Shown here in pieces: positions 1 to 43,702 of a stretch of DNA of 43,702 nucleotides. Source of the DNA: an uncultured Geobacter sp. (GTDB lineage Bacteria; Desulfobacterota; Desulfuromonadia; Geobacterales; Geobacteraceae); assembly GCA_903925075.1 (NCBI GenBank), contig CAIYDQ010000072.1, positions 1 to 43,702 of the forward strand, in the 5' to 3' direction. The position numbers and the translations under genes were made by a program. Below the pieces are notes generated by a model that had not been told where the DNA came from, did not search any database, and saw nothing but the letters and a program-made list of their open reading frames with translations. Position 1 is the first letter of the stretch; each line of letters starts with the position of its first letter.

Positions 1-406
1 AGCGGGCTTGGCCGTACAAAAGCCCGGCCTGCGGATGCCCCCCGAAAAAAGCGGCCACGGTCTGCAACGCTCCCGGCAGATAGGTGTCGTCGGAGTTGAG
101 CCAGGCGCACACACCCCCTTGCGCCAGCCTGAATCCCTTGGCCAGCGCGTCCCCCTGTCCCCGGTCCTTTTCGCTCAGCCAACGGAAGTTCAGCCCGCGG
201 CAGCCGATGGAAACCCGGCCGGTCCGGATGAGCGCGTCGTAGCGGCCGATGACCTCGACCGAGGCGTCGGTCGAGCCGCCGTCCACCACGATGTAGTCGA
301 TGAAGAAGTCCCCCGCCTGACCGAGGACGCTTTCTATCGTCTCGGCCAGGAATTCTCCCTGATTGAAGGAGGGAGTGACAATGGATATTGTGGGAAAATT
401 CGCCAT
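1..406 (-). CDS. Family 2 glycosyltransferase, N-terminal part (cut by window edge)
   Basis: Reading leftward from the ATG at 406, the frame stays open to the window edge. It encodes about 135 residues of a GT-A fold family 2 glycosyltransferase. The N-terminus has the nucleotide-binding strand and loop 'SIVTPSFNQGEFL', followed by 'YIVVDGGSTDAS' and the metal/sugar-nucleotide acidic motif 'WLNSDD'. Such enzymes transfer a sugar from a nucleotide donor at the cytoplasmic face of the inner membrane. No strong ribosome binding site precedes the ATG. The gene lies 113 bp after the radical SAM gene at 520-1959 on the same strand and is probably the continuing end of the glycan operon. The acceptor and sugar cannot be told from this fragment. 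Confidence 0.85.
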   Translation of the reverse strand, partial: MANFPTISIVTPSFNQGEFLAETIESVLGQAGDFFIDYIVVDGGSTDASVEVIGRYDALIRTGRVSIGCRGLNFRWLSEKDRGQGDALAKGFRLAQGGVCAWLNSDDTYLPGALQTVAAFFGGHPQAGLLYGQAR

Positions 407-519
407 CGGGGTTAATTGCCTTCCACAAAAAGACTCGTTTTTTAAGCCTTTGACTTAAGATCCTGTCTTTTATGACTCGTTTTTTCTGTGCGTTTTGTGC
501 CTTTTTGTGGCAAATGCCG

Positions 520-1959
520 TTAAAGGTTTTTCCTGAGCACCAAGAGCCGCTCTGCCCTCTGATAGAGAAACAAGGCGGCCGGGCTGGAGCTGACCTTGAT
601 CAGGGCAACTTTTTTAAGAATTTTCCGCAGCGGCTGGAAACCGCGGTAGACGCGATAATCGAACCAGACATACGCCCTTTTGATCTGGCTTTTCGAAAAG
701 TCAGGCAGAGAAACGATCGGCTGCCGCCGCTCCATTTCGACCCGGGAGCCGGCCTCGATCAACCCCTTCTCAAGGCACGCATCGTACAGCGCCGTCCCCG
801 GGTAGGGGAAAAATATGCCGGTGTAATGCCCGTCCGGCTGCACCAGGCGATTCAAGCGCACCGTTTCCAGATGATCCTGCAGCGACTCCCCGGGGAGGCC
901 GATCATGTTGAAGGTGAAAATTTGCAGGCCGTGCTTTCTGGCCAGGGAGACGACCTTCAGAAAATCGTCGTTGCTGTAGTTGCGCTTGAGAGAATCGCGC
1001 CGAATGGATTCGCTTCCCGATTCCAAGCCGATGTTGATGGCCGTAAAATGGGCCTTTTCCAGCGCCGCAAACAGGCGCTCGTCGATAGTCCGCGGGCTGA
1101 TGCGGTAATTGGCCCCGAAGGAAACCGGCTCGGGGAGAGTCGCGTTGAACTCCGCCAGCCGGTCGCACAGCTGGAGCGTCCAGGTCAGGTTGCAGTCGAG
1201 CGTTTCAATTTCAAAATAGAAGGTCCGCTGCGGGTAGCTGCGGTAGAGATATGCGACCTCGCTCAGGATGTTCCCGGAGGAGCGCACCCTGACGTAGCTC
1301 CCTTTGGCGATCTTTCTGAGCGCATGATTTGAGCAGTAGGAGCAATCGTAGGGACAGCCGCGCCCCCCCAGGATGACCATTTCGTCGTCGCGGCGCTCGC
1401 TGATCCAGGGCTCCCACATGGCGCGGTCCGGGAAAGGGAGCGCGTCGAGATCCCTGATGAACGCCCTGGGGGGATTCTTTTCGATGTCGCCGTCGGCGCT
1501 CTTGAGCCACAAGTTGGCGATCCCTTGGGGGAGCCGCCGGGCTGCCAGCTGCCCGCATAATTCCAGCGTCGGATATTCTCCCTCGCCGATGCAAACGGCG
1601 TCGAACGGCCCGGCGATGACCTCCTCAGGTTGCAGCGTCGCATGCACCCCTCCGGCAATCAGGTAGCTGTCCGGCCGCTGCCGCTTGGCAAAGCGCGCCA
1701 TTTCCTCTATGAACCGGTATTGCGAAAATACCGCGGTAAAACAGATCAACTCGGGAGAGAACTGCTGCAGGCACGCGCTCAGTTGCTCTTCGCCCTCTCG
1801 GCGATAGTAGCTTCCCAGGACCAGCAGCCTCGTCAGGTGTCCATGCGCCTTCAAAAGCGAAGAGATGTAGGAGATCCCGTACTGCATGCTCGACCAGGAA
1901 CGAAGAGGCCTGCCGGCCGGACGTATGTCGTCGAGGGAATAGACGAATAGCACGTTCAT
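520..1959 (-). CDS. B12-binding domain radical SAM protein
   Basis: This 479-residue protein has an N-terminal Rossmann-like cobalamin-binding region (about residues 1-150, with 'AGGVHAT' near 102 and 'CIGEGE' near 123). A radical SAM domain follows, with its [4Fe-4S] cluster motif CPYDCSYC (cysteines about 202, 206 and 209). Proteins of this architecture use S-adenosylmethionine, and often methylcobalamin, for radical methylations or ring-forming and modifying steps. Some hopanoid and lipid enzymes belong here. The DxHxxG cobalamin-ligand motif is not visible. The start ATG overlaps the stop of the upstream GT4 by four bases (ATGA), so the two are translationally coupled. Its place among glycosyltransferases suggests a glycan or lipid-carrier modification, but the substrate is unknown. 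Confidence 0.85.
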   Translation of the reverse strand: MNVLFVYSLDDIRPAGRPLRSWSSMQYGISYISSLLKAHGHLTRLLVLGSYYRREGEEQLSACLQQFSPELICFTAVFSQYRFIEEMARFAKRQRPDSYLIAGGVHATLQPEEVIAGPFDAVCIGEGEYPTLELCGQLAARRLPQGIANLWLKSADGDIEKNPPRAFIRDLDALPFPDRAMWEPWISERRDDEMVILGGRGCPYDCSYCSNHALRKIAKGSYVRVRSSGNILSEVAYLYRSYPQRTFYFEIETLDCNLTWTLQLCDRLAEFNATLPEPVSFGANYRISPRTIDERLFAALEKAHFTAINIGLESGSESIRRDSLKRNYSNDDFLKVVSLARKHGLQIFTFNMIGLPGESLQDHLETVRLNRLVQPDGHYTGIFFPYPGTALYDACLEKGLIEAGSRVEMERRQPIVSLPDFSKSQIKRAYVWFDYRVYRGFQPLRKILKKVALIKVSSSPAALFLYQRAERLLVLRKNL

Positions 1960-3203
1960 AGGCGAGCCAGCTCCTTGTAGAGTTCCAGATGCCGTTTGGC
2001 CACTATCTCCAAAGCGCAGGTTTCCAGGATTTTACGGCGCGCCTCGCTCGACAAAGCTTCCCGGCGCTCCCCATCCTCAAGGACCCAGGCCAAGCCGCGC
2101 GCCAGATCCGAGGGGTCGTACGCTCTCGCCAGATAGCCGTTGAGCCGATGGTCGATCAGGTCGGGCACGCCACCTTGATCGAAGGCGACCGCAGGCGTGC
2201 CGCAGGCCATCGCCTCCATGACGGTATAACCGAGGCTTTCCTGAAGGGAAGGGAGCACGAAAACGTCCGCCGCCGAGTAGAGTTGGGCGAGAGCGGCGTC
2301 GTCGCCCTGCCAGCCCAGATAATGCGCCTTGAAGCCGAGATCGGCAAACTTGCCGGCCTGCGCCGAGCCGAAGAAGACCAGTTCGACCTCGTCGTTTGCG
2401 ACTTTGGCGGCCAACTCCCGCAGCGCCGCCGCGTACAGGTGGAACCCCTTGTTCCGGTCCTGCGTCGCCGATTTTGCTCCGAACAGGATCAGTTTCTTGT
2501 CGAGCGGCAGGTTGAACCGGCCGCGCGCCGCCTCCCTTTTTTCCGCCGGCCGATAGCTTTGCAGGTCGATGCCGTTGGGAATCACCTCGATGCGCGCCTC
2601 GGCAAAGAGCGAGCTTGCCCTGGCGCAGGCGGCCATCCAGCGGCTGGGGGCCACGACGGTGAGATTCAAGCCGCGCCATGCCTGCTTTTTCCTGCGCCAG
2701 ATCCGATGCGACAGGTCGCTCTCCCGGGCCGAACGGAGCACCGGGCAGGCCCCGCACGATTGCCGGTAGCGGTCGCAGTCGCCGGGAAGATAGCAGCCGC
2801 CGGTGAAGGCCCAGGAGTCGTGCATGGTCCAGACGATCGGGACGCGAAAATCGCTAAGCGACTCCAGTCGCATCATGCGCGCCACCCAGTGGAGATGAAC
2901 GACGTCGGGCGAGAACTCGGCCGCGCGCCCGGCGGCCTCGTCGGGCAGAAAGGCGGCGCAGAAAGGACCGTCCACTTTGCCCGGGGTGGTGCGGAAGATC
3001 AGTTGCTCAAGGGTCGGCCGGGCGCGGTTGAGGGCTTTGGACCAAAGTGACTTTGGTCCGTCCACCAGGGGAGAGTCGCCGTATTTTCGCTGCACGAAGA
3101 GCCGCGCGTCCACGTCGAGATCGACCAGACCCGGCAAAAGGCGGGTGGCGGCCTTGGCCGCTCCCCCTTCTATGTCGGCGGCGTTCAGATGGAGGACTTT
3201 CAT
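1956..3203 (-). CDS. Family 4 glycosyltransferase
   Basis: This 415-residue GT-B fold glycosyltransferase has the typical N-terminus 'MKVLHLNAADIEGGAAKA', whose glycine-rich loop lies in the acceptor domain. The C-terminal GT4 donor domain carries 'VFVLPSLQESLGYTVMEAMA', the family's E-x7-E motif, followed by 'CGTPAVAF'. A longer reading back to 3428 would run far into the upstream deacetylase gene, so I take the ATG at 3203, which overlaps that gene's stop by four bases. It is coupled on both sides (ATGA overlaps) and should transfer a sugar in the same glycan assembly. The sugar donor cannot be predicted. Confidence 0.88.
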   Translation of the reverse strand: MKVLHLNAADIEGGAAKAATRLLPGLVDLDVDARLFVQRKYGDSPLVDGPKSLWSKALNRARPTLEQLIFRTTPGKVDGPFCAAFLPDEAAGRAAEFSPDVVHLHWVARMMRLESLSDFRVPIVWTMHDSWAFTGGCYLPGDCDRYRQSCGACPVLRSARESDLSHRIWRRKKQAWRGLNLTVVAPSRWMAACARASSLFAEARIEVIPNGIDLQSYRPAEKREAARGRFNLPLDKKLILFGAKSATQDRNKGFHLYAAALRELAAKVANDEVELVFFGSAQAGKFADLGFKAHYLGWQGDDAALAQLYSAADVFVLPSLQESLGYTVMEAMACGTPAVAFDQGGVPDLIDHRLNGYLARAYDPSDLARGLAWVLEDGERREALSSEARRKILETCALEIVAKRHLELYKELARL

Positions 3204-4186
3204 CGCGTCCAGAACCCCCGAAGTCGTTCGGCGAATACCTCTACGGTCCAGTTGCGGACCAGGTGGCGAGGGATTTGATACGGGTCGCTCCAGCGGTGCG
3301 CCTGGCCGGGAAAGTTGGCGGCGGCCTTGGCGAAACCGGCCTCCCGGCAAAGGGCGACGCTCCGAGCGCCGTAATCGGAGCGTTTCCCGTAGGGATAGGA
3401 GAAGGTCGTCACCTCCCGGTCGAGCCACTCTTGCAGCTTGGTTTTGGAGGCGGCGATTTCCTCCCGCTGCGCCTCCGGGGAGAGTGCGGCAAGCCGGCTG
3501 TGGGTAACCGTGTGCGCCCCGACGGTCACCAGTTCGCTGCGGGAAAGAACCCGCAACTCGTCGACGGTCATGGCGCGATGCAGGGCGCAGGGTCGATCTT
3601 CGTCCCCGGCAAAAAGCCGCAGCTGCGCGAGCCGGCTGTCGCGCTCTTCGGCGTCGGCGTCCTTCATGATCTCCACCAGGTCCCGGTAAAAAGCGAGCCG
3701 CTGCGCGTCGCCGGCAGTCGGCCAGCTTTTTTTGCGGCCGCGGACCTCGAGGGTCACGCCGGGGGGAAAGGACCCGCTCCCAAGGACGACGCGCTCCAGT
3801 TCATGCCACCAGAACCGGGTCTGCTCGGCGACGGGGCCGGTCGTGACGAAGAAGGTGGCCGGCACCCCGATCTCTTCGAGGATGGGCAAAGCGGCCAGCG
3901 CGTTGTCGGCGTAGCCGTCGTCAAAGGTGACGGCTACGGCGGGGTGCGAGAGCTTGCCCCAATCGTCCTCGAACCTGACCAGGGGGAAGGTCTCTTTCAG
4001 GTAGCGCATCTGGGCGCGAAAGTTGTCCGGCGAAACGGCCAAAAGTTCCGGGTCGGAGGCGAGCTCGGCGACGCGGTGGTACAAAAGGACGATCACCGGA
4101 GGATCGACGAGGTTCAGCAGGCGGTTTAAGGGGGTGCAGAGCGCCGAGCGCAGCGATCTGCGGAGTTTTGGGGCGAGTTCGGTCAT
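3200..4186 (-). CDS. Polysaccharide deacetylase (NodB-like) family protein
   Basis: The product is 328 residues. It contains the NodB homology features 'LLYHRV', 'AVTFDDGYADN' (metal and catalytic aspartates) and 'GAHTVTHSRLAAL' (the two metal-binding histidines), and ends with 'TFSYPYGKR'. Enzymes of this family remove N-acetyl groups from amino sugars or act on related bonds in polysaccharides. The chosen ATG begins 'MTELAPKLRRSLRS'. A longer frame from a TTG at 4255 would add a proline-rich stretch unlike the family. The ribosome binding site is weak at either choice. There is no classical signal peptide, only a short hydrophobic stretch near residue 30, so the enzyme may be cytoplasmic or membrane-associated. 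Confidence 0.85.
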   Translation of the reverse strand: MTELAPKLRRSLRSALCTPLNRLLNLVDPPVIVLLYHRVAELASDPELLAVSPDNFRAQMRYLKETFPLVRFEDDWGKLSHPAVAVTFDDGYADNALAALPILEEIGVPATFFVTTGPVAEQTRFWWHELERVVLGSGSFPPGVTLEVRGRKKSWPTAGDAQRLAFYRDLVEIMKDADAEERDSRLAQLRLFAGDEDRPCALHRAMTVDELRVLSRSELVTVGAHTVTHSRLAALSPEAQREEIAASKTKLQEWLDREVTTFSYPYGKRSDYGARSVALCREAGFAKAAANFPGQAHRWSDPYQIPRHLVRNWTVEVFAERLRGFWTR

Positions 4187-4264
4187 ATTTGCGCGTCCGT
4201 GGTCGGCAAACTGCGGCGGGCTGGCGGGCATCGGCGCAGGCGGGGGGGACGGCAATAGGGGCTT

Positions 4265-4891
4265 TTAGTTGGCATAGATATAGAAGCCTAGTTCGTGATG
4301 ATGAAATTCCCTCACTTTTACGAACGGCGAATCGGCAACGACGGCGGCGTGGCATTCGGGATTGAAATAGATGATGGTCGCTTTCCGCGGGCGTGACAGC
4401 AAAGAAGCTTTGATGTTCCCCATTACGGCCTGCATGACGGGGTAGGGAAACGGGCTGAAAAAGTAGAAATAATTGTAGTGGTCGAGGTCGGTAAAAACAG
4501 CCGCGTCGCTGACCGTCATGGCGACATTGCCTATCCTCAACTTCTTGAGATTCTCTTTGGCAATGTCAACCAGCTCCGGCGACAGCTCGACGCCGGCGAT
4601 TTTAGCAAAAGGAAATTTGCAGAAGGCGATCAGCGCGCCTCCCTTGCCCGACCCGAAATCCAGGATGGCATCCGAAGGGGCGATCTTCAGCTCACGGAGC
4701 ACCTTTTCAAGATGAAGTCCGCCCGAATTGGCGTAATAATGGCTTCGCTGCTCCGAGAGCTGAAGTTCATCGAGGTACACGTTTTTCAGGTCTATTTTTA
4801 GAACATGCACCCGTACGCGGAAAAGGAATTCCCGCCACTCTCCGCTCATAAGAAGCAGTAAGGCATTCCTTGCGTCTGTGACAAGTGACAT
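4265..4891 (-). CDS. Class I SAM-dependent methyltransferase
   Basis: This 208-residue protein contains the SAM-binding motif 'AILDFGSGKGGALIAF', followed by 'AGVELSPELVDIA', the acidic end of the second strand. Both are marks of class I (Rossmann) methyltransferases. I start it at the ATG at 4891 because GGGAG lies seven bases upstream. A longer frame to 4954 adds residues without a good ribosome binding site. It lies in the glycan operon between a radical SAM gene and the deacetylase. A role in methylating a sugar or a small precursor is an inference. One 60-base line counted inside it (4501-4560) is 32/60 GC, lower than the operon's usual value. Confidence 0.8.
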   Translation of the reverse strand: MSLVTDARNALLLLMSGEWREFLFRVRVHVLKIDLKNVYLDELQLSEQRSHYYANSGGLHLEKVLRELKIAPSDAILDFGSGKGGALIAFCKFPFAKIAGVELSPELVDIAKENLKKLRIGNVAMTVSDAAVFTDLDHYNYFYFFSPFPYPVMQAVMGNIKASLLSRPRKATIIYFNPECHAAVVADSPFVKVREFHHHELGFYIYAN

Positions 4892-4963
4892 GTGACGCTC
4901 CCGGTGAGCAACGGTGCAGAATTGGGGCGCGGAAGTAAAAACCGCGCAGGACATCCTAAAGAG

Positions 4964-6631
4964 TCACGGAGAAATCTCAATGGGATCGAGGTAGCCGGCA
5001 CTGCGCCGGAAACGTTTGATCTTCCCGATTAGCCCGCGCAATCCGCCGCGCAACAGCGGTCGAATCGACTTGTTGAGATGTCTGACTACGATCAGTACAA
5101 CGAGAAGGTTGCATTTTCCCTTTATGCGAAGCTTCGTCAACCTCGAAGAACTGTTTTGTACCAGCAATTCTTTGATGAATCGGGAAAACAATCGCAATCT
5201 TCTCATACCACTGGATGTTTCAAAATCACTAAGAGAAAGGCCTGTCTGCGCCTCTCTCCAGGCAACCCATGTTTCGATGAGCTCCGAAGGCCTTAAATCG
5301 GATAGATTAGCCAATATGGCATAGTTCCTTCTGATATAAATCAAAAAAGTTTCTCTATACAACAGCTTGGCCTTTACTATGTCGCTGCAGGAAAAGGTTC
5401 GATTCTGAACTACGAGATGTGGAGGCGTCAAATGAAATATCAGACCATGCTGCTCGGCATTGTCCTGAAGAGCGCTGCCCGGCAAGAGCTCCAACTCAAA
5501 TACCTGCAATTTGTCCGGGGCGAGATTTAAGGCAAAATCCATAGAGGTTTTGAAGGAATTCAAATCATCGCCCGGAAGGCCGATTATCAACTGGATTACG
5601 TATTGGATTTTGCTTTTTTCAAGAAGCTTGATCCCGTTTTCGAATTTATTCAGATTTGTTTTTCTTCCTATAATTTCCAACGTTTCAGGGTTGGTAGACT
5701 GGAGTCCGATTTCCAAGAAGGCAACTCCAGCCTTTTCCAATAAATCTACGGTTTCCAGATCCAACAATTCAGCCCGCAACTCCGTATTGATAACGGTATC
5801 TTTATTGATTGAACCGATATACTTCAAAATCTCTTTTGCCCTTTTCGGGTTGAGATTGAAAGTCGGATCCGCGAGGTAGAGCCGTTTCACGCCCGAACCG
5901 ATCAAATGGCGCAAATCCGCCTTCACTCGATCCAAGGAAAAGCACCTTACAGACTTGAAGTTTTTGTGATATGAGCAGAAACCGCACTCGAACGGACATC
6001 CTCTTTGCGTTTCGATGAGTATTTCGTGGGATTTATCGTCGATTCCTTCAGTGAACGGCGAGGGGATGTCGTCCAAATTTCCTATCAGCGGCCTTGCTTG
6101 ATTGGAGCGAATCTTTCCGTCGGCTCTATAGCTGATGCCCTTTATTTCTTCGAGCCCCAGATCGTTATGCAAATAATGTTTCAACAACTCGGCGAAAGTT
6201 TGCTCGCCTTCTCCCCGAACGATTACGTCGACCCAGGCGTTTTCAGCCAAGATCTTATCGGCCGTCGCGGTCACCTGGGGGCCTCCGAGGACTATTTTCA
6301 CGGCGGGATTCAATTTTTTCAACAGATCGGCTATCCCGAGTATTTTCTGAATATTCCATATGTAGCAGGAAAAACCTATCACATCGGGACTATCTTTTAA
6401 CAGATCGTAGACGATGTGGTTGGGAGCCTCCTCGATGTTGTAATTTTTAATTGTGATAGCGGCGCTATTGGCCAACTCCTTATTGGCGTAAGCTTTCAGA
6501 TAATGCAACGACAGCGGGTAATAATAATTCGGGTTGAAGCGCGTCGTTTTATATATTGAGACGAGAGTTGACTTCATTTTTATCAATCCACTATCCGCAC
6601 TGCGCTTTTCCATTGCTTGATATTCACCCAC
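4964..6631 (-). CDS. B12-binding domain radical SAM protein (AT-rich)
   Basis: This protein of up to 555 residues has an N-terminal cobalamin-type Rossmann domain ('GFSCYIWN' near 86, 'IVLGGPQVT' near 113, 'IVRGEGE' near 137). The radical SAM cluster motif CPFECGFC follows (cysteines about 212, 216 and 219), with 'AFLEIGLQS' and 'VIQLIIGLPGDD' further on, typical of the TIM barrel. It resembles the protein at 37541-39217, sharing the 'SCYIWN' and 'RGEGE' signatures. A GTG at 6631 has GGGAG about six bases upstream; ATGs at 6613 and 6577 are alternatives. Its base composition is visibly AT-richer than its neighbours (26/60 GC in 5101-5160 against 38/60 in 2101-2160), which suggests separate acquisition. 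The substrate is unknown. Confidence 0.82.
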   Translation of the reverse strand: MGEYQAMEKRSADSGLIKMKSTLVSIYKTTRFNPNYYYPLSLHYLKAYANKELANSAAITIKNYNIEEAPNHIVYDLLKDSPDVIGFSCYIWNIQKILGIADLLKKLNPAVKIVLGGPQVTATADKILAENAWVDVIVRGEGEQTFAELLKHYLHNDLGLEEIKGISYRADGKIRSNQARPLIGNLDDIPSPFTEGIDDKSHEILIETQRGCPFECGFCSYHKNFKSVRCFSLDRVKADLRHLIGSGVKRLYLADPTFNLNPKRAKEILKYIGSINKDTVINTELRAELLDLETVDLLEKAGVAFLEIGLQSTNPETLEIIGRKTNLNKFENGIKLLEKSKIQYVIQLIIGLPGDDLNSFKTSMDFALNLAPDKLQVFELELLPGSALQDNAEQHGLIFHLTPPHLVVQNRTFSCSDIVKAKLLYRETFLIYIRRNYAILANLSDLRPSELIETWVAWREAQTGLSLSDFETSSGMRRLRLFSRFIKELLVQNSSSRLTKLRIKGKCNLLVVLIVVRHLNKSIRPLLRGGLRGLIGKIKRFRRSAGYLDPIEISP

Positions 6632-6701
6632 TAACGTCTCCCAGTCTCGTGACCGATAATGAGACGCATTTTATAGTTTGCTCCAACCTTTGTAAAGCTT
6701 T

Positions 6702-7421
6702 TCATAATCCCAGGCGGTGAATCAGCCGCCACACGCGCCGGTCCACTTTGCGGTACACGTCCCAGAATAGGGACGCAGGGGGGAGGACGGGATCATGAGG
6801 GGGGATGCGGGAGGCCTCTGCGCCGAATTTTTTTTCCAGTCCGGCGATGAACTCTTCGAACAGGTCGTCGCTCGGGTGGCAATAGCCGGGGGAGCGGGCC
6901 AGGAAGACGCCCTCCGGCTCGAAGTCGCGCTCCAGAACCTCCGCCATCAGGCGGCGGATATGATTTTCGTCGTAGTCGACAAAGGCAATGCCGTCCCAGT
7001 CGATGTCCAGAAATTCTCCGGGCTGCGGCCCGTCCCAGTCGGCAAAGGTGCATTCCGCGTAGCTTACCGGCGCCCATTGCGCGGCGCCCGGCAGGCGATA
7101 GCAGAGCGCGCTGAAGTCCGTCTCGTATTTCACGCAATGCAGGTAATCGTAGCTGCGCCCGCCGAAATCGTCGTGCACCCAGCGCAGCTTGGTCACGATG
7201 CCGTTCATCAGCGCGTGCGAGAGGTAACTGCCGGAGTCGAGGCGATGGATGTACGGGACGCGCCGATTGACGAAGCGGGCCCGGCCGAGACGGCGGTCGA
7301 TCAACAGGCCGCGCATGTCGCAGTGGAAATCCACATGGCAGACCGAAAGACCGCAACTGCCGCGCTCAAGCCACAAATCGTAGAGCTGGCTGTGCTCTTC
7401 GGCGACGAAGATCTCGGTCAT
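6702..7421 (-). CDS. UPF0489 / arginase-like family protein
   Basis: This 239-residue protein has no membrane segment. Two short acidic motifs recall the arginase/ureohydrolase metal site: D-F-H-C-D at residues 31-35 (pattern DxHxD) and D-I-D-W-D at 139-143 (pattern DxDxxD-like). This layout matches what I know of the UPF0489 family, which includes peptide arginases, but I cannot run the comparison. Its ATG overlaps the stop of the upstream GNAT gene by four bases, so it is made with the glycan enzymes. It might hydrolyse a guanidino or amidino group on a sugar or peptide. That function is inference and the family call is moderate. Confidence 0.55.
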   Translation of the reverse strand: MTEIFVAEEHSQLYDLWLERGSCGLSVCHVDFHCDMRGLLIDRRLGRARFVNRRVPYIHRLDSGSYLSHALMNGIVTKLRWVHDDFGGRSYDYLHCVKYETDFSALCYRLPGAAQWAPVSYAECTFADWDGPQPGEFLDIDWDGIAFVDYDENHIRRLMAEVLERDFEPEGVFLARSPGYCHPSDDLFEEFIAGLEKKFGAEASRIPPHDPVLPPASLFWDVYRKVDRRVWRLIHRLGL

Positions 7422-8626
7422 GTCGGGCTCCCCGTCTTCCTGGGCCCCCAGCGCCTTCCGGTCACGCTCTCATGCAGTCGCCGCCACAGGTCGAGGGCGC
7501 CTTCGGGGAGTTTGGCTTTGATCCACCGGACGGCCGATCTTTTCCCGGAATCGGCCCATTGGGCCAGGCCGAACCAGAGGTGACTCAGCCGGCCGGAGAA
7601 GCTATCCGGCCAGATGGCGACGGCGCAACCGGCCTTTGGCTCGGCCCGCCAATGCGCCTTGTAGGGCTGATCGCCGCGCGACAGGTCGAAGGAGTCGCAG
7701 CCGGCGGCAAGAGCCAACCGTATCGAGGCCATGACGGAAAGGCTCCCCGGAGAAAATTCGCTCACCGTCGGGTCCATGCCGGCCAGGTAGGAGTAGACGG
7801 TTTTTCCGTCGATGAACTGGTACTCCACGGCGACCGGTCTCCCTTCGAATTCCAGCCAGACGAGCAACAAGTGGCCTTGCAGCAATAACTCCAGGGCCGC
7901 CTTTTCGTGAAACTCGCGAAACCTTCGGTCGCTGAAGCAGCCGAGCGGCTTGCCCGCTTCGCCCCAGCGGGCGGCATGGAGTTGCAGCAGCAGGTCGAAA
8001 CCGCGCCGAAACCCTGCCGGGTCGTTCACCCTATGAACCCGCACCCGGCCCGAGTCGATGAGCAGCTGCTGCTTGCGGCAGCGTTTGCGTTGAATCCGGG
8101 AGAGCATCGACAGGTATTCTTCCCAGGTAGGGGGAAGCGCTATGGTCCAGCAGTTGTGAAGCCGCTTGCTGCGCACCAGGCAGCCGTTCTCGGCCATCAG
8201 CGCCACCGTGGCGTCGATGGCCGGGTCGTCGGCATCGACCGAATCCAGCTGCACGCTGGTCCAGAGCGGCCGCGCGGCGAGCAGGAATCGAGCCACGGCC
8301 CGGCTCACCCGCTTTTCCCTCCCTGCCGCGGCCAGCCAGCCGGTATGGTTGCTGGAAGCCTCGCCCGAACCGAGCAGCCGCACGGTGCCGCGCCGGCCGC
8401 GCATTTCCAGGTAAAGGGGCGCGAGCCCCACCAGCTCCCCTCCCCCTTCGTGAAAAAGGAGCACGCACAGCTCGTCGTGCGGCTTGGCATACTGCTCCCA
8501 CCAGACCAGCAGCCATTCCGGCGAGCGCATCGGCGCGCCTTGCGCCAAAGCGCGCCAGGCGGCGCGATACGGTTCCAGCCCGGCAAGGGTCGCCACTTTG
8601 GTTGTTTGCAAGGGCGCGTCTTCCAC
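7418..8626 (-). CDS. CelD/BcsL-like GNAT-fold acetyltransferase
   Basis: The 402-residue protein matches the pattern of Acetyltransf_6 (CelD-like) proteins common in exopolysaccharide clusters. It has a basic central segment ('MLSRIQRKRCRK', about 140-150), the acceptor-domain strand 'AVEYQFIDGKTVYSYLAGMD', and the late signature 'FDLSRGDQPYKAHW'. These proteins have the GNAT fold and probably acylate a sugar or lipid-linked intermediate. The start is a GTG directly after the upstream gene's TAA, with AAGGA about 12 bases before it. The 3' end overlaps the next gene by ATGA. Confidence 0.75.
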   Translation of the reverse strand: MEDAPLQTTKVATLAGLEPYRAAWRALAQGAPMRSPEWLLVWWEQYAKPHDELCVLLFHEGGGELVGLAPLYLEMRGRRGTVRLLGSGEASSNHTGWLAAAGREKRVSRAVARFLLAARPLWTSVQLDSVDADDPAIDATVALMAENGCLVRSKRLHNCWTIALPPTWEEYLSMLSRIQRKRCRKQQLLIDSGRVRVHRVNDPAGFRRGFDLLLQLHAARWGEAGKPLGCFSDRRFREFHEKAALELLLQGHLLLVWLEFEGRPVAVEYQFIDGKTVYSYLAGMDPTVSEFSPGSLSVMASIRLALAAGCDSFDLSRGDQPYKAHWRAEPKAGCAVAIWPDSFSGRLSHLWFGLAQWADSGKRSAVRWIKAKLPEGALDLWRRLHESVTGRRWGPRKTGSPT

Positions 8627-9607
8627 TTACCAGTAACATCCTTTGTCGACCTTGTGTCTGCCGGCGGGGGTTTCACAGGGGAGAGGCCGCACCCAGTGCT
8701 CGTTGAACAAAAGCGCGGTCGAATCGGCGTATTCGCTTTCCCACCGTTTGCCTTTGATGCCGAAGAGTATCTGGGTTACGCCCCCAAGATGAATCGCCTG
8801 TTTCCCCATCCGCTTGACGAAGGCCCCGAGCGGCAGCCCGTAGGCGCCCGCCCCGATCAGGCAGATATCGAAATCGAGGCGGGAGATCTGCCCGCACATG
8901 TGGCGGTAGGCGTCGAACCAGGTCGCGAAACCGACCCGGAGCCCGGCCAGGGACTGCACCGACTGCAGGGTCTGCAGCTCGAAATCGGGGAGCACCTCGG
9001 GGGAGGCGAAGAGCACCCCCCTTTTTTGCGCGTACTGCCTGCGTATCGACTCGGCAAAAGGGTGCACGACCAGCACCTTTCGTCCCTCCAGCAATTTGCT
9101 CCAGGGGTTGGAGAACCGGAAAGGCTCCAGGCAGTCGAGATCGACCAGTTGTGCGTCCCGGCACCAGTCGTTGCAGATCCGGTCTTCGTACTTGTTGAAC
9201 CAGACGCCCATCACGTCCACCCGGGCCAGATCTTCCAGGAACAATCGGCAGAAGGCGTCCAGGGAGGCGTCGTCGACCGGAAAGAACCCGGCGTTGTTGG
9301 CCATGGTGCGCCGGATCTTGCCGCTGTACCCCGCCCGCCCCGCGCCCCGCTTCTCCAGATAAAAGCGCAGGCACGACAACTCCACGGCGCCGATGCGGGC
9401 GACCAGCAACGGCTGGTTTTGCGCGACGGCGGCCGAGACCAGGTCGTGACCTTCCTGGGCGAAAGAAATCTGCCGGCGGTACCCCGTGCCGCGCCATTTG
9501 ACCAGATCCTCCTTGGTGATGGTGATCAGGCGCAGGCTCTGCAGCAGGTCGAGCAGACGGTCGATGCGCAAAAGCTCGCGTTTTATGTAATCGTTGACAC
9601 TGTTCAT
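8627..9607 (-). CDS. Putative GT-D fold glycosyltransferase-like protein
   Basis: The product is 326 residues. The N-terminal part has 'LLVARIGAVELSCLRFYL', the middle has 'VLVVHPFAESIRRQY', and the C-terminal part has 'CLIGAGAYGLPLGAFVKRMG' followed by 'AIHLGGVTQILFGIKGKRW'. I recognise this layout from GT-D (DUF1792-like) proteins in surface-glycan loci, but I could not verify it by search. A longer frame exists upstream to 9823, but the ATG at 9607 fits better: it overlaps the flippase stop by four bases and begins a coherent protein. The position right after the flippase fits a glycan-assembly role. The sugar donor is unknown. Confidence 0.6.
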   Translation of the reverse strand: MNSVNDYIKRELLRIDRLLDLLQSLRLITITKEDLVKWRGTGYRRQISFAQEGHDLVSAAVAQNQPLLVARIGAVELSCLRFYLEKRGAGRAGYSGKIRRTMANNAGFFPVDDASLDAFCRLFLEDLARVDVMGVWFNKYEDRICNDWCRDAQLVDLDCLEPFRFSNPWSKLLEGRKVLVVHPFAESIRRQYAQKRGVLFASPEVLPDFELQTLQSVQSLAGLRVGFATWFDAYRHMCGQISRLDFDICLIGAGAYGLPLGAFVKRMGKQAIHLGGVTQILFGIKGKRWESEYADSTALLFNEHWVRPLPCETPAGRHKVDKGCYW

Positions 9608-10938
9608 CTTCCCAGGAAGGCTCTCTTGTAAAGCGCAAACAGGTCCCGCCGCAAGAGGCAGGGAATGACGGCGACGGACGCCCCCTGCGCCAGCAGATAG
9701 GAGAAGACGGCGCCCATGACGCCGAATTTCCTGATCAGCACCAGGTTGGCGACGATGCTGACCAGCGCCGCCAAGGTGGTGCCGATCAGGTTGGCTATGC
9801 GCACGTTGTCGTTCACCACCCATAACGACTGGGCCAGCCCCTGGAAAACGAAGACGATCACGAAAACCAGCGCGCTCAGCACCGGCGCCGACGACCGGTA
9901 TTGGGGACCATAGAGCAGGCTCACGATCCAGGGAGACGCCAGGGCGGTCAATCCGGCGCCGATCAAGGCCACCATAGCAAAAAAACGAAATATAATCACC
10001 AGCGCATCCCGATACTCGGCCTCACCGCGCCCTTTTTTCCGGGCGATGAAGGGAGCCAGGCTGGCAACCAGGGTCGCCGGGACGACGTTCAACGCCTGCA
10101 CCAGGGTCAAGGCCGCCGCGTAGATGCCCAGTTCCCGCTCGCCCAGCATATCCCTGAGCATGATCTGATCGATGCGCATATACACGGTCACCATCGCGCC
10201 GCTCGCCACGAACGGCCAGCAAAGGTGCAGCAAATCCCTCGCCTGAGCCAGATCGGCCCGCCAGCGCCCCTGGGTGGGAAAGCGCCGGTAGGCCGCGATC
10301 AGGGCAACCGCCAGCGCGGCCGACTCCAGGGAGATGACCCCGGCGAAGGCGATCAGCGGGGCCTTGGCCAGCAGCAAGGCTACCTTTATGCCGTTGGAGA
10401 AGAGATAGGAGGCCAGTTTGGCGAGGACCGTCCTCTTGCTCTGGCTCTGGCTCTCGAACCAGAGGTCGACCGTATCGGAGGCCTGGAAAACCAGCATGGC
10501 GCCGACCACGGCCACCAGCAGACAAAGCCTTTCTTCCTGCGGGTGGAGCAGGCGCATCAGGACGACGGCGCTCAGCCAGCAGGCGGCGCCGGCCACGATC
10601 CGCAGCCTGAGCGCCGTGCCGAGCACCACCGCGGCGCCTGCGCTGTTTCGAGCCAGATCCCGCACCACGAAACCGTCCGCCTGCAGCCCCGAAACCACCT
10701 GAAAAAAGGCGATGAAGGCGATGACGTAGGCAAGTTCCCCGAAGCGGGCCGGGCCGAGATAGCGCGCGACCCAGGCGCCCACGGTCAAGCCGATCAGCAT
10801 CCGGAACACGCGGTCAAAGAGCAGCCAGCCGGTGTTGCCGATGGCCCTTTGCATCGGGGGAGTGGTCGCCTCCAGCCATTCCCGGATGACGCCGGGGAGA
10901 CATTTGTCCCGGAGTTCCTTCAGGGAAAGGGCGCTCAT
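9604..10938 (-). CDS. Oligosaccharide flippase (Wzx-like, MATE/MVF superfamily)
   Basis: This 444-residue, very hydrophobic protein has about 12-14 predicted membrane helices. The N-terminal block is 'GVWVARYLGPARFGELAYV'-like (here 'GAWVARYLGPARFGELAY'), the polysaccharide-exporter signature in which 'YLGPxxFG' is typical. Such proteins turn undecaprenyl-pyrophosphate-linked glycan units across the inner membrane. I use the ATG at 10938, which overlaps the stop of the upstream GT4 by four bases. Upstream residues of the open frame are Arg/Gly-rich shadow sequence. No Wzy polymerase or Wzz is seen in the window, so those functions must lie elsewhere or beyond the left edge. Confidence 0.85.
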   Translation of the reverse strand: MSALSLKELRDKCLPGVIREWLEATTPPMQRAIGNTGWLLFDRVFRMLIGLTVGAWVARYLGPARFGELAYVIAFIAFFQVVSGLQADGFVVRDLARNSAGAAVVLGTALRLRIVAGAACWLSAVVLMRLLHPQEERLCLLVAVVGAMLVFQASDTVDLWFESQSQSKRTVLAKLASYLFSNGIKVALLLAKAPLIAFAGVISLESAALAVALIAAYRRFPTQGRWRADLAQARDLLHLCWPFVASGAMVTVYMRIDQIMLRDMLGERELGIYAAALTLVQALNVVPATLVASLAPFIARKKGRGEAEYRDALVIIFRFFAMVALIGAGLTALASPWIVSLLYGPQYRSSAPVLSALVFVIVFVFQGLAQSLWVVNDNVRIANLIGTTLAALVSIVANLVLIRKFGVMGAVFSYLLAQGASVAVIPCLLRRDLFALYKRAFLGR

Positions 10939-11987
10939 CCTGCCAGCGCCTCCAGGTAGCCGCTGCGGAATTTCTCGACCCGGTAGGCGTCCGAGAGCGC
11001 CTCGGCTTCCCGCGGCGCCAGCAATTCGGCGACGATCGCTTCGGCCAAGGCGGGGCGGTCGCCGTAGGGGACCAGGCGTCCCGATTCCCCCCCCTGCAGG
11101 ATCTCCCTGATGCCGTCCGCGTCCGTGCCGACCACCCGGGTGCCGGCTGCCAGAGCCTCGATGACGGTAATGCCGAACCCTTCGAAAACGGAGGGAACCA
11201 CCAGGCATTGGGCGCGGTTATACAAGGCGTTCAGCTGATCGTCGGCAACGAACCCCAGGAAGGTGACGTTCGACTCCAGGCGCAAGCGGCGGACCAGGGC
11301 CTTCATCTTATCCAGGCTGCTTCCCTTGCCGCCGACCAGCAACTGCACGTCGGGAATCCGCTCGCGGACCCGAGGCATGCTGCGAATCAGGAAGTCGATC
11401 CCTTTGCGCCTGTCGATGCGGCCCAGGTAGAGCAGGCAGTGGCGCTCCTTGGCAAGCCCGAGCGGCCGGAATCGCTCCGTGTCCACGGCGTTGCGGATCA
11501 CCGTCACCTTGTCCGCGGCGATGCCGTAGCGCTCGACCAGCGCGTCCTTGGTCGCCTGCGAGACGGCGACGATCCGGTCGGCAAGCCGGTAGGTCCTTTT
11601 TTCGAAGGGGAGGAAGACGGCTTTCCAAAACTGCGCCCGAAGATGGGAAATCTGCTGCAGATAGGTGTGGTGGCAGGTGACGATCAGCGGCACCGGGAGC
11701 CGCCGCACGCAGAGCACGCCGCCCGGCCCCGCGTGGATATTGACCCGGTCCAGGCGGTAACGCTCGATGATGCGGCGGGCGTTGGCATGGAACCAGAGCG
11801 ACACGCCGACCTGCTTCAAAAAACGGACCGGGAGGTAATCGATGTGGATATGACGAGGCAGGGAGTTGACCGCCGGAGAGAAGAACAACAGCTCCCGATC
11901 CTTCAGGCTGGAGAATATCTGCGATGTGTGCCGGCCGATGCCGCCGATCAGCGGGAAAAAATCGTATGTAATGACCCCGATTTTAAT
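10935..11987 (-). CDS. Family 4 glycosyltransferase with apparent ATT start
   Basis: This GT-B fold enzyme has 350 residues if started at 11987. The C-terminal domain has 'LLYLGRIDRRKGIDFLI' and 'VPSVFEGFGITVIEALAAGT' (E-x7-E), the GT4 donor-site signature. The N-terminal domain 'KIGVITYDFFPLIGGIGRHT' contains the conserved glycine loop GGIGRH. The first ordinary start codon in frame is a TTG at 11888, which would delete that loop. An in-frame stop lies just upstream, and the only codon placed like a start is an ATT at 11987, six bases after GGGG. I therefore propose an ATT initiation or a mutated start. It is the first gene of the long glycan operon. Confidence 0.75.
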   Translation of the reverse strand: MKIGVITYDFFPLIGGIGRHTSQIFSSLKDRELLFFSPAVNSLPRHIHIDYLPVRFLKQVGVSLWFHANARRIIERYRLDRVNIHAGPGGVLCVRRLPVPLIVTCHHTYLQQISHLRAQFWKAVFLPFEKRTYRLADRIVAVSQATKDALVERYGIAADKVTVIRNAVDTERFRPLGLAKERHCLLYLGRIDRRKGIDFLIRSMPRVRERIPDVQLLVGGKGSSLDKMKALVRRLRLESNVTFLGFVADDQLNALYNRAQCLVVPSVFEGFGITVIEALAAGTRVVGTDADGIREILQGGESGRLVPYGDRPALAEAIVAELLAPREAEALSDAYRVEKFRSGYLEALAG

Positions 11988-12038
11988 AGTTCACCCCAGA
12001 GAAATCGCGGTCTTCGCAGCGAGGGCCGCCCTTCCCGG

Positions 12039-12067
12039 AATATAATATAAACCTCAAATTAAGTCCA
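12039..12067 (-). promoter_or_regulatory. Sigma-70-type promoter of the long glycan operon
   Basis: On the minus strand a -35 TGGACT (12067-12062) and a -10 TATATT (12044-12039) are separated by 17 bases. The expected start point near 12032 leaves a leader of about 45 bases before the ATT at 11987. It lies in the 99-bp gap after the acyltransferase gene. Confidence 0.5.
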
Positions 12068-12086
12068 CAGTTACCGTTGGCCGCGC

Positions 12087-13235
12087 CTACGCCTTAAGCC
12101 CCGGCCTGAAGCGCTCCCGGACCCTGAAGAACCAATCCTTCCTCATGCAGGGCTTTTCGACCAGGACGAACATGACCGTGCCGAAGAAGAGCACGGCCGG
12201 CACGGTCACCAGGCCCGCCGCCACCACCTCCAGCCAGGCAGGCAGGCGATTCAGGAAGGCGCACCCGGTCAGCAGGCGGCCCAAGGCGGAAATGACCGAG
12301 TAGTGGTACAGGTAGAGCGTGTAACACATGCCGCCCACCACGTAGATGGCCGGCTGGCAGAAGAACCTGCTCCCCAGCACCCCTTTGAAGGCGGCGACGT
12401 AGGCGAAAAAAATCGGCACCACGAGGAAGGACTCGCCTTTTTCCAGATAGGGCAAAAGGCAGACGGCGGACCAGGCGAGCACGGACACCAGGTCCCAGCG
12501 CGGCGATTTGGCGGGACGCTGCCGCCAGTCGGCCAGATAGAGGTCGACCAGCAGAAAGCCGGCCAGGAAATAGTGGGCAGCGCCCAGGATGGAAAGGTTG
12601 AGCCTCGGGAACCGGCCGATTTCGCAGGCGAGCGCGGCAAAGCCGGCGATCAGCGCCACCAGCAGCGCCCTGCGCCGGACCTTGGAGCGGATCGCGAACA
12701 CCCCGGCCAAAAGCGGGGCCAGCAGATAAAACTGCAGCTCTATTTCCAGCGACCAGGCGACGAAGTTTATCTTGCTGATGCTGCCGTAGATCAGGTTGTG
12801 CAGGTACCCCATGCTGGCCAGCAGGTGGGGAAACAGGTCGGCGTAGCTGTCGGCGGTGGCCAGGGGAAGCAGCGCGAAGCGGAACAGCAGGTTGACGATA
12901 TAGGGGGGCTCCAGCCGGGTCAGGCGGCGCAAAAAATAGCGCCCCAGGTCGGGCCGGCTTTCGGACAAAAGGCGCGCCTTGGCGAAGGGAAGCGCGATCA
13001 CGAAACCGCTGATGACGAAGAAGAGCTGGACGCCGACGTGCCCATGGGAGAGGAACTCCGAAAGGAGATCGCCGTCCTCGGGCCTCCCGGTCTTGGAGGT
13101 GACGTACCAGTTCAGGTGAAACATGACCACGGCCAGGATGGCGACAAAGCGCAGGCCGTCGATCTCGGCTATGAACTGCCCGGTGGTCGTATCTCGCGAG
13201 GCGTTTGCTACCAGCCACTTGATGCAGCGACGCAT
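12087..13235 (-). CDS. Acyltransferase 3 family membrane protein (OafA-like)
   Basis: This 382-residue polytopic membrane protein starts with the family's 'EIDGLRFVAILAVVMFHLNW' (the catalytic-site histidine lies in 'FHLNW') and continues with 'GVQLFFVISGFVIALPF'. About ten hydrophobic helices follow. Acyltransferase-3 proteins move acetyl or other acyl groups onto sugars of O-antigens, exopolysaccharides or peptidoglycan. The ATG is preceded by AGGAAGG with a short gap. It sits between a small secreted protein gene and the glycan operon on the same strand and likely O-acylates the glycan made here. Confidence 0.85.
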   Translation of the reverse strand: MRRCIKWLVANASRDTTTGQFIAEIDGLRFVAILAVVMFHLNWYVTSKTGRPEDGDLLSEFLSHGHVGVQLFFVISGFVIALPFAKARLLSESRPDLGRYFLRRLTRLEPPYIVNLLFRFALLPLATADSYADLFPHLLASMGYLHNLIYGSISKINFVAWSLEIELQFYLLAPLLAGVFAIRSKVRRRALLVALIAGFAALACEIGRFPRLNLSILGAAHYFLAGFLLVDLYLADWRQRPAKSPRWDLVSVLAWSAVCLLPYLEKGESFLVVPIFFAYVAAFKGVLGSRFFCQPAIYVVGGMCYTLYLYHYSVISALGRLLTGCAFLNRLPAWLEVVAAGLVTVPAVLFFGTVMFVLVEKPCMRKDWFFRVRERFRPGLKA

Positions 13236-13262
13236 TGACCTTCCTGTTGCCGCGGTTGAAGG

Positions 13263-13685
13263 TTATTTATCTCTTTTGTAGCGAGACAGCGAATAGCCCG
13301 ACACCTTCATGATCAGTTGATTGCCGTTCAATTGCAGGCCGTAAACGATCGGCGCCTTGGACCAGTCGGGCTGCCCGTTGCCGACCGCAGCCAGCATGAT
13401 CTCCATCCCTTTCAGCTCCGGGTTCCTCTCGACGGCCGCAGCGGCGTCCGCTTTGTCGGGGTTGACCTTGTAACGGAAGGCGACCGGCATGTTGGGAGAG
13501 ATCATCTTGCCGTCGGCGGTAAAGACGATCTGCTGGCCGACAAAGGGACACGGCCTCCCTTCGCTGTCTTTGGCCCTTTCGGTAAGCTGCCATTTGCCTA
13601 ACAGGGCCTTGCCGTCCAGGGCAAAGGCCGACGACGACAGGGAAAGAACGACGGCTGCGGCTGAAAACATGAAAAAACGCTTCAT
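13263..13685 (-). CDS. Small secreted protein, lipocalin-like pattern, unknown function
   Basis: The product is 140 residues with a clear Sec signal peptide (basic 'MKRFF', hydrophobic core, cut after 'SSAFA', about residue 22). The mature part starts 'LDGKALLGKWQLTER' and contains 'QQIVFTADGKMISPN' and 'GNQLIMKVSGYSLSRYKR'. This alternating-strand pattern resembles small lipocalin-like or META-type beta-barrel domains, but I do not recognise a named family. GGAGG lies eight bases before the ATG. It is probably periplasmic. Its position in the glycan locus may be incidental. Confidence 0.7.
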   Translation of the reverse strand: MKRFFMFSAAAVVLSLSSSAFALDGKALLGKWQLTERAKDSEGRPCPFVGQQIVFTADGKMISPNMPVAFRYKVNPDKADAAAAVERNPELKGMEIMLAAVGNGQPDWSKAPIVYGLQLNGNQLIMKVSGYSLSRYKRDK

Positions 13686-13815
13686 CGGTGAAACCTCCGG
13701 GGGAGATGTTGTCCAAGGGATGTGGATCGGCAGTTGCCGGGCGTCGAGACCGGTTTGGAACGCTCGCCATTGGCAACGCCCATCTAAACATGCGGCCGGT
13801 GCCGTGTAAAGAAGA

Positions 13816-14799
13816 TTATCGCGTGTCGTCCTGCGGCAAGCGGCTCCGAGGGTCGGCGCCGGCGGCGAACTCCAGTTTTTTTACCCGGTACTGGACGTCT
13901 TCCATGAGCCGGCGGTTGACCGCCAGCAGGTCGGCAAGGAACGCGGTCAACATGGTCTGAAAGCCGACGCCCAGCAGTATGGAGGAGAGTATCAGCGACT
14001 GCACGTGACCTGAGCCGTCGCCGGTGGCGTAGTAGTACAGATACCTCCCACCGCCGAGCAGGCCCAGCAGCAGCGCCGTCAACCCCACGGTCATGAAAAA
14101 CCTGAAGGCCTTGTAGACCACGAAAATCCTGACGATGGTGATCAGCGACTTGCCGATGTAGGAACTGTTGCTTCTCACCAGCCGCGACGGCCGCAGGGCG
14201 CCGTTGACCCGTATCGGCACCGAGGTGATGGCGATGTTCTTCTGCCCCGCCTGGATGATGGTCTCCAGCGTGTAGGTGTAGTTGTTGAAGACGTTGAAGC
14301 GCATGGCCGCTTCGCGGGTCATGGCCCGAAAGCCGCTGGGCGCGTCGGGAATGCCGGTCCTGCTGACGAAGCGCACCGCCAGGCTGCCGATTCCTTGCAG
14401 GAACTTCTTCACCGGCGAAAAGGACTCGATCTCGTTGATGGGGCGAGCGCCGACCACCACGTCCGCCTTGCCGGCCAGAATCGGGGCGAGCAGCGCCGGT
14501 ATGTCCTGGGCCATGTACTGGTTGTCGGCGTCGGTGTTGACGATCACGTCGGCGCCAAGCTTCACGCAGCTGTCCAGTCCGGCCAGAAAAGCCCGCGCCA
14601 GCCCCTGATTCTTGGTGAAGCTGACGACGTGGTCCACGCCGTTTCTGACGGCGACCTCGGCGGTGTCGTCGCTGCTGCCGTCGTTGACGATCAGCCACTC
14701 CACGCAGTCGAACCCCGGCACGCTGCGCGGCAGGTCCTTCAAGGTTACCGGCAGGGCCTCGGCTTCGTTGAAGCACGGTATCTGGATGATGAGCTTCAT
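13816..14799 (-). CDS. Family 2 glycosyltransferase with C-terminal membrane segments
   Basis: This 327-residue protein has an N-terminal GT-A catalytic domain (about residues 1-220): 'LIIQIPCFNEAEALP', 'WLIVNDGSSDDTAEV' and the metal-binding 'DADNQY'. Two hydrophobic helices follow (about 235-260 and 280-305). This is the layout of GtrB/DPM1-like enzymes, which transfer a sugar to polyprenyl phosphate at the membrane. The ATG begins 26 bases after the stop of the upstream GT2, so the two are likely co-transcribed. Which sugar is used is not visible. Confidence 0.83.
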   Translation of the reverse strand: MKLIIQIPCFNEAEALPVTLKDLPRSVPGFDCVEWLIVNDGSSDDTAEVAVRNGVDHVVSFTKNQGLARAFLAGLDSCVKLGADVIVNTDADNQYMAQDIPALLAPILAGKADVVVGARPINEIESFSPVKKFLQGIGSLAVRFVSRTGIPDAPSGFRAMTREAAMRFNVFNNYTYTLETIIQAGQKNIAITSVPIRVNGALRPSRLVRSNSSYIGKSLITIVRIFVVYKAFRFFMTVGLTALLLGLLGGGRYLYYYATGDGSGHVQSLILSSILLGVGFQTMLTAFLADLLAVNRRLMEDVQYRVKKLEFAAGADPRSRLPQDDTR

Positions 14800-14824
14800 G
14801 GATTTTTCCGACGGCGGACGGCCT

Positions 14825-15568
14825 TCATGGTTTCCGCCTGAATATGGGCGAGACGGCGACGCCCCATTTGTTGAGCCTGAATTGCAGCGCCGTGGCCAGC
14901 ACGCCCAGGCCGTAGATCACGCTACGCCGGAAATTGATGGAGGAAGCCTCCGCGAAGTATTTGGTTGGGCAGGAGAGTTCGCCGATCCGGAAACCGAACC
15001 AAGCTATCTGGGCGATCATCTGATTGTCGAAGACAAAATCGTCGGAGTTCGCCTCCAGCGGCAGTTTTTCCAGCAACTCCCGGGAAAAAGCGCGGTAGCC
15101 TGTGTGGTACTCCGAAAGCTTTTGCCCCAGGAGGACGTTTTCGACCATGGTCAGGAAGCGGTTGGCCAGGTATTTGTACACCGGCATCCCCCCCTTGAGC
15201 GCGCCGGTCCCGAGGATACGGGAAGCGAGCACGGCGTCGAACTCGCCGTAGGCGATCATGGCGGCCATGGCCGTGACCAGGCGCGGCGTGTACTGGTAAT
15301 CCGGGTGCACCATGACCACGATGTCAGCGCCCAGGCTCAAGGCGACGCGGTAGCAGGTCTTCTGGTTCCCTCCGTAGCCGGTGTTGGTTTGGTGCACCAC
15401 CGTGGTGATGCCCAGGGCCTGCGCCAGTTCCGCAGTCTTGTCCCGGCTGCAATCGTCCACCAGCACGATGTCGTCGACCTCGGGAGGGATCTCCCGCCAG
15501 GTGACCTCCAGAGTCTTCTCCGCGTTGTAGGCTGGGAGCACCACGACCACTTTTTTACCGTTTATCAC
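14825..15568 (-). CDS. Family 2 glycosyltransferase (dolichyl-phosphate mannosyltransferase-like)
   Basis: The protein is 247 residues. Motifs are '[15 protein letters not shown]', '[13 protein letters not shown]', '[12 protein letters not shown]' and the metal site 'VMVHPDYQY'. These mark a soluble GT2 of the polyprenyl-phosphate glycosyltransferase kind. No C-terminal anchor is evident. I prefer the GTG at 15568, because GGAG lies seven bases upstream, over a TTG two codons earlier. It is the first gene of the leftward run and is divergent from the radical SAM gene at 15707. Confidence 0.83.
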
Positions 15569-15706
15569 CAGCAAACTCCACTTCGATTGGTCGGTTGCCT
15601 GAAAATTCCCCGCCTACGCGTCCACAGCCGTGAATTCATTGAAATGGCTGGATTTTCCAGAGCGCATCATGCTACTATCTCAAAGCGGCGTCTTAATTAA
15701 GCCACA

Positions 15707-17209
15707 ATGCAACTTATTGAATTTCAAGGGAGATGTCAAATAAAAACGGCCGCGACCCTTCAGAAAGTCCTGTTTGTCACTCCCCCGTATCACAGCGGCG
15801 TGGATGAAATTGCCGGTCGCTGGATTCCCCTCGGTCTGGTCTATCTGGCCGGCGCCGTTCGCCAGGCGCAGCTTGCCGCCGAAATCTACGACGCCATGGC
15901 CAAGGGTCACGGCTGGAGCGAGATCGAAGAGCGCCTGCGCCGGTCGCAGGCCGATTACGTGGCCTGCTCCGCCCTCACCGCGACCATCGACGATTCCCTG
16001 AAGACCCTGCAATTGGCCAAAAGGATCAACCCGCGGACCGTGACCATCCTGGGCGGCGTGCACCCGAGTTTCATGTACGAAGAGGTGCTGGCAAGCTCGG
16101 CCGCGGTCGACTATATCGTGATCGGCGAGGGGGAAGCCACCTTGCGCCATCTGCTGGAGGCGCTGCAAGCCGGCGCGGACCCGGGGACGGTGCCGGGCAT
16201 CGCCTTTCTGCGGGACGGCGCACTGGTGAAGACCGCCGGCCGCCCTTTGCTGGAGAGCATCGACGAGCTGCCGGCCGCCTGGGACCTCTTGGAGTGGGCG
16301 GACTATTACAGCCTGGTGATTACCGGCTCCCGCCTGGGCGCCGTCAGCACCTCCCGCGGCTGCGATCACGACTGCACCTTCTGCTCGCAGCAGAAGTTTT
16401 GGGAGAAGAGCTGGCGCGCCCGCGATCCCCGCAAAGTCGCCGACGAGTTGGAACTGCTGTACAAAAGCTACCAGGTCAACGTCTTCCTGATTACCGACGA
16501 GTACCCCACCAGGGACGCTCGGCGCTGGGAAGCCCTGCTCGACGCCGTCATCGCCAAGGAGCTGCCGATCCATCTGTTGATGGAGACCAGGGCGGCGGAC
16601 ATCATCCGCGACCGGGAGATCCTTTGGAAGTACCGAAAAGCCGGGATCATCTACATCTCCTTCGGCATCGAGACCGCCGACCAGTCCGCCCTCGACGCTC
16701 TGAAAAAGGAGCAGGTGAGCGACGAAGTGAAACAGGTCTTCGATCTGCTCCGGGAGGAGGAGATCGTCTCCGAGGCGTCCTTCATGGTCGGTTTTCCCGA
16801 CGAAACCCCCGAGAGCATAAAAAAGACCATGCAACTCGCCCAGCAGTACAATCCGGACATCGCCAATTTCTTCACCTTCACCCCCTGGCCGTATGCGGAC
16901 GGCTATCGGGAGCTCGAACCGCTGATCAGCGTCCGGGACTATGCCAAATACAACATGGTCGACCCGGTCCTTGAGCCGCGCCGGATGAGCGCCCTGCAGA
17001 TAGACGTGGCCATCGCTGACGGCTACCGTCGCTTCTACATGGCGAAGATCATGGAATTCATGACCATGAAGGCCTCCTTCAAGCGGGACTTCCTGATGCG
17101 CATCACCAAGCTGTTCATGGGGAGCCCCTTCGTGATGAAGAAGCTGCGCATCGGCATCCTCGGCAAGATTCCCGCCAAAATCGAAGAGATGAGGCGTGGC
17201 AAGGGGTAG
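15707..17209 (+). CDS. BchE-like B12-binding radical SAM protein
   Basis: Read from the ATG at 15707 the protein is 500 residues. It has a cobalamin-type N-terminal domain of BchE style ('KVLFVTPPYHSGVDEIAGRW', 'LGGVHPSFMYEEVL', 'YIVIGEGE'). The radical SAM motif CDHDCTFC follows (cysteines about 219, 223 and 226), with 'YISFGIETAD' and 'SFMVGFPDETPE' after it. BchE itself closes ring E of Mg-protoporphyrin in anaerobic phototrophs, but no other bacteriochlorophyll gene is present here, so the substrate is open. The first ATG has no ribosome binding site. An ATA codon at 15740 has GGGAG seven bases upstream, so the true start is uncertain. A homologue lies at 19790. Confidence 0.82.
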   Translation: MQLIEFQGRCQIKTAATLQKVLFVTPPYHSGVDEIAGRWIPLGLVYLAGAVRQAQLAAEIYDAMAKGHGWSEIEERLRRSQADYVACSALTATIDDSLKTLQLAKRINPRTVTILGGVHPSFMYEEVLASSAAVDYIVIGEGEATLRHLLEALQAGADPGTVPGIAFLRDGALVKTAGRPLLESIDELPAAWDLLEWADYYSLVITGSRLGAVSTSRGCDHDCTFCSQQKFWEKSWRARDPRKVADELELLYKSYQVNVFLITDEYPTRDARRWEALLDAVIAKELPIHLLMETRAADIIRDREILWKYRKAGIIYISFGIETADQSALDALKKEQVSDEVKQVFDLLREEEIVSEASFMVGFPDETPESIKKTMQLAQQYNPDIANFFTFTPWPYADGYRELEPLISVRDYAKYNMVDPVLEPRRMSALQIDVAIADGYRRFYMAKIMEFMTMKASFKRDFLMRITKLFMGSPFVMKKLRIGILGKIPAKIEEMRRGKG

Positions 17210-17288
17210 GACGCTTCCCGGCATAACCGTAGGATGCGGTGAACATCGTGAACCGCATCATTTCCAAGCGACAAAGTGGCAAGGGGTA
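17196..17288. repeat. Palindromic REP-like unit between 13-bp direct repeats
   Basis: The 13-bp sequence GTGGCAAGGGGTA occurs at 17196-17208 (the end of the radical SAM gene) and again at 17276-17288. Between them, 17229-17261 holds a 33-bp interspersed repeat starting GTAGGATGCGG and ending CCGCATCAT. Its exact reverse complement recurs at 39519-39551 and a one-base variant at 39341-39373. The flanking direct repeat looks like a duplication made when the element arrived. Confidence 0.7.
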
Positions 17289-17319
17289 ACACGGCGAGAC
17301 TGGGCCGGGAGGAGTCGAC

Positions 17320-17646
17320 ATGCAGCCGATGCTGCCGCAGGAACTGGCGGGGAAAATAGTCCGGGGCGACGCGCCGGCGGTGGTGGACGTGCGCACCGGC
17401 TTCGAGTTCAAAAAAGGGCACATACCCGGAGCGTTGCACGTGCCGACCTGGAAGATCCTGCTGGGACTGGCGGCGCTGCCGTCCGACCGGGAGACCATCT
17501 TGGTGGTGCTCTGCGAGCTCGGCCCGCGCGCCGCCATTGCCAAGGCGCTGCTCGGGCTTTTGGGCTACCGCCAAGTCGCGCTGCTGACCGGCCACATGGC
17601 GGGTTGGCGGCGCCTGGGGCTGCCGGTGGAGAGGGTAGCTAGCTAG
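17320..17646 (+). CDS. Rhodanese-like domain protein
   Basis: This 108-residue single-domain rhodanese has 'VVDVRTGFEFKKGHIPGALH', the CH2A motif region. The active-site loop is 'CELGPRAA' with Cys65, followed by 'LTGHMAGWRRLGLPV', the usual end of the fold. Such proteins carry sulfur as a cysteine persulfide or act as sulfurtransferases. No signal peptide is seen, so it is cytoplasmic. GGGAGGAG lies five bases before the ATG. It is 110 bp downstream of a radical SAM gene on the same strand. A link to iron-sulfur or sulfur supply is possible but only inferred. Confidence 0.85.
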   Translation: MQPMLPQELAGKIVRGDAPAVVDVRTGFEFKKGHIPGALHVPTWKILLGLAALPSDRETILVVLCELGPRAAIAKALLGLLGYRQVALLTGHMAGWRRLGLPVERVAS

Positions 17647-17685
17647 GGCTGAGGGCGTCTTTTTTTGTTGGCGGCGGGGCGGTCG

Positions 17686-17730
17686 TGGGAAGTATGGGAA
17701 GTATGGGAGTTATGGGAATTATGGGAAATC
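17686..17730. repeat. 9-bp tandem repeat (TGGGAAGTA-type), five units
   Basis: Five consecutive units of nine bases follow one another: TGGGAAGTA twice, then TGGGAGTTA, TGGGAATTA and TGGGAAATC. The array ends 27 bases before the response regulator start. Such a short array can vary in copy number and could affect transcription of the two-component genes. That effect is inferred. Confidence 0.8.
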
Positions 17731-17757
17731 CTTGTCCGGTTTTGGGGTGACTGACAG

Positions 17758-18468
17758 ATGGTGAATGGAACTGTGCTGATTGTCGAGGACGACCGCAACA
17801 CGGCGGCCCTGGTCGCTACCTACCTGGAACGGGAGGGGTTCGCTACGGTGGTGGTCCACGACGGCGCTCTGGCGATTCCCGCCGCCGCCCAGTGCAACCC
17901 GGTGGTGGTGATCCTCGACGTGATGCTCCCCAACGTGGACGGCTGGGAGATCTGCCGAACCATGCGCAAGAGTTCGGATCTGCCGATCCTGATGCTGACC
18001 GCGCGCGAAGAGGAGGTCGACCGGGTGGCGGGGCTGGCGATGGGCGCCGACGATTACGTGGTCAAACCGTTCAGCCCGCGGGAACTGGTGGAACGGGTAA
18101 AGGCGATCCTGCGCCGCAGCAGACCGGCCGCCCTGCTCCCTGCCGCCACCGTGCTCTCCTTCGACGGTCTGGAGCTCGACCCCGAAAAACACAAGGTGGT
18201 CCGCGACGGCCGACCGGTGCCGCTCACCTCTTCCGAATATAAGATCCTGCTCGCCCTGATGTCCTCGCCCGGCCGGGCCTTTTCCCGGGAGGAACTGCTG
18301 GACCAGTGCTACCGGCGCGGCGAGGCGGTCATCGACCGGGTGATCGACGTCCACATCGGCAAGCTGCGTCAAAAGATCGAAGACGACTCGGCCCGCCCCC
18401 GCTTCATCCTTACCGTGCGCGGCTACGGCTATCGGTTCAGCGACGAGAGCGGCGAACCGGCGGATTAG
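17758..18468 (+). CDS. OmpR-family response regulator (BaeR-like)
   Basis: This 236-residue regulator has a receiver domain (about 1-120) with the acidic pair 'EDD' near residue 10. The phosphorylation site is Asp54 in 'VILDVMLP', followed by 'MLTAREEE' and Lys in 'VVKPFSPREL'. The C-terminal winged-helix DNA-binding domain (about 140-232) has 'LTSSEYKILLALMSSPGRAF' and ends 'RGYGYRF', typical of OmpR/PhoB regulators. The histidine kinase gene begins directly after its stop. Its targets may include the direct repeats at 19622-19660. Confidence 0.92.
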   Translation: MVNGTVLIVEDDRNTAALVATYLEREGFATVVVHDGALAIPAAAQCNPVVVILDVMLPNVDGWEICRTMRKSSDLPILMLTAREEEVDRVAGLAMGADDYVVKPFSPRELVERVKAILRRSRPAALLPAATVLSFDGLELDPEKHKVVRDGRPVPLTSSEYKILLALMSSPGRAFSREELLDQCYRRGEAVIDRVIDVHIGKLRQKIEDDSARPRFILTVRGYGYRFSDESGEPAD

Positions 18469-19548
18469 ATGAGACAGCGCCTGCTCTGGAAACTTTTGAT
18501 CGGCCACATCGTCCCGGTCTTCGCCTGCATCGCGCTGGTGGTCTGGCGCTCCGTCGACCGGCGGGCGTCCGAGTATTACCGGATGCTCTCGGCCCGCTAC
18601 CAGATCGCGCCTGCCGACGCGCATCGCCTCTTTCTGGACGCCATCCATCGGGACTTGATCCTGGGAACCACGGCGACGCTGGCGCTGACGCTCATTTTGA
18701 CCTACCTGTTGACCCGCTGGGTATTGCGCCCCCTGTTCCAAATAACCGCCAGCACCAAGCAGGTCGCCGACGGCAACTATTCCGAGCGCGTCAAGGTGGT
18801 TTCCCGCTACGAGGTCGGGCAGTTGGCGGACGCTTTCAATCACATGGCCGAGAACCTGGAGAAGATCGAGGCGCTCCGAAAGAACATGGTGGCCGACATC
18901 GCCCACGAACTGCGCACCCCGCTCACCAACCTGCGCGGCTACCTGGAGGGGCTGAGCGACTCGGTCATCCCACCTTCGCGGGAGACCTTCCGCATGCTGG
19001 AGCAGGAGGTGCTGCGGCTCGTGAATCTGGTCGAGGATCTCCAGCAACTGGCCAGGGCCGACGCCGCGCGCGCCTTCTTGCAGCGCCAGGAACTTTCCCT
19101 GCATGAACTGCTGGAACAGATCATGGATCTGTACCGGCCCAACTTTCAGGAGAAGGAGATCGAGGTGCGCTGGCATCTGGAGCCGGGAAGCGAGCTGGTG
19201 ACCGGCGACCGCGACAAGTTGCTGCAGGCCATCCGCAACCTGGCGGACAACGCCTGGAAATACACGCCGCGCCAGGGAACCGTCACCGTTTCGGCGCTGC
19301 GCGAGGAGGACGGCGTCAGGACCGTCTTCGCCAACTCCGGCGCGCTGGTAGCCGCCAAGGACATTCCCTACCTGTTCGAGCGCTTCTTTCGGGCCGACCG
19401 TTCGCGCTCCCGGTCGCGGGACGCCGGCGGCGCCGGCATCGGGCTGGCGATCGTCAAGGAGTTGATCGAGGCGCACGGCGGCACGGTTGGCGCCGAGAGC
19501 GACCAAAACGGCACGCGCGTCTGGTTCACGCTGCCGGCTTCCAGGTAA
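18469..19548 (+). CDS. Sensor histidine kinase with HAMP domain
   Basis: The kinase is 359 residues. The two membrane helices (about 10-27 and 63-84) enclose a short periplasmic loop of only about 35 residues, so the sensed signal may be in the membrane or reach it through a partner. A HAMP linker (about 85-135) is followed by the dimerisation and phosphoacceptor box 'VADIAHELRTPLTNLRGYL' with His146. The ATP-binding N, G1 and G2 boxes follow ('NLADNAWKY', 'GAGIGLAIVKELIEAHGG'). The ATG abuts the regulator's stop codon. Together they form a complete two-component pair. Confidence 0.92.
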   Translation: MRQRLLWKLLIGHIVPVFACIALVVWRSVDRRASEYYRMLSARYQIAPADAHRLFLDAIHRDLILGTTATLALTLILTYLLTRWVLRPLFQITASTKQVADGNYSERVKVVSRYEVGQLADAFNHMAENLEKIEALRKNMVADIAHELRTPLTNLRGYLEGLSDSVIPPSRETFRMLEQEVLRLVNLVEDLQQLARADAARAFLQRQELSLHELLEQIMDLYRPNFQEKEIEVRWHLEPGSELVTGDRDKLLQAIRNLADNAWKYTPRQGTVTVSALREEDGVRTVFANSGALVAAKDIPYLFERFFRADRSRSRSRDAGGAGIGLAIVKELIEAHGGTVGAESDQNGTRVWFTLPASR

Positions 19549-19575
19549 GTTCCCGCCCCCCTCCCCCTCCGGCAG

Positions 19576-19596
19576 GGGCGAATCTTGTATTCGCCC
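19576..19596. repeat. Short palindrome GGGCGAAT-N5-ATTCGCCC
   Basis: An 8-bp perfect inverted repeat with a CTTGT loop lies 27 bases after the kinase stop. The same element in reverse orientation, with one changed base pair in the stem, is at 39574-39594, which marks it as an interspersed repeat family. It could also fold as a weak hairpin in the transcript. Confidence 0.7.
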
Positions 19597-19621
19597 GTAA
19601 ATCCGCGCTGTTTCGCCCGCT

Positions 19622-19660
19622 CTTTACCAAATCTTTACAGTACCATTATTCGCCCTTTAC
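19622..19660 (+). promoter_or_regulatory. CTTTAC direct repeats in 11-bp phase, candidate response-regulator site
   Basis: CTTTAC occurs at 19622, 19633 and 19655, i.e. spaced 11 and 22 bp, so all three face one side of the helix. OmpR-family regulators commonly bind such phased direct repeats. The site lies between the two-component genes and the BchE-like gene at 19790. The assignment to the neighbouring regulator is inferred. Confidence 0.4.
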
Positions 19661-19789
19661 CTTTAACTGGTACATTGGCAACGCAACCACTGATAGCGGT
19701 TGCGCCGCAAGCAATCGAGCGGCAGGCAGCGCTTTTCATCGGCAACATCCAGGCCGCAAGCAGAACAATAATCTTCAACGGGAGAAACG

Positions 19790-21256
19790 ATGAGCAAGAT
19801 TCTTTTTGTAACCGCGCCGTACCACTGCTGGGGAGTTCAAGTCGTCGGCAACTGGCCGCCGCTGCACATGGCCTATCTCGCCGGCGCCTCGCTGGAAGCG
19901 GGCCACGAAGCCAGAATTTTCGACGCCATGAACAAGGGGCTCACCTTCGACGACATCAAACTGGAGATCGAAAGATACCAGCCCGACTTCGTCATGACTC
20001 TCGACTACCTGCCGGTGACCGGCGCCATCAGCACCGCAACGGTCCCCGACGCGCTGAAGATCCTGGACATTACCAAAGAGATCAATCCGGCCATCGTCAC
20101 CCTTTTGGGCGGACCGCATCCGACCTTCATGTTCAACGAGATCCTGGAAGACGACCGCAACCACGTCGACTACATCATCAAGGGCGAGCCTGAGCAGACC
20201 CTGAAGCAACTGCTGGCGGCCATTCCCGAGGGGAAAGGCAAGACCGTCAAGGGGATCTCCTACCTCGAAGACGGCAAGGTGGTCTCCAACGCCAACCAGC
20301 CGCACATCGTGGAACTGGACGCCCTGGTGCCGGCCTGGCACCTTTTGGACTGGGACGACTACCAGTACCGGGTGGCGCCCGAGGGGCGGATGGCTTCCAT
20401 CCTGACCTCGCGCGGCTGCGACATGGCCTGCGCCTTTTGCAGCCAGCGTATGTTCTGGCGCGAAGACTGGCGCTGCCGCAAGCCCGAGAAGGTCGTCGAG
20501 GAGATGGCCTATCTGATCGACACCTATCAGATCGCCTTCTTCACGCTGATCGACGCCTATCCGACCAAGCACCGCGATCGCTGGGAACTGTTCCTCGACC
20601 TGTTGATCGAGCGCAAGTTCGGGGTCCATCTGCTGATCGAAACCCGCGTGGAAGACATCATCAGGGACGCCGACATCCTGCACAAGTACCGCGAGGCCGG
20701 CATCATCCACATCTACATCGGCGCCGAGAGCGCCGACAAGGACACCCTGAACAGCCTCAACAAGGGGACCAGTTTCGAGCAGAACAAGCTGGCCCTGGAC
20801 CTGTGCCGCGAGAACGACATCATCACCGAGGCCTCCTTCATGATCGGCTTCCCCAACGAAACCTGGGAATCCATTCAGAACAACATCGACTCCGCCATCT
20901 ACCTCAATCCCGACATCGCGGTGTTCCCGGTGGTGACCCCCATGCCGTTCACGCCGATCCACGCCGAGATGAAGGACCGGATCAGGGTCTGGGATTACTC
21001 CAAGTACAACCTGGTCACCCCGATCATCGAACCGTTCGCCATGACCATGGAGGAGATCACCCAGGCGCTGGGGACCTGCTACATGCAGTTCTACAGCAAC
21101 AAGGCCCCGGAGATCGTGGCGCTGGAAGACGGCTTCAAGAGGCGCTACATGCTGAGCGCGTTCAAACTGATGATGAAGGATCACGGCAAGTCTTTTGATT
21201 TCTCCGCCTCGGGCATGCCGATGCATTTCACCACGGACACCTTCAAGAGCTACTGA
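19790..21256 (+). CDS. BchE-like B12-binding radical SAM protein
   Basis: This 488-residue protein has a BchE-like cobalamin domain ('ILFVTAPYHCWGVQVVGNW', 'LLGGPHPTFMFNEIL', 'YIIKGEPEQ'). The radical SAM motif CDMACAFC follows (cysteines about 210, 214 and 217), then 'IHIYIGAESADKDTL' and 'SFMIGFPNETWES'. The glutamate of the usual 'GEGE' is kept only in part (GEPE). GGGAGA lies four bases before the ATG. It is homologous along its length to the protein at 15707-17209 and has a two-component system between the pair. No chlorophyll genes are nearby, so the reaction is unknown; methylation or oxidative cyclisation of a small molecule is the family's range. Confidence 0.85.
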   Translation: MSKILFVTAPYHCWGVQVVGNWPPLHMAYLAGASLEAGHEARIFDAMNKGLTFDDIKLEIERYQPDFVMTLDYLPVTGAISTATVPDALKILDITKEINPAIVTLLGGPHPTFMFNEILEDDRNHVDYIIKGEPEQTLKQLLAAIPEGKGKTVKGISYLEDGKVVSNANQPHIVELDALVPAWHLLDWDDYQYRVAPEGRMASILTSRGCDMACAFCSQRMFWREDWRCRKPEKVVEEMAYLIDTYQIAFFTLIDAYPTKHRDRWELFLDLLIERKFGVHLLIETRVEDIIRDADILHKYREAGIIHIYIGAESADKDTLNSLNKGTSFEQNKLALDLCRENDIITEASFMIGFPNETWESIQNNIDSAIYLNPDIAVFPVVTPMPFTPIHAEMKDRIRVWDYSKYNLVTPIIEPFAMTMEEITQALGTCYMQFYSNKAPEIVALEDGFKRRYMLSAFKLMMKDHGKSFDFSASGMPMHFTTDTFKSY

Positions 21257-21281
21257 TTCGGCTTCACACAAAGTAAAATGG

Positions 21282-21316
21282 AACAGCCGGGGGAACATCC
21301 CTCGGCTGTTTTTTTT
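21282..21316 (+). terminator. Rho-independent terminator
   Basis: A 12-bp stem (AACAGCCGGGGG pairing with CCCTCGGCTGTT, one G-U pair) with a five-base loop is followed by a run of eight T. It lies 26 bases after the radical SAM stop and should end the rightward transcript. Confidence 0.9.
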
Positions 21317-21332
21317 GGCTAAAAGCACTTGA

Positions 21333-21412
21333 ACCGCGAAGACGCGAAGGGCGCTGAGAGAATCGACAAAACCTGCTTTTGTCTTTCTCAGCGCCCTTCG
21401 CGTCTTCGCGGT
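21333..21412. repeat. Long palindrome with 27-bp perfect arms
   Basis: Arms at 21333-21359 and 21386-21412 are perfect inverted repeats (starting ACCGCGAAGACGCGAAGG) around a 26-base loop. The element lies between the terminator and the stop of the minus-strand gene at 21434. Sequences of this kind are interspersed in many genomes as REP-like or MITE-like units. It is not part of either neighbouring gene. Confidence 0.85.
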
Positions 21413-21433
21413 GAAGTTTCTTCTTCGACGGTT

Positions 21434-21814
21434 TCAGGCCTTCATGCGCATCATCCCCGAAATGGCGCCGCTGAAAAAGGCCACCAGCCAGCAGCTGTAG
21501 ATGCTGAGGCTGACGCGGTGAAACACGCGGTTGACCGCCTCTGTCTTGTTGGCTACCGAGGCGACCAGCGCCAGCAGGAAATGAAAGGCCATTCCGCCCA
21601 GCGAGGCGATGCCGGTGATGTTATGCCACTCCGGCGCCTTGCCGTAGGTTAGAGCGAACAAGCTCATCTGTCGGGTGCCGAAGTAATCGAACAACAGGCC
21701 GATCCCGAAAATAATCAAATGTTTGCGGTGCAGTCCCTGTTTACGTCCGCTAAAGACCGCCCAGGTATAAAAAACCAGTGCCAGGTTCATCCAGATTACA
21801 GCCTGTGCAAGCAT
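21434..21814 (-). CDS. Four-helix membrane protein (HsmA/TIGR03987-like)
   Basis: This 126-residue, strongly hydrophobic protein has four predicted membrane helices (about 3-20, 33-50, 68-90 and 103-122). The motif 'KHLIIFGIGLLFDYFGTRQM' and the conserved-looking 'HNITGIASLGGMAFHF' with histidines resemble the family I know as HsmA/TIGR03987. I cannot confirm the match, and the biochemical role of that family is not something I can state. A purine-rich GAGGGA lies before the ATG. A terminator at 21852-21884 separates it from the upstream repeat-protein gene, so it probably has its own promoter. Confidence 0.6.
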   Translation of the reverse strand: MLAQAVIWMNLALVFYTWAVFSGRKQGLHRKHLIIFGIGLLFDYFGTRQMSLFALTYGKAPEWHNITGIASLGGMAFHFLLALVASVANKTEAVNRVFHRVSLSIYSCWLVAFFSGAISGMMRMKA

Positions 21815-21851
21815 CGACCGTCCCTCTTCCTCTAAGATAAAACTCTAAGAT

Positions 21852-21884
21852 AAAAAAACGGGAGGAGATCAACTCTCCCCCCGT
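21852..21884 (-). terminator. Rho-independent terminator of the repeat-protein gene
   Basis: On the minus strand ACGGGGGGAGA pairs with TCTCCTCCCGT (one G-U pair) around a five-base loop, followed by seven T. It lies 45 bases after the stop of the gene at 21930-25148. Confidence 0.9.
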
Positions 21885-21929
21885 CTAAATAATGCAGCTT
21901 ACATCGGACGCTCAGCGCCCGTCAACAAG

Positions 21930-24900
21930 TTAATTCCAGACCAAAGAGCCGGTCACCGAACCGACGGGGTAAGTGACCGCGCCGCTGGTGTTGCCGTTGG
22001 GGTAGATCGAGGAAACGTTGAGGCCGTTGACCGGGAACAGCATCGCTCCCGCCAGCGAACCGGGGGGGAAGAAGACCCCGCTGGCCACGACGCCCGTAGG
22101 GTAGCTGACGGTGCCGCTCACCGAGCTGACCGGGAAAGCGATGCCGCCGACTATGGTCCCCGCAGGGTAGCTGACCCCGCCGATCACCACGCCGTTGGCG
22201 TAGGTGGTGCCGCCGATCACCGTACCGGTCGGGTAGGTGGTGCCGCCGACCACGGTGGCGGTCGGATAGTAGACGCCGCCGATCACGGAGCCGGTCGGGT
22301 AGCTGACGCCCCCCATTACCGTGCCGGTCGGGTAAACGGTGCCGCCGCTTACCTTGCCGACCGGGAAGGCGATGCCGCCGACGATGGTTCCCGCCGGATA
22401 GCTTACCCCGCCGATCACTATGCCGTTGGGGTAGGTGGTGCCGCCGACCACCGTGCCGGTCGGATAGGTGACGCCGCCCACGATGGTGGCGGTCGGATAG
22501 TAGACGCCGCCGATCATGGTGCCGGTCGGATAGCTGATGCCGCCCATCACGGTGCCGCTCGGATACACGAGCCCGCCGCTGACGGTGCCGACCGGGAAGG
22601 CGATGCCGCCGACGATGGTTCCCGCCGGATAGCTCACCCCGCCGATAACAATGCCGTTGGGGTAGGTGGTGCCGCCGACTACCGTGCCGGTGGGATAGGT
22701 TACGCCCCCCACCACGGTGGCGGTCGGATAGTATACGCCGCCGATCACGGTGCCGGTCGGGTAGCTGATGCCGCCCACCACGGTGCCGGTCGGATAAACG
22801 GTCCCGGCGTTGATCTTGCCTACCGGGAAGGCGATGCCGCCGACAATGGTGCCGGCCGGATAGCTGACGCCGCCGATCACTACGCCGGTGGGATACACGG
22901 TGCCGCCCAGGATCGTGCCGGTCGGGTAGACGGTGCCGCCGACCACGGTGGCGGTCGGGTAGTAGATGCCGCCGATCACGGTGCCGGTAGGATAGCTGAT
23001 GCCGCCGATTACCGTGCCGGTCGGGTACACGGTCCCGCCGTTTACCGAGCCGACCGGGAAGGCGATCCCGCCCACCACGGTGCCCGACGGATAGGTGACT
23101 CCGCCGATAACCACGCCGTTGGGATACGAGGTCCCGCCGATCACGGTGCCGGTCGGGTAGGTCACCCCGCCGATGACGGTGGCGGTCGGGTAGTAGACGC
23201 CGCCGATCACGGCGCCGGTCGGGTAGGTGATGCCGCCGATCAGGGTGCCGGCCGGATAGCTGGTAGAACCGGCCACGCCGCCGGTGGGATAAACGGTGCC
23301 GCCGGCAGCTACGCCGCTGGGATAGGTGACGTCGCCGACCACGATGCCCGACGGCACGGAAATAGCGCCGATGGAGATGCCCGAGGGAGTGATCACTCCG
23401 TTGACAACCGTGCCGGTGGGATAGGTGGCGTTGCCGATCACCACGCCGCTCGGGGGGGTCAAACCGCCGGTGGCCGCGCCGACCGGGAAGGCGACGCCGC
23501 CGACCACCGTACCCGCGGGGTAGCTCACGCCGTCGATCACCACGCCTGCGGGATAGGTCAGGCCGCCGATCACGGTGCCGGTCGGGTAGGTCACGCCGCC
23601 GCTCACGGTGGCGGTCGGATAGGTGACCCCGTTGATCACCGCCCCGCTCGGGTAGCTGATGCCGCCCATGATGGTGCCATCGGGGTAAGGCGCGCCGGTG
23701 ACGATCGCGCCGGTGAATACCGCGTTGAAGGTCACGCCGACCACGTTGGCGTTGCCGACGGTGACCGATTGCGTAGCCGGGGTGAAGGTGTAGAAGCTCG
23801 ACGCGCTCGGGCGCAAGGTGAAGGTGCCCGGAGCGATGCCGGTCAGGGTGAAATTGCCCTGATCGTCCGTTTTAGCGGTGGTGCTGCCGATGCTGACCGA
23901 GGCGCCGGCAAGTCCCCCGCCGGTAGAGAGGGCGATGTTGCCGGAAACGCTGTAGGTCACGGTCGGGGTGGTTACCGGAGCCGAGATGTTGCTGGCGACC
24001 GAGAAGTTGTGCGCGACGTCGAAGGCAACCACCTTGTAGGTGTAGGTCGTCGAACCGGAGGCGGTGGTGTCGCTGTAGGCGGTGGCCAGAGGGCTCACGG
24101 TATCGATGATCAGATAGTTCTGGGAGGAGTCGGCACGGTAGATCACGTAACCGGCCAGACCGGTGCCGCCCGTGTTGTCGAGCGACGGGGTCCAGGTAAG
24201 GGAAATGTTCTGCGAGGTGACCGCCGAGGCGGTCACCTTACCCGGCGCGCTCGGGGCGGTGGTGTCGGTCAGGTCCGGCAAGACCGGAGCCGTGGTCGCC
24301 ACCGCGTCGATCGAACCGAGCATCGAGCCGGACTGGAAAGTATCGGGAAGGGCGCCCTGATTATTCAGGTCCACCACCACGGCGTTCACGGCGGTGGTGA
24401 GGGTAGCGGCCATGGTACCCAACCCGCTGCCGCCGGGCTGCAGATCGGCGGCAAAGGCCGAGAGGGTGACGGTGGAGTCGCTCGCCTGGGCGGCGGCCAG
24501 CGCCTGGATGAACACGGTCAATTGCGCGTTGGTCGGGGTGGTGTCGGCGGCGGTCGCCGGCGGCGGCACCTGGTCGAAGCCCAGTCCGAAAAACGCCTCC
24601 AGGGTGACTGTGGCCGTTCTCACGCTCTCACCCAGGGTGCCGCTCAAATGCTCGGTGGCGAAGAGGAAAACGGTCTGGGTGGCCACGGAGACCATGGTCT
24701 GCGGGATGACAGCGCTGCTGGCGTTCCCCTGCGAGACCACCGAATAGATGGTGTCGTCCAGGGTTGAGGCGAACACCAGCTTGGCCAGCGAGGGCGCCAG
24801 TTTCGCCAGCGCCCCGGGCTTGGCCTGGATCAGCACGGCGCTGGTGGTATTGGCCGGAATCTGCAGCGTATAGGCGCCGTTCAGGTCGGTGTTGACCGAA

Positions 24901-25148
24901 TAGAGGCTGATCGGCTTGGTCGGGTCCCAGACGCCGGTTTGGCTGATGGCGAAGGCGGTGACCTTGGCGTTGGCTACCCGCAGGCCGTTGCTGCCGGAAA
25001 CAATGCCGGAGAGAGATTTTGTCGCGGTGACCGCGGCAGTAGTTGTCGATAATTGAGAGCTGCCCGAACCACCGCATCCAAAAAGGAGCAGTGACAAAGA
25101 GGCGAGCAGGAATGCTCCGACCGAGAACCTCTTCCAGTTGTTACGCAT
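21930..25148 (-). CDS. Large surface lipoprotein with FN3 domain, carboxypeptidase-regulatory domain and 53 x 11-residue repeats
   Basis: The 1072-residue protein begins with a lipoprotein signal ('LLLFGC', Cys25). Residues about 26-295 are an uncharacterised Ala/Thr-rich part containing a carboxypeptidase-regulatory-like segment. A fibronectin type III domain follows (about 300-392, 'LTWTPSLDNTGGTGLAGYVI'), then a second regulatory-type beta-sandwich (about 395-480). Residues 486-1068 are 53 gap-free units of pattern x-x-Y-P-x-G-x-x-x-G-G. AAGGAGGAG lies five bases before the ATG. It is likely anchored in the outer membrane and exposed. It follows the porin-cytochrome genes on the same strand but after a 271-bp spacer, and so may also have its own control. 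The repeat suggests a beta-solenoid or fibre; no known family is recognised. Confidence 0.85.
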   Translation of the reverse strand: MRNNWKRFSVGAFLLASLSLLLFGCGGSGSSQLSTTTAAVTATKSLSGIVSGSNGLRVANAKVTAFAISQTGVWDPTKPISLYSVNTDLNGAYTLQIPANTTSAVLIQAKPGALAKLAPSLAKLVFASTLDDTIYSVVSQGNASSAVIPQTMVSVATQTVFLFATEHLSGTLGESVRTATVTLEAFFGLGFDQVPPPATAADTTPTNAQLTVFIQALAAAQASDSTVTLSAFAADLQPGGSGLGTMAATLTTAVNAVVVDLNNQGALPDTFQSGSMLGSIDAVATTAPVLPDLTDTTAPSAPGKVTASAVTSQNISLTWTPSLDNTGGTGLAGYVIYRADSSQNYLIIDTVSPLATAYSDTTASGSTTYTYKVVAFDVAHNFSVASNISAPVTTPTVTYSVSGNIALSTGGGLAGASVSIGSTTAKTDDQGNFTLTGIAPGTFTLRPSASSFYTFTPATQSVTVGNANVVGVTFNAVFTGAIVTGAPYPDGTIMGGISYPSGAVINGVTYPTATVSGGVTYPTGTVIGGLTYPAGVVIDGVSYPAGTVVGGVAFPVGAATGGLTPPSGVVIGNATYPTGTVVNGVITPSGISIGAISVPSGIVVGDVTYPSGVAAGGTVYPTGGVAGSTSYPAGTLIGGITYPTGAVIGGVYYPTATVIGGVTYPTGTVIGGTSYPNGVVIGGVTYPSGTVVGGIAFPVGSVNGGTVYPTGTVIGGISYPTGTVIGGIYYPTATVVGGTVYPTGTILGGTVYPTGVVIGGVSYPAGTIVGGIAFPVGKINAGTVYPTGTVVGGISYPTGTVIGGVYYPTATVVGGVTYPTGTVVGGTTYPNGIVIGGVSYPAGTIVGGIAFPVGTVSGGLVYPSGTVMGGISYPTGTMIGGVYYPTATIVGGVTYPTGTVVGGTTYPNGIVIGGVSYPAGTIVGGIAFPVGKVSGGTVYPTGTVMGGVSYPTGSVIGGVYYPTATVVGGTTYPTGTVIGGTTYANGVVIGGVSYPAGTIVGGIAFPVSSVSGTVSYPTGVVASGVFFPPGSLAGAMLFPVNGLNVSSIYPNGNTSGAVTYPVGSVTGSLVWN
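21945..23693 (-). repeat. Coding repeat array: 33-bp units in 231-bp super-repeats
   Basis: The DNA encodes 53 successive 11-residue units without insertion or deletion. From about unit 15 to unit 49 the units recur in a fixed order of seven (for example VYYPTATVVGG, VTYPTGTVVGG, TTYPNGIVIGG, VSYPAGTIVGG, IAFPVG-type, TVYP-type, ISYPTG-type). This gives five 77-residue (231-bp) super-repeats. The 'AFPVG' unit returns at units 20, 27, 34, 41 and 48. The units before 15 and after 49 are more diverged, a pattern expected from duplication in the middle of the array. Confidence 0.92.
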
Positions 25149-25246
25149 ACAAACTCCTCCTTCTGTCCTATAGGTATACTGTTTAGTCGTGTTGGAACGG
25201 TTAGGGCACTCGCATTACAACTGGGACCGTGCCTACATCCCCGGTA

Positions 25247-25305
25247 ATCCTGCAGCCGCAAGATGCGCCCCAGGTTCCCTCACTTATCCTGCGAGACGGC
25301 AAGAT
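25247..25305 (-). promoter_or_regulatory. Two tandem ATCYTGC...GCARGAT inverted repeats before the repeat-lipoprotein gene
   Basis: The same 7-bp inverted repeat (on the plus strand ATCCTGC with GCAAGAT) occurs at 25247-25264 and 25286-25305, with loops of four and six bases and a start-to-start spacing of 39 bp. On the minus strand the arms read ATCTTGC and GCAGGAT, so in RNA they form two hairpins with a G-U pair. They lie about 100-160 bases before the ATG at 25148. They could be tandem activator sites or RNA hairpins. Nothing else gene-like is seen in the 271-bp spacer. Confidence 0.45.
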
Positions 25306-25419
25306 GCGCACCGCCCGTCTCGGAGCGGCGCCGACCGCCTGCTGCCTGCGGCGGCGAAGAGCTCGCCGCTCCCGGTCTGCCGCGGCAGCCGGATCGCCGA
25401 CCGCTCGCCCTGCCCTTCT

Positions 25420-26823
25420 TTAGAACCAGCTGCCGCCCGGATGGTTGAGCACGTGACAGGCCACCGTACAGGAACTGGCCAAGCCTCGTGCGTACCCGAG
25501 CGCGTCCCGCAAGGTCTTGTCGGCGGTCGCCGGCCGCTTGTTGCCCGGGCTGAGCGTGGCGAAATGCAGCGGCAACGCCGGGAGCGCCGGCACTATGGCC
25601 AACTTGTTGCTGTCGTGGCAGCTCAGGCACTGGATCCCCTGCAGCCGGTGGAAGATGTGCAAAGTGGCCGAGCCGTCTCCCGCCACGTGGCCGGAGGAGT
25701 TGCTGTTGAACTGGCCGCTTTCGGTATGGCAGTTGGTGCACGTGGACAGGTTGAAGCTGCCGGCGTCGCCCCATTTCACCGTTTGGCCGCCGTGGCAGCT
25801 GACGTTGGAGCAGGCCAACAGGTTCGGGTCGAAGCTGGCGGCGCCGCTGGCCGCGTTGAAGGTCCCCAGCACGTCGACCACGGGGTCGCCGACCGTAGCG
25901 TGGTTCGGGTCGATCCTGCTGAAAGCGGTGGCGGTGGCCGCGTTGTCGTGGCACGTCGAGCAGGTGACCTGCCCGTTGGGAAGGCTCAGGTGCTGGGCGT
26001 GGGCGCCGAAGCCGGTCGGCGGCAGGCTGACGTGGCAGGAGCCGCAGCCGCTGGGCTTCGCCACCGGGCTGCTGACATGGCAGGAAAGCCCGTAGCGCGC
26101 GGTGTCGGGGTTCAAGCAGGAAGGCGCGCTATCGAGGCTGACCACGCCGGGGTCGCCGGTTGCGTGGCAGAGCGCGCAGGAACTAAGGGTCTGTTTTCCC
26201 TTGACGCCGACGGCGCTGGAATAGCCGTGGAAGTTGGCGGACACCGTCTTGGCCCAACCGGTGGGATGGCCGAGCTTGCGGTCGAGGTTCGGATGGCAGG
26301 CGACGCCGTTGAAGGTGGCGCTGAAGCAGCCGAGCTGCGAGACCCCGCCGGCGAGATCGGTGCCGTGACAAACCGCGCAACCGGTGGTGTCCGGGATGGC
26401 CGGTATGCCGGCGCCGGTGGTGAACAGGGTCGGGTTGGCCTGTTTGTAGGAAACCCAGTGCTGCTGCACCCAATTGGTGGGATGGCCGAGCTTGCGGTCC
26501 GCGTTGGAATGGCAGGCGACGCCGTTGAAGGTGGCGCTGAAGCAGCTCACCTTGGAAACCCCGCCCAAGAGATCGGCGCCGTGGCATTCCGCGCAACTGG
26601 TCGAGTCGATCAGGGGCGCGATGCCGTTAGTGGCGGCCAGGTTTTTGTTGAGCTGCTTGTAGGCGCCGGGGTGCTGCTGAACCCAGTCGACAAAGCCGGG
26701 CGCGACCACGTGCTTGCCGGCGGAATCGATCGCCGCCGGCGCGCCGCTGTTGCTGTTGCTGCATGCAGACAGCGCAGCCAGTGTTAGGGTAAGGAAACTT
26801 ATCTTGATCAAAGCTGTCCGCAT
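25420..26823 (-). CDS. Multiheme c-type cytochrome lipoprotein with atypical CXnCH motifs
   Basis: The 467-residue protein has a lipoprotein signal ('LAALSAC'). It contains seven standard CXXCH haem motifs (CAECH, CAVCH, CALCH, CGSCH, CSTCH, CTNCH, CLSCH). It also has CTVACH (CX3CH), CSNVSCH (CX4CH), two copies of CFSATFNGVACH (CX9CH) and one CX11CH. The CX4CH...CXXCH pairing matches the Geobacter GSu_C4xC__C2xCH style. Residues about 40-180 are two tandem copies of a roughly 70-residue block, each with one CXXCH and one CX9CH. AGAGAGG lies eight bases before the ATG at 26823. It is probably outer-membrane and surface-exposed, passing electrons out from the porin conduit. Whether the long-spaced motifs bind haem is unproven. 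Confidence 0.88.
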   Translation of the reverse strand: MRTALIKISFLTLTLAALSACSNSNSGAPAAIDSAGKHVVAPGFVDWVQQHPGAYKQLNKNLAATNGIAPLIDSTSCAECHGADLLGGVSKVSCFSATFNGVACHSNADRKLGHPTNWVQQHWVSYKQANPTLFTTGAGIPAIPDTTGCAVCHGTDLAGGVSQLGCFSATFNGVACHPNLDRKLGHPTGWAKTVSANFHGYSSAVGVKGKQTLSSCALCHATGDPGVVSLDSAPSCLNPDTARYGLSCHVSSPVAKPSGCGSCHVSLPPTGFGAHAQHLSLPNGQVTCSTCHDNAATATAFSRIDPNHATVGDPVVDVLGTFNAASGAASFDPNLLACSNVSCHGGQTVKWGDAGSFNLSTCTNCHTESGQFNSNSSGHVAGDGSATLHIFHRLQGIQCLSCHDSNKLAIVPALPALPLHFATLSPGNKRPATADKTLRDALGYARGLASSCTVACHVLNHPGGSWF

Positions 26824-26837
26824 ACGCATATCCTCTC

Positions 26838-27311
26838 TTAATGGTGGCAAACGACGCATCGCTCGTTGTTGGCTCTGCCGTGGCAGCGGTAGCAGCTCGC
26901 CGGGTCAAGTTTGCCTTCGATTTTGTGCAGGGTAAGGAAATCGCCCCGATGCGGCATCATCCGGTCGGGACGGTTGCCGTACTTAAGCGACGGCTTCATG
27001 GCCGCCAGGTTGCTGTGGCAGTCGGCGCAGAAGGAGGTCTTGTGGCAGGTCGCGCAGAGCACGTCGTCGGTCGCCGCGTAGAACCGGTGGTTCTTGATGA
27101 AAGTCTGGGTGTGGTTGAAGGCCGCGAACGGCTTCATGGTCCCTTTCTGCTGGTCCTCGTGGCACTCCGCGCAGCTCACCGGCCCGGCGGCCAATTGCTC
27201 GGGATGCGAGCTCGGCAGGTTGGGCAGCCCCTTGAATTGGGCGCAGGCGGCGACCGCCAGCAGTAGTCCGGCTAACGCCAGGAAGTTTTTGATATGCGCG
27301 CACCGTCTCAT
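26838..27311 (-). CDS. Pentaheme c-type cytochrome lipoprotein
   Basis: This small protein of 157 residues has a lipoprotein signal ('LLLAVAAC', Cys23) and five CXXCH motifs: CAECH, CATCH, CADCH, CYRCH and CVVCH. There are further histidines suitable as sixth ligands ('FNHTQTFIKNHRFY', 'MMPHRGDF', 'LTLHKIEG'). Haem is attached after Sec export, so it works in the periplasm or outer membrane. Its ATG overlaps the stop of the porin gene by four bases, strong evidence that the two are made together. In conduit complexes a small cytochrome commonly sits inside or beside the barrel; that role here is inferred. Confidence 0.9.
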   Translation of the reverse strand: MRRCAHIKNFLALAGLLLAVAACAQFKGLPNLPSSHPEQLAAGPVSCAECHEDQQKGTMKPFAAFNHTQTFIKNHRFYAATDDVLCATCHKTSFCADCHSNLAAMKPSLKYGNRPDRMMPHRGDFLTLHKIEGKLDPASCYRCHGRANNERCVVCHH

Positions 27312-28660
27312 TTCGTGGCTCCTTTTCCGGCGGTCAGGTTGTAGGTCAAGCGGACCAGCCCTTTAAAATCGTCTCTGTACTGCGGGTTCTGTCCGTAGCT
27401 CAAATCCCCGGAAAGGGCGAGGTCGGTGGTCAGGTGGTACCCCAGCGAGCCCTGCGCCTCCCAGGCGCTGTCCCGATTCTCCACCGGCTTGTCGAACAGG
27501 TAGCCGATCAGGTCGAGCGAGGCGAAATATCCCTTGGTCTCGTGCATGGCCCAGCCGCGCAGCTCGTGGAAGGAGCCCGAGGTGTTGGGTACGTTCGGCA
27601 CTACGGCGAACTCGGAGCCGGCGCGCAGGTAATGGTAGCCGAAGCCGCTTCTCACCGAGTTGTCGGCGAAGTAGCCGCGCAGCTCGCCGCCGAAGCGCTC
27701 CGCCTCGCCGATGTCGCGCCGGTAATCCTTGAAGTCGCAGGAGATCTCGACCTTCTGGATGGTGTAGGTGGCGCTGCCGCCCAGCACGCGCGACTCCTGC
27801 GAGAGGTTCTTCAGGAAGTCGGTCCCCGAAAACAGCGCGGAGGAGTAGAAGTAGTCGCGATCCCGATGGTGGTCGTAGCTGCCGGCCAAAACCAGGTTTT
27901 TCAAGGGGGTCAGTTGCAGCAGGTAACTATGCTCGGCGAAACGATCGGTCTGCGTGTTGTAGCTGGAGTGGCCGGAGAGCTGCACCATGTTCAGCGGCGA
28001 CAGCCAGACATCGGCGCCGATCAGTCGGTGGCTGCCGTACGCCCCCTGAAGGACCGTGGGAGTCCCGGTCGGCTGCACCGGCCTCTTGCTCTCGGTGACG
28101 CCGGACAACCCCAGCTCCAGCTTTCCTGCCAGGCGGTAGTTCAGCCGGCCGCCGGCGATGCCGTCCCCCTTGCCGTCGGAGTTGGCGTGCGGGATGTTGA
28201 TGGTGTGGACCGTCGCGCCGCCGAAGGCGGAGAAGCCGAAGCCGTAAGGAAGATCGGTGCGGAAGCTCGCCCCGTCCACCTGCTCGTTGACGACCCCCTC
28301 GTTGATGAATATGCGCCCGGCCCGCGCCCGCGCGTTGGCTTGATCGAAGCGGTACTGCAGATAACCGTAATTGAGGCTCCCCTGCAAGGTCTCGTTGCCG
28401 TCGGTGGTCGGCTTGGGATCGCCCAACTGCGCCGTCCCCCAGCCGTAGGCGTGCACCGAGAAGTTTCCGGAGCTGTAGTCGACGCCCAGGAACTCGGTGA
28501 GCGGCGCCAGCCCCCTGGTGCCGGAGTCGGGAACCGGGGACTGAGCTTCCTGCTGGAAGCGCATTATGGTGGTCGAATCCACAGATCCCTCCGCGAAGGC
28601 GAGGGCAGGCAGGCCCGCGATCAAAATGGCTGGTACCAGCCGGCATAACATTTTCTTCAT
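27308..28660 (-). CDS. Outer-membrane beta-barrel (conduit porin-like) protein
   Basis: The protein is 450 residues with a Sec signal peptide ending 'LPALAFA'. The mature chain shows many alternating amphipathic strands with aromatic ends ('GSLNYGYLQYRFDQANARAR', 'LNYRLAGKLELGLSGV', 'VEISCDFKDYRRD') and finishes with 'LVRLTYNLTAGKGATK'. This is the pattern of a large outer-membrane barrel. It has no haem motif. AGGAG lies eight bases before the ATG at 28660. Coupling to a pentaheme cytochrome and a further multiheme lipoprotein suggests the barrel of an electron conduit, comparable in organisation to OmbB or ExtB of Geobacter. No sequence match to those was tested. A -24/-12 promoter lies about 200 bases upstream. 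Confidence 0.8.
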   Translation of the reverse strand: MKKMLCRLVPAILIAGLPALAFAEGSVDSTTIMRFQQEAQSPVPDSGTRGLAPLTEFLGVDYSSGNFSVHAYGWGTAQLGDPKPTTDGNETLQGSLNYGYLQYRFDQANARARAGRIFINEGVVNEQVDGASFRTDLPYGFGFSAFGGATVHTINIPHANSDGKGDGIAGGRLNYRLAGKLELGLSGVTESKRPVQPTGTPTVLQGAYGSHRLIGADVWLSPLNMVQLSGHSSYNTQTDRFAEHSYLLQLTPLKNLVLAGSYDHHRDRDYFYSSALFSGTDFLKNLSQESRVLGGSATYTIQKVEISCDFKDYRRDIGEAERFGGELRGYFADNSVRSGFGYHYLRAGSEFAVVPNVPNTSGSFHELRGWAMHETKGYFASLDLIGYLFDKPVENRDSAWEAQGSLGYHLTTDLALSGDLSYGQNPQYRDDFKGLVRLTYNLTAGKGATK

Positions 28661-28859
28661 ATAAGCTCTCCTGTCGCTGTAGGTAAGCATTGCAAGGCTT
28701 GGTGAAATAGCGGCTTTTCGGTCAGGCCTCCGGTGAAACCACGGAGTTGCTTTATGCTCCCCGCTGCCGCGGTGGTAGCGCCAAGGCAGCCTCGGCGCGC
28801 ACCTAGCACGATTGAGCAAGTTCGCTGCAGCGCCTATTCTCAGGCCGGTACCTATCTAT

Positions 28860-28875
28860 AGCATTTCACATGCCA
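28860..28875 (-). promoter_or_regulatory. Sigma-54 (-24/-12) promoter of the porin-cytochrome operon
   Basis: The minus strand reads TGGCATGTGAAATGCT, with the GG and GC pairs exactly spaced as in the RpoN consensus TGGCAYR-N4-TTGCW (one mismatch, A for the first T of the -12 box). The predicted start near 28848 leaves a leader of about 190 bases. A near-identical site with the same flanks is at 33108-33123. No enhancer site was identified. Confidence 0.72.
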
Positions 28876-28925
28876 TAGCGGTTTGCGCCGGCGATATTAG
28901 CACAGTGGACTCCCCTACGGGTCAT

Positions 28926-28954
28926 AAAAAAACCCCGCCTCTTTCGAGGCGGGG
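28926..28954 (-). terminator. Rho-independent terminator of the nonaheme cytochrome operon
   Basis: On the minus strand a 9-bp stem (CCCCGCCTC with GAGGCGGGG) has a GAAA tetraloop and is followed by seven T. It lies about 40 bases after the stop at 28995 and separates the two cytochrome operons. Confidence 0.95.
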
Positions 28955-28994
28955 CGAATCGCTGCCAATTACAACAAGTGCAAGCTTGCCGATG

Positions 28995-31184
28995 CTACGG
29001 ACGCTCGATGGTGGTCCAAACGCCGGCGTTGGTCTGCAGTGCGTTGTCGGCGGTGGAGGTGGAACCGGAGCGGGTCCAGCCGATCAGGTACAGCATCGCC
29101 TCGGAGGTGCCGGGAGCGATGGTGGTGATCGGGTAGCTGGTGCCGGTCTTGACGGTGTCGGCATTGTAAGCCCTGGCGCCTTTGGCGAACAGCGGCTGGC
29201 CGTTGGCGTCCAAGAGGCCGGAGGCGACTGCCGTGGCGCCGACGGAGAGGTTGATGACGCCGTCGTCGAGGAAGTCGATGGCGTCGTACAGGAGCCTGCG
29301 GGAGTAGCTGCGGGCGTGGGCATAGGCCGCCGGGTCCTTGGTGAGCACCTGAATGTTGAAGCAGGCGCCCATCAGCTTCTTGCCGATGACCTGACTGCCG
29401 GTGCCGTTGGTCCAGTTACTGACTGCGTTGGCGCTCGTGTGAGCCAGGCCGCCTTTGAAGAAGTAGGGGTAAGCGGCGGCGTCGTACTCGATGTTGTAGT
29501 TCTTTTTCAAGAGCGAGACGGCCAGCGTCAGGGCGGCCTGGTAGGCCTCGCCCTGCGGCTCGACGAACACGGTCTTGAAGTTGGCCGAAGTCAGCGGCAC
29601 GGTGTTTTCCGAACCGTGGCAGTTGGTGCAGACCTGGTTGTAGGCGTTGGCGTCGATCGCCAGGGTGTGGCCGTGGGCGGCGCGGTCGCCGGCCGGAGCG
29701 TTGAAGGCGTTCATGTGGCAGGTCACGCAGGGGCCGTTGGCGTCCAGTTGGCCCTTGATGAAGACGGCCGGGTTGTGGCTGTCGCCGTTGATCATCGGGG
29801 TGCCGAGCTTGCGGTGGGTGCTGGTCACGCCGCCGGCGATGCCGTAGGCGGGCACCGAGACGTTATCGGCGGTCAGCGACTTGCCGTAGGTGGAGGTGCC
29901 GAACGCGGCGGAGGCCGAGGTGAACTGGGTGAAGCCGGTGGACATGTACATCAGGCCGGCAGCCGGCAGGTAATGCGAGTTCTTGAACGAGGCCTTGGTG
30001 AAGTCGGTGACCGCGTCCACGCCGTTCTCGCGAGCGGAGTGGCAGGCGATGCACAGGTTGGACTCGCCGGCGTCAGGGAAGGCGACGGTTTTGCCGCCGA
30101 TGGTGTACTGGGCGGTGAAGGGGCCGGGCTGGCGGACGTCGAAGCCGTTGTTGCTGTGGCAGGCGTCGCAGGCCAGCACTTCGCGCGCGGAGTCGCTGGC
30201 GGTGGCGACCGAGTCGCCCTGGTACACGGTGAACTTGCTGACGGCGAAATTCTTGAAGCCGGTCGCGGTGTGGCAGCGCTGGCAGGCTGCCTGACCCGGT
30301 TGCTGCATGTCCTCGGTGGACCAGGCGGCGCCGTTCACGTCGCCGTGAGCGGACTGAGCCCAAGCCTGACGCTCGGCGGAGCCGACGCCGTCCAGCGGGT
30401 TGTGCGGCTCGTGGCAGGCGGAGCAGTTGTTGCGGTAGTTGGTGGCCACGTACATGGCGGGGCGCGCTACGGCGCCGGTGAGGCTGTTGGAGTGCACCGG
30501 GTTCAGGACCGAGCCGTGGCACTCAAGGCACCTGCCGTTGGCGGAAGGGGTCGGGTCGTTGTGCGACGGGCCGTGGCAGCCGGCGCAGCCGGTGCCGGTC
30601 ACGCCGTACTTGGCGGCCATGGTCCAGGACGTGTTGGAGTAGTGGCCGGACTGTTTGAAGTCGGCAACCAGGCTCTGGCCGGAAGCGTCCAGCGTCGTCT
30701 CATGGCAGCTGACGCAGGAGGCGTCCTGGTCTTTAACCAGCGGCATCGACAAGGCGATGGTGCCGACGTCGGTGGTGGCTCCGGCCTTGACCACGGCGTT
30801 GAGAGCAGCCCCTTCGTAAAGGACCTTGCCGGTGGCGTCGAGCGCCTTAACCGTCATAGTCACCTTGCCGGGATACACGCCGTTCACGGTGCCGCCGGTG
30901 GTGGAGCCGGTGACGGCGATGGTGTTCCTGACCACGGGAATCGCGCCGGTGGCACCCGTGCCGACCACGGTGAACTGGACGCTGGCGACGCCTACGGGCA
31001 CGGCGGCGACGGCCTTGGCCGCGCTCTTGCCGGCCTGGGTCCCCCACGACATTTTTGCCGTGAGCGAACCGGACGCGCCGTTGTCGGGTGCGAGGGCCGT
31101 GTTGTTGGCGCCGCAGCCCGTCATCGCCATGAGCAGCATGGACAACAACAGAAATGGAAGGCTACTGAGGCAAAATCTCTTCAT
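28995..31184 (-). CDS. Nonaheme c-type cytochrome lipoprotein
   Basis: The 729-residue protein has a lipoprotein signal ('LLMAMTGC'). A beta-sandwich-like N-terminal domain follows (about 40-150), then nine CXXCH motifs: CVSCH, CAGCH, CLECH, CSACH, CQRCH, CDACH, CIACH, CVTCH and CTNCH. A long haem-free C-terminal region of roughly 180 residues ends at 'NAGVWTTIERP'. AAGGAG lies nine bases before the ATG. The protein is probably fixed to the outer membrane and could hand electrons to metals, other cells or further cytochromes. It follows the lipoprotein gene at 31281-32834 in the same direction with a 96-base gap and is closed by a strong terminator. I cannot assign it to a named Omc protein. 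Confidence 0.9.
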   Translation of the reverse strand: MKRFCLSSLPFLLLSMLLMAMTGCGANNTALAPDNGASGSLTAKMSWGTQAGKSAAKAVAAVPVGVASVQFTVVGTGATGAIPVVRNTIAVTGSTTGGTVNGVYPGKVTMTVKALDATGKVLYEGAALNAVVKAGATTDVGTIALSMPLVKDQDASCVSCHETTLDASGQSLVADFKQSGHYSNTSWTMAAKYGVTGTGCAGCHGPSHNDPTPSANGRCLECHGSVLNPVHSNSLTGAVARPAMYVATNYRNNCSACHEPHNPLDGVGSAERQAWAQSAHGDVNGAAWSTEDMQQPGQAACQRCHTATGFKNFAVSKFTVYQGDSVATASDSAREVLACDACHSNNGFDVRQPGPFTAQYTIGGKTVAFPDAGESNLCIACHSARENGVDAVTDFTKASFKNSHYLPAAGLMYMSTGFTQFTSASAAFGTSTYGKSLTADNVSVPAYGIAGGVTSTHRKLGTPMINGDSHNPAVFIKGQLDANGPCVTCHMNAFNAPAGDRAAHGHTLAIDANAYNQVCTNCHGSENTVPLTSANFKTVFVEPQGEAYQAALTLAVSLLKKNYNIEYDAAAYPYFFKGGLAHTSANAVSNWTNGTGSQVIGKKLMGACFNIQVLTKDPAAYAHARSYSRRLLYDAIDFLDDGVINLSVGATAVASGLLDANGQPLFAKGARAYNADTVKTGTSYPITTIAPGTSEAMLYLIGWTRSGSTSTADNALQTNAGVWTTIERP

Positions 31185-31280
31185 CTCTCTTCTCTCCTTT
31201 TGAGTGGTTTACGAACCGAAGTTCGTTTCTGCCCGATTGCAGTCGACGGTGACTACCCCTTACAGCGAGATTTGCGCTGG

Positions 31281-32834
31281 TTAGAATTGGATGATTACGC
31301 CGCCCCCACCCGAATTGGGCGCCAAAGCGGTGAAGTCGACCCCCTTGTCCGCGCCGTTCACCAACAACACCGGCGACTCGCTGAAGATGGAACCGGCCAA
31401 GGTCGGCGTCAGCGTGTAGAAACCGTTGGGGATGCCGCTGATGGCGTAGTTGCCGGCGGCGTCGGAAAACGCGCTGAAGCTCAGCTCGGCGCTGGTCACC
31501 GGCCCGGTGTAGGTCGCCAGCGACTGCGAGGTCAGCTTGGCGGTGAGGGTTATTTTGACGTTGGCAAGCGGTGCGACGGCGCCGATGTTGGTCACGTTGC
31601 CGGAGAGCTTGAAGGTGGCGGCGTCCGCGGCGAAGTCGGCGAAGGCGTGGTCGCTGTTGATGGTCACCGTCCTGCTCGCCGGGGTGAACGCCACTGCCGC
31701 CGCCGTATAGATGTTGTCGCGGGCGACCGTGATCACGTAGTCACCGTTGTTCAGGCCGCTGATGGAGTAGTTGCCGACGCCGTCGGTGACGCCGGTTACC
31801 GAGAACACGGAGCCGACGCGTTTGGCGGTCACCGTTACCCCGGCAAGGCCCGCTTGATTGCCGCTCGTCACCCGTCCGGAGACGGCCTGGGGTTGGGGAG
31901 CCACCGAAGCCAGAAAGTCCGGCACGCTGCTGGCGCCGGTCACGCTTAGGGTCGAGTTGGCCTGGTCGAACAGGTAGCCCGCCAAGGAGGGGGTCACCGT
32001 AAAGCTCCCCTGCGGGACGCCGCTCAGCGCGTAGCTGCCGTCGGTCGCGGTCTGAGGGCTGCCGTAAACCGTGCCGGTTGCGGTGTCGGCGACGGTCACC
32101 GTAACCCCGGCAAGCCCGGCGCCGGCCAAGAGCGCCTTGCCCGAGACGGTAAAGGTGGCGAAGCCGCTTCCCAAAGGATAGGAGAGCGCGGTGCCGGTGG
32201 TCGGGGTGACCGTGGCCGCGCCGCTAGTCGCATCCACCGAGATCTTCGCCGCGTCGAACACGGCGTCCAAACCGGTATGGTTCGCGCTGTAGGCGGCGGT
32301 GATCGGGTTCACGGCGGCAACGCCCGCGGCCGTAAGCTGGGGTTTCAAAACGGCCTGCACTCCCAGGAGGGATTGGGCAACGTTGTTGGATATCGCCTGC
32401 AAAGAGGCGCCGGGAGCGGCATAAATGTTGTCGAGGTTCGCGCCCGCTCCCGCGGCTACGGCGGCGTTGGCCAGCACCAGGTTGCTCATCGGGTTGATGT
32501 TGGCCGTTCCCGCATCGGCGGCCAGCGAGTAGAGGGTATAGGGAGTGCCGCCGGCCGTGTTGCCGACGACCCTGAGCATGAAGGGCTTGGTCCAGGTGGT
32601 CGGCAGGTCGAAGGAGAAACTGCCGTCGGTGGTGGTTTTCGAGAGCGTATGGAGAGCGGCGGCCGAGTCCTCGATGGAGACGGTGCCGGTAATGACGGCG
32701 CCCGCGGCGGCGACGCCTGATACCGTTTGAGCCGGTGCTGTTGCGCTACCGCCGCCACCGCCGCCGCATCCGGCGATAAAGAACAAAATGGAGAGCGCGA
32801 TACCTGCCTTTCTTTGCCACATAGATTTGATCAA
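31281..32834 (-). CDS. Lipoprotein with carboxypeptidase-regulatory-like repeats
   Basis: The protein is about 517 residues with a lipoprotein signal ('ILFFIAGC' followed by six glycines). After an Ala-rich part it has at least three beta-sandwich modules of the carboxypeptidase-regulatory type, each ending in a signature such as 'DGSYALSGVPQGSFTVTPS', 'VGNYSISGLNNGDYVITVA' or 'AGNYAISGIPNGFYTLTPT'. It carries no haem motif. It is the first gene of the nonaheme-cytochrome operon and is presumably a surface scaffold or adhesion partner. I prefer a TTG start at 32834, with AAGGA nine bases upstream, over an ATG at 32822 without a good site. Both give the same lipobox. Confidence 0.78.
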   Translation of the reverse strand: MIKSMWQRKAGIALSILFFIAGCGGGGGGSATAPAQTVSGVAAAGAVITGTVSIEDSAAALHTLSKTTTDGSFSFDLPTTWTKPFMLRVVGNTAGGTPYTLYSLAADAGTANINPMSNLVLANAAVAAGAGANLDNIYAAPGASLQAISNNVAQSLLGVQAVLKPQLTAAGVAAVNPITAAYSANHTGLDAVFDAAKISVDATSGAATVTPTTGTALSYPLGSGFATFTVSGKALLAGAGLAGVTVTVADTATGTVYGSPQTATDGSYALSGVPQGSFTVTPSLAGYLFDQANSTLSVTGASSVPDFLASVAPQPQAVSGRVTSGNQAGLAGVTVTAKRVGSVFSVTGVTDGVGNYSISGLNNGDYVITVARDNIYTAAAVAFTPASRTVTINSDHAFADFAADAATFKLSGNVTNIGAVAPLANVKITLTAKLTSQSLATYTGPVTSAELSFSAFSDAAGNYAISGIPNGFYTLTPTLAGSIFSESPVLLVNGADKGVDFTALAPNSGGGGVIIQF

Positions 32835-33107
32835 TTCCGTTTTTCCTTTTTGCTGGGTGTTGCCTGTTTTCAGTGGTGCCATGAAGCGCGTTCTTAATTT
32901 GTGGGGCTATCTCATAGAACATCTCCTGTGCTTTGGGGGTCGAACTTTTGGTGAAAAGGCGGCGAGATCGCCATTGAACTGCGCGATAACGCCGAGCCCG
33001 GGGGTGTCGCGCCGACGCCGCCGGGAGTGGAGTGCCGCGGCGCGCGCCTGTTCCGGCAGTTCCCCCCTGGACGCCATTCGGCTTTTTGGCGTGTCCTACT
33101 GATCCAT

Positions 33108-33123
33108 AGCATTTCGCATGCCA
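33108..33123 (-). promoter_or_regulatory. Sigma-54 (-24/-12) promoter of the lipoprotein-nonaheme operon
   Basis: The minus strand reads TGGCATGCGAAATGCT, correctly spaced for RpoN with the same -12 mismatch as the site at 28860-28875. The two sites share about 25 bases (with two differences), reaching beyond the boxes into CTA before and TATRGAT after. The leader to the lipoprotein start would be about 260 bases. The spacer 32835-33107 otherwise shows no gene I can support. Confidence 0.72.
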
Positions 33124-33212
33124 TAGTGCAGGCCTGCGAATCAAAAGCCCTACCTCCCGACCCCACCGCCGTTAAGTTAAGGATGGACGTGGAGTAAAAG
33201 CCCACCGTATCT

Positions 33213-33304
33213 GTAGGTCGCGTTGAACGGCTTCTCCGTGAAACGCGACATTGCAACCGTGGCGCCGTTGCGGCGTCCGCGTTTCACACCTCAACGCAAC
33301 CTAC
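33213..33304. repeat. Imperfect palindromic repeat (GTAGGTCGCGTTG / CAACGCAACCTAC)
   Basis: The left side starts GTAGGTCGCGTTGAACGG and the right side ends CTCAACGCAACCTAC, with GTGAAACGCG and CGCGTTTCAC as inner complementary blocks. The element fills much of the gap between the sigma-54 promoter and the stop of the MFS gene and resembles interspersed REP/MITE units. Confidence 0.65.
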
Positions 33305-33395
33305 GAAATAGTGCCGAATAGTCAGGTAGTTATCTGACGGAGGCATTCCTGCGCCCGGGGCTGTACGCGCGACCTTATTTTCAGGAATGCAGGGA

Positions 33396-34577
33396 TCAGC
33401 CGTTGTGGGCTGCGTCGGGAGTTGCGACTTGAGGGACCAGCAACAGGAGCGATACGGCGGCGGCGCCGGCAAGGGCGGCGCCGAAGAGGAAGGGGGCAAC
33501 GCCGCCAAAGCGCTGCCAGATCAGGCCAAACAACAGGCTGGCCGGCAGAGCGCCGGAGCCCACCGCGAAGTTATACCAGCCAAAGGCGGCGCCGCGCAGA
33601 GCGGCATCGGACAGGTCGGACACCAGCGCCTTTTCCACCCCTTCGGTGAGCCCATAGAAAAGGCCGTAGCAGGCGAATAGCAGCCAAATCTGCCACTCGG
33701 CGGCGGCGAAGGCGTAGCCTAAGTAGCAAAGGGAGTAGACGCACCAGCCGGCAACGATCACGGACTTTCTGCCGATCCGGTCGGAGAGCGAGCCGAAAGG
33801 CATGCTGGAGAGCATCTTCACCAGATGGAAGAAAGCCCAAAGGAGCGGGATTCTGAAGGCCGGCATGCCGAGTTGACCGGCTTTCAGGAGCAAAAAGGTA
33901 TCGGAGGAGTTGCCGAGCGTGAACAGGAACAGCACCAGCAGGTATCTTCTCAGCGGACCGGCGGGAAGCAGGGAGAGCCGCAGCTTCGTTTTTTGCGGCG
34001 CGACTCTTTCCGTCTCGCTCACCTTCCAGACGATCAGCAGCACGGCGAGCGCCCCCGGTATGGCGGCCAGCCAGAAGACGCTCCTGACATCGGCGACGAC
34101 ATAGGCAAGGAGCGCCGTGGCGAGCAGCGGTCCGACCAGGGCGCCGGCGTGGTCCATCGAGCGGTGGAAACCGTAGGCCTTGCCTCGCACCGACGGGTCA
34201 ACCGAGTCGGCGATCAAGGCATCGCGCGGCGAGGTCCGGATCCCTTTGCCGACCCGGTCTCCGGTGCGGATCAGCAGCACCGTCAACGGCGAGCCGGCTG
34301 CGGCGATCAGCGGGCGCATCAGCGAAGAGACGGAGTATCCCAGCAGCACCAGCCGTTTGCGGCGGCGCACCCGATCCGAGGCGATGCAGGAGAGGAGTTT
34401 CAAAAGAGAGGCGGTGGACTCGGCCACCCCCTCGATCACCCCGAGATATGCCGGTCCAGCGCCCAGCACGCCGGTGAGAAAGAGCGGCAGCAGCGGGTAG
34501 ATCATTTCGCTGGAAACGTCGGTAAAGAAGCTCACCAATCCCAAGATGAAGACGTTGCCGGTAATGCCGCTGAACAT
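33396..34577 (-). CDS. Major facilitator superfamily transporter
   Basis: The product is 394 residues with about twelve membrane helices. The N-terminus is 'GLVSFFTDVSSEMIYPLLPLF' and the cytoplasmic loop between helices 2 and 3 is basic ('SDRVRRRKRLVLLGY'). After helix 4 there is 'DRVGKGIRTSPRDALIADS', a pattern seen in the MFS subfamily often annotated as drug or sugar-phosphate-like exporters. The second half repeats the loop motif ('FGSLSDRIGRKSVIVAGW'). GGAGGT lies six bases before the ATG. It is a single gene on the minus strand, divergent from proC. The substrate is unknown. Confidence 0.85.
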   Translation of the reverse strand: MFSGITGNVFILGLVSFFTDVSSEMIYPLLPLFLTGVLGAGPAYLGVIEGVAESTASLLKLLSCIASDRVRRRKRLVLLGYSVSSLMRPLIAAAGSPLTVLLIRTGDRVGKGIRTSPRDALIADSVDPSVRGKAYGFHRSMDHAGALVGPLLATALLAYVVADVRSVFWLAAIPGALAVLLIVWKVSETERVAPQKTKLRLSLLPAGPLRRYLLVLFLFTLGNSSDTFLLLKAGQLGMPAFRIPLLWAFFHLVKMLSSMPFGSLSDRIGRKSVIVAGWCVYSLCYLGYAFAAAEWQIWLLFACYGLFYGLTEGVEKALVSDLSDAALRGAAFGWYNFAVGSGALPASLLFGLIWQRFGGVAPFLFGAALAGAAAVSLLLLVPQVATPDAAHNG

Positions 34578-34675
34578 GGCGCACCTCCGAGAGACGATTT
34601 GGCCAAAGCTAAGACAGCATGCCACAGGCAAAGGTCCAGTCAATCGGGAGCAGTCATTAGCTCTTAGCAATTGTG

Positions 34676-34704
34676 TTGACATTTGCAGCCGGATTTATTA
34701 CCTA
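34676..34704 (+). promoter_or_regulatory. Weak candidate promoter for proC
   Basis: A perfect TTGACA (34676-34681) is followed after 17 bases by TACCTA, a poor -10. If used, the palindrome at 34735-34868 would lie in the proC leader. Low confidence because of the -10. Confidence 0.25.
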
Positions 34705-34734
34705 TCTTCACACTGGCAAACCAAGATCAGAACC

Positions 34735-34868
34735 AACCGTTTTGCCACGGAGAAAATCTGAGCACATCTGAGAACGGCGCGTCAAAGGCTTTAAACAAGG
34801 GGTAAGTCTAAAACCAAAGGCTAGCTTGCTCAGATTTCCTCAGATTTTCTCCGTGGCCAACGGTTTTG
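34735..34868. repeat. Long imperfect inverted repeat (CCACGGAGAAAATCTGAG arms)
   Basis: The left arm (about 34735-34772) contains AACCGTT, CCACGGAGAAAATCTGAG and ATCTGAG. The right arm (about 34830-34868) is its complement with only a few mismatches. The loop is about 60 bases. The gap 34578-34894 between the MFS gene and proC holds little else, apart from the ribosome binding site of proC right after the right arm. Confidence 0.8.
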
Positions 34869-34894
34869 GTTTTAACCCAAGGAGGCAAAGCGGC

Positions 34895-35707
34895 ATGCAC
34901 AAGGACCAGAAAACAGGGTTCATCGGCGGCGGGAATATGGCGGAGGCCATCGTCAAGGGACTTTTGGCCGGCGGGGTTCCGGCCGCGGACCTTGCCGTCT
35001 CGGAGCCGTCCGAGCAACGCAGGCACGTCCTCGCCGAGAGATACGGCATCCGAGTCCTCAACGACAATGCCGCTCTTTGCCAGACCAGCGACACCATCAT
35101 CCTCGCAGTGAAGCCGCAGGTGTACGCGGCGGCGCTCAAGGGAGTCGACGCGCCTGCCGCCGCAGGCAAGCTGTTCATCTCGATCATGGCCGGCGTCAAG
35201 ACCTCCGCCCTGGAGTCCCTGCTCGGCTCGGAAAGCAAAGTGGTGCGGGTGATGCCCAACACCCCGGCGCTGGTGCTGGCGGGGGCCACGGCCATAGCCG
35301 GCGGCGCCCGGGCCCGGGACGAGGACTTGGCTTTGACGCGCAGGATCTTCGACCTGGTAGGCACGAGTTGCATCGTGGAAGAAAAACTGCTGGATGCGGT
35401 GACCGGCCTTTCCGGCAGCGGCCCCGCCTATGTGCTCACCTTCATCGAAGCGCTCAGCGACGCCGGGGTGAAGCACGGCTTGAGCCGCGAGGTGGCGACC
35501 GCCCTGGCCGCGCAGACCGTCTACGGCACCGCCAAGCTGCTGCTTGAGACTCGGGAGCATCCGGCGGTGCTCAAGGGGAACGTCGCCTCTCCGGGCGGGA
35601 CCACCATCGCCGGCATGCACTCGCTGGAGCGGGACGGTTTTCGCGCCGCCACCATGAACGCGGTCGAAGTCGCCGTGGCGAGGTCCAAGGAATTGGGGGA
35701 GAAGTGA
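34895..35707 (+). CDS. proC: Pyrroline-5-carboxylate reductase
   Basis: The 270-residue enzyme reduces 1-pyrroline-5-carboxylate to proline with NAD(P)H, the last step of proline synthesis, in the cytoplasm. It starts with the Rossmann dinucleotide loop 'GFIGGGNMAEAIVKGL' and has 'VKPQVY' and 'RVMPNTPALV'. The ProC signature region is 'LSGSGPAYVLTFIEALSDAG', and near the end 'VASPGGTTIAGMHSLE'. Length is as usual for ProC. AAGGAGG lies nine bases before the ATG at 34895. Its stop overlaps the start of the acylphosphatase gene (GTGA), so the two are coupled. Confidence 0.95.
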   Translation: MHKDQKTGFIGGGNMAEAIVKGLLAGGVPAADLAVSEPSEQRRHVLAERYGIRVLNDNAALCQTSDTIILAVKPQVYAAALKGVDAPAAAGKLFISIMAGVKTSALESLLGSESKVVRVMPNTPALVLAGATAIAGGARARDEDLALTRRIFDLVGTSCIVEEKLLDAVTGLSGSGPAYVLTFIEALSDAGVKHGLSREVATALAAQTVYGTAKLLLETREHPAVLKGNVASPGGTTIAGMHSLERDGFRAATMNAVEVAVARSKELGEK

Positions 35708-35988
35708 AAACAAGGACGACAGTGATCGTGCGCGGGCACGTGCAGGGAGTCGGCTTTCGTTACTACACTGCCAAGACCGCCAAGCGGCATCAGCTTACCG
35801 GGTGGGTGATGAACCTTCTGGACGGTTCGGTGACGGCGTGTTTCGAGGGGGAGGAGGAGGAGGTCCGGGCCGTGGTGGAGTGGTGCCGCAGGGGCCCCGA
35901 CGCCGCCCGGGTCGAAGAGTTGGTCGAGCAGCCGGGCGAATACCTCGGCGAATTCGAAGAGTTCGGCATTCGGCACGAGCATGAGTAG
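35704..35988 (+). CDS. acyP: Acylphosphatase
   Basis: The 94-residue cytoplasmic enzyme hydrolyses acyl phosphates. The phosphate-binding loop 'VRGHVQGVGFRYYT' carries the catalytic arginine (Arg19), and 'LTGWVMNLLDGSV' carries the catalytic asparagine (Asn37). Both are present. The start is a GTG overlapping the proC stop. It ends two bases from the convergent stop of the radical SAM gene at 35991, with no obvious terminator between. Confidence 0.94.
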   Translation: MKTRTTVIVRGHVQGVGFRYYTAKTAKRHQLTGWVMNLLDGSVTACFEGEEEEVRAVVEWCRRGPDAARVEELVEQPGEYLGEFEEFGIRHEHE

Positions 35989-35990
35989 AC

Positions 35991-37316
35991 CTATTTTATC
36001 GGCCACCCTTTCTCGAAACCTTCCGGGTAGAAGCGCTCGCGGGTCCTGTTGAAGTAACCGTACTGGATTTTCGGGAAAGCCTGCTTCACCTTTTCCAGCA
36101 GCCGATACATGCCGATCCCCCTCTCCTGCACTCCCATTCTCTCGTTGTAAAAAGCCGGATCGATGGAAAGGTTCCTCATCTGCAGCATGTCCACACCGGT
36201 GGTATCGATGAAATTCAGCAGCGCCTCCACTTCAGAAGGACTGTCGGTCACCCCCGGAGAGACCAGGTAATTGATCATGGTGAAGAGCCCCTTCTGCTTG
36301 GCGGCCTTGACCGATTCGACCACATCGGCGAAACGATAGCCGTTGGGCCGATAGTAGCGGTTGTAGAACTCCTCCTGCACCGAGTTCATGGAAAAGCGCA
36401 TCGAATCCATGCCCGCGTCGCACAGCATCCGAATCCGCTCGGGCAGGGAACCGTTGGAGTTGAAATTCACCGTGCCGCGGGAGCTTCCCGCCTTGAGCCT
36501 CCTGGTCGCCTCGGCCACCGTATCCGCCTGCATGATGGGATCGCCTTCGCACCCCTGCCCGTAGGAGACGATGGGGTCGGGGGCCTCCTTCAGGTGCGGC
36601 AGCATGAGTTGCACGATCTCCTCCGGCGTGGGCACGAATGGTATCCGTTCGTGGTTCGACGGGCAGCAGTCCGATGGTTGCAGGCTGATGCAGCCGAGGC
36701 AGCGGGAGTTGCAGACCGGCGAGGTCGGGATCGGCGCCTCCCAGCGGCGAAAGAACAGGTTCTTGGCCGCGAAGCAGTGATAGTCCACGGCGCAGCGCGA
36801 CAACTGCTCGATCAGCCTGTTTTCCGGGAACTCGGCCAGCATGCGCCTGACCAGCGGATCGAGCTTGCGGTCGTCGTAGTTCTTGGGAAGCCAGTTTTCG
36901 TTGTCGTCCACCCGGGTCGCCGCCACCACGAAACGCTCGCTTTGCTCGTCCCAGCCCACCGCCGTGTAGGACCAAAGCGGCAGATGCACCTTCTTTTTGC
37001 TGTAGTCGCAGGCGGGAAGCAGCGTCCGCATGTAGCCCGGAGCCATGAAAGCGGAGACCGCCTGCACCGCGATGCTGCGCCGCCCCTCCTTGACGCGGGC
37101 GACCGTGGTGAAGCACCGCTCGCGGGAGTCCCAGGCGATCGGGGGAGTATCCGGAATAGTGAAGAGCCGGCTATCCTCGGGAAGCGGGATCAGTTCCACC
37201 GATTCCGGCAAAAGCGGCTCGTTGCCGCTCATGCCGGCCATGTTCAGGTGCGGGTGATCGAAAATATTCCCCTGGCTGTCGGCGTAGAGGAGTTTGGGGA
37301 GTCTTTTTGCTTTCAT
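35991..37316 (-). CDS. Radical SAM protein of unknown function
   Basis: From the ATG at 37316 it has 441 residues. An N-terminal region of about 195 residues without a recognised domain precedes the radical SAM motif CNSRCLGC (cysteines about 202, 206 and 209). The barrel follows, with 'VSYGQGCEGDPIM', 'TVNFNSNGSLPERI' and 'SMRFSMNSVQEEFYNRYY'. Unlike the other radical SAM proteins here it lacks a B12 domain. The pattern resembles a conserved uncharacterised family of anaerobes. A short GGA precedes the chosen ATG. An upstream extension to 37445 is not supported by its residues. Confidence 0.82.
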   Translation of the reverse strand: MKAKRLPKLLYADSQGNIFDHPHLNMAGMSGNEPLLPESVELIPLPEDSRLFTIPDTPPIAWDSRERCFTTVARVKEGRRSIAVQAVSAFMAPGYMRTLLPACDYSKKKVHLPLWSYTAVGWDEQSERFVVAATRVDDNENWLPKNYDDRKLDPLVRRMLAEFPENRLIEQLSRCAVDYHCFAAKNLFFRRWEAPIPTSPVCNSRCLGCISLQPSDCCPSNHERIPFVPTPEEIVQLMLPHLKEAPDPIVSYGQGCEGDPIMQADTVAEATRRLKAGSSRGTVNFNSNGSLPERIRMLCDAGMDSMRFSMNSVQEEFYNRYYRPNGYRFADVVESVKAAKQKGLFTMINYLVSPGVTDSPSEVEALLNFIDTTGVDMLQMRNLSIDPAFYNERMGVQERGIGMYRLLEKVKQAFPKIQYGYFNRTRERFYPEGFEKGWPIK

Positions 37317-37503
37317 ATTCGTCCAATGGGCGCCGGCGTGGCCGCTCGCAGCTTTAATCCAGATTGAGGTGCAGTGACCTACAGTAGCAAAAAACGGTTG
37401 GAGGAGCAAGGAGAAGGCGGGAAAACAGTATTGCGAGCCTTCCACCTCTCCTCCAGCACTCCCATCAAGGGCGCTGGCGTTAACTTAAGCTTCTGCCATT
37501 TTA

Positions 37504-37533
37504 CTGGCAACACCGCTGGTTATCGGCTACAAT
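37504..37533 (+). promoter_or_regulatory. Promoter that would give a leaderless mRNA
   Basis: A -10 TACAAT (37528-37533) and a partial -35 CTGGCA (37504-37509) are 18 bases apart. The expected start point is about 37540-37541, the A of the ATG of the radical SAM gene, which itself has no ribosome binding site. Confidence 0.4.
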
Positions 37534-37540
37534 CCGGGCC

Positions 37541-39217
37541 ATGAAAACCCTGCTCACCACGCTGCATGCCAAATACGTTCACTCCTCCCTTGCCCTCCCC
37601 TACCTCGCCGGCGCCTGCGCCGATCTGCCGGGCTTGGATTTCCGGATACTGGAAATGACGGTGAACGAACAGCAGGACCAACTGCTTTCCCGGCTCTACG
37701 CCGCCCAAGCCGACATCGTCCTCTTCTCCTGCTATATCTGGAATACCGAACTCACCTTGAAGCTCGCCTCCGATCTCAAACAGCTCGCCCCCGGCACCCG
37801 GATCGTGCTGGGCGGCCCCGAAGTCTCCTTCGGCGCCTTCGAGATGATGATGCGCAACGGCGCGGTCGATTGCATCGTCCGGGGCGAAGGGGAAGAGAGC
37901 TGCCGGGAGTTGCTGCAGGCGCTACAGGCAGGCGCGCCGCTTGCGGAGATTGCCGGCATCACCTACCGCGAGGGGGAGGAGGTGGTCGCCAACCCGGAGC
38001 GCGGAGCCATCGCGGGGCTGGATTCCATTGCCTCCCCGTTCGCGGCGGGTCTGGTCGACCTGACCAAGCCGCTCGTCTACTACGAGACTTCCCGCGGCTG
38101 CCCGTTCTCCTGCGCCTTTTGCATGTCCTCCATCGACAGCGGCGTTCGCTCCTTCTCCATGGAGAGGATCCGCCGCGACTTGCAACTGCTGATGGCTGCG
38201 GGCGCGCAGACGGTGAAGCTCGCCGACCGGACCTTCAATTTCGACGCCGCCAGGGCGAACCGGATCTGGCGCTTCATTCTGGACGAGAACCGCGCCAGCA
38301 AATTCCACTTCGAGATAGCCGCAGAGCTTCTCACCGAAGAGAACCTTGCGCTTTTGGCCGAAGTCCCCGCCGGCATGTTCTGTTTCGAGATCGGCGTGCA
38401 GTCCGGCGGGCAGGAGACGCTGGAATCGGTGGCGCGCAAATCGAGCCTCGACAAGCTGTTTGCAAACGTGCGGCGTCTGAAGGAAACTACCCGCGTGACG
38501 GTGCACCTGGATCTGGTGGCGGGGCTTCCCGGCGAATCGCTGGACGGCTTTCTCGCGTCCTTGCAGGATCTCTTCGCGCTGGCCCCGGACCACATCCAGG
38601 TGGAGCCGCTCAAGGTGATGAAGGGGACGCCCATGCGCGGCATCGCCCGCAAGGAGCACTACGCCTACGCCGAGGCGGCGCCGTACAAGGTGCTGCACAC
38701 CCCCTGGCTCGGCTACCTGGAGATCCGTCGCATCGAGGGGATCAGCCGGCTGTTGGATCTCGTTTACAACAGCGGCAGGTTTGCGGCCAGCCTGGACGAG
38801 TTGGCGGCGAGCGCCCCCCTGTCGGAGGTCTTCGCCGACGCCGCCGAGTATTTCGAGTTGCGGGAGGTGGCCGCCAATCTTTCGCTGCCGGTTCTTTTCC
38901 AGACTCTCTGGTGCTTTGCCGGCTCCAGGCTTGAGGGCGAGGCGCTGGAGCGCCTGCGCGACGCGCTCAGCTTCGATCTCTGCCTGACCGGCTACCCCGG
39001 AGGGAACGCGCCCGACTTCTTCGCGCCGACTGCCGAAAAGGTGGAAAGGAGCGCGCCGGCCGACCTGCCAACCGCCGCACCCGGAGAGCGGCTGAGATAC
39101 TACCGGCGCCGGTTCGCCAGGGATTACCGAAAGAAGCCCTGCGCCGAGCAAGCAACCGAGTTGACCTTCATCTATCGATCCTCCCCCGGCAAAGGGTTGC
39201 AGGTCGAAGTGCTTTAA
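37541..39217 (+). CDS. B12-binding radical SAM protein with DUF4080-like C-terminus
   Basis: The product is 558 residues. The cobalamin-type domain (about 1-150) has 'LFSCYIWNTELTLKLA', 'IVLGGPEVSFGAFE' and 'CIVRGEGEE'. The radical SAM motif CPFSCAFC follows (cysteines about 187, 191 and 194), then 'MFCFEIGVQSGGQETL' and 'VHLDLVAGLPGES'. The last 200 residues match what I know of DUF4080 proteins, a common B12 radical SAM type of anaerobes with no assigned substrate. It resembles the protein at 4964-6631. No ribosome binding site precedes the ATG, and a promoter lies directly upstream, so translation may be leaderless. Confidence 0.87.
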   Translation: MKTLLTTLHAKYVHSSLALPYLAGACADLPGLDFRILEMTVNEQQDQLLSRLYAAQADIVLFSCYIWNTELTLKLASDLKQLAPGTRIVLGGPEVSFGAFEMMMRNGAVDCIVRGEGEESCRELLQALQAGAPLAEIAGITYREGEEVVANPERGAIAGLDSIASPFAAGLVDLTKPLVYYETSRGCPFSCAFCMSSIDSGVRSFSMERIRRDLQLLMAAGAQTVKLADRTFNFDAARANRIWRFILDENRASKFHFEIAAELLTEENLALLAEVPAGMFCFEIGVQSGGQETLESVARKSSLDKLFANVRRLKETTRVTVHLDLVAGLPGESLDGFLASLQDLFALAPDHIQVEPLKVMKGTPMRGIARKEHYAYAEAAPYKVLHTPWLGYLEIRRIEGISRLLDLVYNSGRFAASLDELAASAPLSEVFADAAEYFELREVAANLSLPVLFQTLWCFAGSRLEGEALERLRDALSFDLCLTGYPGGNAPDFFAPTAEKVERSAPADLPTAAPGERLRYYRRRFARDYRKKPCAEQATELTFIYRSSPGKGLQVEVL

Positions 39218-39268
39218 CCGGATCTGCAGTTTCGTCGTCTACCGCTAACCACAACCCGGAACGCGGTG

Positions 39269-39306
39269 CCTGTCCCCCTTCCCTGCTCCTGTCCCCCTAC
39301 CCTGCT
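39269..39306. repeat. Two tandem 19-bp repeats
   Basis: CCTGTCCCCCTTCCCTGCT is followed directly by the same 19 bases with one change (TT to TA). It lies in the 425-bp gene-free stretch 39218-39642. Confidence 0.85.
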
Positions 39307-39318
39307 CATGCGTGGAAC

Positions 39319-39373
39319 GGGGCACGAACCGCATCGGAAAATGATGCGGTTCACGATGGTCACCGCATCCTAC
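39319..39373. repeat. Palindromic repeat, GTAGGATGCGG family, copy 1
   Basis: GGCACGAACCGCATCGG on the left is followed by a 33-bp right half (39341-39373) ending CACCGCATCCTAC. The right half is the reverse complement of the element at 17229-17261 with one change. Confidence 0.8.
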
Positions 39374-39480
39374 AAAACCGACCACATAGTGCCGCAGCTC
39401 CACGATTGCTCGCTTGCACCATGCCTATCCCTGTGAATAATTAGACAGATCCAATTCAGCCACACATTAAATATCTGCGC

Positions 39481-39551
39481 GTAGGATGCGGTGAGGCACG
39501 AACCGCATCGGATTGGCAATGATGCGGTTCACGATGTTCACCGCATCCTAC
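39481..39551. repeat. Palindromic repeat, GTAGGATGCGG family, copy 2
   Basis: This is a full palindrome: the left half starts GTAGGATGCGGTGAGG and the right half (39519-39551) ends TTCACCGCATCCTAC. The right half is the exact reverse complement of 17229-17261. The region 39374-39480 between the two copies has no gene I can support. Confidence 0.85.
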
Positions 39552-39573
39552 CAGCTCTCGCCCGCTGGATGCA

Positions 39574-39594
39574 GGGCGAACACAAGGTTCGCCC
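39574..39594. repeat. Short palindrome GGGCGAAC-N5-GTTCGCCC
   Basis: This is the reverse-orientation copy of the element at 19576-19596, with loop ACAAG, the complement of CTTGT. Confidence 0.7.
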
Positions 39595-39642
39595 CTACGG
39601 CAAGCACGTCACCAGGAGGAACCGAAACTAGAGGAGGATATC

Positions 39643-39879
39643 TTGGAATTTTTCACGGTTTCCTGCCTGCGCAGGGGGAAGGTATCAATGGACGGCAGTT
39701 ACTTGGGTGAGAACAAGAGCGGGGAGACGCTGCGGGTCTTCCAGTGCGGCGCGGGGTTGCACGACATCTCCTTGGAGTGCCGGATCGGGCAGAGGTGCCG
39801 CGAGATGACCCAACGGGTCATGATCGCCGGCACCAACGCGATACTTCCCAAAGAACTTCGCTTTTACTGCAGCTTGTGA
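39643..39879 (+). CDS. Small hypothetical protein
   Basis: This 78-residue protein starts at TTG, chosen because GAGGAGG lies five bases upstream. The ATG at codon 16 ('MDGSYLGENKSG') is the alternative. It has no membrane segment or signal peptide and contains four cysteines ('SCLRRG', 'FQCGAG', 'LECRIGQRC', 'FYCSL'). I do not recognise the family. It ends eight bases before the convergent stop of the dipeptidase gene. Confidence 0.6.
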   Translation: MEFFTVSCLRRGKVSMDGSYLGENKSGETLRVFQCGAGLHDISLECRIGQRCREMTQRVMIAGTNAILPKELRFYCSL

Positions 39880-39887
39880 TAGCCGCC

Positions 39888-41342
39888 TCAAACGGACTTC
39901 AATATCTCCAGCACGAAATCCCAATATTTGCCGACGCTGTCGATCTCTATCCGCTCGTCGGGCGAGTGCACGCTTTGCAAGGTCGGGCCAAAGGAGATCA
40001 TGTCCATGCCAGGGATGCGCTCGCCGATGATGCCGCATTCGAGTCCGGCATGGATGGCCTTGACCTCGGCCTCTTGGCCGTAGAGGGAGCGGTAGCACTG
40101 TTTGGCGACCTGCAAAATGGCGGAATCGAGGTTGGGTTTCCAGCCGGGATAGCCCACGCCCGCCTCGATGGCCGCGCCTCCCAGTTCGAAAATCGCCTCG
40201 ACGGTCTCGACCACCTCCGCCAGACGAGAGCCAACGGAGCTGCGCTGGCTGGTGATCAGCACGATTTCCTGCTGACCGGTGCCGACCACGGCGAGATTGG
40301 TCGAAGTCTCCACCAGCCCCGGGATGTCGGCGCTCATCTGCTGCACGCCGGTGGGCATCGCGGCGATGGTCCGGCAAAGCCTGCCCTGCAGCGACGCTTC
40401 CAGTACCTGCGCGCCTGGCGCTGCGTCCTGCCTGGTCAGGGACAGCAGCAGATCGGGCTCGATGCGGGAAAGTTCAGCTTGGAAGCTCGCCTGCAGCTTC
40501 GCCACCAGCGCCTCCGCCTCGGCCAACTGCCGGATCGGCAGGTACAACAGCGCCCGGCACTCGCGCGGAATGGCGTTGCGCATGTTCCCGCCGTCGATCG
40601 ACGACAGCCGCGCCCCCATCTCCGCCAGCCTCAGCAGCGCCCGGTTGAGCAGCTTTATGGCGTTTCCCAGCCCCTTGTCGATCTCCAGACCGGAATGCCC
40701 CCCCTTCAACCCTTTCACGGTCAGACAGAGCGCGGCGGCGTCAGCCGGCGCGCTCTCCGCCGTCATTTGCCACCGTCCGAGGGTATCCTTGCCTCCGGCG
40801 CAACCGACGAAGAGCACGCCCTCGTCTTCCGAATCCAGATTCAAAAGGATCCTGCTTTCCACCAGCGCCGGGTCGAGGTGCTTCGCCCCCTTGAGGCCGG
40901 TCTCTTCCTCCAGGGTGAAAAGAAATTCCAGCGGCCCGTGCTGCAACGAGCGGTCCTCCATGATGGCGAGGCTGGTGGCGACGCCCGCGCCGTTGTCGGC
41001 GCCAAGCGTCGTGCCGTTGGCCGTCAAAAAGCCGCCGTTGCGGACCAGTTCGATCGGGTCCTTAAGGAAATCGTGGCGCTTGTCCGAGTTCTTCTCGCAG
41101 ACCATGTCGAGGTGGGACTGGAGGCAAACGCCGCGCACACTCTCACGACCGGGGGAGGCCGGCTTCTTCACCACGATGTTGCCGCAGGCGTCCTGCGCGG
41201 CCCGCAGGCCGAGTTCCTTGGCCCGCTCCAGGATGAATTCCCCGATGGCCTCTTCATGGCCCGAAGGCCTGGGTATGCGGGCGATTTCCGCAAAACAGCG
41301 CCAAAAAAATTCCGGTTTCAATCCCTCGATTGCTTCTGACAT
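39888..41342 (-). CDS. pepD: Aminoacyl-histidine dipeptidase (M20 family, PepD-like)
   Basis: The protein is 484 residues, close to the family length. Metal-ligand and catalytic motifs of the M20/PepD fold are present: 'CLQSHLDMVCEKN' (His and Asp), 'TLGADNGAGVATSLA' (bridging Asp), 'FTLEEETGLKGAKHL' (Glu pair) and 'LLNLDSEDEGVLFVG'. 'HAGLECGII' near the end carries the last histidine. It is a cytoplasmic zinc dipeptidase that releases histidine from Xaa-His dipeptides and has a broad substrate range. GGAG lies seven bases before the ATG at 41342. A GTG four codons upstream is possible. It is a single gene in this place. Confidence 0.92.
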   Translation of the reverse strand: MSEAIEGLKPEFFWRCFAEIARIPRPSGHEEAIGEFILERAKELGLRAAQDACGNIVVKKPASPGRESVRGVCLQSHLDMVCEKNSDKRHDFLKDPIELVRNGGFLTANGTTLGADNGAGVATSLAIMEDRSLQHGPLEFLFTLEEETGLKGAKHLDPALVESRILLNLDSEDEGVLFVGCAGGKDTLGRWQMTAESAPADAAALCLTVKGLKGGHSGLEIDKGLGNAIKLLNRALLRLAEMGARLSSIDGGNMRNAIPRECRALLYLPIRQLAEAEALVAKLQASFQAELSRIEPDLLLSLTRQDAAPGAQVLEASLQGRLCRTIAAMPTGVQQMSADIPGLVETSTNLAVVGTGQQEIVLITSQRSSVGSRLAEVVETVEAIFELGGAAIEAGVGYPGWKPNLDSAILQVAKQCYRSLYGQEAEVKAIHAGLECGIIGERIPGMDMISFGPTLQSVHSPDERIEIDSVGKYWDFVLEILKSV

Positions 41343-41501
41343 CGGACGCTCCACAGGTTAAAATGATTGGCGGTTAGGCCGGCACCACCACTACGACGTG
41401 GGCAAAGATAACAGATTTGAAAATTAAGGAAAGCGTTGTTTGCCGCAAAATTAGCAGGTGCATGGTTCAAACCCGCCCGTTCTGCCGACGACACCTGTCA
41501 G

Positions 41502-41546
41502 AAAGCCCCCGGAGAGCCGGACACTTCCAGTCCTTCCAGGGGCTCT
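41502..41546 (-). terminator. Two-tier hairpin after the protease gene
   Basis: The outer stem is AGCCCCTGGA with TCCGGGGGCT and the inner stem GGAC with GTCC. The one irregular pair is G-U on the minus strand and C-A on the plus strand, which favours a leftward transcript. The T run is short, so strength is uncertain. Confidence 0.4.
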
Positions 41547-41593
41547 TTGTTAATCGTTGCCGGATTACTTATGGTAATCGAGGCGAATGCCGA

Positions 41594-42370
41594 TTATGAC
41601 GCCACAAGCCTGATGGTCCAAAGGTCGTCGGCGAGGTTATCATCCATCAGGTAAGCGTAGGGCAAGGTGAAATACCCCTGCTGTCCCCATCCCGCGCCCC
41701 AGGAGTTGCGGATCAGAAAGCGCTGTTGCGCATCGTCGTAGCCAACCGCCAACACGGCGTGGCCGCCAAGCACCTGCTCCCCTGAACCGGGCATCGGCGC
41801 GTTACCGGTTTGGGCCACTTGCTGACTTTCGAAGCTATCGTAAACCGTAAATCCAAAAACGAACGGGTAGCCGGCAGCCAAGCAACCTTTCATCTGGTTG
41901 AGGTCCTGGCTTACCCGGCTATATTGGACCACCTTGTCTCTAAGCGCATCTTCATAGCATTGAGGCGTAGGCGAGATGGCGAACTGGCTAATGTCATAAG
42001 GCCAATCCTTTTCCGCACAGGCGCCCTGTGAAACCACACTTTTGATGCCGTCCCTGATCTGAGCGCCGCTGTCCGAGGCAACGGTTCCTTCTATGACGCG
42101 CTCGTTGTAATAGATGAACAGGCGTGAAGGCACGAAATCGGGCAATTGCTGCTTCAAGCGGTCGAACTCCAGGGCCGCGGCAATGGCGTTGCCGGTGCAG
42201 CTGCCCAGTTGCCCCTGGTCGTAAACAGCTGGACACTGGCTGCTCAGATCGATCTGCGACGGCAGTTCCTTCAACACAGCAGGGGGAGCGGCAAACAGGT
42301 GATCTCGATGATCGGGCAAATCAGGGATCCAGCCATAGCGTTTGATCTTTTGTATGCTCATCGTTCGCAT
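41594..42370 (-). CDS. Papain-like (C1 family) cysteine protease
   Basis: The 258-residue protein has the complete C1A catalytic set. 'YDQGQLGSCTGNAIAAALEF' holds the oxyanion glutamine (about 54) and nucleophile Cys58, 'VLGGHAVLAVGYDD' holds His204, and 'IRNSWGAGWGQQGYF' holds Asn222. It begins 'YGWIPDLPDHRDHLF', a start typical of bacterial papain-like proteins that lack a long propeptide. No signal peptide is seen, so it may act in the cytoplasm or leave by another route. AGAGGAGG lies seven bases before the ATG. It is 60 bp after the CBM21-like gene and probably shares its promoter. GC in 41881-41940 is 31/60, below that of the glycan and cytochrome loci. Confidence 0.9.
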   Translation of the reverse strand: MRTMSIQKIKRYGWIPDLPDHRDHLFAAPPAVLKELPSQIDLSSQCPAVYDQGQLGSCTGNAIAAALEFDRLKQQLPDFVPSRLFIYYNERVIEGTVASDSGAQIRDGIKSVVSQGACAEKDWPYDISQFAISPTPQCYEDALRDKVVQYSRVSQDLNQMKGCLAAGYPFVFGFTVYDSFESQQVAQTGNAPMPGSGEQVLGGHAVLAVGYDDAQQRFLIRNSWGAGWGQQGYFTLPYAYLMDDNLADDLWTIRLVAS

Positions 42371-42430
42371 TTTGAAACCTCCTCTGACTGTAGTGGTGAG
42401 GTTGCACGTTCCCTGGTCCGCCAGGGAGCG

Positions 42431-43105
42431 CTACGGAGGGCTGCCCCAGGTTGTGGAATTTCCGGGGGTGAGCCGGTAATTGCGCCAAAAGTTGTTATCC
42501 CAGAACTCGCTGCCCAGCACCCGATAAACCAGGGCGAACAGCACCTCGGTCGCAGAGCCAACGGCGGCCGTGGCGTGCCAGACCTCAAGACCGCTTTTCA
42601 TGGTGGAGGAGTAGCCGGCAGAAGCGGTTTGCACCGTTGCCCAGTTGTCAGTGCTGAAAACCACCCCCACCTGCTTGGCGAAGTCGAGATTCTGCACGCC
42701 GATCTGCACGCTCAAGGCCCCGCCGGCCAGTCCCGCATAGCCGAGCACCACCTTGAAATCAGCCCCGGCAAGAGCTGCGAATTCATCGAAGGCCTGTGGG
42801 AACTTGTAGTTGCTGCCGCCGTTATTGTCCCAGAACGTGGTAGCGTTCACCGTGTACTTGGCAACGAAATCGCCTTCACTGTCAGTAGCCGGCGCACTCC
42901 AGAGTTCAAGATTTCCCGGCAGCGACTGTTTGAAGTCAGCAGCGATGTCATGCCAGCTACTTCCAACTTGCGCCCAGATAGACACCTGCTTTTGAAAGGC
43001 GAGGTTTTGAACTACCACTTGGAAAGAGCCGTTATAATCGTAGCTGCCGGTACCTGAAGGAAACGAGTTGCTAAGCGCTAGTGCGAATACAACTGGTGAA
43101 CTCAT
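42431..43105 (-). CDS. Protein of two tandem CBM21-like carbohydrate-binding modules
   Basis: The 224-residue protein consists of two repeats (about 4-104 and 114-214) with the same order of motifs: 'VVVQNLAFQKQVSIW' then 'FWDNNGGSNYKF', and 'IGVQNLDFAKQVGVVFSTDNW' then 'FWDNNFWRNYRL'. N-x-x-F-x-K-x-V and WDNN-x-x-x-NY are the hallmarks of CBM21, the starch/glycogen-binding module best known from eukaryotic phosphatase-targeting subunits and fungal glucoamylase. There is no catalytic domain and no signal peptide. GAGGAGAAG lies before the ATG at 43105, and a good promoter at 43172-43199. A glycogen- or glucan-binding role is inferred. Confidence 0.8.
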   Translation of the reverse strand: MSSPVVFALALSNSFPSGTGSYDYNGSFQVVVQNLAFQKQVSIWAQVGSSWHDIAADFKQSLPGNLELWSAPATDSEGDFVAKYTVNATTFWDNNGGSNYKFPQAFDEFAALAGADFKVVLGYAGLAGGALSVQIGVQNLDFAKQVGVVFSTDNWATVQTASAGYSSTMKSGLEVWHATAAVGSATEVLFALVYRVLGSEFWDNNFWRNYRLTPGNSTTWGSPP

Positions 43106-43171
43106 GTTCTCTTCTCCTCTTGTAAGTCCTGAAGTTCCTTTGATCACCTCTCCGGGAAAAGACATTGCAGA

Positions 43172-43199
43172 ATTCTAAGACAGTTGTCGTCGAAGTCAA
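43172..43199 (-). promoter_or_regulatory. Sigma-70-type promoter of the CBM21-protease pair
   Basis: On the minus strand TTGACT (43199-43194) and TAGAAT (43177-43172) are 16 bases apart, a close match to consensus. The leader to the ATG at 43105 would be about 60 bases. Confidence 0.6.
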
Positions 43200-43332
43200 C
43201 AGAGCAAAATCGGCAACTGCTCGTTGCAAGCGACCTCATGACCGACAATCGCTTCAAAAGATCGTCGTCAATACCGTCCCGTGCTCCATGCGCAGGCGAT
43301 GTGTCAGGATATATTCGGCAGGCAGTTTTTTT

Positions 43333-43408
43333 ACGGAAAATCCTGTAAGACTGCAAAGCCTCACCAGCAGCGGGTTTGCCGCCATGGCTGATTTGCATTT
43401 TTTTCCGT
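43333..43408. other. 76-bp nested inverted-repeat element (structured RNA or MITE-like)
   Basis: Perfect terminal inverted repeats ACGGAAAA and TTTTCCGT enclose a second pair, TGCAAA (43352) and TTTGCA (43392), and an inner hairpin of GCGG with CCGC flanked by CAGC and GCTG. A further run of T precedes it. It lies in the 530-bp gene-free stretch between the CBM21 gene and the rrn terminator. No other gene is supported in 43200-43590. Confidence 0.5.
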
Positions 43409-43590
43409 GAAGTAGTATCTTGAGGATAAAGGAAGGTGAGAAAAAGAGGAACGTGCTTCAGCCCCCACGCAATGTCGCGCGTAGAAGTTACAAGGTTTTT
43501 CACCTGAAGCACCGACTAAAATACACCAAGAGGTGAACTGCGCGAAGAGCTGGCGGAACAGATGCCGGCTCTTTCTGTTTTCAAAAAGCA

Positions 43591-43626
43591 AAAAGCCCCC
43601 ACCCGGTTTCCCGGGTGGGGGCTTTT
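43591..43626 (-). terminator. Rho-independent terminator of the rRNA operon
   Basis: This is a perfect 16-bp inverted repeat (AAAAGCCCCCACCCGG with its complement) with a GAAA loop on the minus strand, followed by further T. It lies 12 bases after the 5S end. Confidence 0.95.
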
Positions 43627-43637
43627 CATTTAAATTC

Positions 43638-43702
43638 CCTGCGGCGACCTACTCTCCCACACAGTTACCCATGCAGTACCATCGGCCCTGAGAGGCTTAA
43701 CT
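43638..43702 (-). rRNA. rrf: 5S ribosomal RNA, 3' part (cut by window edge)
   Basis: The minus strand reads AAGCCTCTCAGGGCCGATGG, then TACTGCATGGGTAACTGTGT and GGGAGAGTAGGTCGCCGCAG. This is the conserved 3' half of bacterial 5S rRNA. The 3' end is placed near 43638. The remaining 5' half and presumably 23S and 16S lie beyond the right edge, since the gene runs leftward. Confidence 0.93.

Follow-up and report, generated by a model that had tools for sequence, protein, structure and literature searches.

A conserved 11-residue repeat array with a seven-unit cassette in a lipoprotein of Geobacterales porin-cytochrome clusters

A lipoprotein gene adjoining multiheme cytochrome genes in an uncultured Geobacter sp. 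encodes a C-terminal array of consecutive 11-residue units, and this array is a conserved, nearly uncharged repeat family that has so far been found in Geobacterales conduits only. An ordered module of seven units within the array, the cassette, is ancestral by comparison of orthologs and dates back as far as the remainder of the gene, and its pattern of divergence indicates purifying selection. The probable role of the lipoprotein in the electron-export machinery is that of a non-redox arm, structural or binding, and not that of a wire. The DNA analysed (the window) is the whole stretch of 43,702 nucleotides, positions 1-43,702 of the forward strand of contig CAIYDQ010000072.1 in assembly GCA_903925075.1.

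The lipoprotein and its repeat array

The gene (21930..25148, minus strand, as are all features of the protein given below) is an open reading frame of 1072 residues for which orthologs were found. It begins with a lipoprotein signal peptide and lipobox (25074..25148), whose Cys25 is invariant in 9 aligned orthologs, and continues with an N-terminal part (24255..25073) predicted, from the model of ortholog L045, to fold into a transthyretin-like beta domain and then a helical domain; array-less lipoproteins homologous to this part also exist. There follow a fibronectin type III-like stretch (24012..24251, residues 300-379; 23.8 bits, below the cut-off of 25) and, immediately N-terminal of the array, a CarboxypepD_reg domain (23730..23951, residues 400-473). 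With 38.8 bits for the latter (cut-off 32.3) and the lipobox Cys25, the protein has both marks of a CarboxypepD_reg lipoprotein, and it is likely an outer-membrane lipoprotein located at the cell surface. The terminator-like hairpin 3' of the gene (21856..21886, minus strand) is a consensus match only, in a region with 15 such sites where 9.2 are expected. An HsmA-family protein (87.9 bits, cut-off 78.2) is encoded directly after the array gene at 21434-21814 on the minus strand.

The array (21945..23693), as defined by unit parse and lag identity, occupies residues 486-1068 of 1072 as 53 consecutive 11-mers with 0 indels, so that the count of 53 gap-free units and the coordinates given in the preliminary description are exact. 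The clear repeat reported there is borne out by a lag-11 identity of 0.503, against a mean of 0.135 and a maximum of 0.173 in residue shuffles (n=500), and by a lag-77 identity of 0.678; the five mid-array blocks of 77 residues described with it are recovered by Tandem Repeats Finder as a 231-bp period in 5.0 copies with 84% matches, and a sixth, diverged copy can now be added. Among 480 units parsed from 18 distinct orthologs including that of the window (one stray L034 unit outside its array being counted), an aromatic residue stands at unit position 3 in 436, charged residues amount to 79 of 5280, and Cys is absent.

Sequence searches agree with the preliminary description that no named family is at hand, i.e. 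none in Pfam, NCBIfam, PHROG or the PDB sequences covers the array. The sole Pfam match to the window array is Phage_phiJL001_Gp84_N (16.8 bits, cut-off 26), no NCBIfam or PHROGs family matches it above cut-off, a PDB sequence search with it yields nothing up to E 10, and the profile A2 finds 8 PDB matches, all with E of at least 0.24 and 5 of the 8 being antibody chains. Among twelve 77-residue array pieces, scored by E-value only, Tcp10_C matches two (best E 1.1e-7) and MORN_2 likewise two (best E 5.4e-4). Neither family reaches its Pfam cut-off in the whole proteins scanned: the best whole protein for Tcp10_C (cut-off 36) is ortholog L038 with 23.3 bits, the window protein giving no match, and for MORN_2 (cut-off 29.6) whole L038 scores 13.9 bits.

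An ordered seven-unit cassette

The sixth copy of the block is formed by units 2-8 (23430..23660), which give the best leave-one-out match, at residue 497, and mark the ancestral position of the cassette; its amino acid identity to the five tandem cassettes of units 15-49 (22077..23231; Tandem Repeats Finder and cassette comparison) is 0.65-0.74. The same ordered seven units are present in orthologs with short arrays. A leave-one-out profile, applied without a pattern to all 18 orthologs, though built from the same ten cassettes that had been picked by pattern, scores the cassette order higher than every one of 300 shuffles of the unit order in 13 orthologs out of 18, including L043 at a modest score of 11.8. 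The order is borderline in L037 (4 of 300 shuffles) and absent in L036, L038, L039 and L041 (157, 38, 252 and 258 of 300 shuffles, respectively). In the 13 ordered orthologs the best or first high-scoring cassette starts at array unit 1 to 5, and in the window three of the five tandem copies, in addition to units 2-8, score above 20. Ortholog L036 repeats a four-unit block of 44 residues (L036:9540-10607; lag-4 identity 0.636) instead of a seven-unit one.

The pattern used to select the ten cassettes for identity comparisons fixes positions in units 1-4, which biases their identity figures upward. In phase they are 0.749 identical over 45 pairs, against 0.53-0.57 in the six other phases, where identity remains this high because the cassettes are repetitive, with phase 0 scoring highest in every one of the 45 pairs. 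Units 5-7, beyond the reach of the pattern, are 0.645 identical in matching slots (n=135) and 0.444 in non-matching ones (n=270), while the units right after the cassette fall to 0.538 from the 0.749 within it. Slot 6, also outside the pattern, reads A-F-P in at least 9 of the 10 cassettes, a conserved Phe taking the place of Tyr.

Comparison across families (16 pairs, the window and L033 each paired with the eight others) gives 77% identity for the cassette and 38% for the N-terminal part, the fairer like-for-like control being the cross-family out-of-phase cassette identity of 0.55-0.59. Differences at fourfold sites, in codons with the same first two bases, are about equal (0.67 in the cassette, 0.72 in the N-terminal part). 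This combination of conserved protein sequence and comparable silent divergence points to an old cassette kept by purifying selection, and a recent transfer of the cassette alone was rejected on the same figures. The five window copies among themselves differ with dN of 0.04-0.20 and dS of 0.32-0.51.

Distribution of the array

A profile built from twelve 77-residue pieces detects the array in 20 of 141 Geobacterales genomes, the window's own counted, and 121 of the 141 are without it; the raw count was 21, from which G055 was removed as a single chance motif. Inspection of the G055 match (E 1.9e-4) and of a second match in G004 (E 2.1e-4) led both to be dismissed as chance; apart from these two weak matches and pieces of this gene lying on other contigs, the array profile finds nothing in the 141 genomes outside the present gene. 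Some part of the protein is matched in 38 of 97 related genomes, 12 array-bearing members of which were taken with their surroundings, and named carriers include Geomesophilobacter sediminis Red875, Geomonas sp. Red32 and Geobacter sp. UBA9964. In a 395-genome sample of the phylum the matches are confined to the window's own genome and a short, weak one in G400 (E 4.3e-4, 36 positions within a 77-residue frame). A search with the narrower alignment A3 yielded 14 loci, of which 8 were already known and 5 new; the remaining one, L057 of Rubripirellula (10001-10123), was dropped as a chance resemblance, being a short tandem DNA repeat that is unit-like in a stop-filled frame. No relatives were obtained from 75 pattern matches in a scan of genome contigs with the single protein, nor from 29 in viral contigs.

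Array length ranges from 10 to 108 units across orthologs. The 11-residue period, on whose conservation in relatives the preliminary description had let its reading hinge, is nevertheless kept: 451 of 461 neighbouring unit steps in the 18 orthologs are 11 residues and the other 10 are 12, under a parser that allowed 11-13 only, and a scan of 13 orthologs without a limit on step size shows, within the arrays, steps of 11, 12, 22, 23 and 33 but never of 10. The array of L055/L104 continues in another frame beyond residue 1515, which suggests a frameshift or an assembly break.

The porin-cytochrome neighbourhood

The gene directly follows porin-cytochrome genes, as had been noted at the outset, and this neighbourhood is kept in relatives. 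All on the minus strand, the window cluster comprises a lipoprotein-type cytochrome (25420..26859; 7 CXXCH and 2 CX3-4CH motifs), a small cytochrome with 5 CXXCH motifs and a lipobox-like start (26838..27311), a porin-like conduit protein at a conserved position (27308..28819; true start probably nearer 28663), a 9-CXXCH cytochrome with a lipobox-like start (28995..31184), the counterpart of which is the next gene after the array gene in most relatives, and a CarboxypepD_reg-domain protein (31281..32882) that also occurs in the cluster of several relatives. The porin-like protein of the window matches no Pfam family and no PDB chain, and its assignment as a putative porin follows from position and from sub-threshold OMP_b-brl and Porin_4 matches in L036, one of three porin homologs scanned.

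Multiheme cytochrome genes adjoin the array gene in 19 of 19 array-bearing relatives. The surroundings are recognizably those of a porin-cytochrome cluster, with a porin homolog in the same stretch in 17 of the 19, a pentaheme cytochrome homolog in 18 and a 9-heme cytochrome homolog in 17; the missing homologs (L035, L052, L055, L106) coincide with contig ends. Five of the neighbourhood loci are present twice (L045, L047, L048, L052 and L055, also as L101-L105). In 15 of the 17 relatives checked, a frame with 9-10 CXXCH motifs, 697-955 residues from stop to stop, begins on the same strand 4-212 bases past the array gene. In L041 the 9-heme-type frame and the end of the array gene overlap, the homologous part of that frame starting 147 bases past the array gene, and in L055 the contig ends shortly after the array gene. 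The window differs, in that its 9-heme gene is upstream of the porin gene and without contact to the array gene. Three stretches of the same genus (L108-L110) have the porin and pentaheme homologs together with a fibronectin-type lipoprotein that is homologous to the N-terminal part of the window protein and array-less; the array is thus an optional extension, and the rod dispensable for some such conduits.

Geobacter conduits are described as consisting of a porin, a 5-heme and further lipoprotein cytochromes, with the outer lipoprotein often replaced, and ExtC and ExtD as having 5 and 12 heme sites, in the available text of PMC6148476. The Ext conduits of Geobacter sulfurreducens (ExtABCD, ExtEFG) share with the window the succession in a row of porin, pentaheme lipoprotein and further lipoprotein cytochrome, whereas the further cytochromes of the window have 7 plus 2 atypical, and 9 hemes; the likeness to ExtABCD is one of gene order and heme counts, as far as the text of that source goes. 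The words "repeat" and "fibronectin" have 0 occurrences in the main text of PMC6148476, as have "fibronectin", "lipoprotein" and "repeat" in that of PMC12133095. In the available text of the open-licence literature on Geobacter porin-cytochrome conduits, Geomonas, PgcA, beta-solenoids and undecapeptide repeats the present protein is not described.

Elsewhere in the window there are three genes for B12-binding radical SAM proteins on the plus strand (15707-17209, 19790-21256 and 37541-39217), the second of which matches the BchE model with 407 bits, below the cut-off of 481. A response regulator and histidine kinase pair (17758-19548, plus strand) is flanked by two of these radical SAM genes, and a papain-family peptidase (41594-43165, minus strand) adjoins a CBM_21 starch-binding protein.

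Fold of the array

A beta rod is the fold suggested for the array by a strand-rich but low-confidence model. In two AlphaFold runs, on the window protein and on an ortholog, the CarboxypepD_reg, fibronectin-like and N-terminal domains are confident and the array is not (block-mean pLDDT about 35-70); the modelled units mostly have two short strands each, interrupted at Y-P-x-G and G-G. In the model, strand periodicity is strongest at 22 residues (0.87, against 0.75 at 11), although even and odd unit lags in the window array are equal (0.503 and 0.504), so that a coil of two units is unsupported by the window sequence. If coils stack at an assumed 4.8 angstrom, the 53 units would span between ~13 nm, at two units per coil, and ~25 nm, at one. 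The beta-solenoid proposed in the preliminary description is a candidate fold compatible with this low-confidence strand pattern, and the regular, indel-free coil length typical of such folds is seen in 53 of 53 window units and in the near-constant step of the orthologs.

Foldseek matches of the window model fall mainly on the CarboxypepD_reg domain, and of the 50 PDB matches listed only 3p4g, a beta-helical region of an antifreeze protein from an Antarctic bacterium, is of array length. It aligns over 376 columns, hence across the array, at rank 46, but with probability 0.38, rmsd 14.3, TM 0.14/0.22 and 14% identity, and it is calcium-dependent according to its title; there is no evidence of kinship with the array. 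The full-length ortholog model is matched in the PDB largely by immunoglobulin-like domains in series (Gram-positive pilins, SdrD and fibronectin among them). The viral library gives array-length matches of poor superposition to a Gaeavirus Peptidase S74 domain protein (E 8.2e-7, TM 0.23/0.19), an uncharacterised Ostreococcus virus protein (TM 0.26/0.23) and A0A7D7EZL6 (TM 0.45/0.30).

As a tentative alternative to the solenoid, the array could form one free-standing antiparallel beta layer, a meander like the TCP (G-box) domain of CPAP, with one strand per unit and Y-P-x-G as the turn. That domain has repetitive strands, aromatic residues and turns often of PDG type, and lacks a hydrophobic core, in the available text of PMC3776556. 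The sub-threshold Tcp10_C matches of the array pieces and of L038, the simplest ortholog, lean the same way, as do the V, S or T that replace the GG positions in L038 and would suit a continuous strand. Whole orthologs nevertheless remain below the Tcp10_C cut-off and the window protein is unmatched, the near-invariant unit length fits a solenoid better, and the model breaks its strands at GG and repeats best at two units, not one. It thus seems possible, though doubtful, that the array is a meander.

Proposed role of the rod and alternatives

The lipoprotein may serve the porin-cytochrome conduit as a beta rod, either a scaffold or a binding arm, with the cassette as a binding surface and extra cassettes providing length or multivalency, a proposal that could hold or fail about equally well. 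The protein would be anchored in the outer membrane by its N-terminal lipid, beyond which the transthyretin-like, helical and fibronectin-like domains and CarboxypepD_reg would lead to a stiff rod of 11-residue units. The conserved cassette near the base of the rod would offer the binding surface, its likeliest ligands being the partner 9-10-heme cytochrome or matrix or mineral, and added cassettes would increase both rod length and multivalency. The repeat, its conservation, the gene neighbourhood and selection on the cassette are shown here, whereas surface position, beta rod, binding role and partner are inferred. Selection on a module without redox groups inside a redox cluster suggests recognition or spacing. 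In favor of the conduit arm are the cytochrome genes adjacent in every array-bearing relative, the selection on the cassette, the scarcity of charge and lack of Cys in the units, and the strand-rich model. Counting against it are the many Geobacterales genomes and the L108-L110 conduits that are array-less, the window's own 9-heme gene that is not adjacent, the four orthologs without cassette order and the one borderline case, and the low pLDDT of the array. A more specific version, in which the cassette is a docking site for a surface cytochrome, multiplied to string several along the non-redox rod, is rather improbable; if true, docking cassettes would be a protein scaffold that sets the spacing of an extracellular redox chain.

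An electron-related fibre, raised as speculation in the preliminary description, finds no backing here. The aromatic residue at position 3 of most units and the adjacent cytochrome genes could suggest stacked tyrosines acting as an electron-hopping ladder, but tyrosines have far higher potentials than multiheme cytochromes, the units lack Cys, slot 6 has a conserved Phe for Tyr in 9 of 10 cassettes, and the longest array (L032) becomes poorer in aromatics toward its end, leaving such a ladder very unlikely. Hardly more credible is a neutral, low-complexity expansion without function: copy number is indeed widely variable, tandem duplication obvious and cassette order wanting in some orthologs, yet the cassette is kept across families at the fourfold divergence given above, dN is below dS between the window copies, and the period persists in relatives. 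In a stronger, if still doubtful, competitor the rod would act as an adhesin that attaches to mineral, electrode or biofilm matrix, is only expressed together with the conduit and makes no cytochrome contact. Its repeats are rich in Thr, Gly and Tyr, its length varies as adhesin stalks do, and the ortholog model resembles the immunoglobulin-like strings of pilins and SdrD. PgcA, a repeat-bearing Geobacter cytochrome and predicted surface lipoprotein of the electron-transfer apparatus, binds Fe(III) oxide, but its tandem repeats are three-residue PTx units between heme motifs of one protein, without 11-residue units, in the available text of PMC5732950. Against an adhesin stand the pairing with one cytochrome type at so short a distance in 15 of 17 relatives and the confinement of the array, by profile search of the 141 Geobacterales genomes, to the present gene and its fragments. 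This tight pairing of array and cytochrome leads us to prefer the conduit scaffold to a mineral or matrix adhesin, although not decisively.

Implications

The literature on these conduits describes cytochromes and porins, in the available text of PMC6148476 and PMC12133095. The cassette is a short, conserved and expressible module that could be used in a direct search for binding partners. A non-redox rod that is apparently under fine selection, encoded within the cluster and lengthened or lost between species would represent a structural layer of the conduit.
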